In this document: positions 1-64,000 of the stretch, in pieces
Position numbering within the stretch: position 1 is the first letter of the stretch
Layout of the letters: each line of letters starts with the position of its first letter
Source: Yinghuangia seranimata
GTDB lineage: Bacteria; Actinomycetota; Actinomycetes; Streptomycetales; Streptomycetaceae
Direction of reading: 5' to 3'
NCBI RefSeq assembly: GCF_029953285.1
Contig: NZ_JASAOI010000078.1
Coordinates: 1 to 64,000, forward strand
Length of the DNA stretch: 64,000 bases
Notes under the pieces: generated by a model
Databases searched by the model: none
What the model saw: only the letters and a program-made list of their open reading frames with translations
What the model was told of the DNA's origin: nothing
Program-made: the position numbers and the translations under genes

Positions 1-1
1 C

Positions 2-157
2 TTCGCGTTCACGCTGTGGATGGTCTACGGCTCCGGCGCGGACGCCGTCCTGAAGAGCCTGATCCTGCTGCTGGTCGGCATCCCGGTCTACATCTGGGTC
101 AAGGCGTCCCGCGGCGAATACGGCCCCGGCGAGGTCAAGCGTTCCACGTCCAAGTAA
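2..157 (+). CDS. arcD: arginine/ornithine antiporter, C-terminal end (partial)
   Basis: Only the last 51 codons lie in the window. They read as a hydrophobic helix (SLILLLVGIPVYIWVKASR) followed by a short polar tail ending KRSTSK. This is the usual end of basic amino acid/polyamine antiporters of the APC superfamily. The family swaps external arginine for internal ornithine across the membrane. The assignment rests mainly on context: arcA starts 42 bases downstream on the same strand and arcB and arcC follow. A different APC transporter cannot be excluded because most of the protein is outside the window. Confidence 0.75.
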   Translation, partial: FAFTLWMVYGSGADAVLKSLILLLVGIPVYIWVKASRGEYGPGEVKRSTSK

Positions 158-199
158 CCGGAAATCCGCGGGAGACCCCCGCACTGCCTAGGAGGTTCC

Positions 200-1429
200 A
201 TGGGGTTCAACGTCCAGTCGGAGACCGGGCGGCTCAAGCAGGTCATCCTGCACCGACCGGACCTGGAGCTCAAGCGGCTGACCCCCACGAACAAGGACGA
301 ACTCCTCTTCGACGACGTCCTGTGGGTCAAGCGGGCCCGTGAGGAGCACGACGCCTTCGCCGACGCCCTGCGCGACCGCGGGATCACCGTGTACCTGTTC
401 GCGGACCTGCTCAAGGACACGCTCGGCGCCGAGCCGGCGGCGAAGAAGCTGGTCCTGGACCGGGTCTTCGACGAGCGCGCCTACGGCCTGCTCGCCGTCG
501 ACGAACTGCGAAGCCTGTTCGAGGGGTTCGAGACCAAGACGCTGGTCAAGCACCTCATCGGCGGCATCACCAAGCGCGAGGTGCTGGAGTACATCCAGGA
601 GCCGCACAGCGTCGCGTTCCACACCATGGACCTCGACGACTTCGTCATCATCCCCGTGACGAACCACCTGTTCACCCGCGACACCTCGTGCTGGGTGTAC
701 GACGGGGTCGCCATCAACGCGATGCAGATGCCCGCCCGGCGCCGCGAGACCGTCCACTTCGAGGCGATCTACAACTACCACCCCATGTTCGCCAAGGGCG
801 ACTTCAACGTGTGGAACCCCGGGCAGTCCGAGTACCCGGCCACCATGGAGGGCGGCGACGTCCTGGTCATCGGCAACGGCGCGGTGCTGGTGGGCATGAG
901 CGAGCGCACCACCCCCATGGGCGTCGAGGCCCTCGCCCGGTCGCTGTTCCGCAAGGGCGCCGCGCAGAAGGTCGTCGCCCTGCGGATGCCGAAGGCGCGC
1001 GCGTTCATGCACCTGGACACGGTCATGACGATGCTCAACGGGGACACGTTCACCAAGTACGCCGGCATGGGCATGCTGCCCTCGTACACCATCGAGCCCG
1101 GCGACGCGGAGGACGAGCTCAAGGTCACCGACCACCCCGCCGAGGACATGCACGACGCCATCGCGCGCGCCCTCGGCCTCGACAGCATCAACGTGCTGAC
1201 CGCCACCCAGGACGTCCGCTCCGCGGAGCGCGAGCAGTGGGACGACGGCTGCAACGTGCTGGCCGTCGAGCCCGGCGTGGTCTTCGCCTACGAGCGCAAC
1301 GTCACCACCAACACGTTCCTGCGGAAGAACGGCATCGAGGTGGTGACCATCCGCGGCAGCGAGCTGGGCCGGGGCCGCGGCGGCCCGCGCTGCATGAGCT
1401 GCCCGGTGGAGCGCGAAGCGGTCTCCTGA
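200..1429 (+). CDS. arcA: arginine deiminase
   Basis: Hydrolyses L-arginine to L-citrulline and ammonia in the cytoplasm, the first step of the arginine deiminase pathway. The product is 409 residues, the normal family length. Visible motifs are FTRDTSCW near residue 158, [10 protein letters not shown] near 216 and HLDTVMTM near 271. The C-terminal RCMSCPV carries the nucleophilic cysteine at about residue 398. ATG at 200 is preceded by AGGAGG at a good distance. It is followed by arcB after 53 bases and is probably co-transcribed with the antiporter upstream. Identification is secure because the substrate-binding and catalytic motifs are all present. Confidence 0.97.
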
Positions 1430-1482
1430 CCGCGGGCTACCCCCCGTCCCCGTCCCGACACCACGAAAGAAACACTGGAGTC

Positions 1483-2484
1483 ATGGCTTTCAACCTGCGT
1501 CACCGCAACTTCCTCAAGGAGCTGGACTTCACTCCGCAGGAGTTCAAGTTCCTGATCGACCTGGCCGCGGACCTCAAGGCGGCCAAGTACGCCGGCATCG
1601 AGCGGCAGCGCCTCAAGGGCAAGAACATCGCCCTCATCTTCGAGAAGACCTCGACCCGTACCCGCTGCGCCTTCGAGGTGGCCGCCCACGACCAGGGCGC
1701 CAACGTCACCTACCTCGACCCGTCCGGCTCGCAGATCGGCCACAAGGAGTCGATGAAGGACACCGCGCGCGTCCTCGGCCGCATGTACGACGGCATCGAG
1801 TACCGCGGCTCCAAGCAGGAGTACGTCGAGGAGCTCGGCGCCTACGCGGGCGTCCCCGTGTGGAACGGCCTCACCGACGAGTGGCACCCCACCCAGATGC
1901 TCGCGGACATGCTCACCATGAAGGAGCACTCCGACAAGCCGCTGCACCACGTGTCCTTCGCCTACCTCGGCGACGCCCGCAACAACATGGGCAACTCGCT
2001 CCTCGTCACCGCCGCCATGCTCGGCATGGACGTGCGCATGGTCGCCCCCAAGGCGCTGTGGAACGACGACGCGGTCATCGCCAAGGCCAAGGAGCTCGCC
2101 GTCAAGACCGGCGCGACGATCACCCACACCGAGGACGTCAAGGAAGGCGTCAAGGGCGTCGACTTCCTCTACACCGACGTGTGGGTGTCCATGGGCGAGC
2201 CCAAGGAGGTCTGGGACGAGCGCATCGCGCAGCTCAAGGCGTACCAGGTCAACATGGACGTGGTGAAGGCGACCGAGAACCCCAAGGTCAAGTTCATGCA
2301 CTGCCTGCCGGCCTTCCACAACCGGGAGACCCAGGTCGGCCGGGACATCTACGAGAAGACCGGCATGGAAGCCCTCGAGGTCACCGACGAGGTCTTCGAG
2401 TCCGACTTCTCGATCGTGTTCGACGAGGCCGAGAACCGGCTGCACACCATCAAGGCCATCATGGTCGCCACCCTCGGCGACTGA
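1483..2484 (+). CDS. arcB: ornithine carbamoyltransferase, catabolic type
   Basis: Phosphorolyses citrulline to ornithine and carbamoyl phosphate, the second step of the arginine deiminase pathway. The same fold also works anabolically as ArgF; the catabolic call comes from the operon. The 333-residue product has the carbamoyl-phosphate loop STRTR at 57-61, DEWHPTQ near 131-137 and the ornithine-side HCLP at 273-276. I chose ATG at 1483 ([16 protein letters not shown]) because this is the conserved N-terminus of the family. The frame is open far upstream, but only as a shadow of arcA. A GC-rich hairpin follows the stop codon. Confidence 0.96.
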
Positions 2485-2527
2485 GGGCCCTGACGCAGAC
2501 CCCGAGCCGGGCCCGGCGGCCCTCCCC

Positions 2528-2558
2528 GGCCCGGGTGCCGGACCGAGGCACCCGGGCC
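2528..2558 (+). terminator. hairpin between arcB and arcC
   Basis: A perfect 12-bp stem (GGCCCGGGTGCC with its complement) closes a 7-base loop and is followed by a short TT. It lies 44 bases after arcB and about 100 bases before arcC. It may end part of the transcription after arcB and lower arcC output. No strong T-run is present, as is usual in these genomes. Confidence 0.6.
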
Positions 2559-2658
2559 TTGTCGGCTCCACGAACATCCGAAAACTCCGCATCCATCCCG
2601 CTCTTCACCCGGCCCACAAGGCCCGAAGCCGCGGCCGTTCGGAAGGGAGACCAGGCCC

Positions 2659-3594
2659 ATGCGCGTGGTCGTCGCCCTCGGCGGAAACGCCATGCTCCAG
2701 CGCGGGGACAAGCCCGACGCCGACATCCAGCTCGCCAACGTCCGCAAGGCCGTCCGGGCGCTCGCCCCGATCGCCGAGGAGCACGAGCTCGTCGTGACCC
2801 ACGGCAACGGGCCGCAGGTCGGCGTCCTCGCGCTGCAGTCCGCCGCCGACACGTCGCTGACCGTGCCCTACCCGTTCGACGTCCTCGGCGCCGAGACGCA
2901 GGGCATGATCGGCTACTGGCTCCTCCAGTCGCTGCAGAACGCGCTGCCCGGGCGGCAGGTGTGCGCGCTCATCAACCAGACCCTGGTGTCCGCGGCCGAC
3001 CCCGCGTTCCAGAACCCGACCAAGTTCGTCGGCACGGTGTACAACGAGCAGGACGCCAAGAGGCTGGCCGCCGAACGCGGTTGGACGGTCAAACAGGACG
3101 GCGAGTACTGGCGGCGCGTCGTGCCGTCGCCCAAGCCGCGTCGCGTCGTCGAGACCCGACTGATCCGCCAGCTGCTGAACTCCGGCGCGATCGCCGTGTG
3201 CGCGGGCGGCGGCGGCGTCCCCGTCATGCGCAACGAGACCGGCCAGCTCGTCGGCGTCGAGGCCGTCGTCGACAAGGACCTGACCGCGTCGCTGCTGGCC
3301 GAGGCGCTCGAGGCCGACGCGCTGCTGCTCCTCACCGACGTCCCCCGCGTCATGCGCCACTTCGGCACCCCGCAGGCCGAGGAGATCACCAGCGCGACGC
3401 CCGCCACGCTGCGCGCCGAGCAGTTCCCGGCCGGCTCGATGGGCCCCAAGGTCGACGCCGTGTGCCGCTTCGTCGAGATGACCGGCGACATGGCCGCCAT
3501 CGGCTCGCTCGACCAGGCCGCCGACATCCTGGCGGGCAAGGCCGGCACGATCGTCACGCCCAGCGGCCAGTACCCGGAGCGCGGGCTGCTCTGA
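2659..3594 (+). CDS. arcC: carbamate kinase
   Basis: Transfers the phosphate of carbamoyl phosphate to ADP, giving ATP, ammonia and CO2. This is the energy-yielding last step of the arginine deiminase pathway. The 311-residue product starts MRVVVALGGNAMLQRG, the diagnostic N-terminus. It also has VTHGNGPQVG near residue 53, CAGGGGVPV near 187, VDKDLTASLLA near 210 and a C-terminal SMGPKV. ATG at 2659 has GGAAGGGAGA upstream. The gene is separated from arcB by a hairpin, so it may be expressed at a different level or from its own promoter. Confidence 0.97.
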   Translation: MRVVVALGGNAMLQRGDKPDADIQLANVRKAVRALAPIAEEHELVVTHGNGPQVGVLALQSAADTSLTVPYPFDVLGAETQGMIGYWLLQSLQNALPGRQVCALINQTLVSAADPAFQNPTKFVGTVYNEQDAKRLAAERGWTVKQDGEYWRRVVPSPKPRRVVETRLIRQLLNSGAIAVCAGGGGVPVMRNETGQLVGVEAVVDKDLTASLLAEALEADALLLLTDVPRVMRHFGTPQAEEITSATPATLRAEQFPAGSMGPKVDAVCRFVEMTGDMAAIGSLDQAADILAGKAGTIVTPSGQYPERGLL

Positions 3595-3620
3595 GCGGCG
3601 CATCGACGCACGGCCTCGCA

Positions 3621-3655
3621 CGAGCCCGCACGCCGCAGGTCGGCGTGCGGGCTCG
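3621..3655 (+). terminator. terminator after arcC
   Basis: A perfect 15-bp inverted repeat (CGAGCCCGCACGCCG and its complement) encloses a 5-base loop, 26 bases after the arcC stop. It is the likely end of the arc operon. Confidence 0.8.
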
Positions 3656-3786
3656 GCCGTCGGGGTGTCGAGGCGGCGGCGCGGCGGACGGTTGGGGCGC
3701 GGCAGCCGGCGAACCGTCCGGTGTGATCCGGTGTCCCCCTCCCGCGCGACTGCCCAAAAGCTTGACGGCCTGTCACCATCACCCAT

Positions 3787-4839
3787 ATGGCCGCTTCTGT
3801 GATGCCTGCCGCCGACACTCTCACCCGGACACTGCTGGCCGCCCGCGACGCCGACTGGGGTGCGTGGAGCCGCGACGATCTCGGCCGGGTCGCGGCCGGG
3901 TTGTCATGGCGCACGGCGGAGCTCGACGAACTACCCGAACTCGACACCGGGGTCCCGGGCCTGCTGTGCCGGTGGGATCCGGGGGAGGGCCCGGACGGCT
4001 GCCCGGTGCTGCGCTTCGAGGTGCCCGTACCGGTGCCGACCCCGGGACCCGAACTACCGGCCCCCGGCGGACCGGGGCGCAGTCTCGGCTTCGGCGCGGG
4101 GCTCTCCGGTGAGTCGTGGGGCCTGCCGGGCGCCGGGTTCCCGCGCGACCGGGACCGCGAACTGGACGCCGCCCACACGCGGTTGGTCGCCTCGGTGACC
4201 GCGGCCCTCGGCCCCGCGCCGTGGCGCGGCGGCCCCGGCGCGTGGCTGCGCTGGCGCACCCGGACGACCACCCTGCGCCTGGCCCGCGACCGCGCGCGCG
4301 GCGCGCTGACCATGGAGCTGTTCCCGACACTGGCCTGGGAGGCCGACGAGCAGCGGGAGTTCGCCGCCGCGCGCGGGCTCTCGGGGCTGCCGTACGAGTG
4401 GTGCGTGAGCCGCCCCGACATGGCGCTCGCCGAGCTGTTCCTGCCGTTCGGCCCCGAGCCGGAGGACTGGGACGACTTCGCCCGCGCGCTGCCGGCCCTG
4501 CTCGGATCGTGCGTCACCGACCTGCCGCTGGTCGGCTGGATCGAGCCGATCCTGCTGGTGGTCGGCGACATCGCCCGCCCCAGCCGGACCGTCGAACTGC
4601 GCATCGGCCAGGACCGCCTGGAACTCGGCGGCATCCCGAACCTGGCGCGCCAGGTGTGGCTGCGCCCCGGCACCGAGCACGGGCGGAGGGCGGGCAACCT
4701 GCTGCTCGAGGCGTTCGCCGCGTGGGGCATCACGGCGACGTCCGGCATGCGGGTGCGCTCGTGGACGAGCGGCGGCTATGTGGACTTCCCCGGGCTGGGC
4801 GTGCGGCCCGAGGGCACCCATCCGGACGACGTTTCCTGA
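3787..4839 (+). CDS. conserved hypothetical protein
   Basis: A 350-residue product that I do not recognise. Codon use is typical of the neighbours (G or C at nearly every third position), so it is very likely real. It is soluble by eye, with no signal peptide or membrane segment. It is rich in Trp, Pro and acidic residues, and has a Pro-rich linker near residue 80 (VPVPVPTPGPELP). The middle part (RWRTRTTTLRLARDRARGAL) looks like a beta-alpha globular domain. The start is uncertain: ATG at 3787 lacks a clear ribosome site, and ATG at 3802 is an alternative. It stands alone between the arc terminator and the exporter genes. Confidence 0.75.
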   Translation: MAASVMPAADTLTRTLLAARDADWGAWSRDDLGRVAAGLSWRTAELDELPELDTGVPGLLCRWDPGEGPDGCPVLRFEVPVPVPTPGPELPAPGGPGRSLGFGAGLSGESWGLPGAGFPRDRDRELDAAHTRLVASVTAALGPAPWRGGPGAWLRWRTRTTTLRLARDRARGALTMELFPTLAWEADEQREFAAARGLSGLPYEWCVSRPDMALAELFLPFGPEPEDWDDFARALPALLGSCVTDLPLVGWIEPILLVVGDIARPSRTVELRIGQDRLELGGIPNLARQVWLRPGTEHGRRAGNLLLEAFAAWGITATSGMRVRSWTSGGYVDFPGLGVRPEGTHPDDVS

Positions 4840-5028
4840 GAAACCGCGTCACCAGGCGGCGCGGTATCGGGTAGTCTTTGCGGCCTTGCCCGGGGTGCTG
4901 TGGGCGAGCCCGGCGGTGGCACACCGCATCAGGGCCCGCGCAGCGAAACCAAGAGCGAGCGATCCGAACTGACTTTCCGACGCCGTGCGCCGGCCGCTTC
5001 GGTGTGCCCGGCGCAGGAGGTATCCGTC

Positions 5029-5949
5029 ATGCCGTTCGCCGCCGCATGCCCGAAATCCGCTCCTGATCCCCATTCCGCCCCCGATCCGTCTGCCGATCCG
5101 CCCGACCGGCGCGGCCGCCCGAGACCGCCCGCGCGGCGCCGCGCCGCCGACGCGGCCGCCGGCTTCGTCGCGCTGACCGGCGCGGGCTTCCGCCGCTACG
5201 CCACCTACCGCCAGGCGATGGTCGCCGGGCTCTTCACGAACATCGTCTTCGGCGCGATGCTCGCGTCGATCATGCTGGGCGTCGCCGCCGACGGCCGTAC
5301 GCCCGGCGGCTACTCGCGCGAGCAGCTGGTCGCGTTCGTGTGGGTGGGCCAGGGCCTGCTCAACGTCGTGTACACGTGGGGCTGGCGCGAACTCGCCGAC
5401 CGGGTCCGGTCCGGCGACGTCACCGCCGACCTGCTGCGCCCCGTCGACCCGCTGACCTCGTACGCGGCGGCCGACCTGGGCCGCGCCGGCCAGGCGGTGC
5501 TCGGCCGCTGGATCGCGCCGGTGGTGGTCGGCGTCGCCTTCTACGACATCTACGTCCCGCACCGCCCGTCCACCTACGTGCTGTTCGTGGTCTCCGTGGT
5601 GCTCGCCACGCTCGTCAGCTTCGGCGGCCGCTACCTGGTCAACCTGAGCGCGTTCTGGCTCCTGGACGTGCGCGGTCCGGTCGCGCTGTGGATGCTGGCC
5701 GGGGCGCTGCTGTCCGGCAGCTTCCTGCCGATGCGCTTCCTGCCCGAATGGGTGCAGTGGCTGCTGTGGTGCGGCACGCCGTTCCCGAGCATCTTCCAGA
5801 TCCCGCTCGACGTCGCGGTCGAACGCACGGACGGTGCCCTCTCGGCCACCACGGTGCTGTTGCAACTCGTCTGGGTGATCGTGCTGTTCCTCGCCTGCCG
5901 CGCCGTCCAGCGCCGCGCGGTACGACGCCTGGTGGTGCAGGGTGGCTGA
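5029..5949 (+). CDS. ABC-2 type exporter permease, subunit 1
   Basis: A 306-residue integral membrane protein of the two-permease ABC-2 family (ABC2_membrane_6 type). Six hydrophobic helices follow a Pro/Arg-rich cytoplasmic N-terminus of about 45 residues. The conserved loop ELADRVRSGDVTADLLRPVD sits in the first half. I chose ATG at 5029 because GGAGG lies 9 bases before it. An upstream in-frame GTG at 4900 has no such site. Its stop overlaps the next permease by 8 bases, so the genes are translationally coupled. It should form a heterodimeric export channel with the next gene, powered by the ATPase after it. The cargo is unknown. Confidence 0.88.
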   Translation: MPFAAACPKSAPDPHSAPDPSADPPDRRGRPRPPARRRAADAAAGFVALTGAGFRRYATYRQAMVAGLFTNIVFGAMLASIMLGVAADGRTPGGYSREQLVAFVWVGQGLLNVVYTWGWRELADRVRSGDVTADLLRPVDPLTSYAAADLGRAGQAVLGRWIAPVVVGVAFYDIYVPHRPSTYVLFVVSVVLATLVSFGGRYLVNLSAFWLLDVRGPVALWMLAGALLSGSFLPMRFLPEWVQWLLWCGTPFPSIFQIPLDVAVERTDGALSATTVLLQLVWVIVLFLACRAVQRRAVRRLVVQGG

Positions 5950-6745
5950 CACGATCCGCGCGTACCGCTCGCTGGTCGGCGCCCAGGTGCGCAGCCAGGC
6001 GCAGTACCGGCTGTCCTTCGCGCTCGACGTCCTCGTGACGTCGTTCGTCTCCGGCATCGAGGTCGTGGCGATCCTGCTGCTCTTCCGCGTCACCCCGACG
6101 CTCGGCGGGTTCTCCGTGCGCGACGTGCTCGTCATGACGACCATGTGCGAAGTCGGTTTCCAGCTCGCCGACTTCCTGGTGGGCAACGTCGAGGCGGTGG
6201 CCCGCTATGTGCGCACCGGGCTGATGGACACCGTCCTGATCAGGCCGCGCAGCGCGCTCGGCCAGCTCCTCGCCGTCGACTTCCCCGTGCGCAAGTTCGG
6301 CCGCCTGCTCCAGGCCCTGACGATGTACGTCGCCGTGCTCGCCTGGGCCGACCTCGACTGGACCCTCCCGCGCGCGCTGCTCGCGGTCGGCGCGCCGGTC
6401 GCCGGGGCCGCGCTCTACTCGGCGATCTTCGTCGCGGGCGCCACCGTCGCGTTCTGGTGGATCGACTCGGGCGAGTTCGCCAACGCCTTCACCTACGGGG
6501 GCCGCCAGTTCGGCTCGTACCCGATCAACGTCTACGCGCCCTGGCTGCGCGTGGTGTTCGCGTACGGGCTCGGCATGGCCTTCACCGGCTACCAGCCCGC
6601 GCTGGCACTGCTCGGCCGCCCCGACCCGCTCGGCGCGCCCGACTGGCTGGCGTGGTGCACGCCCGTGGTCGGCGCCGTCGCGTGGGCGGGCGCACTGCTG
6701 CTGTGGAACACCGGAATCCGCCACTACAGGAGTACGGGATCATGA
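5942..6745 (+). CDS. ABC-2 type exporter permease, subunit 2
   Basis: A 267-residue membrane protein related to the gene before it. It starts with GTG inside the end of that gene. Six hydrophobic segments are visible, with the family loop FLVGNVEAVARYVRTGLMDT matching the ELADRVRSGDVTADLLRPVD loop of subunit 1. Its stop overlaps the ATG of the ATPase gene (ATGA junction at 6742-6745). Paired permeases of this family with one ATPase export small hydrophobic compounds or lipids in actinomycetes. Nothing here identifies the substrate. Confidence 0.88.
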   Translation: MADTIRAYRSLVGAQVRSQAQYRLSFALDVLVTSFVSGIEVVAILLLFRVTPTLGGFSVRDVLVMTTMCEVGFQLADFLVGNVEAVARYVRTGLMDTVLIRPRSALGQLLAVDFPVRKFGRLLQALTMYVAVLAWADLDWTLPRALLAVGAPVAGAALYSAIFVAGATVAFWWIDSGEFANAFTYGGRQFGSYPINVYAPWLRVVFAYGLGMAFTGYQPALALLGRPDPLGAPDWLAWCTPVVGAVAWAGALLLWNTGIRHYRSTGS

Positions 6746-7758
6746 CCATGCCTCCGCACGACGCCGTCATCCACGCCGCTGGCCTGCGCAAGGACTTCAC
6801 CGTCAAGCGCAAGACAGGCCGACTGCGCCGCACCGCGCAAAGCGTCTCCGCGGTGGACGGCGTCGACCTCACGATCACCACCGGCGAGACGGTCGGCTAC
6901 ATCGGCCCGAACGGCGCCGGGAAGTCGACGACGCTGAAGATGATGACCGGCATCCTGACGCCCACCGGCGGCGCGCTGACCGTGTGCGGTCTGGAGCCGG
7001 TGCCGCGCCGCAAACAGCTGGCACGCCGCATCGGCGTGGTCTTCGGACAGCGCTCGCAACTGTGGTGGGACCTGCCGCTGCGCGAGTCGTTCCGGCTGCT
7101 CCGGCACGTGTATTCGGTTCCGGCCGCCGACCACGCGCACCGCCTGGAGACGTGCCGCCGCATGCTCGACCTCGACGCGTTCCTCGACACCCCGGTGCGG
7201 CAGCTGTCGCTCGGGCAGCGGATGCGCGGCGAGATCACCGCGGCGCTGCTGCACGGCCCCGAGGTGCTCTTCCTGGACGAGCCGACGATCGGCCTGGACG
7301 TCGTCAGCAAGCACGCCCTGCGCGCCTTCCTCGCCGACCTGGGCGCGCGCGGCGACGTCACGATCGTGCTGACCACGCACGACCTCGCCGACATCGAACG
7401 GCTGTGCCCGCGCCTGGTGGTGGTCGACCACGGCCGCGTGGTGCACGACGGGACGCTCGCGGCGCTGCACGAGAGGTACGGGTCGCGCCGCCGCGTCGTG
7501 GTGGACCTCGATCGCCCGTACGACGACCTGCCGCACGTCCCCGGCGTGAAGGTGGACCGCGTCGAGGACGACGGCCACCGCGTGGTGTTCGCGCTCGACG
7601 GCGTCCCCGCGGGCGGCCTGATCGCCCGGCTGGCGCAGTTGGGCGGGCTGCGGGACGTCGCGGTGCAGGAGCCCGACATCGAGGAGGTCGTGGCCAGGCT
7701 GTACACCACCGAACCCGCCGAACCCGCCGAACCCGCCGAACCCGCCGTCCCCGCGTAG
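6742..7758 (+). CDS. ABC exporter ATP-binding protein
   Basis: The 338-residue energy-coupling subunit for the two permeases. It shows Walker A GPNGAGKST near residue 57, signature LSLGQRMRGE near 155, Walker B EVLFLDEPTIGLD near 174 and the switch histidine in TTHD near 212. After the nucleotide-binding domain comes a C-terminal domain of about 110 residues, as in DrrA-like exporters. The last residues are four EPA repeats ending in VPA, coded by a 9-base tandem repeat. ATG at 6742 has AGGAG 9 bases upstream. ATG at 6748 is a less likely start. Confidence 0.93.
   Translation: MTMPPHDAVIHAAGLRKDFTVKRKTGRLRRTAQSVSAVDGVDLTITTGETVGYIGPNGAGKSTTLKMMTGILTPTGGALTVCGLEPVPRRKQLARRIGVVFGQRSQLWWDLPLRESFRLLRHVYSVPAADHAHRLETCRRMLDLDAFLDTPVRQLSLGQRMRGEITAALLHGPEVLFLDEPTIGLDVVSKHALRAFLADLGARGDVTIVLTTHDLADIERLCPRLVVVDHGRVVHDGTLAALHERYGSRRRVVVDLDRPYDDLPHVPGVKVDRVEDDGHRVVFALDGVPAGGLIARLAQLGGLRDVAVQEPDIEEVVARLYTTEPAEPAEPAEPAVPA
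7711..7746 (+). repeat. 9-base tandem repeat coding for EPA
   Basis: Four perfect copies of GAACCCGCC lie in frame at the end of the ABC ATPase gene and add Glu-Pro-Ala repeats to the C-terminus. Such tracts change copy number easily by slippage. They lie outside the catalytic domain and are probably a neutral tail. Confidence 0.9.
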
Positions 7759-7799
7759 CCGCACGCGCCGAGGCGCCTGTGGCCGCGCACCGGCACGAC

Positions 7800-7834
7800 G
7801 TCCCGGCGCGCCCTCGTATCGGGCGCGCCGGGAC
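7800..7834 (+). terminator. terminator after the ABC exporter operon
   Basis: A perfect 14-bp stem (GTCCCGGCGCGCCC and its complement) with a 7-base loop lies 41 bases after the ATPase stop codon. It separates the exporter operon from the aldolase gene. Confidence 0.75.
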
Positions 7835-7985
7835 TCCCCGCCGTCGGCGAGGACGCCCTGCTCACGACGTACCATCACCACCACGGCGGCGTCCGACCGC
7901 CGTGCCCCCGGCGAGATCCGGCCGCCGCACCGACCACGTGGGGCTCGGGCCGCGGGCGCCCACGACACGGAAAGGCGGGACCGCC

Positions 7986-8696
7986 GTGCTCCTGGAAGAC
8001 GCGCGCCTCGCGCTGTGCGCCTACGGCCGCCGCGCCGTCGACGACGGCTTCGTCGTCGGTAGCTCCGGCAACCTCAGCGTGCGCCGCGACGGGACCGCGT
8101 CAGGCGGGCGCGACCTGGTCGCCGTCACCCCCGGCGGCTACCCGCTCGACCGGCTCACCCCGGCCGACTGCGCCGTCGTCGACCGTGCCACGGGCGAAAT
8201 CGTGGACGGCGTACGGCCGCCGTCGTCCGAGACACCTATGCACCTCGCGCTGTACGACACCGCGCCCGACGCGCGGGCGATCGTCCACACGCACGCCGTC
8301 TTCGGTGCCGTCGTCTCCACCACCCGGCCCGCGCTGCCGGCCATCCACTACAACGTCCTGCTGTTCGGCGGGCGCGACGTCCGCGTCGCCGACTACGCCA
8401 CCTATGGCACACCCGAGTTGGCCGAAAACGTGCGTGCCGCCCTCGCCGGCGGGCGCACGGCGGCACTGCTGGCCAACCACGGCGGGGTCACGCTCGGCGG
8501 CGACCTGGACGAGGCGTACGAGCGCACCCGCATCCTCGAATGGCTGTGCCAGGTCTACGTGCGCGCCTGCGCGATGGGCGGCGAACCCCGGCTGCTCGGT
8601 CCCGACGAACTCGCCGGCGTCGAGCGGCGCATGGGGCTCGTGGGATGGGACGAGCCCGGACGGACGGGCGCGCGCGGGGTACCCGGGCCCGCTTGA
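7986..8696 (+). CDS. class II aldolase/adducin family protein
   Basis: A 236-residue cytoplasmic enzyme of the fuculose-1-phosphate/ribulose-5-phosphate aldolase-epimerase family. It probably cleaves or epimerises a phosphorylated sugar with a bound zinc ion. Visible features are GNLSVR near residue 24, VTPGG near 44, the catalytic acid region SSETPMH near 79, the zinc ligands in HTHA near 99 and the third ligand in ANHGG near 162. The start is GTG at 7986, preceded by AAAGGCGGG. It stands alone with no sugar kinase or isomerase beside it, so the substrate cannot be named. Confidence 0.9.
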   Translation: MLLEDARLALCAYGRRAVDDGFVVGSSGNLSVRRDGTASGGRDLVAVTPGGYPLDRLTPADCAVVDRATGEIVDGVRPPSSETPMHLALYDTAPDARAIVHTHAVFGAVVSTTRPALPAIHYNVLLFGGRDVRVADYATYGTPELAENVRAALAGGRTAALLANHGGVTLGGDLDEAYERTRILEWLCQVYVRACAMGGEPRLLGPDELAGVERRMGLVGWDEPGRTGARGVPGPA

Positions 8697-8744
8697 GTAT
8701 CCGTACGGAGTTGCCGCCTGGGGCCCGCGCCGGAGCATGGGAGC

Positions 8745-9152
8745 ATGACGAAGCGGTACCGGCGACGACGGACGCTCACCTCCGTGTACCGCGAACCGGT
8801 GCGCGCCGCGGAGCCGCCGCCTCGGCACGACAGCCTCGCCCGCATCGTCGTCACCCTCGTGCTGCTGTGGCTGGCGACCGCGGCCACCATGGTGTTCCTG
8901 CCGCTCGAGATCATGGTCGCCGCGTACAACTGCGCCGACGGCAACCGCACCGGGCTGTGCAACCCGGGCGTGCAGGGCGTGGGCATCAGCGGCGCGTTCC
9001 TCGCCCTGCCCGCGCTGGCCGGGCTGGCGACCGGCGGTGTCGCCAGCCGCGACCAGCGGACGCGGCGGCTGGCCGCGCAGGGGTGGTTCGGCGGACTGGT
9101 CGGCGTGTGGGCGACGTTCGTGCTCCTCGCCGCCCACCCGTGGCACCGCTGA
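8745..9152 (+). CDS. small integral membrane protein
   Basis: A 135-residue protein with an Arg-rich cytoplasmic N-terminus (TKRYRRRRTL) and three likely membrane helices around residues 32-55, 78-98 and 108-128. The external loop between the first two carries two cysteines (NCADGN and LCNPG) that could form a disulfide. I recognise no family. ATG at 8745 follows GGAGCATGGGAGC. It lies 48 bases after the aldolase and converges on the secreted-protein gene downstream with only 6 bases between the stop codons. Confidence 0.75.
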   Translation: MTKRYRRRRTLTSVYREPVRAAEPPPRHDSLARIVVTLVLLWLATAATMVFLPLEIMVAAYNCADGNRTGLCNPGVQGVGISGAFLALPALAGLATGGVASRDQRTRRLAAQGWFGGLVGVWATFVLLAAHPWHR

Positions 9153-9158
9153 ACCGCA

Positions 9159-9746
9159 TCACCGGTACACGTCGACGACAATCCGGCTCGGGTCGGTCAG
9201 GACGAACGTGCGGACCTCGCTGACGTGGCCCTGGGTCATGACACCGACGTCGAGGTGGCCCTCGAAGTCACACGTCACCGCGTAGCCGGTGACGCGCGCG
9301 AGCTGCGGCGTGCGCACCACGCGCGGACCGGTGTAGGTCGGGTTGCCGTCGGCGTCGTGCGCCGCGCTGGCCGCCTGCACCTCGTGGAACTGGTCGCCGG
9401 GCAGCGGGACCTCCTGGCCCGACCCGCAGTTCGTCAACGGGCCGGGGCCGCCGGTCACGCCGAACGCCGGCACGCCGCCCGAGAAGTCGAGCACCACGCG
9501 GTCGAACGTGGGGTGCGCGCCGGTACGGATGTTCGTCAGGTACGTCGGCCCCGCCATGGCCGGCGCGGACAGCGCGACGGACCGCTGCGCGGCGGCCGGC
9601 GCGGCGGCGTCGGCGGTCGCCACCGGGAGCAGCGCGACCGCGAGCAGGGCGCCGGCGGCACCGGTCGCCAGTGCGGCACGGGCCGCGCGCCGACGGGGGA
9701 GCGCGGTCGGCGTCGGAACGGCGGAGGGGGACGGGTTCTCGGACAC
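9159..9746 (-). CDS. secreted AMIN-like domain protein
   Basis: A 195-residue exported protein. A basic N-terminal stretch (PRRRAARA) leads into a hydrophobic signal segment near residues 24-46, ending in an Ala-rich cleavage region. The mature part begins near YLTNIRTGAHPTFDRVVLDF. This matches the AMIN-like domain of actinobacterial secreted proteins, a beta-sandwich related to the peptidoglycan-binding AMIN domain of amidases. It probably sits at the cell wall. Two cysteines (TNCGSG and TCDFEG) may pair. It has its own promoter region shared with the divergent lipoprotein gene. Confidence 0.85.
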   Translation of the reverse strand: MSENPSPSAVPTPTALPRRRAARAALATGAAGALLAVALLPVATADAAAPAAAQRSVALSAPAMAGPTYLTNIRTGAHPTFDRVVLDFSGGVPAFGVTGGPGPLTNCGSGQEVPLPGDQFHEVQAASAAHDADGNPTYTGPRVVRTPQLARVTGYAVTCDFEGHLDVGVMTQGHVSEVRTFVLTDPSRIVVDVYR

Positions 9747-10005
9747 GGAGACCTCCTGGGCCGAGGCGCGAGGTGCGGATCAGATCGCGCCGTAGATGCT
9801 TGAAGGACGCCCATCTCACCTGTCGGGTTGCACGGTTTGGCGATATTGCGCCCGAATTGCACGCCTGATCACTCGCGGGCGACAGCGCCTTCACCCATGT
9901 GGATGAAACGGGTCGTTCTGACTGGCGCGCGGCCTCCGGGCGCGTCAACGTACTCCCGGACGGGTCGCCGCCAGGTGCCGTCGGGAATCCTCGGGAGGCT
10001 GTTGC

Positions 10006-10473
10006 ATGAGTCGGCGCCGCGTCGGATCTTGGTGTGCCGTCGTCGTCCTGGCCGCGGGAGCGGCCTCCGCGTGCGGCGGTTCGCACGCGCGTATCGCCCC
10101 GGCGGGCAACGTGCCGGCCACCGGCGCCGCCCCGGCGGCGGAGGGCAACGACCAGGCCCCGGGCCGCGGCCCGCACGGCAACGCCACCAGGGGCGGCAAG
10201 GCCCCGGGCGTGACCGCCTCACCGGGCGAGCGCCACAGCGGCGTCCCGCTGCCGCCGCAGGAGGCCGCGTCCGTCCGGCCCGAGGAACCGTCCTTCACGG
10301 CAGGCGACGCCACCCCGCCCGCGGCCCCCGGCACCGCCCAGCCCACCCCCGCCGCCGACGCGACCCCGGTGCCCTCACCCCCGGCGGTACCCCCGGCCTC
10401 CGCACCGCCCACCACCGCCCCGCCCGCCCCGAGCCCCCTCCCGACGGACAACCCGCCGGCGTCGCCGCACTGA
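10006..10473 (+). CDS. Pro/Ala-rich lipoprotein
   Basis: A 155-residue protein starting with a lipoprotein signal peptide. A basic start (SRRR) is followed by a hydrophobic stretch and a lipobox-like AASACGG, which puts the lipidated cysteine at about residue 23. The rest is almost all Pro, Ala, Thr and Gly, with no globular domain. It should be an extended tether or spacer on the outer face of the membrane. ATG at 10006 is preceded by GGGAGG. The function is unknown; low-complexity lipoproteins of this kind are common in actinomycetes. Confidence 0.75.
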   Translation: MSRRRVGSWCAVVVLAAGAASACGGSHARIAPAGNVPATGAAPAAEGNDQAPGRGPHGNATRGGKAPGVTASPGERHSGVPLPPQEAASVRPEEPSFTAGDATPPAAPGTAQPTPAADATPVPSPPAVPPASAPPTTAPPAPSPLPTDNPPASPH

Positions 10474-10490
10474 GGCGCCAACGACGTTCG

Positions 10491-10516
10491 GCCGCACGGT
10501 GTTTGGGCCGTGCGGC
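10491..10516 (+). terminator. terminator after the lipoprotein gene
   Basis: A perfect 9-bp stem (GCCGCACGG and its complement) with an 8-base loop lies 17 bases after the stop codon. The rest of the gap to the TetR gene, about 220 bases, shows no convincing coding sequence. Confidence 0.6.
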
Positions 10517-10734
10517 GGTTGCGGCCCGCTGAGCCGCGGCGGCGCAACCGGGCATGACCGTCCCGCACGTCAATCGACGGCGCGGAGCCGCCGACATGCG
10601 ACCGACCGCACCGTCGGCTCCTCGATCGGCTCGGCCACGAGCCACGCCACGCTGGGACCCGGCACAGGCGGCCGGCTCGCATGCCGTCGGCGCGCCGCCG
10701 CAGCGGGGCGGGCCGACACCCTCAGGCGAAGTCT

Positions 10735-11346
10735 TCAGTGCTCGGGGTTCAGGGCGGCGCGGAGCAATGCCCGTGCTGTGTCGCGCATCAGGGCTACGGC
10801 GGCGGGGCGGGTCAGGCCGGCGATGTCGGTGAGCCAGACCAGGGACTCGATGCCGGTGGCGGCGCGGATGGCGACGGCCAGGCGGTGGACGTCCACGTCG
10901 GGGTGGGTGGTGCGCAGCGGTGTGAGGGCGTCGGTGATCCAGGCGATCGCGCGGCCCTGGCGCAGGGGCGGGCGCTGCGCGACCTCGGGGGTTGCGGCCG
11001 GGGTGAGCGACAGCCTTAGTGCGGCGCGGAGTTGGGGTTCCCACTCGGTGGTGATGCGGGCGAACGCGGCCATCACCAGGTCGAGTCGTGCGTACGGGTC
11101 GTCGGGCGGCGCGTCGTCGGGCAGGAGCGACGTGTACTCGATCTCGGGGTGGGCGGCGGTCAGCAGGCTGTGCTGGTTCGGGAAGTACCGGTAGGCCGTG
11201 GTGCGGGAGATGCCGGCCGCGGCGGCGGCCTGTTCGACCGTGGGATCGCCGCCGTCGGCGATGAGGGCGCGGGCGGCGGTGACGAGGGCCTCGCGGGTGC
11301 GGGCCTTCTGCTTGCTGCGTCCCGTCGACTCATATGGTACCGGCAT
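10735..11346 (-). CDS. TetR-family transcriptional regulator
   Basis: A 203-residue DNA-binding repressor. The N-terminal helix-turn-helix reads KARTREALVTAARALIADGG, then TVEQAAAAAGISRTTAYRYF at about residues 36-55, which is typical of TetR. The C-terminal ligand-binding part is all helical. I chose ATG at 11346 (MPVPYESTGRSKQ). Starts further upstream, up to 11403, would run into the first codon of the divergent cupin gene. A repeated GTACCAT element lies at its start and may be its operator. The likely target is the divergent gene, and possibly itself. Confidence 0.9.
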   Translation of the reverse strand: MPVPYESTGRSKQKARTREALVTAARALIADGGDPTVEQAAAAAGISRTTAYRYFPNQHSLLTAAHPEIEYTSLLPDDAPPDDPYARLDLVMAAFARITTEWEPQLRAALRLSLTPAATPEVAQRPPLRQGRAIAWITDALTPLRTTHPDVDVHRLAVAIRAATGIESLVWLTDIAGLTRPAAVALMRDTARALLRAALNPEH

Positions 11347-11359
11347 GCCATCATGGTAC
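11334..11359. promoter_or_regulatory. candidate operator between tetR and cupin genes
   Basis: Two direct copies of ATGGTAC (11334-11340 and 11353-11359) flank the perfect 8-bp palindrome GGCATGCC (11342-11349). The element overlaps the start of the TetR gene and lies 43 bases before the divergent cupin gene. Its position suggests autoregulation, but no binding is shown. Confidence 0.4.
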
Positions 11360-11401
11360 TCTGATCCCATAAAGGGTTCCATGCTGTGGAGGTGGGCTGC
11401 C

Positions 11402-11752
11402 ATGCACCAGGACCCGGCGACGACCGATCCCGAGCTCTACCGCGTCGTGTTCGAGAACGACCGTGTGCGCGTGCTGGAGTACCGCGACAAGCCCGGCGAC
11501 CGCACGATGCCGCACGGGCATCCGGACACGGTGATGTACACGCTGAGTTCGTTCCGCCGCAGGCTCAGCTCGGGCGACCGGCAGGCGGACGTGGAGCTGG
11601 CGGCCGGGCAGGTGCGCTGGCTGGACGCGCAGGAGCACGCGGGCGAGAACATCGGCGACTCCGAGACGCACGCCCTGTTCATCGAGTTGAAGGAGCCCGC
11701 CGCGGCGCCGCGTCCGGCCGCGGGCGGTGCGCTGGGCCCCTCCGCGACCTGA
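11402..11752 (+). CDS. cupin-like small protein
   Basis: A 116-residue cytoplasmic protein with the pattern of a single cupin barrel. It reads VVFENDRVRVLEYRDKPGD near the start, then PHGHPD with two possible metal-binding histidines near residue 38, and later HAGENIGDSETHALFIEL. Small proteins of this kind in actinomycetes are usually annotated as cytoplasmic or cupin-domain proteins of unknown role. ATG at 11402 follows GGAGG 9 bases upstream. It is divergent from the TetR gene, so control by that regulator is likely. The metal and substrate are unknown. Confidence 0.8.
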   Translation: MHQDPATTDPELYRVVFENDRVRVLEYRDKPGDRTMPHGHPDTVMYTLSSFRRRLSSGDRQADVELAAGQVRWLDAQEHAGENIGDSETHALFIELKEPAAAPRPAAGGALGPSAT

Positions 11753-11760
11753 GCCGGAGC

Positions 11761-11937
11761 TCACTGCCGCGGGCGGTCCGAACGTGCCATCCAGTACAGC
11801 TGCTTGTGGTGCCCGCCGGTGTGCTCCATGGCCGCCAGCCGCTCGCGTGCCTCGTTCTCGGTGTCGTACGAGGCGATCAGAAAGCGCGCGCCGTTGTCGT
11901 CCTGGCGCCAGACCTGCCAGCGGATCCGTTCGGTCAT
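11761..11937 (-). CDS. SPOR-like mini-protein
   Basis: A 58-residue protein that starts MTERIRWQVWRQDDNGARF and ends HKQLYWMARSDRPRQ. It matches the short, stand-alone SPOR-type proteins conserved in streptomycetes: the pattern is VxRQDDNGxRF, a charged helix EARERLAAME, then HKQLYW. SPOR domains elsewhere bind denuded peptidoglycan. This one has no signal peptide or membrane anchor, so it should be cytoplasmic and its role is open. The real coding part is only the last 58 codons of a much longer open frame. The gene converges on the cupin gene 8 bases away. Confidence 0.8.
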   Translation of the reverse strand: MTERIRWQVWRQDDNGARFLIASYDTENEARERLAAMEHTGGHHKQLYWMARSDRPRQ

Positions 11938-12025
11938 GGCCTGATTCTCCCGTATGCGTCGCTCTTTCGGGTGATTGGGCTCAAGGTTTCCGATGCCCGG
12001 CCCCGACCTTCGCTTCCATGGATTC

Positions 12026-14147
<2,122 letters not shown>

Positions 14148-14160
14148 CTAGTTGAATCTA

Positions 14161-14175
14161 GTTGCAACATGCAAC
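14161..14175. promoter_or_regulatory. palindromic operator upstream of the MFS exporter
   Basis: GTTGCA-ACA-TGCAAC is a perfect inverted repeat 22 bases before the exporter start codon. A partial copy of the left arm (CTAGTTG) occurs just downstream. MarR-family repressors of drug exporters often bind sites of this form, so it is a likely operator. The local A+T richness stands out against the surroundings. Confidence 0.6.
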
Positions 14176-14219
14176 GGTATCCCTCGGTCGGCGGAGAGTC
14201 CCGCGGGGCGACCGGCGGG

Positions 14220-14768
14220 TCAGGCGGCCGCGGTCGGCCGCGGGGTCGGCTGCCAGCCGTTGCTGCGCAGCAGGTCGACGACGCCGTCGACACCGTCGCC
14301 GCGCAGCCGTTCGACGACGCGGACGCCGTCGATGCGCGACTTCATGTCGGCGGGGGTGAGGCCTCGGGCGATGCACTCCTTGGCGAGCTCGTGCTGCGCG
14401 GGGAGCAGGCCCGCGGTGAGCCACGCGTGCACCTGCGCGGCCGTCAGGTCGAGCCGGACCCAGGCAGCCGCCATCTCCGAGCGCCACTCCGGCGTGGTGC
14501 GCGGATCGATCTGCTTGATGACCCGGCCGATGTCGAGCTGCCGGTTCGCGCGCAGGTCCGGCACCTGGTGTGAGGCCGACGGGCTCGGGATCGCGGCGCG
14601 CGCGGGCGCGTTGCGCGACGCGGTCCGCTGCTGCGGAGCGGACTGCCGGGAGTCGGAGTTGCGCTGGGACTTGGGCACGATGGTCGCCCGGCGGCGCGGC
14701 TGACGGCCCTCGAGGAGGTTGGCCAGCATGAGCCGTTCGAGCGCGTCCAGGTTGTCGTCCACCCGCAT
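14220..14768 (-). CDS. hypothetical helical protein
   Basis: A 182-residue cytoplasmic protein that I do not recognise. I chose ATG at 14768 (MRVDDNLDALERLMLANLLE). The frame stays open upstream, but the residues there are not protein-like. The first third is basic and low in order (RQPRRRATIV, then Ser/Gln-rich). The C-terminal two thirds look like a helical bundle with regular Leu/Ala spacing (WVRLDLTAAQVHAWLTAGLL). It lies upstream of the MFS exporter on the same strand, with an 81-base gap that holds the exporter operator. That makes a shared transcript possible but unproven. Confidence 0.7.
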   Translation of the reverse strand: MRVDDNLDALERLMLANLLEGRQPRRRATIVPKSQRNSDSRQSAPQQRTASRNAPARAAIPSPSASHQVPDLRANRQLDIGRVIKQIDPRTTPEWRSEMAAAWVRLDLTAAQVHAWLTAGLLPAQHELAKECIARGLTPADMKSRIDGVRVVERLRGDGVDGVVDLLRSNGWQPTPRPTAAA

Positions 14769-15114
14769 CACCCTTCCGTGGGACTGTGCGGCGTTTGCGG
14801 AACCATCGTGGACGGAGGCTCCGACACCGCAACGCGCGGCTATGGGCGCACCCCCTCGGGTGCGCCGCCACATACGCAGACGCTCCGGTCTTGCCCACGA
14901 AGCGTGTACTTCACACACGCGCTCGATCAACGTTTCGCGCTGATGTGACGATCCGTCAATCTGCGGGCCCCCCGCATGACCTGGGACGAGCCGTGGCGCA
15001 CGCCGTAGCGCGCCTCCGGAAGCGGTCGGTCACGCTGCGTATCGTTGATGTCGCTCATGATCGGACGCCCGTCCGGGGCACTAGGCTGGACCACCGCGCG
15101 AGGAGGTGGGCCCC
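14769..15114. other. 346-base divergent intergenic region
   Basis: No coding sequence is supported here. It holds a perfect 9-bp stem with a 4-base loop at 14845-14866 (GGCGCACCC and its complement), which could act on the leader of the leftward gene. A TAGGCT element at 15082-15087 resembles an actinomycete -10 box for the rightward ATPase gene, but no convincing -35 box is placed correctly. Confidence 0.5.
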
Positions 15115-15537
15115 GTGACTCTCGGATACGACAGGTCTTGCTGGTTCACGCTGCCCGCGGAACCGGCCGCTGTGCCGCAGGCCCGCCGGGCGTTGGCCGA
15201 CCATCTGACGTACTGGGGGCTGCCGCGCAACCACGATCTCGGGTACGGGCTGCGGCTGATCGCGTCGGAGCTCATCACGAACGCGGTGGAGCACGCCGCC
15301 GTGGTGTCGCCGGAGATCGTCGTGACGCTGACCGTGCACGACGGCTGGCTGTGGCTGGGCGTGCGCGACCGGCACCCGTACCGCCCGGTCGCGTTGCTGG
15401 AGACCGTCGACGACACGTCGGGGCGCGGGCTGCTGATTGTGCGTCAGATCGTGGAGGAGAACGGCGGGCAGATCCACATCGAGGCGCACCCCGACGGCAA
15501 GACGCTGTGGGTGATCCTGCCCTGGCCCGTGGCGTGA
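15115..15537 (+). CDS. RsbW-like ATP-binding regulator
   Basis: A 140-residue single-domain GHKL ATPase of the anti-sigma factor/serine kinase type (HATPase_c_2), very common in streptomycetes. Motifs are SELITNAVEHA (N box) near residue 59, LGVRDRHPYRP (G1 region) near 83 and SGRGLLIVRQI (G2) near 104. Such proteins usually bind or phosphorylate anti-anti-sigma partners, but no sigma or STAS gene is beside it. I chose GTG at 15115 because AGGAGG sits 8 bases upstream. GTG at 15106 overlaps that site. Confidence 0.9.
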   Translation: MTLGYDRSCWFTLPAEPAAVPQARRALADHLTYWGLPRNHDLGYGLRLIASELITNAVEHAAVVSPEIVVTLTVHDGWLWLGVRDRHPYRPVALLETVDDTSGRGLLIVRQIVEENGGQIHIEAHPDGKTLWVILPWPVA

Positions 15538-15541
15538 GGCG

Positions 15542-15575
15542 GCGGGCCGGGCCCGGGAGTTCCGGGCCGGCCCGC
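15542..15575. terminator. bidirectional terminator
   Basis: A strong GC stem of 14 bp with one bulged base encloses a short loop between the convergent genes ending at 15537 and 15599. It probably serves both. Confidence 0.65.
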
Positions 15576-15598
15576 CCGCGGATGTCGCGAGCCCCGGC

Positions 15599-16243
15599 TC
15601 AGGGGCAGGTGATCTGCACCTTCTCCGCCGAGGCCTGAAGCTCCTCGCTGTGGCTGACCTCGTCGAGCGTCGCGCCCGCGGCCTGCACGTCGCCGCTGTT
15701 CAGCTGCTCCGTGGTCTGGTTGATCAGGTCGGCCTGGTGCTGGTACTTCTGCGCCCAGTCCCGCAGGTCGGCGTCGGTGTTCTTCGGCTGCGGAACGGCC
15801 TTGACCCGGCTCATCAGCGCTTGCATCGAGTTGTTGAGCGCGCGCATCTTCTGCTGCGCGTCCGTGAGGTTGGCGTTGCTCCCGTTGATGGCCGCGTCGA
15901 CGTCGCTGAGCTTGTTCGCGATGTTGTCCGAGGACTCGCTGCAGACCTTGTTGACGTCCGCGACGAACTTCTCGCGCGTGACCGATTCGTTCGCGGCGGG
16001 CTGGCCGCTCGCGGGAGTGTTCTTCGAGTCGCTCGACAGGTCGAACGGCCCGATGCCCATGGCGAGCAGCACGCTGACCACCGTGGCGACGGTGCCCACC
16101 AGAGTGAGGATCAGCATGAGCTTGCCGTTGCCGTCCCCGCCTCCACCGCGCTGCGGCGGGGGCGGCGGCGGTGCCTGCCAGTGCGGGGGCGGGTAGCCGC
16201 CGTAGGCGGGCTGCTGCCCGCTGTCGCGCCGGTGAAAGTCCAT
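15599..16243 (-). CDS. membrane-anchored protein with Pro-rich N-terminus
   Basis: A 214-residue protein with four parts. A cytoplasmic Tyr/Pro/Gly-rich N-terminus contains PPPHWQAPPPPPPQ. One membrane helix (LMLILTLVGTVATVVSVLLA) spans about residues 42-61, followed by a short linker. An external helical domain of about 140 residues has two cysteines (VCSESS and the final TCP), probably joined by a disulfide. The pattern is typical of actinomycete cell-surface proteins of unknown function. ATG at 16243 (MDFHRRDSG) is the first start that gives protein-like sequence; the open frame continues upstream only as low-quality sequence. Confidence 0.8.
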   Translation of the reverse strand: MDFHRRDSGQQPAYGGYPPPHWQAPPPPPPQRGGGGDGNGKLMLILTLVGTVATVVSVLLAMGIGPFDLSSDSKNTPASGQPAANESVTREKFVADVNKVCSESSDNIANKLSDVDAAINGSNANLTDAQQKMRALNNSMQALMSRVKAVPQPKNTDADLRDWAQKYQHQADLINQTTEQLNSGDVQAAGATLDEVSHSEELQASAEKVQITCP

Positions 16244-16820
16244 CGTCGTCTCCGTGTCCAAGCCGATCCGTGGGGGACGGCCCGGTCGCGCGGAGTGCGG
16301 CCGCGCGCCGAGCTGGTTGCGTTCGGCCGATACGGGTGACCACACGCTCTGCTGGACCCCCCCAACAGGTGCGCGCGGGTGCGTTCGCTCCCCCCATCCG
16401 GCCGCCTGACGGCGCCTCGGACGTGTCCGGCGCCGACAAGGGCAGTGCGTATGGTAGCGACCCGCGTCGGCCGGCAGCGGGCCACCGTCCATACGGGTCG
16501 CTTGTGGTGACGGAGGCGGCACCTTATCCGGTTCCCGCGCGTTCACCCGATGGCCGGGATCTCGAACGGGTCGCCGGTGGGTAGACATCGGTTCGGCGTC
16601 CGGCGACCGGACGCGGAACACGTGTGACCGGGCCTGAACACCGGGGAAGGGATGGGTTACCGTTCTCCGAACAGCTCGCGTTGCAGGTGCGCCGCAGATC
16701 CGTCCCGAGGAATCCGCCGCGTCCCGAAGTCGGACACCGACCTCCGGACCGCCGTCGAGCACGACCCGAACGCCGCCCCACCGCACGGCCGTTGTCGAAC
16801 AGGGGAGGTCCGTACAGCCC
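16244..16820. other. 577-base intergenic region before siderophore genes
   Basis: I see no gene here on either strand; frames that stay open give Arg/Pro-rich, non-protein-like translations. The region should hold the promoter of the siderophore genes. I looked for the actinobacterial iron box (TTAGGTTAGGCTAACCTAA type) by eye and found none. A short GTTC-TCC-GAAC palindrome is at about 16661-16671. Confidence 0.5.
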
Positions 16821-18722
16821 ATGTCGTTTCCCGGTCAGGCGCCGACGACCCACGTCGCGGCCCAGCGTCTCGGCTCTCCTCCGTCGTCACCCACTCTCCC
16901 GCCCGCGCCCGACCCGGATCCGCCGCTGCGGTCCGCCGACGCCGAAGCCGCCGCCGACCACGCGGCCGTCGAGGCGCTGCTGCGCTGCCGGTTGCGCGAG
17001 GACGGCGGGGCGGTGCGCGAGGGCCCGACCGTGCGGCCGGCGCTCGGCGCGGACGGCCCGGTCGTCGAGGCGGTCCTCGAGTACCGCTCGCCGACGGGAT
17101 GGCACCGCTTCGGCGCGGTGCGCGACGCGGACGGCACACACCTCGACGCCCCCGCGCTCGCGGCGCTGCTGTGCGCGGACCGTTCCCCCGAGGTGGCCGC
17201 CCAGTTGGCGGAACGCGTCGCGGACTCGGTGCGGCGCACGGCCCGGCACCTGCTGGCCCGGCACGCGGAGGCCGAAGGCCACTCCGCGTCCGCCGTCCCC
17301 ACCGCGCGCGGCACGGCGAACGGCTCTTCCGCCCCGGCCGCGCCCGAGTCCACCCCCTTTCTGGACGCGGAGCAGGCGCTCGTCCTCGGACACCCGTTCC
17401 ACCCCACACCGCACAGCCGCCAGGGCGTCGACGACGCGGAGGCGGAACGGTTCTCCCCGGAACTGCGCGGCCGGTTTCCGCTGCACTGGTTCGCCGCCGA
17501 CCCCGACGTGCTGCAGCTCGACGAGGACCTGATCGGACCGCTTCCGGCCATATTCGCCGCGCTCGCCGGACCCGGCCTCGAACGCCCGCCCGGCACCGTG
17601 GTGTTCCCCGCGCACCCGTGGCAGGCCCGCACCGCGGTGACCCGCCCGGCCGTCCGCGCGCTCCTCGATACCGGCCGACTCCACGACCTGGGCCCGGCCG
17701 GCCCGGAGTGGTCGCCGACGTCGTCCGTGCGCACGCTGTACCGCGCCGACGCGCCCGTGATGCTCAAGACCTCGCTCGGCGCGGAGATCGCCGACTCGCG
17801 GCGCGAGAACCTGCGCTCCGAGATGCGCCGCGGCCTGGCCGTGCACCGCATGCTGGACGCCGGCCTCAAACGCGTCCTGCACGGCGCGCACCCGGGTTTC
17901 GACGTCGTCCGCGACCTCGGCTGGCTGACGCTGCGCACCTCGGGCGGCGACGCCGGGGCGGGCACCGACGGGTCGGCCGCGTGCGGCGGCGCCAGCGGCC
18001 TCGAACTGGTGGTGCGGGACAACCCGTTCGGCGCCCGCGACCGCGTGCTGTGCGTCGCCGGGCTCACCGCCGAGCGCCCCGACCGGCCCGGCGGCCGCTC
18101 CGAACTGGGCCGCGTCGTCCACCACCTCGCGCTGCACACCGGCCGTCCGCTGGCCGAGGTCGCCGACACGTGGCTGCGCCGCTACCTCGACGTCGTGGTC
18201 GCGCCGGTCCTGTGGCTGTACGCCGACTACGGGCTCGGGCTGGAGGCCCACCAGCAGAACACCCTGGTCGTGCTGGACGGCGACGGCTGGCCGATCGGCG
18301 GCCGGTACCGCGGCAACCAGGGCTACCACTTCTCGGCGGCGCGGGGGACACCGCTCGCCCGCTGGCTGCCCGCCGACGTCCGCGAGGACCCCGGCACGTG
18401 GGCCACCGACGCCGTCGTCGACGAACGCCTCGGCTACTGCGTCGGCGTCAACAACATGCTCGGCCTCGTCGGCGCCATGGGCGCGCAGGGCCTCGCGGAC
18501 GAGACCCGACTGCTCGGCGACGTCCGCGCGTTCCTCGCCCGGCTGCGCGACGAGCACGCCGACCACGCCGCGGGCGACCTCGTCGACACCCTCCTCGACG
18601 CGCCGCGCCTGCGCTGCAAGGCGAACCTGCGCACCCGCGTCGCGGGCCTCGGGGCGCCCCCCGGACCCCACCCGAACCGGACCGTATACGTCGACATCGC
18701 CAACCCGATCGCGACCGGATGA
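16821..18722 (+). CDS. NIS siderophore synthetase, IucA/IucC family (first)
   Basis: A 633-residue ATP-dependent synthetase that joins a carboxylic acid (citrate, succinate or a derivative) to an amine or hydroxylamine in NRPS-independent siderophore synthesis. Family marks are HPFHPTPHSRQG near residue 192, VFPAHPWQ near 261, SVRTLYRADAPVMLKTSLG near 304, SRRENLRSEM near 329 and HQQNTLVVLDGDGWP near 477. The N-terminal 35 residues are Pro-rich and probably disordered. ATG at 16821 has GGGGAGG upstream. A second member of the family follows after 87 bases, so both probably act in sequence on one product. Confidence 0.93.
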   Translation: MSFPGQAPTTHVAAQRLGSPPSSPTLPPAPDPDPPLRSADAEAAADHAAVEALLRCRLREDGGAVREGPTVRPALGADGPVVEAVLEYRSPTGWHRFGAVRDADGTHLDAPALAALLCADRSPEVAAQLAERVADSVRRTARHLLARHAEAEGHSASAVPTARGTANGSSAPAAPESTPFLDAEQALVLGHPFHPTPHSRQGVDDAEAERFSPELRGRFPLHWFAADPDVLQLDEDLIGPLPAIFAALAGPGLERPPGTVVFPAHPWQARTAVTRPAVRALLDTGRLHDLGPAGPEWSPTSSVRTLYRADAPVMLKTSLGAEIADSRRENLRSEMRRGLAVHRMLDAGLKRVLHGAHPGFDVVRDLGWLTLRTSGGDAGAGTDGSAACGGASGLELVVRDNPFGARDRVLCVAGLTAERPDRPGGRSELGRVVHHLALHTGRPLAEVADTWLRRYLDVVVAPVLWLYADYGLGLEAHQQNTLVVLDGDGWPIGGRYRGNQGYHFSAARGTPLARWLPADVREDPGTWATDAVVDERLGYCVGVNNMLGLVGAMGAQGLADETRLLGDVRAFLARLRDEHADHAAGDLVDTLLDAPRLRCKANLRTRVAGLGAPPGPHPNRTVYVDIANPIATG

Positions 18723-18809
18723 CCCGGACCCCATCCGGCTGACGATCCGGGAAACTCGCGTTACGTTCGGCGTGTGCCAACCGGCGCGCGCCGAACTCCA
18801 GGAGGGCCC

Positions 18810-20648
18810 GTGCCGCTGCCTGACTTCCCCGAACTCACCGGTCCCGCATGGCAACGGGCCTCCGCCGCACTCCTGCTCTCCGTCCTGTCCGAGTACGCGT
18901 ACGAAGGGCTGCTGCTCCCGCTCCCGGACGAGGAGGCGGGCGACGAACGCCCCGACCCGGACCGTGTGGTGCGCTACCGGCTCGAGCTGGCCGGCCACGT
19001 CGTCTACTCGTTCCGCGCGCGGCGCGGCGCGTTCGGCTCGTGGCGCGTGCAACCCGGTTCGGTGCTGCGGGTCGCGGACGGCTCGGCCGCACCGGCCACC
19101 GATCCGGCGCGGCTGATCGTCGACGCGCGCGCCACGCTCGGCCTCACCGCCGAGGCGACCGCGGGCCTGGTCGCGGACGTCACGGCCGCACTGCTCGGCG
19201 CCGCCCGCGACGAGGCACGCGGACTGCCCACCGCCGCCGAACTCGCCGACCTTCCCTACCTCGACCTGGAGGGCCGCGTCGACGGCCACCCCGGCCTGGC
19301 GCCGGGCCGGTCCCGGCCGGGCTTCTCGGCGAGCGACGCGACCCGCTGGGCGCCGGAGGCGCGCAACCCCATCCGCCTGCCGTGGGCGGCCGTGCACCGG
19401 GACATCGCCGTGTGGGGGTCCGCCTCGCCGGAGCTGACCGAACAGCGGCTGCTCGCCGAGGAACTCGACCCGTCGACCCGCCGCCGGTTCACCGCGCGAC
19501 TGCGCGACCGCGGCGTCGACCCGGCCGACTACCTGTGGCTGCCGGTGCACCCGTGGCAGTGGGACGAGACCGTGCTGCCGTTGTTCGCCGCCGACCTCGC
19601 CCACGGCCGCATCGTGCCGCTCGGCGACGGCGGCCCCGACCGCTACCTGCCGCGCCAGGCGGGCGGCGGGTTCACCAACCTGGACCGCCCCGGACGCCGC
19701 GACGTTGCGCTCCCGCTCGCCGGCCCGGACGCACCGCTCGGCACGCGGCTCCCGGCGCCGGCGCGGCCGTCGCCCGAGACCACCGGGTGGCTCGTCGACC
19801 GGTACCACGCCGACCCGTTCCTGCACGGCGAGACGCGCGTCGTGCTGCTGGCCGACCTCGCGTCCGTGACCGTGCGGCACCCGCACCTGGACGCCGTGCC
19901 GGGCGACGGCGACGGCGGGCACGACGCCACCGCGGCCGGCCACCCGTACCGGGGCCTGTTCGGCGCGCTGTGGAGCGAACCGCTCGCGGCCCGCCTGGAG
20001 CCCGGCGAACGCGCCCGTCCGCTCCCCGCGTTGCTGCACCGCGACCACACCGGGCGACCCCTCGTCGCCGAACTCGTCGAGCGCTCGGGGCTGGCGCCGC
20101 GCGAGTGGCTGCGCTGGTTCGGCGCCGCACTGCTGCCGCCGCTGCTGCACCTGCTTTACCGCTACGGTCTGGCCGTCCCCGGATACGGCGAGGCCCTGGT
20201 CGTGGTCTCCGACGCCGGAGAGGTCCCGGTGCGGCTCGCGGTCCGGGACGCGGCCCGCGGCCTGATGGTGTGCGGCGACCCGGCGGGGCGGCCGTTCCCC
20301 GAGACCGAGGGCCTGCCGCCGGCGGGGCCGAAGGGCCCGGTGGCGACACACCCTCCCGACGAGGTCGCGCGCACCCTCGGCGGCGGCCTGTTCGGCGGCC
20401 CGCTGCGCCACCTGTCGCAGCTCGCCGACGACGAACTGGGCGTCTCGGAGACGGCGTTCTGGGCGCTCATGCGCGCCGAGGCGGCCCGCTACCAGCAGCG
20501 CTTCCCCGAACTCAAGGAGCGCTACGCGCTGTTCGACCTGCTGGGCCCGAGGATCGCCCGGTACACCCCCAACCGCGACCGGCTGCCGAGGCAGCGCGCC
20601 GCCCCCGTGCCGCCGACGGCCAGCCCGCTGTCCGGACCGGTCGGCTGA
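18810..20648 (+). CDS. NIS siderophore synthetase, IucA/IucC family (second)
   Basis: A 612-residue paralogue of the gene before it, likely making a second amide or ester bond in the same siderophore. Marks include DGHPGLAPGRSRPGF near residue 160, LWLPVHPWQWDE near 242 and LARSLF-free but conserved C-terminal RYQQRFPELKERYALFDLL near the end. I chose GTG at 18810 because AGGAGG lies just before it; GTG at 18774 has no such site. The usual partners (amine-forming decarboxylase, N-hydroxylase, acyltransferase, ferri-siderophore uptake) are missing nearby. The pair must therefore rely on genes elsewhere or use a simple amine. Confidence 0.92.
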   Translation: MPLPDFPELTGPAWQRASAALLLSVLSEYAYEGLLLPLPDEEAGDERPDPDRVVRYRLELAGHVVYSFRARRGAFGSWRVQPGSVLRVADGSAAPATDPARLIVDARATLGLTAEATAGLVADVTAALLGAARDEARGLPTAAELADLPYLDLEGRVDGHPGLAPGRSRPGFSASDATRWAPEARNPIRLPWAAVHRDIAVWGSASPELTEQRLLAEELDPSTRRRFTARLRDRGVDPADYLWLPVHPWQWDETVLPLFAADLAHGRIVPLGDGGPDRYLPRQAGGGFTNLDRPGRRDVALPLAGPDAPLGTRLPAPARPSPETTGWLVDRYHADPFLHGETRVVLLADLASVTVRHPHLDAVPGDGDGGHDATAAGHPYRGLFGALWSEPLAARLEPGERARPLPALLHRDHTGRPLVAELVERSGLAPREWLRWFGAALLPPLLHLLYRYGLAVPGYGEALVVVSDAGEVPVRLAVRDAARGLMVCGDPAGRPFPETEGLPPAGPKGPVATHPPDEVARTLGGGLFGGPLRHLSQLADDELGVSETAFWALMRAEAARYQQRFPELKERYALFDLLGPRIARYTPNRDRLPRQRAAPVPPTASPLSGPVG

Positions 20649-20779
20649 CCCGCCGTTCGGGGGCCGTCCGAAACCCGCCTCACGACATGCGGAAAGTCCC
20701 TTGGACGGAGACGAGTTCGCGTACCTAGGCTGGGACGGCAGCGCACAGAGCCGTACGGGGACCCGAGGTGAGACGCAGC

Positions 20780-21640
20780 ATGACCTACTCCGCAGAGATC
20801 AGCCGCGCGCATCCCGGATGCCTGATCTTCCTGGTCGACCAGTCCAGTTCGATGGACGACCCGATCGGGACCGCGCCGGGCGACGACACCCCCGGCAAGG
20901 CCCTGCCGCGCAAGGCCGACGTCGTCGCGGACTCGCTCAACCGCCTGCTCTTCGAGCTCTCGGTGCGCTGCGCCAAGGAGGAAGGCGTCCGCGACTACTT
21001 CCACATCGCCGTGGTTGGCTACGGCGAACTGGTGCAGCCGGCGCTCTCCGGCGCCCTCGCCGGGCGCGAACTGGTGCCGCTCAGCGAGATCGTCACGTAC
21101 CCGGCGCGCTTCGAGGCCCGCGTGAAGAAGGTCCCCGACGGCGCGGGAGGCGTCGTGGACCGCACGATGGAACTCCCGGTGTGGGTCGAGCCGGTGGCGT
21201 CCGGCGGAACCCCCATGTGCCAGGCCCTCGGCTACGCGGGCAAGCTCGTGCAGGGCTGGGTCGACACCCACGGCGACGGCTTCCCGCCGATCGTGCTCAA
21301 CCTGACCGACGGCGAGTCGACGGACGGCAACCCGTCCGAGGCCGCGACCCGGCTGCGCTTCCACGTCACCGGCGACGGCGAGGCGCTGCTGTTCAACCTG
21401 CACATCTCCGCCAACCGGACCGCGCCCATCACGTTCCCCGGGCCGAACGACGCGCTGCCCGACAAGTACGCCCACCTGCTGTCCACGATGTCCAGCGAAC
21501 TGCCGCCCGGCATGCGGGCGTACGCCACCGAGCAGGGCCAGGACGTCACCGACGGCGCACGCGGGTTCGTCTTCAACGCCGACATGTCGGCCGTCGTGCA
21601 GTTCCTCGACATCGGCACGCGCGCCGCGGACATCAGGTAG
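20780..21640 (+). CDS. TerY-like vWA domain protein (triad A)
   Basis: A 286-residue cytoplasmic protein that is almost all one von Willebrand factor A domain. The metal-ion-dependent adhesion site is complete: DQSSS at residues 20-24 and the TDGES loop near 176, with SGGTP near 138. It resembles TerY of tellurite/stress systems. It is followed on the same strand by a PP2C-type phosphatase and a kinase, 5 and 8 bases apart. This is the order of the TerY-phosphorylation triad described from comparative genomics. It is clearly a paralogue of the leftward vWA gene ending at 28175. ATG at 20780 has GAGGTGAG 8 bases upstream. Confidence 0.9.
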   Translation: MTYSAEISRAHPGCLIFLVDQSSSMDDPIGTAPGDDTPGKALPRKADVVADSLNRLLFELSVRCAKEEGVRDYFHIAVVGYGELVQPALSGALAGRELVPLSEIVTYPARFEARVKKVPDGAGGVVDRTMELPVWVEPVASGGTPMCQALGYAGKLVQGWVDTHGDGFPPIVLNLTDGESTDGNPSEAATRLRFHVTGDGEALLFNLHISANRTAPITFPGPNDALPDKYAHLLSTMSSELPPGMRAYATEQGQDVTDGARGFVFNADMSAVVQFLDIGTRAADIR

Positions 21641-21645
21641 CCCGG

Positions 21646-22500
21646 GTGCGCGCCCAGGTCACGATCCTCGCGCTGCACAAGGGCGGCGGAGCGCCGCACG
21701 AGTACGAGGACGCCGTGTGGGTCGGCAGCCGCACCGCCGAGGGCCCCGAGCGCGGCCTCCTGCCGCCGCCGGGCCCGGCGTGCCGCAGCGGCGGCGTCGG
21801 CCGGGTGGCCTCGCTGCGCGCCGCGGTCGCGGACGGCGCGTCCAGCAGCCTGCTCGCACGGCGCTGGGCACAACTGCTCGTACGCGAGGCCGGCGGGGCG
21901 CCGACCGGTCTGCTGCGCACCGGCCAGGGTTTCGCCGAAGTCCTGACACGCGCCGCCGACCGGTGGCCGGACCTGATGAAGGACTACGTGCGCAACCGCG
22001 AGCTGCGCGGCAAGCCGATCACCTGGTTCGAGCGCCCGGGCCTGGAGGCGGGCGCGCACGCCACACTGCTGGTCGCGCACTTCGCCGCGCACCGCTGGGC
22101 GCCCGCGCGCGGGACCTGGTCGGCCGTCGCGCTCGGCGACGCCTGCCTCTTCCAGGTGCGCCACGACCGGCTGCACGTCGCGTTCCCGCTGACCGCGTCC
22201 GGCGAGTTCGGGAACACCCCGCCGCTCGCCGCGAGCGGCGGGCAGGACCCGGAGGCGGTGCGGGCCCGCGCCGGCCTGGTCTCCGGGCACTGGCGGCGCG
22301 GCGACCGGTTCTACCTGGCCAGCGACGCCATGGCGGCGTGGTTCCTGCGCCAGGTCGAGGTCGGCCGCAAGCCCTGGGACCTCCTGCGCGCGCTGGACTA
22401 CGCCGGGCCGCGCGACCTGGCCGCCTGGGTGGAGCGACGGCGCGGCGCGGGCGAACTGCGCAACGACGACGTCACCCTCGTCCGCATAGCACCGCGGTGA
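21646..22500 (+). CDS. PP2C-like phosphatase (triad A)
   Basis: A 284-residue protein of the metal-dependent PP2C/PPM fold, predicted to remove phosphate from Ser/Thr. The metal-binding acids are kept: EDAVW near residue 21, AVADGASSS near 62, ALGDACLF near 164, LASDAMAAWFL near 223 and NDDVTLV near the C-terminus. The usual DGMGG is replaced by DGASS, and the family is divergent from RsbU/Stp types. GTG at 21646 lies 5 bases after the vWA stop, with only a weak ribosome site, so translation is probably coupled. It is expected to oppose the kinase coded next. Confidence 0.88.
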   Translation: MRAQVTILALHKGGGAPHEYEDAVWVGSRTAEGPERGLLPPPGPACRSGGVGRVASLRAAVADGASSSLLARRWAQLLVREAGGAPTGLLRTGQGFAEVLTRAADRWPDLMKDYVRNRELRGKPITWFERPGLEAGAHATLLVAHFAAHRWAPARGTWSAVALGDACLFQVRHDRLHVAFPLTASGEFGNTPPLAASGGQDPEAVRARAGLVSGHWRRGDRFYLASDAMAAWFLRQVEVGRKPWDLLRALDYAGPRDLAAWVERRRGAGELRNDDVTLVRIAPR

Positions 22501-22508
22501 GGTAGGCC

Positions 22509-25031
22509 GTGGTCCGAGGAGCGGCGGGAGGGGGATCGGGGGCCGGGGTGGACGGACCGTTGCCGACCGGGGCGGACTACAGCGAGGCGTTGCGCGACAC
22601 GGCGCTGTGCTTCAAGCACCCGGCGCTGGCGCGCGGCATGGTGGCGATGGGTCCGCTGCGGATGCCGCGCGTGGTCTCCGGCAACTTCGGCAGCGTCTTC
22701 CGGGTCACCTCGACGAACCCGGGGGACGGCGGCGGCCCGGGCAACGGCCGCGAGTTCGCGGTCAAGTGCTTCACCCGCGCGGTCCCGGACCGGCTCCGGC
22801 GCTACCGTGCGATCGGCCGCGCGCTGGACGGCCTCGCGGCACCGGACGGGGACTGGCGCGTCGCGTTCGAGTACGTGCCCGAAGGGGTTCTGGTGCGGGG
22901 CCGGTGGTACCCGGTCATCCTCATGGAATGGCTCGACGGGACCGCGTTGATCCCGTGGCTGGAAGCACACCTCGACGAGCCGGACGCGATCACCGGACTG
23001 GCCGCGGAGTTCGCGGACGTCGTGGACGGCCTGGAGGCGTCCGGCATCGCGCACGGCGACCTCCAGCACGGCAACCTCGTCGTCGCCCGGGAGGGCGGCC
23101 TGCGGCTGATCGACTACGACGGGATGTACGTGCCCGACCTGGCCGGGCTGGGCGCCGCCGAGCACGGGCACCGCAACTACCAGCACCCGAAACGGTCTGC
23201 GGCCGACTTCGGGCCCGGCCTGGACCGGTTCTCGGCGCACCTGATCCACCTGACGCTGCGCGCCCTCGCCAAACGTCCCGAGCTGTGGGGCATGTTCCAC
23301 GAGGAGGGTGGCGAGCACCTGCTGCTGACGGGCAACGATTTGGCGGACCCCGCAGGCTCGGAGCGCTTCGCGACCGTGGCCTGTGCCGTCCCGGAACTCA
23401 CCGACGCCTTCGCGCGGTTGGCGGTCTGGGCGCAGCGTCCGCTCGCTGACGTCGAGCCGTTGGGCGACGGCACGGGCCTCCCGCCGCGCAAGCCGCGCGC
23501 GGTGGCGTCGTCCGCGCCGGCCGGGCCGGCCGCCCAGGGCGGCGGCGGCCTGCCCCCGTGGCTGGCGGAGGCAGTGAGCATGGCGGGGGCGACCGGCGGC
23601 ACGCGTGCTGTCCCGAGGACGCAGGCACCCGCCGCGCCGACGGCCGCGCCGAGCGTCGGCGAACCCGTCGTGCCGAGGCTGGTCGGCTCGAACTCCGGTG
23701 CCGGGACCGGCGGATCGTCGGCATCCGGGGCGAACGGGCGCCCGCCCGAATTCACTCCGCTCATGGAGGCGTTCTTCGGCCCGCAGAAGCCGAACGCGGC
23801 TCCGCCTCCGAACGGCGGCAGGCCGCAGGTCCCGTCCCGGCCCGGGGCGGCGCCGGGCTCGACGCCCATACCCCCACCGGCTGTCCCGCGTTCGTTCACG
23901 AAGACCGCCCTTCGCACCCGCGTGAAGGTGCGCGCGGGGATGCTCGTCCTGCTGATGGCCGGGGCGCTGTTCGGCTGCTCGGCTTTCGGCGTCGGCCCGT
24001 TCGCCGGCGTCCTGCCGGCGCTCGCCGGGGTGGTCGGCGCGGTGGCGGTGGCCGGGAGCGTGTCCCAGGCGCTGAACGGCGTCGTGTCCGCGGCGTACCG
24101 CAGCAGCCCGGAGATGCTCAGGCGGGCCGCCGCGGAACGGGTCGCGGCGCAGGTCGCGGCGGCCGAGCGCCTCGCGGCGGCGAAAGTCGGGGAACGGCGC
24201 AAGGCGCACCGCGAACTGCAAAGGCGCCGCACGGAGCTGACGGCCTGGCACATCACCGAGGCGCGCATTCTCAAGAACCGCAACACGTACGAGCGGGAGA
24301 GCGTGGACCGGCACCTCGCCGAGGCGCTGGACGCCGTCGAGCAGCAGCGTGTGCTGCTCGAAGGCTCGGTCGCACGCGACGAGCTCCAGGCCCTGCGGTC
24401 GCTCCAAACACGGCTGCTGAACGAGGGCCTGAAGAAGCACCCGCTGCCGGTCGCGCTGCTGGGCGCCGGACTCGTCGCTTTCCTGGGGCACGAAGGCGTG
24501 TGGACCGCCGCCGACTTCACGCGGGTGACCTCCGCGGTGCCGACCACGCCGGAGGAGCGGGACCGGGCGGTGATCGTGACGTCGCGTCCGGGACGGGTGG
24601 TCAAGGTCGACGGCCTGCCGCCCGCGAAGGCCCGCGAACTCCAGGAGTGGCGCGACGAGATCGCCGAGGAGCTGCGGGTCCGGCTGCCCGGCGCGCTGCC
24701 GTACGACGTCGCCCAGGAGCTGCACCGCAAGCGCGCCGAGCGGCGCCTCGACCTGGCCCGGCAGGCCGCGCGGGCGCGCGCGGCGGCGTTGGAGGCGACG
24801 GCCGAGCTCGACGCCGGCCTGACGGAGGCGATCGGCTACCTGGACGGCGCGCTGGCGACCGACGGAGGGGCGCTGGACGCGGAGCTGTGGTCGGCCGCCG
24901 CGGAACTCGCCGACGCCGAGGACGCGCACGGCGCCGCGGAGAAGGCGCTGGCGAACGCGCGGAACGCCGTGGCGGCGTACGACGACCTGACGACGGCCCG
25001 CTTCGTGTGGTCGGTGACGACCGGCTTGTGA
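22509..25031 (+). CDS. kinase with membrane, coiled-coil and HhH-like tail (triad A)
   Basis: An 840-residue protein. Residues 35-320 are a protein kinase-like domain. It has a glycine loop SGNFGSVFRV, the ATP lysine in FAVKCFTR near 86, the catalytic loop HGDLQHGN near 183 and DYDG in place of DFG near 204. A Pro/Ala-rich linker follows. Two hydrophobic segments lie near 475-520, then long charged helices. A helix-hairpin-helix-like unit is near 657-727 (KVDGLPPAKARELQEWRD). Kinases of TerY-P triads with HhH tails (YegI-like) have this plan. GTG at 22509 starts 8 bases after the phosphatase stop. The target and any DNA binding are unproven. Confidence 0.88.
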   Translation: MVRGAAGGGSGAGVDGPLPTGADYSEALRDTALCFKHPALARGMVAMGPLRMPRVVSGNFGSVFRVTSTNPGDGGGPGNGREFAVKCFTRAVPDRLRRYRAIGRALDGLAAPDGDWRVAFEYVPEGVLVRGRWYPVILMEWLDGTALIPWLEAHLDEPDAITGLAAEFADVVDGLEASGIAHGDLQHGNLVVAREGGLRLIDYDGMYVPDLAGLGAAEHGHRNYQHPKRSAADFGPGLDRFSAHLIHLTLRALAKRPELWGMFHEEGGEHLLLTGNDLADPAGSERFATVACAVPELTDAFARLAVWAQRPLADVEPLGDGTGLPPRKPRAVASSAPAGPAAQGGGGLPPWLAEAVSMAGATGGTRAVPRTQAPAAPTAAPSVGEPVVPRLVGSNSGAGTGGSSASGANGRPPEFTPLMEAFFGPQKPNAAPPPNGGRPQVPSRPGAAPGSTPIPPPAVPRSFTKTALRTRVKVRAGMLVLLMAGALFGCSAFGVGPFAGVLPALAGVVGAVAVAGSVSQALNGVVSAAYRSSPEMLRRAAAERVAAQVAAAERLAAAKVGERRKAHRELQRRRTELTAWHITEARILKNRNTYERESVDRHLAEALDAVEQQRVLLEGSVARDELQALRSLQTRLLNEGLKKHPLPVALLGAGLVAFLGHEGVWTAADFTRVTSAVPTTPEERDRAVIVTSRPGRVVKVDGLPPAKARELQEWRDEIAEELRVRLPGALPYDVAQELHRKRAERRLDLARQAARARAAALEATAELDAGLTEAIGYLDGALATDGGALDAELWSAAAELADAEDAHGAAEKALANARNAVAAYDDLTTARFVWSVTTGL

Positions 25032-25083
25032 GTCTGGGCCGTACCGGGTCCCCGGCGCCGGCCGGGCGCTGCACGGGAGACGC

Positions 25084-27303
25084 TCAGGAGCCGCCGAACG
25101 TGAACCTCAGATAGCGCGCGAACGACAGCTTCTCGATCTCCTTGCCGAGCCGGTCGCGCTCGGCGGTCAGCCGCTGGTGGTCGCCCAGCAGGGCCTGGTT
25201 GCGTGCCGTCTCGCGGTCCAGGTCCAGGGCCCGCAGCCGGAACCGCTCCTTGGCCTCGCGGTCCTCGTCGCCGAGGCGCGCCCGCTCGGCGTTGACCCGG
25301 GTCGTCGCCTCCCCCTGACGCTGCTTCACGAGCGCGTCGTAGCGGACGAGTTCCGCCTCGAGATGGGTGCGTCGCGCGGCGAAGCGCGCCGTGATGGCGG
25401 CGACGTCGGCCGCTGTGGCGGTGGTGGGCGCGGACGTCCTGAGCCGCCGCTCGATGCTGTCCCGCCAGCGCATCAGGGCCTCCGCATGGGCGGGCGTGAA
25501 GTCGAGCGGCTTCGCCAGCGAGCCGTCGGCGCACACCAGCAGCAACGCGTCCGGCCCGTCGGTCGTCGGCATGCGGCGAAGGCCGGTGAAGTCGGCGGCG
25601 GTACGGATTCCGAACGCGGCCAGCCGCGGGATCATCACGCCGCTCACTCCGGGGACGCCGGCCTTGTCGACCGGGTACTGGCGCAGGCGCTGTTGGACGA
25701 ACGCGTCCCGAACCACCGTCAGCACGTCGGCCTGTGCGGCACGCAACGCCGCGTCCAGACCGTCGAGTTCCTGCTGGAGCGGGTAAGCCTCCCGGGCGAC
25801 CTCCTGGCGGATCGCCGCGTGGCTGTGGCTCAGGTGGTAGTCCAGCTCCTGGTGCCGGTCGGCGGTGTCGCGGACCCGGGAGGTCTCGGCCTTCTGAAGT
25901 CTGCGCCGCTCGTGGGCGAGCGCGGCCAGTTTCACGTTCGGGTCTCCGAGGTCGTTGAGCTTCCAGAAGACCTCCTTCTGGCGCTGTTCCAAGGTGCCGA
26001 CCTCGGGCCGCGACTGGTGGCTCACGTACGGGATGTAGAAGCTGAACGGCACCGTGGCGACGGCAGCGTACGGGAACAGCAGCAGGGCCACGACCGTCGC
26101 GGCCAGGCCGAGCACGAAGCTCGCGACGACGGCGAGTTCCATCCCTCCGCGGCCGTGGAAGCCGGCTGCGGCGGCTTGCACGCCGCTGCCGGGAGTCGGC
26201 CGTGTCGGGACGGGGCGGGCGACGGGCCCGCCGCCCGCGGCACGGATGTTCGCGGGTGAGGCGGTCGGGTCTGCCGTGTCGCCGGGGGAGTGCTTCGTCA
26301 TCCAGTCCGGCAGCGGCCCGCCCCGCGCTGCCGAGCCGTTCGCCGCGGCCGGGGGCGGCACCGGGAGCGAACCGTCCAGCTCGGGTATCCGCCCAAGCGG
26401 CAGCACGGCCAGCCGGCCCAGTTCGTCGGCGAGCCGCCGAACCGCCGGGTCGGGGTGCCCGGTCAGGGCCGGGAACCGGGCCGAAGCGTCCGGCGCCTTC
26501 AGGTCGTCCTCGGTGAGCAGCAGGTACTCGCCGCCCGGCTCGTGCAGCCGCTCCCACAGGTCCGGCTCCGCCGCGAGGGCCAGCAGCGAGACGTGGATCA
26601 GCCACGCCGAGAACCGGTCCACGTCCGGCCCGAAGTCGTCCGAAGTACGCATCGGCGACTGGTAGTTGCGGTGCCCGTTCTCGGTCGCCCGACGTCCCGC
26701 GAGGGCGGGCACGAACATGCCGTCGTAGTCGACCAGCCGCAGCGTGCGGTCGGGTGCCACGAGCAGGTTGCCGTGCTGGAAGTCGCCGTGCGCGATCCCC
26801 GCGTCCGCGAGGTCCGCGGCGAGCGCGGCGAAGTTGTCGGCGACGGTGCGCACCGCGGCCGGTTCGCCGATGTTGGCGTCGAGCCACTCCGTCAGGCCGA
26901 CGCCGTCGACCCAGGCCATCTTCAGCACCGGGTACCAGCGGCCGTTGACCAGCACGCCGCGCGGCAGGTACTCGAAGCCCATCTTCCACGGCTGGGACAG
27001 CGACGCGTCGTCCAGGCCGGACAGCAGGGCGCTGATCGCGCGGTAGCGGTCGGCCTGGTCGGGCACCTCGCGGGTGAAGCACTTCACCGCGAACTTGCGG
27101 CCGGTGGTCGCGGAGGTGACGGTGAACACGCTGGCGAACGCGCCCGATATCGGGCGCGGCAGCCCGAGTCTCGTCAACGCCGGGCTGCCGCCGCGCAGTT
27201 CGGGGTCGGCGAAGCACAGCCCGGTGTTCTGCAACGCCTCGGCGTACGCGGCACCGGTGGGGTAGGCGCGCGGCCGCGGGCGGTCTACCGGCTGGGCGTC
27301 CAC
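25084..27303 (-). CDS. kinase with membrane, coiled-coil and HhH-like tail (triad B)
   Basis: A 739-residue paralogue of the rightward kinase, facing it tail to tail with 52 bases between stop codons. The kinase domain has SGAFASVFTV, FAVKCFTR near residue 73, HGDFQHGN near 172 and DYDGMFVP near 192. Then come a Pro-rich linker, a hydrophobic segment near 388-425, long coiled-coil helices and a hairpin region near 554-621 (AADFTGLRRMPTT, then LDFTPAHAEALMRWRD). GTG at 27303 has GGAGG 4 bases upstream and overlaps the phosphatase stop by 19 bases. The C-terminal 130 residues are a strong coiled coil. Confidence 0.88.
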   Translation of the reverse strand: MDAQPVDRPRPRAYPTGAAYAEALQNTGLCFADPELRGGSPALTRLGLPRPISGAFASVFTVTSATTGRKFAVKCFTREVPDQADRYRAISALLSGLDDASLSQPWKMGFEYLPRGVLVNGRWYPVLKMAWVDGVGLTEWLDANIGEPAAVRTVADNFAALAADLADAGIAHGDFQHGNLLVAPDRTLRLVDYDGMFVPALAGRRATENGHRNYQSPMRTSDDFGPDVDRFSAWLIHVSLLALAAEPDLWERLHEPGGEYLLLTEDDLKAPDASARFPALTGHPDPAVRRLADELGRLAVLPLGRIPELDGSLPVPPPAAANGSAARGGPLPDWMTKHSPGDTADPTASPANIRAAGGGPVARPVPTRPTPGSGVQAAAAGFHGRGGMELAVVASFVLGLAATVVALLLFPYAAVATVPFSFYIPYVSHQSRPEVGTLEQRQKEVFWKLNDLGDPNVKLAALAHERRRLQKAETSRVRDTADRHQELDYHLSHSHAAIRQEVAREAYPLQQELDGLDAALRAAQADVLTVVRDAFVQQRLRQYPVDKAGVPGVSGVMIPRLAAFGIRTAADFTGLRRMPTTDGPDALLLVCADGSLAKPLDFTPAHAEALMRWRDSIERRLRTSAPTTATAADVAAITARFAARRTHLEAELVRYDALVKQRQGEATTRVNAERARLGDEDREAKERFRLRALDLDRETARNQALLGDHQRLTAERDRLGKEIEKLSFARYLRFTFGGS

Positions 27304-28178
27304 GCGGCCTCCGCGACGCTGAGGACCACCACGGCGACGTCGTCGTTGCGCAGGGCGCCGGCCGAGCGTTCGGCCGCGACCAGCGCCGCGAAGCGCTCGC
27401 CGTCGGCGTCCCGCGCGCACTCGTCCAGCAGGCGCAGCCGTTCGGCGGCCTCGTCCGGGGCCGCGCCCAGCAGCCACGCCGAGAACGCGTCGGTGGCCAG
27501 CACCAGACGGTCCTCCGGCCATGCCGCCCCGGCCGCGAACCGGGTGCGCTCGGCGACCAGTTCCGGATCGGCGGCACGGCTGCCGAACAGGTCGGGCGAC
27601 GTGCCGAAGTCGTCCGCGGAGTCGACCGGGAAGGCCCCGACGACGCGGCCGTCCCGCACGTGGAACAGGCAGCTGTCGCCGAGCGCTGCGGCGTGCCAGC
27701 GGCGCGGTGCCGGGTCCGGGCTGTCGTCGTACGGCGCCGGCTCGTCGTCGAGGCACGGCGCTTCTACCCGTACTGCGAGCAGCGTCGCGAACGCGCCCTT
27801 GGCCAGGCCGGGTTCCTCGTACCAGCGCACCGGTCGGCCGCGCGCCGAGCGGTCGGCGACATAGGTGTCGACGTAGTCCCGCCAGGCGTCCGTGAGCCCC
27901 GCCGCGAACGCCGCGTACCGCGCACGGTCGGTCAGCAACTCGGGGTCGTGGTACGCCGCGAGCGCCGCGCCCGCGCTGACCTGGTGCGCCCAGGCCCGGG
28001 CGAGCAGGCTCTCGGAAGCGCCGTCGGCGACCGCGGCGACCAGCGGGCCGTCGGAGCCGAGATCCCCCAGGCCCGCTTCGTCCGCCCCGAGCACGCACAG
28101 CGCGTCCTCGCACTCCTCGGCGCTGCTGCCGTGCTTCGGGACCAGGAACGCCGCGGCCCGGTCGACGCCCGCGATCAC
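27285..28178 (-). CDS. PP2C-like phosphatase (triad B)
   Basis: A 297-residue PP2C-fold protein, paralogue of the triad A phosphatase. Key acidic positions are kept: ECEDALCVL near residue 23, AVADGASESLLARAWA near 50, ALGDSCLFHV near 167, LATDAFSAWLL near 226 and NDDVAVVVL near 282. It starts with GTG at 28178, in a 4-base overlap with the stop of the vWA gene (28175-28178), so the two are tightly coupled. It probably reverses phosphorylation by the kinase coded next, which overlaps it by 19 bases. Confidence 0.88.
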   Translation of the reverse strand: MIAGVDRAAAFLVPKHGSSAEECEDALCVLGADEAGLGDLGSDGPLVAAVADGASESLLARAWAHQVSAGAALAAYHDPELLTDRARYAAFAAGLTDAWRDYVDTYVADRSARGRPVRWYEEPGLAKGAFATLLAVRVEAPCLDDEPAPYDDSPDPAPRRWHAAALGDSCLFHVRDGRVVGAFPVDSADDFGTSPDLFGSRAADPELVAERTRFAAGAAWPEDRLVLATDAFSAWLLGAAPDEAAERLRLLDECARDADGERFAALVAAERSAGALRNDDVAVVVLSVAEAAWTPSR

Positions 28179-29014
28179 CGCAGCTCGGTGGCGCGCGTGC
28201 CGATGTCCAGGAAGTCGACGATCGAGACGATGTCGGCGTTGTAGACGAACCCGCGCGTGGCGTCCGACATGCGGTACCCCTGCGTCGCCGCGTAGCTGCG
28301 CACGCCGCTCGGCAGCACGCTCGACATCGCGAACAACTGCCGCGCGTAGGCGTCGGGCAGGTCCGCGTCGGAGTCGGGGAACGTGGTCGGCGATCCGCCG
28401 GTGTCCGACACGTGGCTGTTGTAGAGCAGCGCCGTGCCGTCCGAGGACGCCCGCGCGGCCAACGCGGCCGCAGCGGCGCTCGGGTCGCCGTCGGTCGACT
28501 CGCCGTCGGTCAGGTTGAGCACGATCGGCGGGAATCCGTCCGGGTGTTGCTCGACCCAGCCGGCGACCAGGTTGTCGGCGTACGACAGCGCGCGCACCAT
28601 CGGCGTGCCCCCGTTGGCGACCGGCTCCAGCCAGAGCGGGAACGTCACCGACGTCTCGACCAGCCCGCCCGCGCCGTCCGGGACCTTCTTGACGCGCTCG
28701 TCGATGCGCGCCGGATTGTCCGCGACCTCGCTGATCGGCACCAGGTCGCGGCCGGCCAGCGCGCCGCCGAACACCGAGCCGACCGAGGTGTGGCCGTAGC
28801 CGATCACCGCGATGTGGAAGTAGTCGCGGACGCCTTCCTCTTTCGCGCACTTGACCGACAGCTCGGTGAGCAGCCGGTTGATCGCGTCGGCGACCACGTC
28901 GGCCTTGCGCTGCTTCACCTCGCCGCCGATCGGGTCGACCATCGACGCGGACTGGTCGACGAGGAAGATGAAGCAGGTCGGATTGGTCCGGCTGATCTCC
29001 GCCGTGTAGACCAT
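28175..29014 (-). CDS. TerY-like vWA domain protein (triad B)
   Basis: A 279-residue vWA protein, close to the triad A copy over its whole length. By eye more than half of the aligned residues are identical, including FHIAV-GYG, KKVPDGAGG and PPIVLNLTDGESTDG. The MIDAS site is intact: DQSAS at 20-24 and TDGES near 168. ATG at 29014 follows AGGAGGG at an ideal distance. The copies differ mainly in the loop after the first MIDAS element, where triad A carries about 7 more residues. It opens a three-gene operon with overlapping junctions. Confidence 0.9.
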   Translation of the reverse strand: MVYTAEISRTNPTCFIFLVDQSASMVDPIGGEVKQRKADVVADAINRLLTELSVKCAKEEGVRDYFHIAVIGYGHTSVGSVFGGALAGRDLVPISEVADNPARIDERVKKVPDGAGGLVETSVTFPLWLEPVANGGTPMVRALSYADNLVAGWVEQHPDGFPPIVLNLTDGESTDGDPSAAAAALAARASSDGTALLYNSHVSDTGGSPTTFPDSDADLPDAYARQLFAMSSVLPSGVRSYAATQGYRMSDATRGFVYNADIVSIVDFLDIGTRATELR

Positions 29015-29176
29015 GAGTTCGGCCCTCCTGGTAGGGGACACCCGGGAGTCCTCACGAAGTTCTCCGCGTGCCCCCGCCAGGGGGATCGTAACCCGGCCGC
29101 ACCGCCTCACACTTCCGTCTTTCGGCCGGTCCGCCGCTCGGCCCTGAGGATGATCAGGGGGAGCGTCGGGGCGGGA

Positions 29177-30493
29177 TCAGAGGCCGGGGATGCGGCCGTT
29201 GCGGAACAGGTCGACGAAGATCGCGTGGTCCTCGCGGGTGCGCGCCGCGTAGCTGTGCGCGAACTCGACCACGTGCGCCACGAAGGCCTCTTCGTCCGGC
29301 TCGACGACCGCGCGGATCGCGTGCTCGGTCGAGAACGGCACCAGCGTCTGCCCGCTGCTGGCCTCGTCAGCGACCGCGTGCATGGTCGCGGTGGCGCGCG
29401 CGAGGTACTCGACCACGATGCGAATGTCACCGGGCTCGTTGAGCGCCGACCAGTCCAGGTCGTTCGCGTACGGCGAGACCTCGGCGACCAGTTGGCCGAC
29501 ACCGTCGATGTCGGTGTAGCCGAGCCACGGGTCGGCGTGCGCCTGGAGCGCGCGCTGCGAGATCACCGTGCGGTGGCCCTCGTGCTCGAAGTACGCCCGC
29601 ACCGAGGGGTCGGTGACGTGCCGGCTCGCCGCCGGGGTCTGGCCCTGCTTCATGTACAGGATCACGTCGTTCTCGAGGGCCTCGGTGCTGCCCTCGATCA
29701 GCAGGTTGTACGACGGCAGGCCGGCGCTGCCGATGCCCACGCCGCGGCGTCCGACGACGTCCTTGACCTCGTAGGTGTCCGGGCGCGAGCGGGTCGTCTC
29801 GGGCATGGTCGCCAGGTAGCGGCCGAACGCCTCGAGGACCGTCTTGCGGGTGTCGTCGTCCAGCGGGAACGCGCCGCCGGACATCGCGAAGCGGCGGTCG
29901 TAGCCGTCGATGACGGTCTGCTCGTCGAGCAGCCCCACCCGGGTCTGGAGGCGGGCCTGGTGCAGCACGTCGAGCAGCGGCCCGGTCGCGGTGCTCAGCG
30001 TCAGCGCGGTCTGCGCGGAGGCCGGGTCGTCGGTGAGCATGAGGATCTGCGCGCGGTACGCGCGGGCGTAGTCGGCGACCAGTTCGCTGATCAGGTCGTC
30101 GCTGAGGGCCTTCGCGTAGCCGATGAGGGCGAGGCTGGCGGCGAAGCGCTGCACGTCCCACACGAAGGGCCCCACGTAGGCCTCGTCGAAGTCGTTGACG
30201 TTGAAGACCAGGCGGCCGTCGGCGTTGAGGTAGGTGCCGAAGTTCTCGGCGTGCAGGTCGCCGTGGATCCACACGCGCCCGGTGCGCTCGTCGACGAACG
30301 GGTTCGCCATGCCGTCGACGTCCGCGTAGTACAGGCAGGCGGTGCCGCGGTAGAACGCGAACGCCGACGCGGCCATCTTGCGGAACTTGACCCGGAACGC
30401 GGCCGGGTCGGAGGCGATCAGCTCGCCGAAGGCCGCGCCGAAGACCTCCAGGATCCGCTCGGCCCGCTCGTCCCGGCCTATCTGCTCGAACAC
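29177..30493 (-). CDS. DUF2252 family kinase-like protein
   Basis: A 438-residue cytoplasmic protein of the DUF2252 family, at its normal length. It shows FRVKFRKMAASAFAFYRGTA near residue 30, then HGDLHAENFG near 75 and NDFDEAYVGPFVWDVQR near 96. Those two motifs look like the catalytic loop and metal-binding Asp of the aminoglycoside phosphotransferase/protein kinase fold, so a small-molecule or protein kinase role is plausible. The substrate is unknown. GTG at 30493 has GGAG 8 bases upstream. It lies upstream of triad B on the same strand with a 162-base gap, so separate transcription is likely. Confidence 0.9.
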   Translation of the reverse strand: MFEQIGRDERAERILEVFGAAFGELIASDPAAFRVKFRKMAASAFAFYRGTACLYYADVDGMANPFVDERTGRVWIHGDLHAENFGTYLNADGRLVFNVNDFDEAYVGPFVWDVQRFAASLALIGYAKALSDDLISELVADYARAYRAQILMLTDDPASAQTALTLSTATGPLLDVLHQARLQTRVGLLDEQTVIDGYDRRFAMSGGAFPLDDDTRKTVLEAFGRYLATMPETTRSRPDTYEVKDVVGRRGVGIGSAGLPSYNLLIEGSTEALENDVILYMKQGQTPAASRHVTDPSVRAYFEHEGHRTVISQRALQAHADPWLGYTDIDGVGQLVAEVSPYANDLDWSALNEPGDIRIVVEYLARATATMHAVADEASSGQTLVPFSTEHAIRAVVEPDEEAFVAHVVEFAHSYAARTREDHAIFVDLFRNGRIPGL

Positions 30494-30624
30494 CCCACCG
30501 ACTCCTTCTGCGCTGTTCGCGCACACTGGCTGCCCCCGCCCGCTCCGCAGCATGCCAGGCGGCGGGGTAAAGGCGGGATGTGGGTGGGTGCTTTGGTGGC
30601 TTTGGTGATGGTTTCTGACAATGC

Positions 30625-30661
30625 GACAGCCGCCGCCCGGGGGGGAAGGGCGGCGGCTGTC
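30625..30661 (-). terminator. terminator after the anti-sigma-like gene
   Basis: A perfect 14-bp stem (GACAGCCGCCGCCC and its complement) with a 9-base loop lies 9 bases past the stop of the leftward gene ending at 30671. It separates the sigma/anti-sigma pair from the DUF2252 gene. Confidence 0.75.
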
Positions 30662-30670
30662 ACGGTCGGG

Positions 30671-31645
30671 TCAGCCGGCGGGCTTGACCGTGGTGGGGGC
30701 GGCGCCGTGGACAGGCGGGGCGGCGGCGCCCGAGCCTGCGGCGTCGGACTTCGAGCCCCAGGCCGGGGTCTGCGTGCCCGCGGAGCCGGACTTGTTCGTG
30801 ACCGGCTTGGGGAGGGCGTCAGCGGCGGCGACGGTGTCCCACACCGGGGCCGTGACGATGGCCTTGAGCTGGTCGGTGGTCAGGACCGGGTTCGTGCGGA
30901 CCTCGGCGCCCTTCTCGACCGCGCCGTTCGTCGCGTAGGCGTAGATGTTCGCGCCGTCCTTGCGGATGATGCCGGCGCTCCACTGCTTCGCGCCCCCGCC
31001 GGCCGGGCCCCGCTTGTCGTCTTCCGTCGTCTCGGAGGCAGGCCACTCGCGGTTCTGCTCCAGGCGGAGCGAGCCGTTCGGGGTGGTCTCGTTCGTGCAC
31101 CAGATGCCCTCGGCGGCATGGAATGTCCAGCACTTGTTGTCATCGCTGGAGCCCATCGGCCCGGAGAACAGCATGTTCACCATGGTCGCGGGCTTGCCGT
31201 CGTGCGGGTCGACGAGCAGGTACACCCCGACCTGCGACCCGTTCTGGCCCGGGTTGGACAGGGACTGGACCTTGACGTCGTAGCCGGCCGGGAGCAGCGT
31301 CTTGAGCGTCTCCAGCGCCTTCTCCGCGGTCAGCGGCTGGTGCTGCTGCGGGGTCGCACCCGCCGACGGCGGCGCGCTGACGCTCGGCGGCGGGGCCGCC
31401 GGGCCCGCCTTGGCGCTGCCGCTGCCGAGGTCGCTCAGCGCGACCGTGCCCGCGCCGCCGATCGCGACGACGGCCAGTGCCGCCACCGTGACCTGCGCGC
31501 GCCGGACGGCGCGCATCCGGCGGCCGCGGGCGAGGCCGCCGCGCACGAGCTCGGCCGTCGGCGGCTGGAAGCCGGCCGTCGCGGCGTGCATGGCGTCCGC
31601 CAGCGTCGCCTCGGTGCCGTGGGGTTCGTGCCGTTCAGTACTCAT
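30671..31645 (-). CDS. membrane protein, probable anti-sigma partner of SigE-type factor
   Basis: A 324-residue protein with one membrane helix near residues 50-70 (VTVAALAVVAIGGAGTVAL). A cytoplasmic N-terminus of about 48 residues precedes it. The external part is Pro/Ala-rich at first and then a globular domain with two cysteines (NKCWTF and IWCTNE). The cytoplasmic part is short and carries no zinc-binding HxxxCxxC motif, so it is not a classical ZAS anti-sigma factor. Its place just downstream of a SigE-family gene on the same strand is the main reason for proposing that it senses the cell surface for that factor. Confidence 0.75.
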   Translation of the reverse strand: MSTERHEPHGTEATLADAMHAATAGFQPPTAELVRGGLARGRRMRAVRRAQVTVAALAVVAIGGAGTVALSDLGSGSAKAGPAAPPPSVSAPPSAGATPQQHQPLTAEKALETLKTLLPAGYDVKVQSLSNPGQNGSQVGVYLLVDPHDGKPATMVNMLFSGPMGSSDDNKCWTFHAAEGIWCTNETTPNGSLRLEQNREWPASETTEDDKRGPAGGGAKQWSAGIIRKDGANIYAYATNGAVEKGAEVRTNPVLTTDQLKAIVTAPVWDTVAAADALPKPVTNKSGSAGTQTPAWGSKSDAAGSGAAAPPVHGAAPTTVKPAG

Positions 31646-31787
31646 CGGTTCACCGTCTCCTGGGTGCGTCCGGGATGGAGGTCGTGCGGGGCCGTACGGC
31701 GCCCCGCACGCGAGTGCTCGGGATCGTGGGCCCGCCGTACGGCCGTACCGGCGGTGTCGATCCGTGGGGCGGCCTGCCGCGGTCGCG

Positions 31788-32288
31788 TCACGCGGCTGCC
31801 AGGGCCTGGAGGTCGCCGCCCAGGATCGTGCGCATCTTCTCCAGCGCACGCAGCGAGCGGTTGCGTACCGCGCCCTGGGAGCAGCCCATCTGCCGTGCGG
31901 TCTGCTCGACGCTCATGTCCTCCCAGTACCGCAGCACCAGGACGGCGCGGTCCTTGGGCGGCAGTTGCGCCAATCCCTTGAGGAGGGTCATGCGCAGCGC
32001 CGGGTCCAGCTCGGGGCCCGCGCTGTCCGGGATGGTGCCGTACGCCTGCTCGCCGCTGCTGCGGCGCCGGCGCCACGACAGGTAGCTGCGAACCAGCACT
32101 GTGCGCGCGTACGCGTCCGGGTTGTCCGCGGACTTCACGCGGCGCCACGACCGGTACAGCTTGCCGAGTGTCGTCTGCACCAGGTCCTCCGCCAGGTGCC
32201 AGTCGCCGCTGAGCAGCCATGCGGTCCGGAACAGCTGTGCGCTGCGCGCCGTGGCGAATTCCAGGAATTCGTCCGGGTCTGTTGCCAT
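31788..32288 (-). CDS. SigE-family RNA polymerase sigma factor (ECF type)
   Basis: A 166-residue group 4 sigma factor of the SigE subfamily found in actinomycetes. Region 2 reads [20 protein letters not shown] near residue 20, then [20 protein letters not shown]. Region 4 has [20 protein letters not shown] near 108, then [20 protein letters not shown] near 127, a clear helix-turn-helix. ATG at 32288 gives the normal length; the frame is open upstream but not protein-like. The gene downstream codes a membrane protein and probably controls its activity. The divergent PLP-enzyme gene starts 190 bases away. Confidence 0.93.
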
Positions 32289-32478
32289 CGCCCCCGCCCT
32301 AGTCGCGAGTGTCTCCGTGTGCTTCCATCCGTACCGACGCCGCGGGGCGGAACCCGTGTCACACGTTCGGAGCAGGAATTTTCGCTGTCTTCTGAACGGG
32401 TGCTTCACCGGGCCCGACGTACCCTGGTGTCGGTTTTGTGGTGTTAAGCGACTTTTGTCACGAGGTTGGGAGCGTCGG

Positions 32479-33582
32479 ATGGCCGTGGGGACGCATGTCG
32501 ATCGCGTCTGTACCGAGACACGCGGCTGGGTGAGCGAGGCGGTCCGCAAGGTCAACGCCGACGCCAACCGGTCGGCGGACACACACCTGCTGGTGTACCC
32601 GCTGCCGCCGGAGTGGGGCATCGACCTCTACCTCAAGGACGAGTCCACGCACCCGACGGGCAGCCTCAAGCACCGGCTCGCCCGCTCGCTGTTCCTGTAC
32701 GGCCTGTGCAACGGGTGGATCCGGGAGGGCACCACCGTCATCGAGGCGTCGTCCGGCTCCACGGCGGTGTCCGAGGCCTACTTCGCGCGCATGCTCGGGC
32801 TGCCGTTCATCGCGGTGATGAGCAAGAGGACCAGCCCCGACAAGATCAAGCTCATCGAGTTCTACGGGGGCACCTGCCACCTGGTCGACGACCCGTCCAC
32901 CGTGTACGACGTGTCGCGCAGGCTCGCCGCCGAGACCGGCGGCCACTACATGGACCAGTTCACGTACGCCGAGCGCGCGACCGACTGGCGCGGCAACAAC
33001 AACATCGCCGAGTCGGTCTTCGAGCAGATGGCCATGGAGCGGCACCCGGTCCCGACGTGGATCGTCGTCGGCGCGGGCACCGGCGGCACCAGCGCGACCA
33101 TCGGGCGCTACGTCCACTACCAGTGCCACGACACGCTGCTCGCGGTCGTCGACCCGGAGAACTCCGCGTTCTTCGAGGGCTGGACGCGCGACGACCCGGG
33201 CTTCACCGTCAGCGCCGCGTCGCGGGTCGAGGGGATCGGCCGGCCGCGGGTCGAGCCGAGCTTCGTGCCCGAGGTCGTCGAGCGCATGTTCAAGGTGCCG
33301 GACGCCGCGTCGATCGCGGCGATGCGCTACCTCCACCGGCTGACCGGCAACAAGGCGGGCGGCTCGACGGGCACCAACCTGTGGGGCGCGCTGCAACTGG
33401 TCGCCGAGATGCGCGCGACGGGGCGCACCGGGTCGGTCGTCACGCTGCTGTGCGACGGCGGGGAGCGCTACGCGCACTCCTACTACTCGGACGAGTGGCT
33501 GGCCGATCAGGGCCTGGACATCGCGCCGTTCACCGCGACCCTCGAGCACCTGCACGCGACGGGGGAGTGGCGCGACTCCTGA
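32479..33582 (+). CDS. PLP-dependent cysteine synthase-family enzyme, Cds1-like
   Basis: A 367-residue fold-type II PLP enzyme. The PLP lysine is in [20 protein letters not shown] near residue 61. [10 protein letters not shown] near 93 binds the substrate carboxylate and [14 protein letters not shown] near 196 holds the phosphate. The sequence is of the long type shared with mycobacterial Cds1 (Rv3684), reported as a cysteine desulfhydrase that releases H2S, pyruvate and ammonia. A cysteine or O-acetylserine related activity is therefore likely. ATG at 32479 follows TTGGGAG. It stands alone and is closed by a hairpin. Confidence 0.9.
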
Positions 33583-33600
33583 CCGGGCGCCTCCACCGGC

Positions 33601-33636
33601 CTCCGGTGCCGGGAAAATCCCCTTACGGCACCGGAG
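33601..33636 (+). terminator. terminator after the PLP-enzyme gene
   Basis: A perfect 11-bp stem (CTCCGGTGCCG and its complement) with a 14-base loop lies 18 bases after the stop codon. Confidence 0.7.
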
Positions 33637-33673
33637 TTCCGGTCGTCCGCGGGTGGCACTAGGCTCGTACGAC

Positions 33674-34042
33674 ATGACTTCGAACATCGCCTTCGACCGC
33701 CGCGAACAGCTCGAGAAGATCCAGAGCGGCCTGCTGCCGGGCGAGCAGGTGATAGCGGTCTACGACGCGATCGGCGCGGGGACGGGGTTCATCGGGCTGA
33801 CCGACCGCCGCGTGATCATCCAGGACAACAGCTTCGTGGGGAAGAAGATCGCGATCACGTCGATCCCCTACGCGAAGATCAGCAGCGTCAGCATGGTGAG
33901 CAACAAGTCCTTCGCGGGCTCGTTCTTCTCGTCAGGCCAGATAGCGATCGGCGTCGGGACGCACACCTACCAGGTGGAGTTCCGCGGCGAGGAGAAGAGC
34001 AAGCACGTGCACAACGTGATCCTGCACTACATCTCGTCGTAG
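33674..34042 (+). CDS. PH domain-like small protein
   Basis: A 122-residue cytoplasmic protein with the pattern of bacterial PH-like domains. A short N-terminal helix (RREQLEKIQSGLLPGEQVIA) leads into beta strands (GFIGLTDRRVIIQDNSFVGK, then KISSVSMVSNKS). Related small proteins are annotated as PH domain-containing; their ligands are unknown. I chose ATG at 33674, which may be translated from a near-leaderless transcript. A TAGGCT-like -10 element lies only about 8 bases before it, and no ribosome site is visible. GTG at 33653 would add seven residues. Confidence 0.85.
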   Translation: MTSNIAFDRREQLEKIQSGLLPGEQVIAVYDAIGAGTGFIGLTDRRVIIQDNSFVGKKIAITSIPYAKISSVSMVSNKSFAGSFFSSGQIAIGVGTHTYQVEFRGEEKSKHVHNVILHYISS

Positions 34043-34202
34043 CACGGGTGTTCGGGCCGCGGGCCGGCCGACGGCGCCTTGATCCGTTCGGGCGGAATGT
34101 GCGCGGTGGCGGCCGCGTCGGGCCCGGCGTGCCGCACCATCGGGTTGGGATGGGCTCGACCGCGAGCCCTCGCCGGTCGTCCCGAACCCGTGGGGAGGCG
34201 TC

Positions 34203-34979
34203 GTGTCCGTCAAGCGGCCCGCTGTGTCCATCGCCGCCCTCGGCCGTGCCGGCGCGGCCGTCCTCACCGCCGCCGCGCTGTCGCTCGCGGCGCCCGCGGC
34301 GGGCGCGTACGCCGCGAACACCGCGCCGCCGGCCGCCGCCCCGATCGCGGTGCTGGACTCCACCGTCGAGGTGTCCGGGCAGGCCACCGTCAAGGCCGAT
34401 CCGACCGTGGTGACTCTGAACCTCGGCATCGTCTCCTCCCGCGACACCCCGCGCGAGGCGTACGAGGTGGCCGCCGCCGCCACCCAGCGGGTGGTCGACG
34501 CGCTGCGTGGGGCGGGGGTCGCCGAGAAGGACGTCACGGCCGCCCAGATCACGGTGACCACGCGCTACATCCCCGGGCACTACCCGGACATCCTGGACTA
34601 CCTGGCCGAGGGCTCGATCCGTGCGACGGTGCGGGACATGCCGTCCGCACCGCACGTGCTCGACGCGGCGGTCACCGCCGGGACCTTCAACATCAAGGTC
34701 GGCTCCATCACCTTCGACCTGGACGACAACCGCCCCGCCGTCGCCCAGGCGCGCGAACTCGCCTACCGCGACGCGCAGTCCAAGGCCGAGCAGTACGCCT
34801 CGCTGTCCGGCCGGATCCTCGGCAAGCCGGTCGCCATCACCGAGGTCTCGGCCCCCGCCCCGGGCCCGATCACCGGCCAGCCCGCCCCCACCCCGCCCCC
34901 GGGCGCCCCGCCCTTTCCGGTCAGCCCGGGCCCCTTCGAGGTCGCCGTGACCGTACGAGTGGTCTACGCCCTGTTCTGA
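34203..34979 (+). CDS. secreted SIMPL (DUF541) domain protein
   Basis: A 258-residue exported protein. An N-terminal signal peptide (hydrophobic residues 10-38, cleaved near AGAYAANT) precedes the SIMPL domain. That domain shows STVEVSGQATVKADPTVVTL near residue 57, then NLGIVSSRDTPREAY, and YRDAQSKAEQYASLSGRILG near 195. A Pro-rich stretch lies before the last strand. Family members are periplasmic or surface proteins, some linked to oxidative stress or BP26-like channel assemblies; the role here is unknown. GTG at 34203 has GGGGAGG upstream. It converges with the MarR gene, 7 bases apart. Confidence 0.9.
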   Translation: MSVKRPAVSIAALGRAGAAVLTAAALSLAAPAAGAYAANTAPPAAAPIAVLDSTVEVSGQATVKADPTVVTLNLGIVSSRDTPREAYEVAAAATQRVVDALRGAGVAEKDVTAAQITVTTRYIPGHYPDILDYLAEGSIRATVRDMPSAPHVLDAAVTAGTFNIKVGSITFDLDDNRPAVAQARELAYRDAQSKAEQYASLSGRILGKPVAITEVSAPAPGPITGQPAPTPPPGAPPFPVSPGPFEVAVTVRVVYALF

Positions 34980-34986
34980 GGCGGGC

Positions 34987-35550
34987 TCAGGCGTCCGCCC
35001 GGTCCGTGGTGGGGCGGGCGGCGATCAGGCGGGTGAGGAGGGTCGTCAGTTCGGCGCGGGCGTCGGGGGCCAGCGCGGCGAACCAGGCCGATTCGCGTTC
35101 CGCGTGCGCGGTGAACGCCTCGGCGACCGCGGCCTGCCCGCGCGCGGTCAGGGCGACGAAGACGGCGCGCTTGTCCTCGGGGGTGCGGCGGCGCTCGACG
35201 AGGCCGTCGCGTTCGAGGGTGTTGACCGCGTTGGTGAGTGCCGAACGCGACATCACGGAGAGTTCCGCGAGTCGTCCCGGCTGGGTGGGGCCGAGCACCC
35301 ACAGCTTGAACATGACCCGGAACCCCGGCACCGTCCAGCCGCGCGGGCGGTGCACGGACGACTCCAGGTCGGTCAGCAGCATGTACGCGAAGTGCAGCAG
35401 CAGATACCCGAGTTCGAACTGGTCCGGGTCGGCGTCGGGGGCCAGCTCGGGCATCCGGGCGCGGGCGTGGGCGGCGTACCGCAGGTCGGGCGGCAGGTCG
35501 GGGGCGGCGGGCCGCGTCGCCCGGTCTTCGTTCTCGTGCACGGGGTCCAT
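34987..35550 (-). CDS. MarR-family transcriptional regulator
   Basis: A 187-residue winged-helix regulator. The recognition part reads LAELSVMSRSALTNAVNTLE near residue 98, followed by the wing DGLVERRRTPEDKRAVFVAL, which is typical of MarR. The N-terminal helices (QFELGYLLLHFAYMLLTDLE) form the dimer region. I chose ATG at 35550 (MDPVHENEDRA); GTG at 35586 is an alternative. It is divergent from an FAD monooxygenase gene, and an 18-bp palindrome sits between them. It most likely represses that operon until an aromatic ligand binds. Confidence 0.9.
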   Translation of the reverse strand: MDPVHENEDRATRPAAPDLPPDLRYAAHARARMPELAPDADPDQFELGYLLLHFAYMLLTDLESSVHRPRGWTVPGFRVMFKLWVLGPTQPGRLAELSVMSRSALTNAVNTLERDGLVERRRTPEDKRAVFVALTARGQAAVAEAFTAHAERESAWFAALAPDARAELTTLLTRLIAARPTTDRADA

Positions 35551-35602
35551 CCTGCCAACGGGTCTTGCGCGGATCCGTTCCCGCACGCACTATGGGGCGA
35601 AA

Positions 35603-35620
35603 TTGTTATGGCCAAAACAA
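35603..35620. promoter_or_regulatory. MarR operator candidate
   Basis: TTGTTATGGCCAAAACAA is an almost perfect 18-bp palindrome; only the sixth base and its partner do not match. It is A+T-rich in a very GC-rich setting. It lies 20 bases before the monooxygenase start and 53 bases before the MarR start. Size, symmetry and place fit a MarR dimer site controlling both genes. Confidence 0.75.
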
Positions 35621-35639
35621 AACTGCTCAGGGAGGCACC

Positions 35640-36950
35640 GTGCGCGTCGTCGTCGCCGGAGGAGGGATCGGCGGGCTCACCGCCGCGTTGTCGCTGCACG
35701 CCGCGGGGATCACGGACGTCACCGTCCTGGAGGCCGCGCCGGAGATCCGGCCGCTCGGGGTCGGGATCAACCTGCTTCCGCACTCCGTGCGCGAGCTGAC
35801 CGAGCTGGGCCTCGCCGACCGGCTGGCCGAGCTCGGCGTGCGCACCGGCGAGCTGGCCTACTTCAGCCGCCACGGGCAGGGCATCTGGTCCGAGCCGCGC
35901 GGTGTCGCGGCCGGGTACCGCTGGCCGCAGTTCTCCGTGCACCGGGGCCGGCTGCAGATGATGCTGCTCGACGCCGTCCGCGAGCGGCTCGGCGAGGCCG
36001 CGGTCCGCACCGGCGCGGCCGTCGAGTCGTACGAGGACACCGCCACCGGCGCGCGCGTCCGCCTCGCCGACGGCGGGCACGTCGACGCCGACCTGCTCAT
36101 CGCCGCGGACGGCATACGCTCCGCGATACGCCGGCAGCTGTTCCCGTCCGAGGGCCCGCCGCCGTGGAACGGCCTCGTGCTGTGGCGCGGCACCACGCGG
36201 GTCCAGGCCCCGGCGTTCCTCGGCGGCCGCACGATGATCATGGCCGGCGACGGCACCGAGAAGTTCGTCGCCTACCCGCTCACCGACACCCCCGACGAGG
36301 CCGGCACCGTCCTGCTCAACTGGATCGCCGAGCGCCCGCTCGAGACCCCGCCGCCCGCGCCCGGCGACTGGAACCGGCCCGCCGACCCCGCCGAGATCCT
36401 GCGCCACTTCGGCGACTGGGCGTTCGACTGGCTCGACATCCCCGGCGTCATCGCCGCCGCCGACGCGGTCTTCGAGTACCCGATGGTCGACCGCGACCCG
36501 CTGCCCCAGTGGACGTACGGCCGGGTCACGCTGCTCGGCGACGCCGCGCACGCGATGTACCCCATCGGCTCGAACGGCGCCTCGCAGGCGATCCTCGACG
36601 CCCGCGTCCTCGCGCACGCCCTCGCGACGCACGCCTCGATCGAGGACGCGCTCGCCGCCTACGAGGCCGACCGCCGCCCGGCGACCACCGCCATCCAGAC
36701 GGCGAACCGCGGCCTCGGCCCCGAGGTCGTCATGCGCACGGTCCACGAGCGCGCGCCGGAGGGCTTCACCGACATCGACGAGGTCCTCTCGCTCGCCGAG
36801 CGCGAGGAGGTCGCCGCGGCGTACAAGCGCACCGCCGGCTTCGACCCGGAGACCCTCAACACCCGCGCCTCGTACGACGCGACCTGGCCCGGCGCGCAGT
36901 CCGCCGGATCCGCCGCGTCCGCCGACGCCGCCCAGGGCGGTGCCGCGTGA
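35640..36950 (+). CDS. FAD-dependent monooxygenase
   Basis: A 436-residue flavoprotein of the salicylate hydroxylase-like class A monooxygenases, which use NAD(P)H and O2 to hydroxylate aromatic rings. It has the FAD motif VAGGGIGGLTAALSLHAAG at residues 5-23, the middle motif LLIAADGIRSAIRRQL near 153 and LLGDAAHAMYPIGSNGASQA near 298. GTG at 35640 follows GGGAGG. It overlaps the next gene by 4 bases. Control by the divergent MarR protein through the palindrome at 35603 is likely. The exact substrate cannot be told; related genes with DUF3237 partners act on phenolic or heteroaromatic acids. Confidence 0.92.
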   Translation: MRVVVAGGGIGGLTAALSLHAAGITDVTVLEAAPEIRPLGVGINLLPHSVRELTELGLADRLAELGVRTGELAYFSRHGQGIWSEPRGVAAGYRWPQFSVHRGRLQMMLLDAVRERLGEAAVRTGAAVESYEDTATGARVRLADGGHVDADLLIAADGIRSAIRRQLFPSEGPPPWNGLVLWRGTTRVQAPAFLGGRTMIMAGDGTEKFVAYPLTDTPDEAGTVLLNWIAERPLETPPPAPGDWNRPADPAEILRHFGDWAFDWLDIPGVIAAADAVFEYPMVDRDPLPQWTYGRVTLLGDAAHAMYPIGSNGASQAILDARVLAHALATHASIEDALAAYEADRRPATTAIQTANRGLGPEVVMRTVHERAPEGFTDIDEVLSLAEREEVAAAYKRTAGFDPETLNTRASYDATWPGAQSAGSAASADAAQGGAA

Positions 36951-37420
36951 CCGACTACACGCCGCCCACCCCCGGCATCGAGCCGCTCGCCCGCTTCCGC
37001 GTCGAGGTCGGCCCGATCCTCGACCTCGGCCGCACCCCGTGGGGCAACCGCCGCGTGATCCCCATCACCGGCGGCTCCTTCGAGGGCCCCCGCCTGACCG
37101 GCGAGATCCTCCCCGGCGGCGGCGACTGGCAGGTCGTCCACGCCGACGGCACCGCCGACATCGACACCCGCTACACGCTGTGCACCACCGACGGCGCCCG
37201 GATCCACCTGACCACCACGGGCCTGCGCCACGGCGCCCCCGACGTCATGGCCGCCCTCGGCCGCGGCGAACCGGTCGACCCGCGGCTGTACTACTTCCGC
37301 CTGGTCCTGCGCTTCGAGACCGGCGACGAGCGGTACACGTGGCTCAACCGCACCATCGGCGTCGCCTCCGGCATGCGCGCCGACAACCGCGTGGAATACG
37401 ACGCGTACACGCTGAGCTGA
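36947..37420 (+). CDS. DUF3237 family protein
   Basis: A 157-residue beta-barrel type protein of the DUF3237 family. It starts LARFRVEVGPILDLGRTPWG and has RVIPITGGSFEGPRLTGEIL near residue 38, then GDWQVVHADGTADIDTRY near 62, which is diagnostic. Members are found next to oxidoreductases in aromatic degradation clusters, but their reaction is not established. GTG at 36947 overlaps the monooxygenase stop (GTGA), so the two are co-translated and probably act on the same compound. Confidence 0.92.
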   Translation: MTDYTPPTPGIEPLARFRVEVGPILDLGRTPWGNRRVIPITGGSFEGPRLTGEILPGGGDWQVVHADGTADIDTRYTLCTTDGARIHLTTTGLRHGAPDVMAALGRGEPVDPRLYYFRLVLRFETGDERYTWLNRTIGVASGMRADNRVEYDAYTLS

Positions 37421-37480
37421 CTTAAACGCCGCATGCGCGGCACCGCTCCTGCGCCCGGTCCGGCAACCGGCGTGCAGGCG

Positions 37481-37518
37481 AGCCCGCTCCGTGACCGTCC
37501 CGGGTACCGGAGCGGGCT
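37481..37518 (+). terminator. terminator after the DUF3237 gene
   Basis: An 11-bp perfect stem (AGCCCGCTCCG and its complement) with a 16-base loop lies 60 bases after the stop, between convergent genes. It may serve both directions. Confidence 0.6.
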
Positions 37519-37578
37519 ACATGCGTTGCCGCAGATGTACACCGCTGACCCGCGCATCCACGCGGGTGTGTTCGATCG

Positions 37579-37965
37579 TTACGGGCGCGGCGGCCGCCCG
37601 GTCCACCGCCGGTGCGCGGTGCGGTGCCCACGTTTCCGTCGCCTGGGCGCATCGGTGTCAGGCGGCGGCCCCGGCAGTCCCGGCGGCGCCGGCCGGGGCT
37701 CCCACGTCACGCCCTGGCGGGCGAGGGAGTCCAGATACGCGACCAGCACATGATCGGGTTTGCGGATGCGGTCCCGTTCGTCCTCGGGCAGCGGGCCGAG
37801 CACGTCCACGAGCTCGAGCTTGCGCGAGACGTGGACCATCTGGCTCTGGTAGACGCGGCATTCGGGGCACCAGAAGAATCCGATGCACCGCTCGTAGCTC
37901 GCGGACTCCGGCGGGTGGAAGCGGTACTGGTACGTCCGGATCGGCGTCGCGCAGTCGGCGCACAC
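37579..37965 (-). CDS. Cys-pair (zinc ribbon-like) protein with damaged 5' end
   Basis: A small cytoplasmic protein of unknown function with two CxxC pairs (VCADC at the start and WCPEC near residue 33), which look like a treble-clef or zinc-ribbon site. Then come ELVDVLGPLPEDERDRIRKP and a basic, Pro-rich tail. The only usable in-frame start is GTG at 37965, right at the first cysteine pair. Protein-like sequence clearly continues upstream in the same frame (AWLPDHQWRTVRDGDRYV) to an in-frame TGA at 38038-38040. The true start was probably a GTG or ATG near 38039-38049 in another frame, so a one-base frameshift or a base error is suspected. Confidence 0.6.
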   Translation of the reverse strand: MCADCATPIRTYQYRFHPPESASYERCIGFFWCPECRVYQSQMVHVSRKLELVDVLGPLPEDERDRIRKPDHVLVAYLDSLARQGVTWEPRPAPPGLPGPPPDTDAPRRRKRGHRTAHRRWTGRPPRP

Positions 37966-38108
37966 ATACCGGTCGCCGTCACGGACGGTCCGCCACTGGT
38001 GGTCGGGCAGCCATGCCGGGCGACCGTGCTCTTCTCTTCACATCGTCATGGGCCGGAGTCTCGCACGAGGGACGGCACTTCGTCCCGCCGTTAACCGCCC
38101 CACGCGGC

Positions 38109-38924
38109 CTACCCGCTCTGCAGGATGCGCTCGATCGTCACCGGGTCGGCGCTGGTCGGGACCGGCGGCGGCAAGGGTTCCTCGTCCGCCGGTTCGTCGT
38201 CGGCCGGTTGCGGGTGCCAGCCGACCATGAACAGCGCGACGACCGTGCAGACCGTCAGGCCCACGACCAGCGGGGCCAGCAGGTGCGGCGAGTCGGCGCC
38301 CTTCAGCGTGTCGGTCGGGCCGTGCAGGTGGACGGAGACCGCGGTCATCGCCGTGTAGTGCATGCCGCCGACGGCGACGCCCATCGCGAGCGCGGCGCCC
38401 AGGATCGCGCCCGGGCTGCGGACGTTCAGGGCCGCGTAGAGCGCGATGGTGGCGGCGACCATGGCCACGCCCACCGAGACGACCACGGTCCCGGCGTCGT
38501 ACGACGTGCTGCCGCGCATGCGCATGGCCGCCATGCCCACGTAATGCATCGTGGCGATGCCGCAGCCGGTCACCGCGCCGCCGACGGCCAGCAGCGCGGG
38601 CCGGTTCACGTCGCGCGCCGCGACGCTGAGCCCCACGCCGACGACGCCGATCGCGAGGACGAGGCTGGTGAGCGTGAGCGTGACGTCGTACCGGATCGGC
38701 GTGCCCTCGACCGAGAAGCCCAGCATCGCGACGAAGTGCGTCGCCCAGATGCCGGTGCCGCCGATCGCGAACGCGCCCAGGGCGAACCAGCGTCTGCGCG
38801 CCCAGCCGTGCGCGCCGTGGGCGCGCGTGGTGCACACGAGGCCGAGCACCGAGCCGACACAGGCGACGAGGTAGGCGGCGACGGGAGTGACAGGGCCTGC
38901 GGAGAACTGGTCGATGTGACCCAC
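38109..38924 (-). CDS. MHYT-domain membrane sensor protein
   Basis: A 271-residue integral membrane protein with seven helices and a short acidic, Pro-rich cytoplasmic tail. It carries three MHYT-type motifs inside helices: GIWATHFVAMLGF near residue 56, GIATMHYVGMAAMRM near 125 and GGMHYTAM near 190. The family is thought to bind copper and sense O2, CO or NO. Here no GGDEF, EAL or kinase domain is fused, so any output must come from a partner. The upstream gene codes a SpoIIE-type phosphatase. GTG at 38924 is the chosen start; its ribosome site is weak. Confidence 0.9.
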   Translation of the reverse strand: MGHIDQFSAGPVTPVAAYLVACVGSVLGLVCTTRAHGAHGWARRRWFALGAFAIGGTGIWATHFVAMLGFSVEGTPIRYDVTLTLTSLVLAIGVVGVGLSVAARDVNRPALLAVGGAVTGCGIATMHYVGMAAMRMRGSTSYDAGTVVVSVGVAMVAATIALYAALNVRSPGAILGAALAMGVAVGGMHYTAMTAVSVHLHGPTDTLKGADSPHLLAPLVVGLTVCTVVALFMVGWHPQPADDEPADEEPLPPPVPTSADPVTIERILQSG

Positions 38925-39031
38925 GGATTGGCGAGCTCTTTCTGCCGGTGGTGATCGCGGTCGTCGGCGGGGACGCGGCGCGGGCCCGTCCCGGTTTCGC
39001 GAAAAGGCGATGCGAGCCGACGGAAAGCCGC

Positions 39032-40306
39032 TCAGGCGACCTTGCGCACCTGGTCGCGGTCGTCGAACGGCTCGGGTACCGGCGACCGCCGGACCACCAG
39101 CACCGCGGCGTCGTCCTCGAGCCGGCCGCCGGTGTGGATGGTCACGTCGGTGATGAGCTCGTGCGCGAGCCGCTGCGACCCGTAGTGCGCCCAGCGGGCC
39201 AGGCGTTCGCCGAACGGGTAGAAGCGGCCCGCCTGGTCGCGGGCCTCGGTCACGCCGTCGGTGACCACGACGAGGACGTCGCCGGGCACATAGCTGACCC
39301 GGTACTCGGCGTACTCCAAGTCGTCGTACAGCCCGGCGGTGCCCAGCGGCGGCGCGCTGATGGGCAGTTCGAGCTCGACGGCCCGCCCGGCCCGCAGATG
39401 GACGGGCGGGGTGTGCCCGCACGACAGCATGCGCAGGTGGTTCGGCTCGTCGAAGGCGAACAGCACGGCGGTGGCGAAGCGTTCGTCGGCGGGCCCGGCG
39501 CGTTCCTCGTCCAGCTGCGCGATGCGTTCCTCCAGGCGGGCGGCGAGGCCGGGCAGGCTGGGCTCGTAGTGCGCGGCCTCGCGGAAGCACGCCATGAGGG
39601 TGGCGGCGGTGGCGATGGCGCCGACGCCCTTGCCGCGCACGTCTCCCATGAGCACGCGCATGCCGTGCCGGGAGCGGACGACCGCGAACATGTCGCCGCC
39701 GACCTTGGTGTCGACGTCGGCGGGCAGATACAGCGCCGACACCTCGTAGCCGGGCAGGTCCGCCGGTATCGGCTCCAGGACGGTGCGCTGGAGGATGAGC
39801 GTCGCCGAACGCGCCTTGCCCAGTTGGACGGTGTGCCGGACACGTGTCGCCGAGGCCCACACGCCGACGACGCACAGCCCCGCGACCACGCTGAGGTGGA
39901 TCACCCGCGAGCCGGACCCGGTGTCGTTGTGATGCAGTGTCAGCACCCCGGCCGCGACCATGGTCGCGCCCGCCAGGCGGGCGGTCGCCCACGGCGGGAG
40001 CAGCGCCGCGAACGCGGGCGGGATCATGCCGAGCGCGACCGCACCGGGTATCTCACGCCCGAAGTACAGGTCGCACACCATCAGGCACAGCAGGATGCCG
40101 TACGCGGCCGCGCTGACCCGCAGTTGCGGCGCCTTGCGGCGGTACCAGTCGCCCCATGTGGACCCGCCCCGCAGCCAGGGCGGGGGCGGTGACGCGTCGG
40201 GCGAGGCGTCGGCGAGGTCGCCGGCGTACGGGCCGGCCGCGTACGTCGACCGGTCGGCCGGCGGTGCATCGTCGTCGGTGCACAGGTTGAGTCCTTGCCG
40301 CGTCAC
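39032..40306 (-). CDS. membrane-bound SpoIIE-type PP2C phosphatase
   Basis: A 424-residue protein. A hydrophilic N-terminus of about 55 residues leads into three or four membrane helices (residues about 62-150). A cytoplasmic PPM/SpoIIE phosphatase domain follows, with LPADVDTKVGGDMFAV near 195, LMGDVRGKGVGA near 222, SCGHTPPVHL near 303, VVTDGVTEARD near 350 and EDDAAVLVV near the end. It should dephosphorylate an anti-sigma antagonist in a partner-switch pathway. GTG at 40306 is 10 bases after the stop of the upstream exporter gene, so they may share a transcript. Confidence 0.92.
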   Translation of the reverse strand: MTRQGLNLCTDDDAPPADRSTYAAGPYAGDLADASPDASPPPPWLRGGSTWGDWYRRKAPQLRVSAAAYGILLCLMVCDLYFGREIPGAVALGMIPPAFAALLPPWATARLAGATMVAAGVLTLHHNDTGSGSRVIHLSVVAGLCVVGVWASATRVRHTVQLGKARSATLILQRTVLEPIPADLPGYEVSALYLPADVDTKVGGDMFAVVRSRHGMRVLMGDVRGKGVGAIATAATLMACFREAAHYEPSLPGLAARLEERIAQLDEERAGPADERFATAVLFAFDEPNHLRMLSCGHTPPVHLRAGRAVELELPISAPPLGTAGLYDDLEYAEYRVSYVPGDVLVVVTDGVTEARDQAGRFYPFGERLARWAHYGSQRLAHELITDVTIHTGGRLEDDAAVLVVRRSPVPEPFDDRDQVRKVA

Positions 40307-40316
40307 GGGCGCCAGC

Positions 40317-41828
40317 CTATGCGGTGGACCTCGGACGGTGATCAACGCCCGGGGCGTTGCGGTCGTCGTGCCCGGACGCGGTCCCCGGGGCCGGGTCCGA
40401 CGCCGGGTCAGGGCCGGTGTCGGCGGGCGGGGCCATCGTCGCGGCGGCGTCGCTGTCGCGCGTGAACAGCGCGAACACCACGCCCACCGCCGCCATCGCG
40501 GCGGCCGCCGCGAACGCCCAGTGGTACGCCGTGTAGTTCGGCCGCGCCGCGGCTCCGGTGCCGGTGAAGATCCCCACGCCGGCAAGCACGCTCCCGAGCA
40601 CGGCGACGCCGACGGCCGCGCCGAGTTGCCGCTGCACGTTGAACAGCGTGGTCGCGTTGCCCATGCGGGGCATCGGCACGGTCGCGAACGCGGCGGTCTG
40701 GCTCGGCATGAACACGTTCGCCAGGAACAGCCCGGTGACGAACAGGTCGGCGCGCACCCACCACAGGCTGGTGTCCGGGCCGACGAACCCGAGCAGCGCG
40801 ATCATCAGCGACACCCCGGCCAGTCCCGCCGCGGTCAGCCGGCGCGGCCCGACCTTCGGGTAGTAGCGGGCCACGAGTTGCGTCGCGAGCACGATGCCGA
40901 CCGCCGTGGGGAACGTGGTCAGGCCGCTGTCGGTGGCCTCCAGCCCGCGAGCCCGCTGGATCATGATCGGCAGCACGAACACCGTGCCCAGGAAGCCCGC
41001 GGACGCCGTGACCGTCACCATCGTGCTGGTGAGGAACAGCCGGTCGCGCAGCAGCCGCAGGTCGAGCATCGGCTGGTCGTTGCGCGACTCGACCACCACC
41101 AGGAGGACGAGCAGCAGCACGCCGCCCGTCGCGGTGCCGAGGATGACCGGCGAGGTCCAGCCCCGCTGCGCGCCCTCGGTCAGCGCGTACAGCGTCGCCG
41201 CCAACCCCAGGCCCGCGCACGCGAACCCCGGCAGGTCGAAGGGCCCGGTGTCCGGCTCGCGCCGCTCGTCCAGGTACAGCGCCCCGAACACGAGCGCCGC
41301 GACGCCGACCGGCACGTTCATGTAGAAGACCCAGTGCCACGAGGCGTGGTCGACCATCAGGCCGCCGACGATGGGCCCGAGCGACGGCGCGAGCGCGGTC
41401 GGGATGATCAGGACCCGCGACGCGCGCATGCGCTCGGCGGGCGGATACGTGCGCATCATCATCGCCATGCCGACCGGCGTCAGCAGCCCGCCGCCGATGC
41501 CCTGGAGCACCCGGAAGCCGACGAGCTGCGGCAGGTCCTGCGCGAGCCCGCACAGCGCGGACGCGGCCGTGAAGACGGCCAGCGCGAAGAGGAACACGCG
41601 CTTCACGCCGAACCGGTCGCCGAGCCAGCCGGCCGCCGAGATGAACACCGCGAGCGAGACCAGGAACCCGACGTTGACGCCCGCGACCGAGGACGGCGCC
41701 TCGTGGTAGTCGGACGCGATCGAGGGCAGGGCGACGTTGACGATCGTCGAGTCCAGGACGGTCATGAACATCGCGACGACGAACACGATGCTGACCACGG
41801 CCTTCTGACTCGGCCTGGGGACGGGCAT
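40317..41828 (-). CDS. MFS drug exporter, DHA2 family (second)
   Basis: A 503-residue, 14-helix EmrB-type proton/drug antiporter. Marks are FMTVLDSTIVNVALPSIASD in helix 1, GWLGDRFGVKRVF in the 2-3 loop and LGPIVGGLMVDHASWHWVFY in helix 5. The C-terminal tail is Pro/Asp-rich. ATG at 41828 follows CAGGGAA. It is only distantly similar to the exporter at 12540-14138, so the two are not a recent duplication. The drug profile is unknown. No local regulator is adjacent. Confidence 0.94.
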   Translation of the reverse strand: MPVPRPSQKAVVSIVFVVAMFMTVLDSTIVNVALPSIASDYHEAPSSVAGVNVGFLVSLAVFISAAGWLGDRFGVKRVFLFALAVFTAASALCGLAQDLPQLVGFRVLQGIGGGLLTPVGMAMMMRTYPPAERMRASRVLIIPTALAPSLGPIVGGLMVDHASWHWVFYMNVPVGVAALVFGALYLDERREPDTGPFDLPGFACAGLGLAATLYALTEGAQRGWTSPVILGTATGGVLLLVLLVVVESRNDQPMLDLRLLRDRLFLTSTMVTVTASAGFLGTVFVLPIMIQRARGLEATDSGLTTFPTAVGIVLATQLVARYYPKVGPRRLTAAGLAGVSLMIALLGFVGPDTSLWWVRADLFVTGLFLANVFMPSQTAAFATVPMPRMGNATTLFNVQRQLGAAVGVAVLGSVLAGVGIFTGTGAAARPNYTAYHWAFAAAAAMAAVGVVFALFTRDSDAAATMAPPADTGPDPASDPAPGTASGHDDRNAPGVDHRPRSTA

Positions 41829-41930
41829 GGCGGTTCCCTGCTGCTCCGTGGGGCGCCCGGGCGGTGCCCCGGGCGGTGCGAGAACAGGTTTTATCGCAGG
41901 TTCGCGCGGAAGTCTGCCCCCATCGGGCCG

Positions 41931-42956
41931 TCAGGCCGTGCCGCGTACCGGCAGCCCCGCCTTGCGGTAGACGTCGTCGATCAGCCGCATCGTCTCCACC
42001 GCGTCCTCGGCCGGGGTCAGCGGCTCCACACCGCGCAGCACCGCGTCCGCGAACGCCTGCAGCTGGTACTGGTACGTCGGCGTGCGCGCGGCCTGCCCGA
42101 GGTGCTCGCGCCGCTTGCGGCCGTCGACCGTGACGGTGAACGTGTGCCGGAAGTGCGGCGCGACGTAGTTCATCACCGCCATCTCGCCGCGCTCGCCGAC
42201 CACCTTGGCGCTGATGCCCAGCACGTGCCGCGACAGCATCGAGGACCGCATGGTCGCGGTGGCGCCGCCCGGCAGCGCGAAGTGCGCCTCCATCGCGCGG
42301 TCGACGCGCGGGTCCCGCTTGAGGACGGTGGCGCGCGCCGAGCGCACCTCTATGCGGGCGTCCGGCGCGGTCTCGTCGGGCGCGGGCGCCAGGTACCGGA
42401 CGGCGTTGACGGCGTAGCAGCCGGCGTCCATGAGGGAGCCGCCCGCGAGCGCGAAGTTGTAGCGGATGTCGCCCATCATGGGCAGGGGGAAGCACATCGT
42501 CGTCGAGATGTGCCGGACCGCGCCGATCTCCTCCTCGTCGAGGATTTCGCGCATGCGCCTGGCCAGTGGGTGGTAGCGCCAGTGAAAAGCCTCCATGCAG
42601 ACCAGCCCGGTGCGCTTGGCGGCCTCGGCCACCTCGCGCGCCTCCGCCTCGTTGGCGGTCATCGGCTTCTCGCACAGCACGTGCTTGCCGGCCTCCAGCG
42701 CGCGCACCGCCCACTCGGCGTGCAGGCCGTTGGGGAGCGGTATGTAGACGGCGTCGAGGTCGGGGTCGGCGAGCAGCTCGGCGTAGTCGCGGTGCACGGT
42801 GCGGATGCCCTGGCGACGGGCGAAGGCCTCGGCCTTCTCGGGGTCGCGCGCGGCCACGGCGGCCACCGTGACCTCGGGGACGAGGCGCGCCGGCTTGGTC
42901 AGCGCGTTCGGCGCTATGCGCGCCGCGCCGAGCACACCGATGCGGATCCGTTCCAT
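41931..42956 (-). CDS. Gfo/Idh/MocA family oxidoreductase
   Basis: A 341-residue NAD(P)-dependent dehydrogenase, probably acting on a sugar or cyclitol. The N-terminal Rossmann fold starts RIGVLGAARIAPNAL, with a GAARI loop of the glucose-fructose oxidoreductase type. The catalytic EKP motif is in HVLCEKPMTAN near residue 93, and GGSLMDAGCYAVNAVRYL near 172 carries the substrate-binding Asp and Tyr. I chose ATG at 42956 (MERIRIGVLG); the frame is open far upstream only as a shadow of aconitase. It is divergent from the aconitase gene. Confidence 0.92.
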   Translation of the reverse strand: MERIRIGVLGAARIAPNALTKPARLVPEVTVAAVAARDPEKAEAFARRQGIRTVHRDYAELLADPDLDAVYIPLPNGLHAEWAVRALEAGKHVLCEKPMTANEAEAREVAEAAKRTGLVCMEAFHWRYHPLARRMREILDEEEIGAVRHISTTMCFPLPMMGDIRYNFALAGGSLMDAGCYAVNAVRYLAPAPDETAPDARIEVRSARATVLKRDPRVDRAMEAHFALPGGATATMRSSMLSRHVLGISAKVVGERGEMAVMNYVAPHFRHTFTVTVDGRKRREHLGQAARTPTYQYQLQAFADAVLRGVEPLTPAEDAVETMRLIDDVYRKAGLPVRGTA

Positions 42957-43057
42957 GTCAGCCCCCAGGTCGTGTGGCGCGTTGCGCGCATCGTAGGGCG
43001 CGGTACCTGGGGCGGGAAGGCAATGTCGGCCGCTTCCGGAGGCGTAGAGTAGAGTTC

Positions 43058-43071
43058 TCTCGACATCGAGA
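43058..43071. promoter_or_regulatory. palindrome upstream of aconitase
   Basis: TCTCGA-CA-TCGAGA is a perfect inverted repeat with a 2-base centre, ending 17 bases before the aconitase start codon. Its place fits an operator or promoter element for acnA. Similar TCTnGAnnTCnAGA-like sites occur before central-metabolism genes in streptomycetes as I recall, but I cannot name the regulator. Confidence 0.5.
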
Positions 43072-43088
43072 TACCTGTAGGAGACGTC

Positions 43089-45800
<2,712 letters not shown>

Positions 45801-45822
45801 GCTGACGCGCAATAACGGACAG

Positions 45823-45856
45823 TTCGCGAGGCCGGCCCCGGACGGGGCCGGCCTCG
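45823..45856 (+). terminator. terminator after acnA
   Basis: A perfect 15-bp stem (CGCGAGGCCGGCCCC and its complement) with a 4-base loop lies 22 bases after the stop. It also faces the end of the leftward toxin-like gene and may act on both. Confidence 0.8.
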
Positions 45857-45879
45857 CGGCGTTCGCGGGCGGTGGTCTC

Positions 45880-46155
45880 TCAGAGCAGCAGCGGGTCGCG
45901 GAAGTAGTAGACGACAGTGACGCCGAAGCCCGGCGTGTACTGGTACACGAGCGTGACCGCCTCGGCCGAGTCGGGCGCGAGGCAGGTCGTGTAGGTGTAC
46001 TCGATCATCGGCTCTCGCCAGCCGGGGATCTCGTCGCCGATGCGCGGGTCCTGGCGGATCCTGTCCAGGGCGGCCGCCGCGACCGCCTGTTCACCGGGGG
46101 ACAGCTGGGCAAACGAATGCTTGGCGGGTTCCGACTCCTCTAACGGGACGGTCAC
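45880..46155 (-). CDS. ParE/RelE-like small protein, possible toxin
   Basis: A 91-residue protein from GTG 46155, in a 4-base GTGA overlap with the gene before it. The order of elements, a helix AQLSPGEQAVAAAALDRIRQ followed by strands ending VTLVYQYTPGFGVTVVYYF, fits the compact RelE/ParE-type fold. No clear catalytic residues can be pointed to, so the toxin call is an inference from size, fold pattern and the linked small gene upstream. GTG at 46164 is an alternative start. If it is a toxin, the RNA or DNA gyrase target is unknown. Confidence 0.65.
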   Translation of the reverse strand: MTVPLEESEPAKHSFAQLSPGEQAVAAAALDRIRQDPRIGDEIPGWREPMIEYTYTTCLAPDSAEAVTLVYQYTPGFGVTVVYYFRDPLLL

Positions 46156-46430
46156 TCGGTCCACCCCGGGGGCCGGGCGCTTTCCAGCGCGGCCATGATC
46201 TCCGGGGAGTCGCGGATCAGGAGCCGATGCCGATAGGCGGTCACGACCCGCGCGACCTCGCCCAGATCGCCGACCGGCGATGCCTCTACGGCCGCGCTGA
46301 GGTCCCGGTCAAACCGTTCGCGGTCACCCGGAAAGCCGTAGCGGCCGAGCGCTCTGCGGAGGTCGGCGATGGTGCGCACTTCGGGCAGCCGCGGGTCGGT
46401 GTGATGCGGCTCGTCGTGTGCAGTGCTCAT
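46152..46430 (-). CDS. DUF6247-like small protein, possible antitoxin
   Basis: A 92-residue helical, acidic protein. The core PEVRTIADLRRALGRYGFPG, then RERFDRDLSAAVEASPVGDL, resembles the DUF6247 family of streptomycetes, which often lies beside RelE/ParE-type genes. It would be the antitoxin-like partner of the overlapping gene downstream. No DNA-binding motif is evident. ATG at 46430 (MSTAHDEPHH) is the first start in the frame. The link rests on gene order, overlap and sizes and is not proven. Confidence 0.7.
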   Translation of the reverse strand: MSTAHDEPHHTDPRLPEVRTIADLRRALGRYGFPGDRERFDRDLSAAVEASPVGDLGEVARVVTAYRHRLLIRDSPEIMAALESARPPGWTE

Positions 46431-46501
46431 AGCCTCAGACTACGAACTTTCGGACGTCGAGGGCATGCCTTCGGCAGGGATCGTCCGAACGGGTGGTCGG
46501 G

Positions 46502-46984
46502 TCAGAGGCGCGGGTTCCAGCGCTTGCCGATCAGTGCCTCCTCGACCAGGGTGACCTCGCGTTCGAGGGCGGCGGCGCGGGCGCCCTCGTACTCGTAGGC
46601 GCGGAGCAGCGCCTCGATCGTGTTGACGTCCTCGCGGTCGCGCAGGTCGAGGCGGGCGGTGCTGTAGCCGTAGCGGGCCGCCTGGAGGGCCGCGGTGACG
46701 TGCTGGCGGGCCATGCGGGCGAGCAGCGGGGGATGGCGGCGCAGCACCTCGTGGCGCCGGTAGCCGGGCGGGACGAGCTCGTAGAGCCACCGGACGGCGG
46801 TCTCCTCCCAGCCGTCGACGCCGGGCGGGCGCACACCGCGCGGCCAGCCGGGCGGGGCGACGCCGTCCTGCCCCGTACGGCCGCCTCCGTCGGCCGGATG
46901 GGCGCCGTCCACGCCCGCGGCACGCTCGAAGCGCCCCGGGCGCTCCCATGCCGGGCGGGGTGTCGGGTCGGCCCTATCGCTCAT
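46502..46984 (-). CDS. conserved hypothetical protein
   Basis: A 160-residue cytoplasmic protein. The first 60 residues are Pro/Gly/Arg-rich and look unfolded. The rest is helical, with a well-defined core WEETAVRWLYELVPPGYRRH, then EVLRRHPPLLARMARQHVTA. I recognise this core from streptomycete proteins of unknown function that are about this long. The C-terminus is a charged helix (ALEREVTLVEEAL). I chose ATG at 46984 (MSDRADPTPRP); starts further up add sequence that is not protein-like. It is divergent from the sugar-importer operon, so a link to it is possible but not supported. Confidence 0.75.
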   Translation of the reverse strand: MSDRADPTPRPAWERPGRFERAAGVDGAHPADGGGRTGQDGVAPPGWPRGVRPPGVDGWEETAVRWLYELVPPGYRRHEVLRRHPPLLARMARQHVTAALQAARYGYSTARLDLRDREDVNTIEALLRAYEYEGARAAALEREVTLVEEALIGKRWNPRL

Positions 46985-47072
46985 ATGTTCGAGTATGCCT
47001 CTCCGGCGATCGATCATGCACTGTTGATCTTGGTCTGGGGCGCGTCGCGGATTCCAGGCAAAGACTCCGCTA

Positions 47073-47105
47073 AAAGAGTGCAATTAGTGCTATTTATCAC
47101 TCTTT
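47073..47105. promoter_or_regulatory. inverted repeat before the sugar-importer operon
   Basis: AAAGAGTG (47073-47080) and CACTCTTT (47098-47105) form an 8-bp inverted repeat with a 17-base, A+T-rich spacer. The block is the most A+T-rich stretch for several kilobases and ends 63 bases before the binding-protein gene. It likely holds the promoter and an operator. Confidence 0.5.
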
Positions 47106-47168
47106 CCCTCGCGGCCGGGAACCCGCCTCACCTGAACCTCTGCGTCCGCAGCCCCCAGGGAGGCCTCC

Positions 47169-48320
47169 GTGAAGACGGTGCTTCGATCCCGCGGCCTTGC
47201 CCGCCGCACCGCGGCGCTCGGCGCCGCGACCGTCCTCGTGCTCGGCGCCGCCGCGTGCGGCAGCGCGAAGGAGTCGTCCGGCGGTGGCGGGGCGAGCTCC
47301 GGGGCCAGCGGCGGTACCGGCGTCACCGTCGACAAGGGGTTCAAGGTCGGCCTGCTGCTGCCCGAGAACAAGACGGCCCGCTACGAGAAGTTCGACAAGC
47401 CGTTCTTCGAGCAGAAGATGCGCACGCTGTGCCCCAAGTGCGAGGTGCAGTACGCCAACGCGCAGCAGCAGGCCAGCACCCAGCAGCAGCAGGCCGAGGC
47501 CATGCTCACCAACGGCGTCAACGTCCTGGTGCTGGACGCCGTCGACACCAAGGCGGCCGCGGCCATCGTCGACTCGGCCAAGGCCAAGGGCGTCCCGGTC
47601 ATCGCGTACGACCGCCTCGCCCAGGGACCGATCAACGGCTACGTGTCGTTCGACAACACGACCGTCGGCAAGATCCAGGGCACCTCGCTCCTCGAGGGCC
47701 TCAAGAAGGGCGGCGACCCCAAGCGCGGCTCGATCATCATGATCAACGGCTCGCCGACCGACCCCAACGCCGGCGAGTTCAAGAGCGGTGCGCACTCCGT
47801 GCTCGACAACCAGGTGGTCATCGGCCGTGAGTACGACACCCCGGACTGGTCGAACGACAAGGCGCAGAGCGAGACCGAGCAGGCCATCACCGCGCTCGGC
47901 GGCCCCGGCAAGGTGATCGGCGCCTACTCGGCCAACGACGGCATGGCGGGCGGTGTGATCGCGGCGCTCAAGGCGGCGAACTTCAACCCCGTGCCGCCGG
48001 TCACCGGGCAGGACGCCGAGCTCGCCGCGATCCAGCGGATCCTCACCGGCGACCAGTACATGACGGTGTTCAAGCCGTACCAGCCCGAGGCCGACACCGC
48101 GGCCGACATGGCGGTCGCGGCGGCCACCGGCAAGAAGTTCTCCGGCGACCTCACGACGAAGAACAACGGCACGCTCGACGTCAGCGCGATCATCCTCAAC
48201 CCGCAGCCGGTCACCAAGTCCAACGTCAAGGACACCGTGGCGAAGCCGCCGTACTACTCGGTCGCGGAGATCTGCACGCCCGACTACGCCGCGGCGTGCA
48301 AGGCCGCGGGGCTGACCTGA
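47169..48320 (+). CDS. sugar ABC transporter substrate-binding lipoprotein, XylF-like
   Basis: A 383-residue lipoprotein that captures a pentose or hexose outside the membrane for the importer coded next. The signal peptide ends in a lipobox (VLGAAACGS, lipidated Cys near 28) and a Gly/Ser-rich tether. The mature part has the type I periplasmic-binding fold of the CUT2 class: KVGLLLPENKTARYEKFDKP near 57, DAVDTKAAAAIVDSAKAKG near 120 and GYVSFDNTTVGKIQGTSLL near 157. This is closest to D-xylose-binding XylF. GTG at 47169 follows AGGGAGG. Sugar specificity is inferred. Confidence 0.9.
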   Translation: MKTVLRSRGLARRTAALGAATVLVLGAAACGSAKESSGGGGASSGASGGTGVTVDKGFKVGLLLPENKTARYEKFDKPFFEQKMRTLCPKCEVQYANAQQQASTQQQQAEAMLTNGVNVLVLDAVDTKAAAAIVDSAKAKGVPVIAYDRLAQGPINGYVSFDNTTVGKIQGTSLLEGLKKGGDPKRGSIIMINGSPTDPNAGEFKSGAHSVLDNQVVIGREYDTPDWSNDKAQSETEQAITALGGPGKVIGAYSANDGMAGGVIAALKAANFNPVPPVTGQDAELAAIQRILTGDQYMTVFKPYQPEADTAADMAVAAATGKKFSGDLTTKNNGTLDVSAIILNPQPVTKSNVKDTVAKPPYYSVAEICTPDYAAACKAAGLT

Positions 48321-48334
48321 GGGGGCTGAGCGGC

Positions 48335-49144
48335 ATGGCGGACACGGCCGACTCCTCGGGCACCCCCGTTCTGGCGCTGAGCGGCGTCTCCAAGCGCTTC
48401 GGCGCCGTCCAGGCGCTCTCCGAGGTCGACCTGGACGTCCGCGCGGGCGAGGTGGTCGCGCTGGTCGGCGACAACGGCGCGGGCAAGTCGACCCTGATCA
48501 AGGTGATCGCGGGCGTCGGCCCGCCGGACAGCGGCACGCTCACGTGGGAGGGGCGCCCGGTCGCCGTCGCCAAGCCGCACGACGCGCAGGCGCTCGGCAT
48601 CGCGACCGTCTACCAGGACCTCGCGCTGTGCGAGAACCTCGACGTGGTCGCCAACCTCTTCCTCGGCCGCGAGCTGATGCGCGGCATCGCGCTGGACGAG
48701 GTGGGCATGGAGAAGCAGGCCACCGAGCTGCTGACCACGCTGTCGGTGAAGATCCCCAGCGTCCGGATCCCGGTCGCGTCGCTGTCCGGCGGCCAGCGGC
48801 AGACCGTCGCGATCTCGCGGTCGCTGCTCGGCGACCCCAAGGTCGTGCTGCTGGACGAGCCGACCGCGGCGCTCGGCGTCGAGCAGACCGCGCAGGTCCT
48901 GGACCTGATCGAACGGCTGCGGGACCGGGGCCTGGGGGTGATCGTCATCAGCCACAACCTCGACGACGTGTTCGCCGTCGCCGACCGGATCGCGGTGCTG
49001 CGGCTCGGCCGCAACAACGGCGTGTTCGACCGGCGGACCGTGTCGCGCGAGGACCTGCTCGCGGCGATCACCGGCGCCATCGACAACGTGGTGACGCGGC
49101 GGCAGGCCCGCAAGAGCGGCGAGGACAGGGGTGACCAGTCATGA
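48335..49144 (+). CDS. sugar ABC transporter ATP-binding protein, single domain
   Basis: A 269-residue ATPase that powers uptake with the neighbouring permease. It shows [16 protein letters not shown] near residue 46, [16 protein letters not shown] near 149 and [13 protein letters not shown] near 168. Most CUT2-class sugar importers use a double-length ATPase of about 500 residues. This one has a single domain, as in FrcA-type fructose importers, so two copies must pair. ATG at 48335 lies 14 bases after the binding-protein stop. Its own stop overlaps the permease start (ATGA). Confidence 0.92.
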
Positions 49145-50499
49145 CCGATCAGCCCCCTGGTGGCGGCAGCGGCGGCGTCGACCCCGAGCGCCCCCTCGAC
49201 GTCCCCGAGCCCCCGGTCACCCCCGGCGGCCCGGAGCAGCCCGAGCCGAGCGGCAGCGTCGTCCCGCCGTCCGCCGCGGTGTCCCAGGTCGACCCGCGGC
49301 TGGTGATGCGCCAGCAGGGCTTCGGCGGCTACCTGTCGGAGTTCAAACGGCGTGTGCGCGGCGGCGAACTCGGCTCGCTGCCGGTCATCTTCGGCCTCAT
49401 CGTGATCTGGATCGTGTTCTGGTCGCTCAACGACCGGTTCCTGTCCGCGCAGAACCTGTCGAACCTGTCGGTCCAGATCGCCTCGACCGGCCTCATCTCG
49501 GTCGGCATCGTCTTCGTCCTGCTGCTCGGCGAGATCGACCTGTCCATCGGCTCGGTCAGCGGCCTGGCCGCCGCACTGCTCGCCGTCCTCAACATCAACC
49601 ACGGCTGGGGCGACCTCGCCTCGATCTTCGCCGCGATGGGCGTGGGCCTCGGGATCGGCCTCATCCAGGGCTTCTTCTTCGCCAAGGTCGGCGTCCCCGC
49701 CTTCGTCGTCACCCTCGCCGGCCTCATCGGCTGGCTGGGCCTCCAGCTGTACGTCCTCGGCGACCAGGGCACCATCAACCTGCGCTACGGCGGCACCATC
49801 CACAAGCTGACCAGCTACTACTTCGACCAGGTGATCGTCGGTTACGTGATCGCCGCCGTGCTGGTCGGGCTGTACGCCGTCAGCCGCTACCTCGAGTACC
49901 GGCGCCGCCGGGACGCGGGCCTCGCCGTCGTCCCCGTCCAGGACCTCGCGCTGCGCACCGGCCTCCTCGCGGTCATCGCCTTCGTCGTCGCCTACGTGCT
50001 CAACCAGTGGAAGGGCACGCCGCTCGCGCTGCTGATCTTCCTCGGCTTCGTGATCGTCGGCGACATCGTGCTGCGCCGCACCCGCTACGGCCGGCAGATC
50101 TACGCGGTCGGCGGCGGCATCGAGGCGGCCCGCCGCGCCGGCGTCAACGTGTCGTTCATCCGGATCTCGGTCTTCATGATCTGCTCGATGATGGCCGCGC
50201 TCGGCGGCGTGTTCGCGGCCTCGCGCATCGTGTCCGCGGGCCAGAGCACCGGCAGCGGCGACGTGCTGACCAACGCCATCGCCGCCGCGGTCATCGGCGG
50301 CACCAGCCTGTTCGGCGGCCGCGGATCCACGTACTCGGCACTGCTCGGCATGCTGGTCATCGGCTCGATCTCCTCGGGCATGGACCTGCAATCCGTGAAC
50401 TCGTCCGTCAAACTGATGATCACCGGTGCGGTATTGCTCGCCGCGGTGGTCCTCGACTCCGTGTCGCGGCGCAGCCAGAAGGCGAGCGGCCGCGCCTGA
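49141..50499 (+). CDS. sugar ABC transporter permease, XylH-like
   Basis: A 452-residue membrane channel subunit of the ribose/xylose/fructose class. A Pro-rich cytoplasmic N-terminus of about 70 residues precedes roughly ten helices. The family motif [20 protein letters not shown] lies near 135, and [20 protein letters not shown] near 382 is typical for CUT2 permeases. ATG at 49141 overlaps the ATPase stop by 4 bases. It has an unusually long cytoplasmic loop with RRRRDAG-like basic residues in the middle. A GC hairpin ends the operon. Confidence 0.92.
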
Positions 50500-50515
50500 C
50501 ACCCGGCGCGTTCGC

Positions 50516-50541
50516 CCCGCGCCCGGGTCGCCGGGCGCGGG
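50516..50541 (+). terminator. terminator after the sugar-importer operon
   Basis: A perfect 11-bp stem (CCCGCGCCCGG and its complement) with a 4-base loop lies 16 bases after the permease stop. Confidence 0.75.
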
Positions 50542-50672
50542 TGACTACGCGTAAAGCGGGGATAAGGGCGAAGGCGAACCGGGAGCACCCTGTCCCGCGT
50601 CTAGACTCGATAAGCGCGTTTCCCGCCTCGGGGACGGGCGAGAACCGCGAAAGACCGATTGAGGAGGTACGG

Positions 50673-52625
50673 GTGGGCCTGCTGGAGAGCATTCGAGGAC
50701 CCCGTGATCTCAAGGCACTCTCCCCGGAGCAGCTCACCGTGCTCGCCGGCGAGATCCGCGAATTCCTGGTGGACTCCGTCTCTCGCACAGGCGGTCACCT
50801 GGGACCCAACCTGGGGGTCGTCGAGCTGACCCTCGCCCTCCACCGGGTCTTCGACTCGCCGCGCGACAAGATCCTGTGGGACACCGGGCACCAGTCGTAC
50901 GTCCACAAGATCGTCACCGGCCGGCACGACTTCTCCAAGCTCCGCCAGGAGGGCGGCGTCTCGGGTTACCCGAGTCAGGCGGAGTCCGAGCACGACGTGA
51001 TCGAGAACTCACACGCCTCGACGGTGCTGTCGTACGCCGACGGGTTCGCCAAGGCGTACCAGATCCGCGGCCTGAACGACCGGCACGTCGTCGCGGTCAT
51101 CGGTGACGGCGCGCTTACCGGCGGCATGGCCTGGGAGGCGCTGAACAACATCGCCGCCGCCAAGGACCGCCCGGTCATCATCGTCGTCAACGACAACGAG
51201 CGCTCCTACGCCCCGACCACCGGCGGCCTCGCCAACCACCTCGCGACGCTGCGCACCACGCGCGGCTACGAGCGGTTCCTCGACTGGGGCAAGGGCGTCC
51301 TCGGCCGCACGCCGGTCGTCGGCGGCCCGGTGTACGACATCCTGCACGGCGCCAAGAAGGGCCTGAAGGACTTCGTCGCGCCGCAGGGCCTCTTCGAGGA
51401 CCTCGGCCTCAAGTACATCGGTCCGGTCGACGGCCACGACCCCGAGCAGCTGGAGACCGCGCTGCGCCGCGCCCGCGGCTTCGGCGGCCCGGTCATCGTG
51501 CACGCGCTCACCCAGAAGGGCCGCGGCTACGACCCGGCGCGCAACGACGAGGCCGACCAGTTCCACGCGGTCGGCGTCATCAACCCGGAGACCGGCCTGC
51601 CGGTCGCCAAGGCCGCCGGCGAGTCGTGGACCTCGGTGTTCGCCGACGAGATGGTGAAGATCGGCGCCGAGCGGCAGGACGTGGTGGGCATCACCGCGGC
51701 CATGCTGATCCCGGTCGGCCTGCACAAGTTCGCCGCGGCCTACCCGGACCGCACGTTCGACGTCGGCATCGCCGAGCAGCACGCCGTCACCTCGGCGGCG
51801 GGCCTCGCGCTCGGCGGGCTGCACCCGGTCGTGGCGGTGTACGCGACGTTCCTGAACCGCGCGTTCGACCAGGTGCTCATGGACTGCGCGCTGCACAAGT
51901 GCGGCGTGACCTTCGTGCTCGACCGCGCCGGCGTCACCGGCGACGACGGGGCGAGCCACAACGGCATGTGGGACATGTCGCTCCTGCAGATCGTGCCGGG
52001 GCTGCGGCTCGCCGCCCCGCGCGACGCGGCGCAGGTGCGCATGCAGCTGCGCGAGGCCGTCGAGGTGGACGACGCGCCGACCGTGGTGCGGTTCGCCAAG
52101 GGCGTCGTCGGCCCGGAGATCCCCGCGGTCGGCCGGATCGGCGGCATGGACGTGCTGCGCCGCACCGGTCCCGAGCGCAACGGCGGCGGCGAGGGCGGCG
52201 ACGTGCTGATCGTCACCGTCGGCGCGATGGCCGAGATCGGCGTCGAGGTCGCCGACCGGCTCGCCGACCAGGGCATCGTGGCCACCGTGGTGGACCCGCG
52301 CTGGGTCAAGCCGGTCGACCCGGAGCTGCCGGGTCTGGCGGCGCGGCACCGCGTCGTCGTCACGATCGAGAACAACGGGCGCACCGGCGGCGTGGGCGCG
52401 GCGATCGCGCAGGCGCTGCGCGACGCGGGCGTGGACGTGCCGCTGCGCGACTTCGGCATCCCGCAGGAGTTCCTCGACCACGCCAAGCCGGGCGTGATCC
52501 TGGAGCGCATCGGGCTCAACGCGCAGGACATCTCGCGCAAGGTCGTCGAGGAGGTCGCGCGGCTGACCGGCGCGGAGGGCGCGGCGGTGCAGCGCGAGGG
52601 CGAGGAGCCGCAGCCGGCCTCGTGA
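50673..52625 (+). CDS. dxs: 1-deoxy-D-xylulose-5-phosphate synthase
   Basis: Condenses pyruvate with glyceraldehyde 3-phosphate to give DXP, the first step of the MEP isoprenoid pathway and a precursor of thiamine and pyridoxal. It needs thiamine diphosphate and Mg2+. The 650-residue product has [20 protein letters not shown] near residue 36, the cofactor motif [20 protein letters not shown] near 143 with NDN near 176, and [20 protein letters not shown] near 363 with the catalytic Glu. GTG at 50673 follows AGGAGG. It is monocistronic. Streptomycetes often have a second dxs elsewhere; this copy looks complete. Confidence 0.97.
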
Positions 52626-52651
52626 GGCCGTCGGGCTGATGTGAGCGCGGG

Positions 52652-52689
52652 TCGGCCCCGCACCCGGTTCCGGCCGGGTGCGGGGCCGA
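52652..52689 (+). terminator. terminator after dxs
   Basis: A perfect 16-bp stem (TCGGCCCCGCACCCGG and its complement) with a 6-base loop lies 26 bases after the stop. Confidence 0.8.
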
Positions 52690-52833
52690 TCGGCGTTTCG
52701 CGGCCCGCCGATTGACCCGCTCCACCCGATTCACCCGGACGCGCCGGGAGAAGACCGGACTGAAGCGCGACATATCGGTTAATCATGACCCTGATCTCGT
52801 GTGCCCGAAGCGGGATCGGGAGGTGGTGCACCG

Positions 52834-54366
52834 ATGAGCACGTCGAGTCCCCCGCGGCCGGGTCCGTTCCGGACCAAGAGCGTCGAGCAGTCGATCCGCG
52901 ACACCGAGGACCCGGAGCACGGACTCAAACGCGAGCTGTCCGCGCTCGACCTCACGGTCTTCGGTGTCGGCGTCATCATCGGCACCGGCATCTTCGTGCT
53001 GACCGGCACCGTGGCGCGCAACACGGCGGGGCCCGCGGTCGCGCTGTCGTTCGTGGTCAGCGGCATCGTGTGCGGGCTGGCGGCGCTGTGCTACGCCGAG
53101 TTCTCCTCGACGGTGCCGGTCGCCGGATCGGCGTACACCTTCGCGTACACGTCGATCGGCGAGCTGCCGGCGTGGATCATCGGCTGGGACCTCATCCTCG
53201 AACTCGCGCTCGGCGCGGCGGTGGTCGCGGTCGGCTGGTCGGGGTACGTGCAGTCGCTGCTGTCGTCCGCCGACATCACGTTGCCCAACGCCATCAACGG
53301 CGGCACCGACGCGGACTGGGGCTTCAACCTGCCGGCCGCGCTGCTGGTGCTGCTGCTGACCGCGATCCTGGTCTTCGGCGTCAAGCTGTCGTCGCGGCTG
53401 ACCGCACTGATCGTGGCGATCAAGGTGGCGGTCGTGCTGATCGTCATCTTCGCGGGGCTGTTCTTCGTGAAGGCCGACAACTACACGCCGTTCATCCCGC
53501 CCAAGCAGCCGTCAGGGGCGGGCACCGGGGGGCTCAAGCAGCCGCTCATCGAATGGCTGACCCCGTTCGAGCCGTCGACGTTCGGCGTGATGGGCATCTT
53601 CTTCGGCGCCGCCACGGTGTTCTTCGCGTTCATCGGCTTCGACATCGTCGCGAGCGCCGCCGAGGAGACCCGCAGGCCGCAGCGCGACCTGCCGATCGGG
53701 ATCCTGGGCTCGCTGGGCATCTGCACGGTGCTGTACGTCGCGGTGTCGATCGTCGTCACCGGCATGCAGAACTACACCGAGCTGTCGATCTCGGCGCCGC
53801 TGTCGGACGCCTTCAAGGCGGTCGGGCACGGCGGCTGGGCGTGGGTCGTCAACATCGGCGCGGTCGCCGGCCTGACCTCCGTCACGATGATCATGCTGCT
53901 CGGCCAGAGCCGGGTCTTCTTCGCGATGAGCCGCGACGGCCTCATCCCGCGGTTCTTCAGCGAGACCCACCCGAAGTACCGGACGCCCTACCGGTCGACG
54001 ATCGCCCTCGGCCTGGTCGTCGCGGGCGTGGCGGGTGTCATCCCGCTCAAGCAACTCGCCGAACTGGTCAACATCGGGACGCTGTTCGCCTTCATCGTCG
54101 TGGCGATCGGCGTCATCATCCTCCGCCGGACCCGCCCCGACCTGCCGCGTTCCTTCCGCACCCCGCTGGTGCCGTGGCTGCCGATCGCCTCGGTGCTGGC
54201 CTGCCTGTGGCTCATGATCAACCTGCCGGTCGAGACGTGGTGGCGCTTCCTGGTCTGGATGGTGCTCGGCTTCGTCCTCTACTTCGGCTACAGCCGCCGG
54301 CACAGCCGCCTCGACGACGAGCCGACGGGCGTCGCCCCGCCGGGCGCCACGGGCCCGCCGGCCTAG
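52834..54366 (+). CDS. APC-family amino acid permease
   Basis: A 510-residue membrane transporter with 12 or more helices, of the cationic amino acid transporter-like branch. The N-terminus carries KRELSALDLTVFGVGVIIGT near residue 35 (substrate-binding helix 1), and FGAATVFFAFIGFDIVASAA near 263 is helix 6. The RRPQRDLPIGILGSL loop after it is a family mark. ATG at 52834 has GGGAGG upstream. It stands alone. The substrate is a guess from family: a neutral or basic amino acid, taken up with protons. Confidence 0.92.
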   Translation: MSTSSPPRPGPFRTKSVEQSIRDTEDPEHGLKRELSALDLTVFGVGVIIGTGIFVLTGTVARNTAGPAVALSFVVSGIVCGLAALCYAEFSSTVPVAGSAYTFAYTSIGELPAWIIGWDLILELALGAAVVAVGWSGYVQSLLSSADITLPNAINGGTDADWGFNLPAALLVLLLTAILVFGVKLSSRLTALIVAIKVAVVLIVIFAGLFFVKADNYTPFIPPKQPSGAGTGGLKQPLIEWLTPFEPSTFGVMGIFFGAATVFFAFIGFDIVASAAEETRRPQRDLPIGILGSLGICTVLYVAVSIVVTGMQNYTELSISAPLSDAFKAVGHGGWAWVVNIGAVAGLTSVTMIMLLGQSRVFFAMSRDGLIPRFFSETHPKYRTPYRSTIALGLVVAGVAGVIPLKQLAELVNIGTLFAFIVVAIGVIILRRTRPDLPRSFRTPLVPWLPIASVLACLWLMINLPVETWWRFLVWMVLGFVLYFGYSRRHSRLDDEPTGVAPPGATGPPA

Positions 54367-54462
54367 GCCGCTTCCGTCTGACGGCGGGTCGGCGTGGCAT
54401 CGGTAGCACCATCCGACAATGCGATTTGCCCGGTTTGTCGGCTGTTCCGCTAGCGTGGCGAC

Positions 54463-56079
54463 GTGCTTGGTCGCGTGCGACGCGTCGCGCTTCGCCCCCT
54501 GCCCTCGGCCCTCCTCCTGCTCGCGGTGGCCGCGGCGACCCACGTCCCGTCGTTCCTACGGGCGTTCTGGAACCCCGACGAGGGCTTCCTCGCCACGCAG
54601 GCCCGCATGCTCGGGGCGGGCGCCGACCTCTACACCGGCGTCGTCGACCGGAAGCCTCCAGCGCTGCCGTACCTCTACACGGCGGTCTTCCAGGTCTTCG
54701 GGCCGACCGCGTTGTGGCCCGTCAAGCTGCTCGCGGTCGGCGCGCACACGGCGACGGCCGGCCTGCTGCTCATGCTCGCCGCACGCCGCTACGGTCGCCC
54801 GGCCGGGCTCGCCGCCGGCCTGCTCTACCTCGTCGCCAGCATCGGCCTCGCCCCGCCCGACGCCCAGGCGGCGAACTTCGAGGTGTTCATACTCCCGGCC
54901 ACCGCAGCCGCCCTGGTCCTCGCGGACCGGGGCCGCTACGGCTGGGCAGGCGTCGCCGTCGCGGCGGCGGCACTGACAAAGCAGTCCGGCGCGGCGGTGC
55001 TGCTGCCGGTGGCGTACATGGCGTGGCGCGCCGGGGTGTCCGGCGGGCGAAAGTGCGAGAGGTCCGGTCAGCGTGACCGGCCCGGCGCGGGGCCGGAAAC
55101 CACCCCAGGGCCGCACTCGCGCACCCACGCCGTGCCGGGCCGCGTCCATGAGTTCCTCAGCGCCCGCGCCGTGCCGGGCCGCGTCCATGAGTTCCTCAGC
55201 GCCCGCACCACGCCGGGCCGCGTCCGCAAGTTCCTCAACACCCACGCCGCACTGGGCCGCCTGCTGCTCGGAGCCGTCCTCCCCGTCGCCCTCATCGCGC
55301 CGCTGTTCGGCGCCGGACGATTCCTCTTCTGGGTGGTCACCGCCTCCAGCGGCTACGCCTCGCTCAACGGCGGCTGGTTGCAGGCGCTGGCCCGGGCGTC
55401 CGGCAACCTCGGGATCGTCGTGGCGGCCGGACTACCCCTCGTCTGGGCGGCCTGGCGCGGCCGCCGTACCCGCGCGGACGCCGACCTGTGGCTGTGGCTC
55501 GCCGTCTCCGCCGTGGCCGTCGCCGCGGGGACGCGCTTCTTCGGGCACTACTACCTGCAGTTGCTGCCGCCACTCGTCGTGCTGGGCGTCGGCGGCGTGG
55601 CCCGGGGCGCGCTGCGGATGCGCTACGTCGCGGCGTACGCGCTGCTCTCCACCGCGGTCTTCACGACCCTCGCCCTGACCTGGCCGCAGGCCCGCCTCGA
55701 CCACATCCGCGACGTCGCCGCCACGATCCGCGCTCAGACCCGCCCCGACCAGCCGCTGCTCGTCTGGGGCATGAACCCGACCGTCTACTACTACGCGGAA
55801 CGCCCGCCCGCGACCCGCTTCCTGACCGCAGGCTTCCTCACCAACTTCGCCGGCGGCCGCCCACCCGACCAGGTCGGCCAGTCGTACGCGGTCCCCGGAG
55901 CCTGGGCCCAGTTCACCGCCGACGTCACCCGCACCCGCCCGACCCTCGTCGTCGACGACTCCGGCCACGCCCCGTACCGCCCCGAACGCATCCCCCGCTT
56001 CGAGGAGTTCCTCCGCACCAACTACCGCGAAGTCGCCCGCAGCGGCTCAACGGTCATCTACCGCCGCATCACGCCCTGA
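54463..56079 (+). CDS. GT-C family glycosyltransferase (GT39/ArnT-like)
   Basis: A 538-residue membrane enzyme with about ten helices that transfers a sugar from a polyprenyl-phosphate donor on the outer face of the membrane. The first loop has the catalytic acid motif WNPDEGFLATQARM near 37 and DRKPPALPYLY near 64, as in ArnT and PMT-like enzymes. Between helices near residues 200-265 lies an Arg/Pro-rich insert made of 13-residue tandem repeats, missing from usual family members. GTG at 54463 lies only 11 bases after a TAGCGT-like -10 element, so leaderless translation is possible. The acceptor is unknown. Confidence 0.88.
   Translation: MLGRVRRVALRPLPSALLLLAVAAATHVPSFLRAFWNPDEGFLATQARMLGAGADLYTGVVDRKPPALPYLYTAVFQVFGPTALWPVKLLAVGAHTATAGLLLMLAARRYGRPAGLAAGLLYLVASIGLAPPDAQAANFEVFILPATAAALVLADRGRYGWAGVAVAAAALTKQSGAAVLLPVAYMAWRAGVSGGRKCERSGQRDRPGAGPETTPGPHSRTHAVPGRVHEFLSARAVPGRVHEFLSARTTPGRVRKFLNTHAALGRLLLGAVLPVALIAPLFGAGRFLFWVVTASSGYASLNGGWLQALARASGNLGIVVAAGLPLVWAAWRGRRTRADADLWLWLAVSAVAVAAGTRFFGHYYLQLLPPLVVLGVGGVARGALRMRYVAAYALLSTAVFTTLALTWPQARLDHIRDVAATIRAQTRPDQPLLVWGMNPTVYYYAERPPATRFLTAGFLTNFAGGRPPDQVGQSYAVPGAWAQFTADVTRTRPTLVVDDSGHAPYRPERIPRFEEFLRTNYREVARSGSTVIYRRITP
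55129..55245 (+). repeat. 39-base tandem repeat inside the glycosyltransferase gene
   Basis: Two identical 39-base units (55129-55167 and 55168-55206) and a third, diverged one (55207-55245) code in frame for AVPGRVHEFLSAR, the same again, and TTPGRVRKFLNTH. A partial fourth unit (AALGRLL) follows. The identity of the first two copies points to a recent duplication. It probably lies in a cytoplasmic loop. Confidence 0.9.
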
Positions 56080-56097
56080 CCGTGCCGCCGACGGTCG

Positions 56098-56736
56098 CTA
56101 CTCCCGCCCCGTGACAGCGATCGTGACCCCCAGCGCGATCATCGACAGCCCGCCCGCGCCGCCCACCATCGACGTACGCCGCGGCGAGTTCGCGAACCAG
56201 TCCCGCGCACCGGCCGCCGCCAGGCCCCACACCATGTCCGACACGATGCCGATCGCGCAGAAGATCAGCCCGAGCAGCAGCATCTGCACCGCGACGTGCC
56301 CCTGCCCCCGGTCGACGAACTGCGGCAGCACGGCGGCAAAGAACACGATCGTCTTCGGGTTGGTCACCCCGACCGTGTAGCCCTCCCACGCCGTCCGCAG
56401 CGCCCCGTGCCCGACCGAGCCCCCGGTCGAGAACGCCTCCCGCAACGCACCCCGCGACCGCCACGCCTTGAACCCGAGATACATCAGGTACGCGGCCCCG
56501 ACCAGCTTCAACGTCCAGAACACCGTCGCCGACCGCTCCACGACCGACCCGAGCCCCAACGCGACCGCCACGACCAGCGTGTACGCCCCGAGCGTCCCCC
56601 CGACCACCGTCATCAACGCCGTCCGCCGCCCATGCGCCAACGCCCGCCCGACCACGAACAACACACTCGGCCCGGGAATGATGATCAGCACAAACGAAGC
56701 AGCGGCAAAGGCGGCAAGTTGCCCGGCAGAGATCAT
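56098..56736 (-). CDS. LysE/RhtB family amino acid exporter
   Basis: A 212-residue membrane protein with six helices that exports amino acids or related metabolites using proton or sodium force. The N-terminal signature FVLIIIPGPSVLFVVGRALA near residue 15 and GVTNPKTIVFFAAVLPQFVD near 122 are typical of LysE/RhtB proteins. ATG at 56736 (MISAGQLAAFAAASF) is the only good start. It converges on the glycosyltransferase with 18 bases between stop codons. The substrate cannot be read from sequence. Confidence 0.93.
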   Translation of the reverse strand: MISAGQLAAFAAASFVLIIIPGPSVLFVVGRALAHGRRTALMTVVGGTLGAYTLVVAVALGLGSVVERSATVFWTLKLVGAAYLMYLGFKAWRSRGALREAFSTGGSVGHGALRTAWEGYTVGVTNPKTIVFFAAVLPQFVDRGQGHVAVQMLLLGLIFCAIGIVSDMVWGLAAAGARDWFANSPRRTSMVGGAGGLSMIALGVTIAVTGRE

Positions 56737-56748
56737 GCGCCAGGGCTA

Positions 56749-57292
56749 TCACGGCCTTCGACGACACGCCACGGCTTTTTCCACGCCGTCACGCGGGCGT
56801 CGGCCACGGACCCGCTGCCAGTCGGGTGAACCGGTGATCTTCCACAGATCACGCTGCCGCTTGGTCGCGTCGATGTAGCTCGTCGCGCCGTGGCTCAGGT
56901 CGTTCCAAACGACCGCGTTGCGCACCGAGCATCGCGCCGCAGGCCAGCCCGAACGCGACCTCGCCGGTGAACGGTCCGTCGTGCGCGGCCTACAACGTGT
57001 CCCGGCACCCCTTCGGTCGGCAGATCTGCCTGTATGTCTTCCATCGCTCCCGCGCCGCCTCGTCGGCCGACAGCGCCATCTGCGCGGGCGTCCCGGGATT
57101 GACGACGGCGGGCCTGCCGTCAGGCACTCAGCGCTGGGCCAGGTGCAGCAGGCACTCCTTCAACACCACGCGGTCCGCCCGGAACGGCGGCAACTCCCCG
57201 CGCGTGTAGACTGCATAGCTCCACCCGCGATGCGAATACTGCATCGGGTCGACGAAGTCATAGCCGCCGCTCCGCCCGCCGTCGTCGTCCCG
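56749..57292 (-). pseudogene. decayed gene fragments downstream of the Rhs immunity gene
   Basis: On the minus strand this stretch reads as protein-like pieces broken by stops and a frameshift. First comes a start-less piece with GYDFVDPMQYSHRGWSYAVY and ending LKECLLHLAQR (stop at 57128). Then a 45-codon piece from GTG 57127 contains ADEAARERWKTYRQICRPKG (stop at 56990). In the same frame follows FTGEVAFGLACGAML, and a shifted frame continues with AVVWNDLSHGATSYIDATKR up to the stop at 56749. These look like remains of one or two small genes, perhaps old immunity genes of the Rhs locus. One short piece could still be expressed. Confidence 0.55.
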
Positions 57293-57295
57293 GGC

Positions 57296-57727
57296 TCACG
57301 CCACGGAGATCGGCTCGGCGCCGTCGACGTAGACCACATACCCGGCCTCGTCGCCCGTCTCGCCGAGCGGTACCACGGCCAGTCCGAGCGTCGGCCGAGG
57401 AATCCACCCGGTGTCCTTGGGCGGATCGTAGGTGCGTACCTCCTGTACAACCACCGGTGTCGGCGGAATACCCACCAGGCATGCGTCGCCGACCTCAAGA
57501 AGGTCGCTGTCGGGCTCGACCCGCCAGGGTGTGTTCAGCCACTCGCGACTGCGGGGATCCCGGGGGAGGGCCACCTGCCCGTTCCAGCGACTCCGGGAGT
57601 CCGGATCAGGGCTGCGCCAAGGCCATTCGATGAACACATAGCTGCCCGCGACCCGGGCCACACGGGCGTCCTCCGGAGGGCAGGCGAGGCTCACCGTGTC
57701 GCCGACCTGGATCGTGTGCGCAGGCAT
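57296..57727 (-). CDS. probable immunity protein of the Rhs toxin
   Basis: A 143-residue cytoplasmic protein that I do not recognise as a named family. It starts MPAHTIQVGDTVSLACPPED, with alternating beta strands and an acidic composition. It ends VVYVDGAEPISVA. ATG at 57727 follows AGGAG at a good distance and lies 30 bases after the Rhs toxin stop on the same strand. In polymorphic toxin loci the small gene directly after the toxin tip is the immunity gene, so that role is the best inference. It would bind and block the deaminase-like tip. Confidence 0.7.
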   Translation of the reverse strand: MPAHTIQVGDTVSLACPPEDARVARVAGSYVFIEWPWRSPDPDSRSRWNGQVALPRDPRSREWLNTPWRVEPDSDLLEVGDACLVGIPPTPVVVQEVRTYDPPKDTGWIPRPTLGLAVVPLGETGDEAGYVVYVDGAEPISVA

Positions 57728-57757
57728 GCGAATTCTCCTGTCTGATCTCATTCGTCG

Positions 57758-60700
57758 TCACACGGGATCGTCGGGATCGCTCCAGAACATCCGCCATGGC
57801 GTCTTGTCCGGATTGCCGGGGAATTCCGGGCCACCCACGATGATTCCACGTTGGTTCAGGAGGGGATAGCATGTCGCTTCGCATATGTTGCGCGACGTTC
57901 CGCCGAATTCGACGAATTCGCGGGGGCCGAGTGAGTTTATCACTCCCTCCTCGGCGTGGCCTTCGCCGGGAGCGAACGCATCCTTGGCCCATTGCGGCCA
58001 ACTGTCCGGCGCCTCTGTGGCGCCTCCGTTGATCCCGGTACGAATACTCAGGTCACCGCTGGCCGCGTCGCGGACGCCGATGACCGTAGTGGTTCCCCAT
58101 ACCCCGGCGTCCCAGTGGTCGTTGGTGGCGGTGAAGCGCAGGTCCTGAAGGTCCTGCGCGGCCTGTTGGGCGAGGACGGCGTCGTCGTACGTGCTGAGTC
58201 CCGGCTCGTATGTCGACAAGCCGAGCGGATCAAATGCCGTGAGCGGATTCCCGACATAAGAATGGTTGTTGGGTCCCGCGCGGAATCCGAGAGGATCAGG
58301 GCTCGCGTAGGAGCCGACCTCCGGGATATACCAGCGGAAGAAGTTCTGGCGGAGCTCGGACTCGACGTCGTCCTGCTGCCCGGCGAAACCCCTGCGTGGC
58401 GGTCCGGTTTCGTTGCCCACGGGGGCACCCCAGAGGCTGCTCCGCTGAGGGCTCTCTCGTGTGCCGCTCACATCGACCGTGGAGGTCGGCGTCCCGACGC
58501 GGTCCGCGACGATGACGCGGAAGGCGGATCCACCGTCCGTCCGCGTCGACGGTGAGACGGGTTGCGAAACGGCTGTCTCGGTGAGAGCGCGGTGCGTTCG
58601 GGGTGCGAAGTCCCAGGTCGTTGTCTCGTCTTTGCCGGTGACGGTCTCCGTTAAGCACGGGCCGTCCCAGACGAACTCCTCACACTGCGCGGGGCCGGCG
58701 GTCGCCGATGTGCGGCGCTTGGCCGTGCGACGGCACAAAGGGTCGTAGATGTACGTCCACTCGGACCCGTCCGGAGCCGTCATGGCGGTCAGCCGGTCGT
58801 CGGAGTCCCAAGCGAACGTCCAGGCGCGTCGGGCCCCGGAGAGGAGCCGCTTGGTGCGGCGGATCAACCGGCCCTGGGCGTCGTGCTCGTAGTGGGTGCG
58901 GCCTGCGCGGCGGATCAGTGTTCCGGAGAACTGGCGGTCTCCTTGGCCGCACCCGTCGTCCGGGGACGGTCCTGTCGGCCATTCGGCCCGGGCTATGTTG
59001 CCCAAGGCGTCGTAGGCATAGCGCTCGGTCCAGTCCCGCGCGTGGACGGCGGTGACGCGGCCGACCGGATCGAGGTCGTACGTGGTGGTGCCGTACTCAG
59101 TGTCCGTATGGGTGGTGGGGAAGCCGTCCGCACGGTACGTGTAGGTGCGGCGGTGGAGTTCGCGAGGGCCGGCGTCCGGACTGAGCGCTGCGGTGACCGG
59201 GTCGACGGGGGCGCCCCGGCGGATCGACTGCGCGGCGAGTCGGCCCAGGGGGTCCCACTCCTGCGCGAGCGTCACGTCGTCGCCGAATCGGCGTTCGGTC
59301 TCCCGACCGAGGAGGTCATGGGAGAAAGCGACGAGGTTCCCGGCGCTGTCGAGGGTGAGGGGGCGGCCTGCGGCGTCGTACGTCCACGTGCTTACATGCC
59401 CCGACGGGGTCTGGCGACGTATTCGGCGTCCGAGTGCGTCGTAGCTCTTCGTGAGGCGGCGGCCGTTGGACACCTCGGCGGTGGTCCGACCCAAGAGATC
59501 GTATTCGAAGGTGAGTTCGACGTCGGGGTTGGCTGTGTGCACCAGCCGGCCTGCTGTGTCGTAGGTGTACGTGGTCGCGCGGCCGGTGGCGACATGAATC
59601 TGACGCGTGACTTTGCCGCGCGTGTCCAGCTCGTATGAGACCTCTTCGCCCGCACCGTTGACGCGGGCCACGATACGGCCGACGGCGTCCAGGCCGTAGG
59701 CGACCTCGCGCCCGTCGAAGTCCCGCTCGGCGACGAGCCGACCCGCGGGGTCGTAGCTGTATGTCCAGGACTGTCCGAGAGGGTTCGTGACCGAGGTCAA
59801 CCGCAGCTCGGTGTCGTAGCCGAATTCGTAGCGGGTGCCGTTCTGGTCGGTACGTGCCGCTGGTTTGTCGAAGTGGGTGACCTCGTAGAGTCGAAGGCCG
59901 CCGTTCTTGTCCCGGTACTCCGTCAGGTTGCCTTCGGCGTCGTACGTCCAGTGCTCGCCGACGTCGTTGCGGACACGGCTCAGCGACTTGCCCTCGATGG
60001 TCCATCGGTTGTGAGTGGTCTCGCCTATGGCGTCGGATACTTGGGAGGGGCGGCCGAAAGCGTCACGGGTGACGCGTGTGCGGGCGCCGACCGGGTCACG
60101 CATGTCGAGAGGCAGCCCTGCCGCGTCGTGAGTGAGGCGCCGTACACCGCCGAGCGCGTCCGTGACGGCGACCGCGCGTCCCCATTGGTCGCGTTGGTAC
60201 TCCGTGCGGGCACCGGACGGGTCGACGACGGCGGTGCGGTTGCCGCGGTTGTCGTACTCGTACGTCCATGTCGTGGCGTCGGCCCCGGTCCTGAGGAGCG
60301 GGTTGCCGAAACCGTCGTAGGTGGCTGTGGTCGTCGTGCCGTCGGCCCGCTCGGCGCGGGTGACGCATCCGAGATCGTCGTAGGTGAAGCGGGTCGGGTG
60401 GCCGAGCGCGTCGGTGAATGCGAGCAGGCGGTTTCGGTCGTCCCATTCCTTGTGGATGGTGTTCCCCAGCGGATCCGTCTCGCTGGTGATCTGGTACGCC
60501 GCGTTGTAGCGGTAAATCGTGCTGTGGCCCAAGGAGTTCGTCGCCGTTGTGGTGCGTTCGGCGTCGTTGTAGGTGAAGCGGGTGTCGAGGACGCCGTCCT
60601 TGCCTGTTGTGCGTATGCACCGGCCCGACGCGTCGTACTCGTAGACCGAGGACATGCCTATGCGGTCGGTCCAGCCGGTGATGCGGCCTGACGCGTCGTA

Positions 60701-62530
60701 GGTGAAGCGCAGGGGGAGGTCGGAGGAGTTGTAGACCTCGGTCAGGTCGCCGTTGAGGTCGTAGGCGTAGCGGACCAGGACTACCCCGTCGGGGTGTTCG
60801 GGGTCGCGCATGTGGGTTTCGGGGTGGGTGTCGCGGAGGCGGAGGCGGGTGACGCGGCCGTGTTCGGTTTCGATGCCTATGCGGTAGCCGCCGCTGTGCC
60901 AGATCTCGGTGGGGGCGCCGGCGGCGTCGTAGACGATGTCGATCTGGTTGCCGTTGCGGTCGGCGACGGCGACCAGCGGGAGGATCAGGCCGTCGCGTCC
61001 GATCTCGGGTTCGGCGCCGGTCGGGTTGGCGAAGTAGCGGACGAGGCCGCTGCGTTGGTCGCCGACCGCGAACGCGCCGCCCGGGGTGCCGTCCCAGGCC
61101 AGGGCGAGGGTCGAGCCGGTGACGGGGAAGACGCGTTCGCCGGCCTCGGGGGTCGGGTAGTGCAGGATTCTGCCGTCGGTGTCGGCGAACACGACCTGAC
61201 CGCCCGCGACTTCGAGGTGCTGGTCAAGCCAGGACGACCACGAGCGGCCGAACCAGCGGCCGCGGCGGTAGTTGGACAGGTGCTTGCGGGTCAGGACCAG
61301 CGGCAGTGTGCCGGGCAGGGCGACGTCGGTCTGGGGGAGGATCATCGCGCCGTTGGCGACCTCGACCGGGTCGCCCGCGGTGCTCTGCGCCTCTTCGGGT
61401 GTGGCCGTCTTGTTCGCGGCGACGGGGTCGATCGGTTCGCCTTTGGGGGCGAACGGGAGTTTGCCAGGTGCCACTTTGCCCGCGCCGTAGCCGGCGGCGC
61501 CGCTGGCCGCGCCCAGGGCGAGGTCCTGGAGGGTGATCGGCTTGCCGGTCGCCGCGTCGATCATGGCCGTGGTCCCGGCGCCGAAGGCCATCTGGCCGGG
61601 TAGGGAGGCCAGCACGGTCGGCACCTTGGAGGTGATCGAGGTGAGGCCGGGCGCGACCGATTCGAGCTTGCTGAGGGCGGCGGGCATGCCTTCGACGGCT
61701 CCGCCGGTGACGGCGCCCGTGAGCGCGCCGGTGCCGGCGACCGACAGCAGGTGGGACGCGCTCAGGTCCATGCCGTTCTGGACGCCGCCCGCCCACAGGA
61801 TCGGCTGTGTGACGGCGAGGTCGACGGTGACCGCGACGATGGCGCCGGAGACGCCGTAGACGAAGGCGCCCGCCACGATGGTGGCGACCGCGGCTGACAT
61901 CTCGACGCCGACGCCCGCCGCGAGCGAGACCAGGCCGTCGGCCGCCGCGGTGGCGGCCGCGCCGCTGATGCCGCCCGTGCCGATCGCCAGCGCCGCGCCC
62001 GCGAGGATGGTCGCGGCGACGGCCATCACCTCGACCTTGAGCTTGTCCTTGGTGTCCTCGGTGTGTTGGGCGAGCTTGTCGAGCGCGTCCGCGTTGGCGT
62101 GGCAGGCCTTGGCCGTCTCGGGCAGCCATCCGGCGCCGGAACTGTCGTACTGGGCCCAGAACTTGCCGAGGTTGTCGATCGCCGGGCCGCGGTTGTTCTG
62201 GGTGACGGACTGCGTCTTCGCCGTGGACGCGCCCCGGACGCCGTCGATCGCGTCGGCCATCGTGCGGTACGCCCGGGCCGCCTCGCGCAGCTTGTCCTCG
62301 TCGGCCTCGGGCCAGTACATGCCGGTGAGTTTGATGACCTTCTCGAGTGCTTCGTCCGCGAAGTTGAGGACGTACTCGGCCATTTCCTCGACTTTTTCGG
62401 CGAACTCCTTGGTGACGTTGTAGACCGACTTGCCGACGCTGACGACCGCGCCGCCTACCGCGTCCGCCGCGTCCTCGACCGTGTCGACGACGTCGCCCGC
62501 CATGTCCTCGACGGCATCCCAAACACCCAT
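57758..62530 (-). CDS. Rhs-repeat polymorphic toxin with deaminase-like tip
   Basis: A 1590-residue toxin. The N-terminal 130 residues are helical and ESX-export-like (WDAVEDMAGDVVDTVEDAAD). A hydrophobic stretch lies near 165-260. A DUF6531-type domain starts near 385 (GDPVEVANGAMILPQTDVAL). Many YD repeats then form the Rhs shell up to about 1430, where DPLGL marks the toxin border. The 155-residue tip has HAEE near 1525 and RNICEATC near 1548-1554, the H-x-E and cysteine-pair pattern of the deaminase fold. ATG at 62530 gives the full domain set. A WXG100-like gene precedes it by 35 bases and a probable immunity gene follows. Confidence 0.9.
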   Translation of the reverse strand: MGVWDAVEDMAGDVVDTVEDAADAVGGAVVSVGKSVYNVTKEFAEKVEEMAEYVLNFADEALEKVIKLTGMYWPEADEDKLREAARAYRTMADAIDGVRGASTAKTQSVTQNNRGPAIDNLGKFWAQYDSSGAGWLPETAKACHANADALDKLAQHTEDTKDKLKVEVMAVAATILAGAALAIGTGGISGAAATAAADGLVSLAAGVGVEMSAAVATIVAGAFVYGVSGAIVAVTVDLAVTQPILWAGGVQNGMDLSASHLLSVAGTGALTGAVTGGAVEGMPAALSKLESVAPGLTSITSKVPTVLASLPGQMAFGAGTTAMIDAATGKPITLQDLALGAASGAAGYGAGKVAPGKLPFAPKGEPIDPVAANKTATPEEAQSTAGDPVEVANGAMILPQTDVALPGTLPLVLTRKHLSNYRRGRWFGRSWSSWLDQHLEVAGGQVVFADTDGRILHYPTPEAGERVFPVTGSTLALAWDGTPGGAFAVGDQRSGLVRYFANPTGAEPEIGRDGLILPLVAVADRNGNQIDIVYDAAGAPTEIWHSGGYRIGIETEHGRVTRLRLRDTHPETHMRDPEHPDGVVLVRYAYDLNGDLTEVYNSSDLPLRFTYDASGRITGWTDRIGMSSVYEYDASGRCIRTTGKDGVLDTRFTYNDAERTTTATNSLGHSTIYRYNAAYQITSETDPLGNTIHKEWDDRNRLLAFTDALGHPTRFTYDDLGCVTRAERADGTTTTATYDGFGNPLLRTGADATTWTYEYDNRGNRTAVVDPSGARTEYQRDQWGRAVAVTDALGGVRRLTHDAAGLPLDMRDPVGARTRVTRDAFGRPSQVSDAIGETTHNRWTIEGKSLSRVRNDVGEHWTYDAEGNLTEYRDKNGGLRLYEVTHFDKPAARTDQNGTRYEFGYDTELRLTSVTNPLGQSWTYSYDPAGRLVAERDFDGREVAYGLDAVGRIVARVNGAGEEVSYELDTRGKVTRQIHVATGRATTYTYDTAGRLVHTANPDVELTFEYDLLGRTTAEVSNGRRLTKSYDALGRRIRRQTPSGHVSTWTYDAAGRPLTLDSAGNLVAFSHDLLGRETERRFGDDVTLAQEWDPLGRLAAQSIRRGAPVDPVTAALSPDAGPRELHRRTYTYRADGFPTTHTDTEYGTTTYDLDPVGRVTAVHARDWTERYAYDALGNIARAEWPTGPSPDDGCGQGDRQFSGTLIRRAGRTHYEHDAQGRLIRRTKRLLSGARRAWTFAWDSDDRLTAMTAPDGSEWTYIYDPLCRRTAKRRTSATAGPAQCEEFVWDGPCLTETVTGKDETTTWDFAPRTHRALTETAVSQPVSPSTRTDGGSAFRVIVADRVGTPTSTVDVSGTRESPQRSSLWGAPVGNETGPPRRGFAGQQDDVESELRQNFFRWYIPEVGSYASPDPLGFRAGPNNHSYVGNPLTAFDPLGLSTYEPGLSTYDDAVLAQQAAQDLQDLRFTATNDHWDAGVWGTTTVIGVRDAASGDLSIRTGINGGATEAPDSWPQWAKDAFAPGEGHAEEGVINSLGPREFVEFGGTSRNICEATCYPLLNQRGIIVGGPEFPGNPDKTPWRMFWSDPDDPV

Positions 62531-62565
62531 GACCCGAGTCCCCCGACTCTCGAAATCCGGTACCG

Positions 62566-62895
62566 CTACTGCTTGTACGCGGCAGCGTTCGACTGGTCCT
62601 GCGCCGTCGTGTTGTCCGCCAGCGCGCGCAGCGCCGGGTCCATGCTCGCGATGCCCTGCGCCATCACGCCGAGGGCCTTGAACAGGCTTTCCTGGGCGGG
62701 GACGAACCCGGGGTTCGTGCCGTCTCCGTTGGCGAAGACCTTGCCCTGGTCGTCGTCGCCCCACGGCGCTCCGAGGCCGGCCATCGTGGCCTGGAGGGCG
62801 GTCAACGCCTTGTGCAGCGTGTCGCCCTCGGTCGTGAACGCCGGTGCGGTGGAACGCAGATCGTCCGGATGAATCGCGAAACCGTCGGCCGCCAT
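62566..62895 (-). CDS. WXG100-like ESX secretion partner
   Basis: A 109-residue, mainly helical protein with the size and layout of EsxA/WXG100-type or Rv3865-like ESX partners. It starts MAADGFAIHPDDLRSTAPAF, has a central turn with GLGAPWGDDDQGK in place of WXG near residue 40, and a second long helix to the end. It lies 35 bases upstream of the Rhs gene on the same strand and probably acts as a chaperone or co-secreted partner for export by a type VII-like system. No secretion machinery genes are in this window. Confidence 0.88.
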   Translation of the reverse strand: MAADGFAIHPDDLRSTAPAFTTEGDTLHKALTALQATMAGLGAPWGDDDQGKVFANGDGTNPGFVPAQESLFKALGVMAQGIASMDPALRALADNTTAQDQSNAAAYKQ

Positions 62896-62940
62896 GTCAC
62901 ACCCCCGTGTATTCCATGCACTCCAGCCGCAAACGACCGT

Positions 62941-62969
62941 AGCCCGCCTGACAGACAGTCAGGCGGGCT
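62941..62969 (-). terminator. hairpin after the barrel-protein gene
   Basis: A perfect 12-bp stem (AGCCCGCCTGAC and its complement) with a 5-base loop lies 35 bases past the stop of the leftward gene ending at 63005. The top of the stem contains CTGAC-AGACA-GTCAG, the same form as the palindrome at 63836, so it might double as a regulator site. Confidence 0.65.
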
Positions 62970-63004
62970 GCGGGCAAAGCTCTTGTATAGAGCTGGCCGG
63001 GTAC

Positions 63005-63796
63005 TTACCAGAGCTGGTCGGTGTACGTGTCACGCCCGGGGATCGTCGGGATCCACGGCGCCGCGAAGGTCACCGTCCCGATCCCCGACGCGTTGATCTG
63101 CTCCGCCCACGCCCGGAACCCGTCCCAGCTCTCGCGCGGGTCGCCCTCGACGAAGTAGAGCTGGAGGCTGCGGGTTGCCGCGTTCGGGTCGCGCGGGACG
63201 AACGCGGGCGCGTCGTCGGCGAGCGGGACGGCGGTCCACGCCGCGACCGACTCGACGGCGGTGCCCGCCAGGAACTTGGGCAGGTTCGCGTCGAACCACG
63301 CCTCCAGGTCCGCGGCAGAGACGCCCTCCGCGCGCTGCACGGCGAGCGAGACGAGCCCCTGGTAGTTGTGGTCGAGGGCGAGCTCGAGCGGCACCGGGTC
63401 CTCGTCGCGGTACCAGCGGCGGTCGTGCAGGTACATGCCGGTGTGCGCGTGGATGCGGTTGGGGAACCCGCGGTCGTTCGAGTACAGCCAGTTGACCTGC
63501 TCGACGGCCCAGTTGTTCCACTCGTCCCACTGGCCGTCGTTGACCCAGTAGACGGCGAGGTACGAGCCGGCGTCGATCGCCGGCACCAGGTCGCTCTCCG
63601 CCGGGAACCGCAGGTCCTTCAGCTCGCGGGTGGCGACCCAGCGCCGCCCGGCGAGCATGCCGGGGCCGATCATGCAGCCGGCGTAGAAGTGGTCGCGCTC
63701 GTACCAGCGGTGGTACTCCACCTCGTGGCCGCGCTCCGGGTCGACCGCGGTGAACAGCATCCCGGTCGCGCGGATCGGGTACTCCTTGAAGCCCAT
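63005..63796 (-). CDS. conserved hypothetical, probable dimeric alpha-beta barrel protein
   Basis: A 263-residue cytoplasmic protein. The first half (RATGMLFTAVDPERGHEVEY, then HRWYERDHFYAGCMIGPGML) resembles EthD/DUF4286-type dimeric alpha-beta barrels, where a Trp/Tyr-Glu-His pattern lines the active site. A second, weaker half may repeat the fold. A catabolic or monooxygenase-like role is possible but unproven. I chose ATG at 63796 (MGFKEYPIRATGM); sequence upstream is not protein-like. A CTGAC-N5-GTCAG palindrome lies about 40 bases before the start and probably controls it. Confidence 0.8.
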   Translation of the reverse strand: MGFKEYPIRATGMLFTAVDPERGHEVEYHRWYERDHFYAGCMIGPGMLAGRRWVATRELKDLRFPAESDLVPAIDAGSYLAVYWVNDGQWDEWNNWAVEQVNWLYSNDRGFPNRIHAHTGMYLHDRRWYRDEDPVPLELALDHNYQGLVSLAVQRAEGVSAADLEAWFDANLPKFLAGTAVESVAAWTAVPLADDAPAFVPRDPNAATRSLQLYFVEGDPRESWDGFRAWAEQINASGIGTVTFAAPWIPTIPGRDTYTDQLW

Positions 63797-63835
63797 CGTG
63801 TTCCTTTTCGACGGAAGAGATCCGGAGAGGTCTGC

Positions 63836-63850
63836 CTGACAGTACGTCAG
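63836..63850. promoter_or_regulatory. CTGAC-N5-GTCAG palindrome, TetR-type operator candidate
   Basis: CTGAC-AGTAC-GTCAG is a 15-bp inverted repeat 39 bases before the start of the barrel-protein gene. The same arms with AGACA in the centre occur at 62948-62962, behind that gene. TetR-family sites often look like this. The regulator is not in the window. Confidence 0.5.
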
Positions 63851-63933
63851 AAGCGGGTGATTGTCAGCATCTGATGACTTGTCGGCCGGTCGGCTCGGGC
63901 GGTCGATTCGGCTGCTCAACTCAGCCGGTCAAC

Positions 63934-64000
63934 TCAGCCGGTCGACTCGGCGGCCGCCGCGGCGTCCCGGAACCGCGAGGTCCGGTGCACCGGGTCGGTG
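63934..64000 (-). CDS. C-terminal end of an unknown gene (partial)
   Basis: The last 21 codons and a stop of a leftward frame (TDPVHRTSRFRDAAAAAESTG). Codon use matches real genes here. Too little is present to name it. It would lie 137 bases upstream of the barrel-protein gene on the same strand. Confidence 0.4.
   Translation of the reverse strand, partial: TDPVHRTSRFRDAAAAAESTG

Follow-up and report, generated by a model that had tools for sequence, protein, structure and literature searches.

The window, a 64,000-nucleotide stretch of Yinghuangia seranimata DNA with a GC content of 72%, makes up nearly all of a 65-kb contig in a genome of 9.8 Mb. It carries two intact sets of three genes, each encoding a vWA protein, a PP2C phosphatase and a kinase, which converge tail to tail (Table 1). 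All six genes lie where the first-pass annotation had placed them, and its description of mirror-image vWA–PP2C–kinase triads with 52 bases between the kinase stop codons is confirmed by the gene models. The mirror partners are homologous, as it had also claimed, with identities of 61% for the vWA proteins, 38% for the PP2C proteins and 50–52% for the kinase domains. The tight or overlapping junctions within each triad are equally apparent. In triad 1 the PP2C gene has a GTG start 5 nt past the vWA stop and the kinase gene begins 8 nt past the PP2C stop; in triad 2 the PP2C gene overlaps the vWA stop as GTGA and the kinase gene overlaps the end of the PP2C gene by 19 nt. The codon-position GC of all six genes is typical of real genes, and neither codon usage nor GC marks triad 2 as foreign. 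The gap between the two kinase genes contains no terminator-like or structured element, the fold z-scores being -0.24 and -0.10 and the terminator scan empty.

Table 1. Positions of the triad genes and their bordering features in the window
Feature	Position	Strand	Evidence
Two IucA/IucC-type siderophore synthetase genes	16992..20648	+	Pfam IucA_IucC; synteny
Triad 1 vWA (TerY-like), 286 aa	20780..21640	+	PADLOC TerY 2.8e-98 over 1-277/277
Triad 1 PP2C phosphatase	about 21646-22500	+	PADLOC PP2C 1.7e-19
Triad 1 kinase, 840 aa	22509..25031	+	PADLOC STK_OB 2.6e-65, kinase half only; AlphaFold2 model
Intergenic gap of 52 bases, kinase stop to kinase stop	25032..25083		
Triad 2 kinase, 739 aa	25084..27303	-	STK_OB 7.3e-72; AlphaFold2; YegI E=1.9e-9
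Triad 2 PP2C phosphatase	27285..28178	-	PADLOC PP2C 1.8e-21
Triad 2 vWA (TerY-like), 279 aa	28175..29014	-	PADLOC TerY 5.8e-105
DUF2252 gene, right border of the triad 2 variable slot	29177..30553	-	Pfam DUF2252 6e-112; synteny

The first-pass annotation assigned both units to the TerY-P type, and profile searches bear this out. The PADLOC models for TerY, PP2C and kinase (STK_OB) match all six proteins at levels far beyond chance, the TerY model being matched over its full length by both vWA proteins; generic Pfam models mostly remain sub-threshold for the six. The MIDAS is intact in each vWA protein (D20-x-S-x-S, T144 and D177 in triad 1; D20-x-S-x-S, T137 and D170 in triad 2). The metal-site motifs of the phosphatase are present in triad 1 (ED, ADGA, LGDA, ASDA and NDDV) and intact in triad 2. 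The catalytic motifs of the kinase are likewise intact in each triad, the triad 1 enzyme displaying GNFGSVF, AVK, HGDLQHGN and DYDG, and HGDxQHGN and DYDG are invariant among 32 related kinases. Each unit consists of three adjacent, co-directional genes with catalytic or MIDAS residues intact, and judged by sequence both are TerY-P triads.

The C-terminal half of the kinases requires separate consideration. The match of the STK_OB model to the triad kinases ends at position 291 of 562. Since its second half is also unmatched in the other triad kinases scanned, it is mainly structure models that argue against an OB fold here. AlphaFold2 models computed from alignments with related proteins (mean pLDDT 88 for the triad 2 kinase and 79 for that of triad 1) contain no beta barrel in either protein, showing coil-HhH-coil instead, and neither kinase appears to possess the OB fold of the STK_OB defence subtype. 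The predicted order in both is kinase domain, disordered linker, hydrophobic helices, coil, HhH-like unit and second coil. In these models the first coil spans at least 85 residues, the HhH-like unit is short with a small sheet, and the second coil is long. The hydrophobic helices, at about 468–532 in the triad 1 kinase, look like membrane anchors. Structure comparison of the triad 2 kinase model confirms the kinase fold and nothing more, with protein kinases matching the first 310 residues at Z about 16; in a search of solved structures the kinase profile returned generic kinases only and the vWA profile no match. The C-terminal half of the triad 2 kinase is homologous to E. coli YegI, the alignment running from the first coil through the HhH at E=1.9e-9. 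The Pfam HHH_5 model is matched in YegI and in two of 32 window-type kinases, and a Pfam search of the window kinases themselves detected no HhH. As modelled, both kinases have the YegI-type layout, with membrane helices, coil and HhH after the kinase domain.

TerY-P modules have been shown in tests to protect against phage (PMC7699616, PMC10889362, PMC11090510). They include the triad of Gao et al. 2020, on which PMC7699616 and PMC11090510 report, and a P. aeruginosa system which acts on Autographiviridae (PMC10889362). The Gao-type system is likewise a stand-alone set of vWA, PP2C and Ser/Thr kinase. Its tested kinases end in an OB fold, however, whereas those of the window, by the STK_OB model and structure prediction, bear membrane helices and coil-HhH-coil; furthermore, the window has two triads side by side. 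A second comparison is offered by E. coli, where YegI is described as a membrane-bound autophosphorylating kinase, dephosphorylated by PphC and characterised biochemically (PMC13232886). The E. coli K-12 gene order, yegL-pphC-(yegJ)-yegI, is that of the window triads, and YegI has membrane helices, a coil and an HhH as in the window kinases. The kinase, vWA and PP2C domains are by contrast only remotely similar (window family profiles give 1.5e-10 for YegI, 3e-9 for YegL and a weak 1e-3 for PphC), and the E. coli set is without a second triad. The suggestion in the first-pass annotation that such a unit had not been described experimentally is therefore wrong for the kind, given the phage tests of TerY-P and the biochemistry of YegI and PphC. 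Two further associations are known. Actinobacterial kinase-TM, PP2C and vWA sets are associated with GAP1-N2 GTPase conflict systems (PMC7159879), in which an active, sometimes TM-fused kinase occurs with PP2C and stand-alone vWA genes as here, but the 80 window-related triads lack a conserved partner gene. TerY-P associated with CoCoNuT systems (PMC11090510) has the same vWA, PP2C and kinase triad, but its kinase has a C-terminal zinc ribbon and McrBC-type genes lie alongside, neither of which is seen in the window.

The genus sample comprises three genomes, that of the window and those of two congeners, G001 and G002, each of which has one TerY gene. Syntenic orthologues of triad 1 are present in both congeners downstream of the same IucA/IucC genes, the left border of the conserved block containing this triad, and their vWA proteins are 80–82% identical to that of triad 1. 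Triad 2 is absent from both, the same slot being filled by unrelated genes. In G002 two esterase genes and a B12/radical-SAM gene lie between the kinase and DUF2252 genes, the latter conserved (88%); in G001 the slot holds a gene for a BNR-repeat protein. Of DUF2252, no more than the final 31 codons remain at the slot border in G001 (L076:3995-4103), a trace of deletion or replacement. Triad 2 belongs to a separate lineage and occupies a variable slot just downstream of the genus-conserved triad 1.

Trees were built from the vWA proteins, the kinase domains and the concatenated proteins, PP2C entering through the concatenated tree only. In all three, triad 1 clusters with its congener counterparts and triad 2 is placed in a separate, wide streptomycete/actinobacterial clade. 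Triad 2 is without close relatives, its end branch measuring 0.61. Sisterhood of the two window triads is rejected by AU tests (p-AU 3e-45 for vWA, 9e-5 for the kinase domain and 1e-58 for the concatenated proteins), and so is a duplication at genus level, in which triad 2 would join all genus copies of triad 1 (2e-4). Trees pointing to separate acquisition, which the first-pass annotation had named as fatal to its own account of the pair, are thus what the AU tests yield. In the rooted concatenated tree the split between the triads predates the radiation of several actinobacterial families, although the stem of triad 1 is long. The same tree places Nocardia and Actinopolymorpha inside streptomycete clades, indicating between-family transfers. 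Given the separate clades and the rejected sisterhood, the pair was therefore formed by juxtaposition.

Around the triads there is little to suggest further components. Across 80 related loci no conserved fourth gene accompanies them, the best neighbour family occurring in 14 scattered loci, so the triad is a stand-alone unit, as the first-pass annotation had supposed. Its claim that TerD-type partners are absent also stands: no TerD match was found on the contig of the triads, and TerC is not among their annotated neighbours, so that the arrangement is not that of a ter operon with adjoining TerD-type genes. There are 19 TerD-like genes elsewhere in the genome, on other contigs and none near the triads. 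No flanking defence gene is present, the annotated neighbours being mostly metabolic, and the triads have no linked gene for a substrate or effector. At some distance, on the minus strand at 57758-62503 of the window, lies a gene for a large WXG100-like/RHS-repeat protein, of the polymorphic-toxin kind by architecture. Mobility is weakly documented, since no match was found among 50,697 phage records and the only two plasmid matches are distant and cyanobacterial. The IucA/IucC genes, kept in both congeners, lie directly upstream of triad 1 and are co-directional with it; a link of the vWA metal-site module to the siderophore genes is possible. The vWA and PP2C genes of triad 1 are under purifying selection, with dN/dS of 0.21–0.24 and 0.34–0.37 respectively. 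Within its kinase gene, dN/dS is 0.35–0.46 for the kinase domain and 0.80–0.97 for the membrane/coil part. Neighbouring genes give 0.13–0.28, so triad 1 is less constrained, its proteins changing faster than those of the neighbours and most in the linker and coil.

The best reading of the pair is one of two parallel membrane-anchored kinase/phosphatase switches. We put at roughly 0.62 the probability that these are two side-by-side YegI-like, membrane-kinase TerY-P triads of separate lineages, each forming an independent reversible phosphorylation switch. In such a switch the kinase would be anchored by its membrane helices and carry the coil-HhH-coil as a stalk. By analogy with YegI and PphC, kinase and phosphatase are inferred to be antagonists within each triad, PP2C stripping the kinase of its phosphorylation. 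The vWA protein might conceivably serve as a Mg-dependent (MIDAS) adaptor holding the kinase, the phosphatase or a substrate peptide, and one may speculate that the coil-HhH stalk senses nucleic acid or the state of the envelope. The input would probably be phage-induced or nucleic-acid/envelope stress, and the output a putative phosphoprotein. That the two switches act independently of each other is likewise conjecture.

The triads are probably phage-defence or stress sensors, an anti-phage role being suggested by the tested TerY-P systems. Their use as ordinary envelope or DNA-stress modules unrelated to phage defence, as YegI and PphC may be, is a credible but rather less probable alternative. 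A general stress role may be indicated by the absence of defence neighbours and by a C-terminal architecture resembling that of YegI and not the OB-fold defence kinase, and triad 1 has been stable at one locus in the genus. Against this, the distribution is patchy, with strong matches to TerY (E below 1e-40, counted from the match table) in 26/395 Streptomycetaceae genomes; triads have passed between families; their proteins change faster than those of their neighbours; and the vWA proteins match a TerY model from a defence library over its full length. The patchiness, transfers and faster evolution fit a conflict role without proving it. The common kinase layout, which is widespread in actinobacteria, links the TerY-P triad of phage defence to the poorly understood YegI-PphC-YegL set of E. 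coli.

As to when the pair was formed, both triads may already have been together in the ancestor of the genus or earlier, with triad 2 subsequently lost from the two congeners. The long end branch of triad 2 and the variable, deletion-prone slot with its DUF2252 remnant are in keeping with an old pairing, and with a genus sample of three genomes such losses can be envisaged. This history is nevertheless unlikely, as both congeners would have to have lost triad 2 and gained different cargo in its place, and the pair is seen only in the window's genome among those sampled. The simpler history has triad 2 inserted into a variable slot.

Paired triads are rare in the genomes sampled. Among the 395 Streptomycetaceae genomes only that of the window has two strong TerY genes, and the overlapping order and class samples contain no further adjacent pair, although several genomes from a different family carry two TerY genes on separate contigs. 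A tandem pair occurs in one of 80 named relatives, Nocardia miyunensis. In strain NBRC 108239 (L148:6205-13799) two divergent TerY-P triads lie in direct tandem. In the first kinase a beta-rich region, OB-like by eye, is accompanied by a membrane helix at the C-terminus; the second is of the coil-HhH-coil type. The mirrored pair is seen in no other genome sampled. The Nocardia pair is independent and tandem, so that divergent triads have become neighbours on two or more occasions and in differing orientations. Behind this recurrence there may be a hot-spot effect or selection. In the latter case paired triads could share or exchange components, with one vWA protein feeding both kinases, for example, or the convergent, terminator-less kinase transcripts dampening each other, and so give a two-input switch. 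Such a selected arrangement would be a recurrent one, since N. miyunensis has formed its tandem pair independently, yet we regard it as improbable. Least probable is the history proposed in the first-pass annotation, in which a single ancestral triad was copied in tandem and in inverted orientation within this lineage and the copies diverged into two cross-talking switches: perfect mirror order, 52-bp spacing and three homologous partner pairs speak for it, but the AU rejections of sisterhood, the genus-level version included, and the presence of triad 1 alone at the same locus in the congeners leave it next to no room. Mirrored paralogous operons need not stem from duplication.

The strain naturally carries two divergent triads, which allows the insulation of such switches to be addressed. 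A third triad was considered in the window's genome and rejected: the TerY search of the genome yields only two, and the PP2C and kinase-like matches on contig C88 belong to an ordinary FHA-PP2C-FtsW-PBP-PknB locus. Gene orientation also varies elsewhere, for in a distant triad (G207, L105:9625-12221) the kinase gene lies on the opposite strand and converges on the vWA-PP2C pair.

What the first reader, a model, noticed from the sequence alone, without database searches (positions are those of the whole stretch)
57758..62895. ESX-linked Rhs toxin with an unusual deaminase-like tip
Seen: WXG100-like gene, then a 1590-residue Rhs protein whose tip carries HAEE and RNICEATC. The H-x-E plus cysteine pair is the mark of the deaminase fold, but the pair is C-x3-C, not the common C-x2-C. 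Known: such tips in other families edit DNA, RNA or nucleotides. Inference: a possible new subclass of deaminase toxin. A+T content rises in the tip, as expected for exchanged toxin ends.
Basis: partly seen in the sequence, partly recalled or inferred. Interest (0 to 1): 0.6.

Follow-up and report, generated by a model that had tools for sequence, protein, structure and literature searches.

The report
Unclassified deaminase-like bacterial toxin tip
A soil actinobacterium carries a large secreted toxin whose last 154 residues look like an uncatalogued kind of base-deaminating enzyme, paired with a small downstream gene that probably protects the producer; it is a new branch of a known toxin type, not a new principle.

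Summary
A 1590-residue Rhs protein (57758-62530, minus) with a WXG100-like N-terminus ends in a lower-GC 154-residue tip carrying HAEE and RNICEATC. Homologous backbones in relatives carry other tips, so this is an exchanged toxin end. The tip matches no Pfam, NCBIfam or PHROG family. Relatives occur in Streptomyces, Actinomadura, Kitasatospora, Actinacidiphila, Paractinoplanes and Saccharothrix, and as a fragment on a Treponema plasmid. AlphaFold2 (pLDDT 85.7) gives a deaminase-like order of elements with H/E and both cysteines where the zinc site should be; 49 of 50 listed structural neighbours are zinc deaminases, but the Z scores are modest (at most 6.7). Profile comparison links a broadened family remotely to XOO_2897-type deaminases (0 of 150 shuffles as good). 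C-x3-C is not the novelty: spacing runs from x2 to x9 within the family and also varies in XOO_2897 relatives. What is new is an uncatalogued family with two unrelated putative immunity families that do not mix on the tip tree. Substrate and activity are untested.

The parts
62566..62895 (-). WXG100-like small gene, presumed ESX secretion partner (109 aa)
   Evidence: Weak matches below cut-off to PF06013 and TIGR03930
57758..62530 (-). Rhs polymorphic toxin, 1590 aa
   Evidence: RHS_repeat E 6e-79, DUF6531 E 6e-24, Rhs_assc_core E 9e-15
61949..62347 (-). WXG100_2 N-terminal secretion domain (residues 62-194)
   Evidence: PF25547, 50.5 bits against a cut-off of 27
58217..58231 (-). DPLGL, putative Rhs autocleavage motif in front of the tip
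   Evidence: Direct reading; the end of the Rhs_assc_core match; DPLGL is called a motif of Rhs aspartyl proteases in passages of PMC8636562
57761..58222 (-). Deaminase-like toxin tip, 154 aa
   Evidence: Homologues, model, structural neighbours
57947..57958 (-). HAEE: predicted zinc His and catalytic Glu
   Evidence: 16 of 17 rows keep His, 17 of 17 keep Glu; at the start of the helix after strand 2
57869..57892 (-). RNICEATC: predicted zinc cysteine pair
   Evidence: Both Cys invariant in 17 of 17 rows; between strand 3 and the next helix
57296..57751 (-). Putative immunity gene (immA family); likely start at 57727 after AGGAG
   Evidence: The next gene beside related tips, four-member alignment A4; adjacency table; weak SH3/Tudor-like barrel model

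Best explanation
An antibacterial polymorphic toxin. The WXG100-type N-terminus sends the Rhs protein out through an ESX (type VII) system, the Rhs shell holds the C-terminal tip, and cleavage at DPLGL frees it. The tip is a zinc-dependent deaminase of an uncatalogued family remotely related to XOO_2897-type deaminases: H89, C114 and C118 hold zinc and E91 activates water to remove an amino group from a base, most likely cytosine in nucleic acid. The next gene encodes the immunity protein. Shown here: gene anatomy, homologues, conservation of the four residues, exchange of tips on the same backbone, co-inheritance with immunity genes, predicted fold. Inferred: secretion, cleavage, zinc binding, deamination, substrate, immunity.
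For: Model pLDDT 85.7, pTM 0.84, element order helix-strand-strand-helix(HAEE)-strand-(C114/C118)helix-strand-strand. In the structural second look, 49 of the 50 entries listed are deaminase-superfamily proteins: best SsdA 9c63 Z 6.7, rmsd 3.9, 109 aligned; CDA Z 6.6; DddA Z 5.1; only Top7 is not. H/E and Cys conservation. Two relatives (L139/L140) carry the canonical C-P-T-C. Broadened family against XOO_2897: score 31.3 against at most 19.1 in 150 column shuffles, H-E and the cysteines in register. One relative hits PF14440 at E 7e-4. Same backbone with 11 different tips in 11 of 11 non-self loci read. Tip tree: immA and immB groups each need one change, 0 of 500 shuffles. EccC in own genome at 868 bits.
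Against: No Pfam/NCBIfam/PHROG match for the tip. Foldseek gave no PDB match at E<=0.001; the best deaminase row has E 0.33. All Z scores are under 8, a range the tool warns may mean only a common arrangement. The tip-only alignment (17 rows) against XOO_2897 was not significant (Prob 0.85%, E 0.065); only the broadened family gave the signal, and its members' direct PF14440 hits are below Pfam's cut-off. immA homologues are mostly not beside a tip (4 of 53 places). The WXG100 neighbour is below cut-off and the EccC hits lie on other contigs.
Confidence: 0.7

Rival explanations
1. A deaminase that acts on RNA/tRNA or free nucleosides/nucleotides rather than DNA.
For: The closest structural neighbours after SsdA are free-cytidine and blasticidin deaminases at tied Z (6.5-6.6). 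No data on substrate.
Against: The tied top row is a toxin acting on ssDNA (SsdA), and the three deaminase toxins tested in the passages of PMC7901873 that I saw act on DNA. Nothing here decides.
Confidence: 0.35
2. A deaminase-like fold that binds metal but does another chemistry, or is catalytically dead.
For: Z scores modest, sequence link remote; L020 has lost the His and L015 reads HAD in place of HAE.
Against: H/E and both Cys are kept in 36 of 41 de-duplicated loci across divergent tips, and the exceptions include frameshifted, truncated or deleted copies (L032, L129, L133).
Confidence: 0.2
3. The downstream gene is not an immunity gene but an unrelated, widely spread small protein that happens to lie there.
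For: A4 profile matches 52 of 394 family genomes, only 4 of 53 places beside a tip.
Against: Adjacent in 8 of 48 rows, none of them inside the immB clade of the tip tree, where 18 of 18 rows have immB instead; orphan immunity proteins are described for other systems (start of the abstract of PMC10539506 in the listing).
Confidence: 0.15
4. HxE and a Cys pair by chance in a tip of unrelated fold.
For: Short motif.
Against: Conservation in homologues and the predicted fold.
Confidence: 0.05

Closest known systems
XOO_2897-like deaminases (PF14440)
   Same: HxE, variable Cys-pair spacing, strand 1 to Cys pair align in register with the broadened family; also ride Rhs and HINT scaffolds
   Different: Window tip has no PF14440 hit at E<=10; YTExxPC-type end of strand 3 against GGxSRNxC; no helix between the last two strands in the tip model
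SsdA / BaDTF2 (DYW-like) ssDNA cytosine deaminase toxin
   Same: Top structural row, Z 6.7 over 109 residues; toxin with an immunity partner (PMC7901873 passages)
   Different: 14% identity; no match to any Pfam model, DYW included, at E<=10
DddA-like / SCP1.201 (PF14428, BaDTF1)
   Same: Deaminase fold, Z 5.1 over 94 residues; variable Cys spacing in the sample
   Different: No profile link once the shared HINT tail is trimmed: 22 of 150 shuffles score as high
YwqJ deaminases (PF14431)
   Same: Same superfamily by Pfam name, common in the same bacteria
   Different: Only a 20-column match, 2-3 of 150 shuffles as high; C-x2-C in 18 of 19 sampled

Membership tests
Deaminase superfamily | HxE zinc/catalytic motif at start of helix 2 | tested here: met
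   HAEE 89-92, helix 90-96; His in 16/17, Glu in 17/17 rows
Deaminase superfamily | Second motif, two Cys after strand 3 (CxxC in the 2012 survey) | tested here: met
   C114-x3-C118, invariant in 17/17; spacing differs from CxxC, but two relatives have C-x2-C
Deaminase superfamily | Alpha/beta fold of five strands and helices | tested here: met
   Predicted model only; 49 of 50 listed neighbours are deaminases, Z<=6.7
Deaminase superfamily | Zinc binding and base deamination | not testable with these tools
   Needs protein
XOO_2897-deam (PF14440) | Pfam gathering score | tested here: not met
   No hit at E<=10 for the tip or any of 17 members; one distant relative 20.1 against 27 bits
XOO_2897-deam (PF14440) | Remote profile similarity | tested here: inconclusive
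   Broadened family Prob 55%, 0/150 shuffles; tip-only alignment not significant
DddA-like (PF14428) | Pfam score / profile similarity | tested here: not met
YwqJ-deaminase (PF14431) | Pfam score | tested here: not met
SsdA/BaDTF2 | Structural kinship specific to this family | tested here: inconclusive
   Z 6.7, tied with CDA rows
Polymorphic toxin system | Same backbone, exchanged tips | tested here: met
   11 of 11 non-self backbone loci read have other tips, 0 match the tip HMM
Polymorphic toxin system | Immunity gene directly downstream | tested here: inconclusive
   Position and co-inheritance fit; protection not tested, and most immA homologues stand apart from tips
T7SS/ESX effector | WXG100-type N-terminus | tested here: met
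   PF25547 50.5 bits, cut-off 27
T7SS/ESX effector | Secretion machinery in the genome | tested here: met
   EccC-a 868 bits on contig C74, not adjacent
T7SS/ESX effector | Actual ESX-dependent export | not testable with these tools
   Needs a secretion assay

The most novel reading that the evidence does not exclude
The tip founds a deaminase toxin family outside the described ones, in which the zinc cysteine loop is freely remodelled (x2 to x9) while H/E and both Cys are kept, with a substrate or sequence preference unlike DddA, SsdA or BaDTF3, and in which one clade has swapped a helical (weakly DUF416-like) immunity protein for an SH3-barrel one.
Probability: 0.35. Interest if true: 0.55.

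Novelty: new variant of a known kind. Interest (0 to 1): 0.42.

Why it matters
Deaminase toxins have become base editors and are known mutagens of bacteria, so an uncatalogued family with its own cysteine loop and its own inhibitors is a testable source of new specificities. Two unrelated immunity families on one toxin family would be a natural experiment in how immunity is replaced. If the activity proves to be that of a known deaminase, it is one more member of a large toxin class.

Tried and rejected
Pfam, NCBIfam, PHROG scans of the tip: nothing. PDB sequence search with the A2 profile: only unrelated rows, best a 40-residue match to 8frf at E 9e-4. Foldseek on PDB and viral models: nothing at E<=0.001. 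Viral contigs: 12 pattern matches, 0 relatives. An apparent DddA-like profile link (Prob 58-80%) was an artefact of the HINT tail left in both alignments; after trimming it vanished, so I dropped it. The idea that C-x3-C defines a subclass was rejected. The guess that the downstream gene occurs only with this toxin was rejected. Iyer et al. 2011 is not held, so its division of families (helix-4 or hairpin) is recalled, apart from what PMC7901873 passages say of SsdA. Literature searches that gave no description of this tip family: (search listings; passages read in PMC3482391, PMC7901873, PMC8636562, PMC9846239, PMC6653060). Rows left out: from the tree, L012, L015, L017, L133, L034, L130 (42 of 48 kept); from the spacing count, 15 duplicates of 56, and L007, L008 and L017 did not appear in that search's output (two earlier versions of the count, picked wrong stretches for some rows and are superseded); from A2, L032 and L034 (frameshifted or cut).

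Full report
What is there. On the minus strand a small WXG100-like gene (62566-62895) is followed by a 1590-residue Rhs protein (57758-62530) and then a 151-residue ORF (57296-57751, probable start 57727). The Rhs protein has a WXG100_2 domain above its cut-off at residues 62-194, a DUF6531 domain, RHS repeats and an Rhs-associated core ending at DPLGL. The separate WXG100-like gene is only a weak, sub-threshold match. The genome encodes EccC (868 bits) on another contig. The tip, the last 154 residues, has 64.5% GC against 69.2% for the rest of the gene; none of 129 same-length windows in the rest is as low.

Exchange. The Rhs backbone has homologues in 30 of 41 related genomes at E<=1e-100 (own genome included). 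In the 11 non-self loci I read (of 104 places listed), the residues that follow the DPLGL region are 11 different tips, none matching the tip HMM. Conversely, the tip occurs on other scaffolds: PT-HINT with Rhs or ricin-lectin repeats, Rhs with DPLGL, a protein without recognisable Rhs repeats (L029), and a proline-rich protein with a probable membrane segment in the same genome. This is a polymorphic toxin tip.

Relatives. 9 of 120 related genomes match the tip by sequence at E<=0.001. A profile matches 7 of 394 genomes drawn from the class and 21 of 394 from the family; the own genome is counted each time. A scan of GTDB species genomes gave 18 loci in Streptomyces, Actinomadura, Paractinoplanes, Actinacidiphila, Kitasatospora and Saccharothrix. 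Plasmids gave two: Streptomyces goshikiensis and a Treponema saccharophilum plasmid. Viral contigs gave none.

Fold and active site. In 17 aligned tips E91, C114 and C118 are invariant, H89 is in 16 (L020 has Gly), and L036 reads HGE. The AlphaFold2 model (pLDDT 85.7, pTM 0.84) shows helix 12-31, strands 45-52 and 58-64, helix 90-96 starting at HAEE, strand 102-109, helix 118-122 starting at C118, strands 127-130 and 145-148. That is the deaminase order (recalled, and in part from PMC7901873 passages). No helix lies between the last two strands. I had no coordinates, so the zinc geometry was not measured. Foldseek alone was weak (no row at E<=0.001; DddA and APOBEC rows at E 0.3-1). The structural second look lists 50 entries, 49 of them deaminases: SsdA Z 6.7 (rmsd 3.9, 109 aligned), cytidine deaminases 6.6-5.0, DddA 5.1, TadA 4.6, APOBEC3 about 3. 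Z under 8 is not proof, and the list is enriched in much-studied families.

Sequence kinship. The tip and its 17-row alignment hit no Pfam model at a meaningful E-value. Distant relatives touch PF14440 (XOO_2897-deam): L009 at 7e-4, L014 at 0.021, L132 at 0.13, all below cut-off. By hhalign the 17-row alignment alone does not find XOO_2897 (Prob 0.85%). A broadened family does: score 31.3, Prob 55%, 0 of 150 column shuffles as good (best 19.1), with strand 1, H-E and the cysteines in register. YwqJ is at chance level or nearly so (2 of 150). A DddA-like match disappeared when the HINT tail was trimmed (22 of 150).

The cysteine spacing. In 41 de-duplicated loci (56 found, 15 duplicates dropped), 36 have His and a Cys pair: x3 in 28, x2 in 3 (one decayed copy), x7 in 3, x8 in 1, x9 in 1; one has GAE with x3; four gave no call (L032 and L133 cut short, L129 with a deletion, L015 reading HAD). 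In 22 XOO_2897-type sequences spacing was x6 in 12, x2 in 3, x5 in 2, x8 in 2, x11 in 1, not called in 2; in 19 YwqJ-type, x2 in 18. So C-x3-C is usual for close relatives but is no mark of a new chemistry.

Immunity. In 48 rows examined for downstream genes, 8 have the window's neighbour family (immA, E<1e-38), 18 have an unrelated ~210-residue family (immB, E<1e-69), 6 a weak immB match and 16 neither, among them L021, where the tip runs in frame into immB. On a tree of 42 tips, immA (7 rows) and immB (18 rows, L021 added by reading) each need one change, 0 of 500 shuffles as few. The window's own branch is long and leaves at an unresolved fork between the two clades; three rows inside the immA clade (L029, L125, L126) have neither gene. 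Four of 12 immB members hit DUF416 weakly (best 1.3e-4). immA hits nothing above cut-off; its model is of middling confidence (75.9) and lists SH3/Tudor-type barrels at Z up to 6.3. Against a strict toxin link, immA homologues occur in 52 of 394 genomes and only 4 of 53 places lie beside a tip. I read the rest as orphan immunity genes, as named for another Rhs system (start of the abstract of PMC10539506, listing), but this is inference.

How it probably works. ESX export, Rhs encapsulation and DPLGL autocleavage (seen for a T6SS Rhs protein in passages of PMC8636562), then zinc-dependent deamination by the tip in the target cell, with 57296-57751 as antidote. Only anatomy, homology and predicted fold are shown here. 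DddA (BaDTF1), SsdA (BaDTF2) and a BaDTF3 toxin are known DNA cytosine deaminases (PMC7901873 passages); the held papers that name XOO_2897 report no tested activity for it in the passages seen.

Verdict. The proposed hallmark, C-x3-C, does not carry the claim. What remains new is an unlisted deaminase-like toxin family with two unrelated putative immunity families.

Noticed in passing
Own genome G000:C33:43769-44128; L178 5267-8377 (minus): A second, distant copy of the tip (HAE, C-x7-C) at the end of a proline-rich protein with a probable membrane segment, followed by a 190-residue helical gene.
   Followed up: partly
L119 3977-4183 (Treponema saccharophilum plasmid NZ_AP025290.1): An unannotated 68-residue tip fragment ends 2 nt before an Imm19 gene; the 2012 survey lists Imm19 without a toxin. 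It may point to Imm19's partner.
   Followed up: partly
Streptomycetaceae genomes: An XOO_2897-deam gene and a YwqJ-deaminase gene lie close together: on one contig in 47 of the 54 genomes paired by hand, under 10 kb apart in 46 of these 47. Looks like a conserved chromosomal locus, not a mobile toxin.
   Followed up: partly
L021 49-2091 (Streptomyces lacrimifluminis): Tip and immB read as one open frame without a stop between them; natural fusion or sequencing error.
   Followed up: no
L020, L129, L130, L015: Decayed or altered active sites (His lost, deletion, frameshift, HAD for HAE); L020, L129 and L130 have an open immA gene next door.
   Followed up: partly
L024, L118: The same tip at the end of proteins with ricin-type lectin domains by Pfam (L024) or by annotation (L118), another delivery scaffold.
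   Followed up: no
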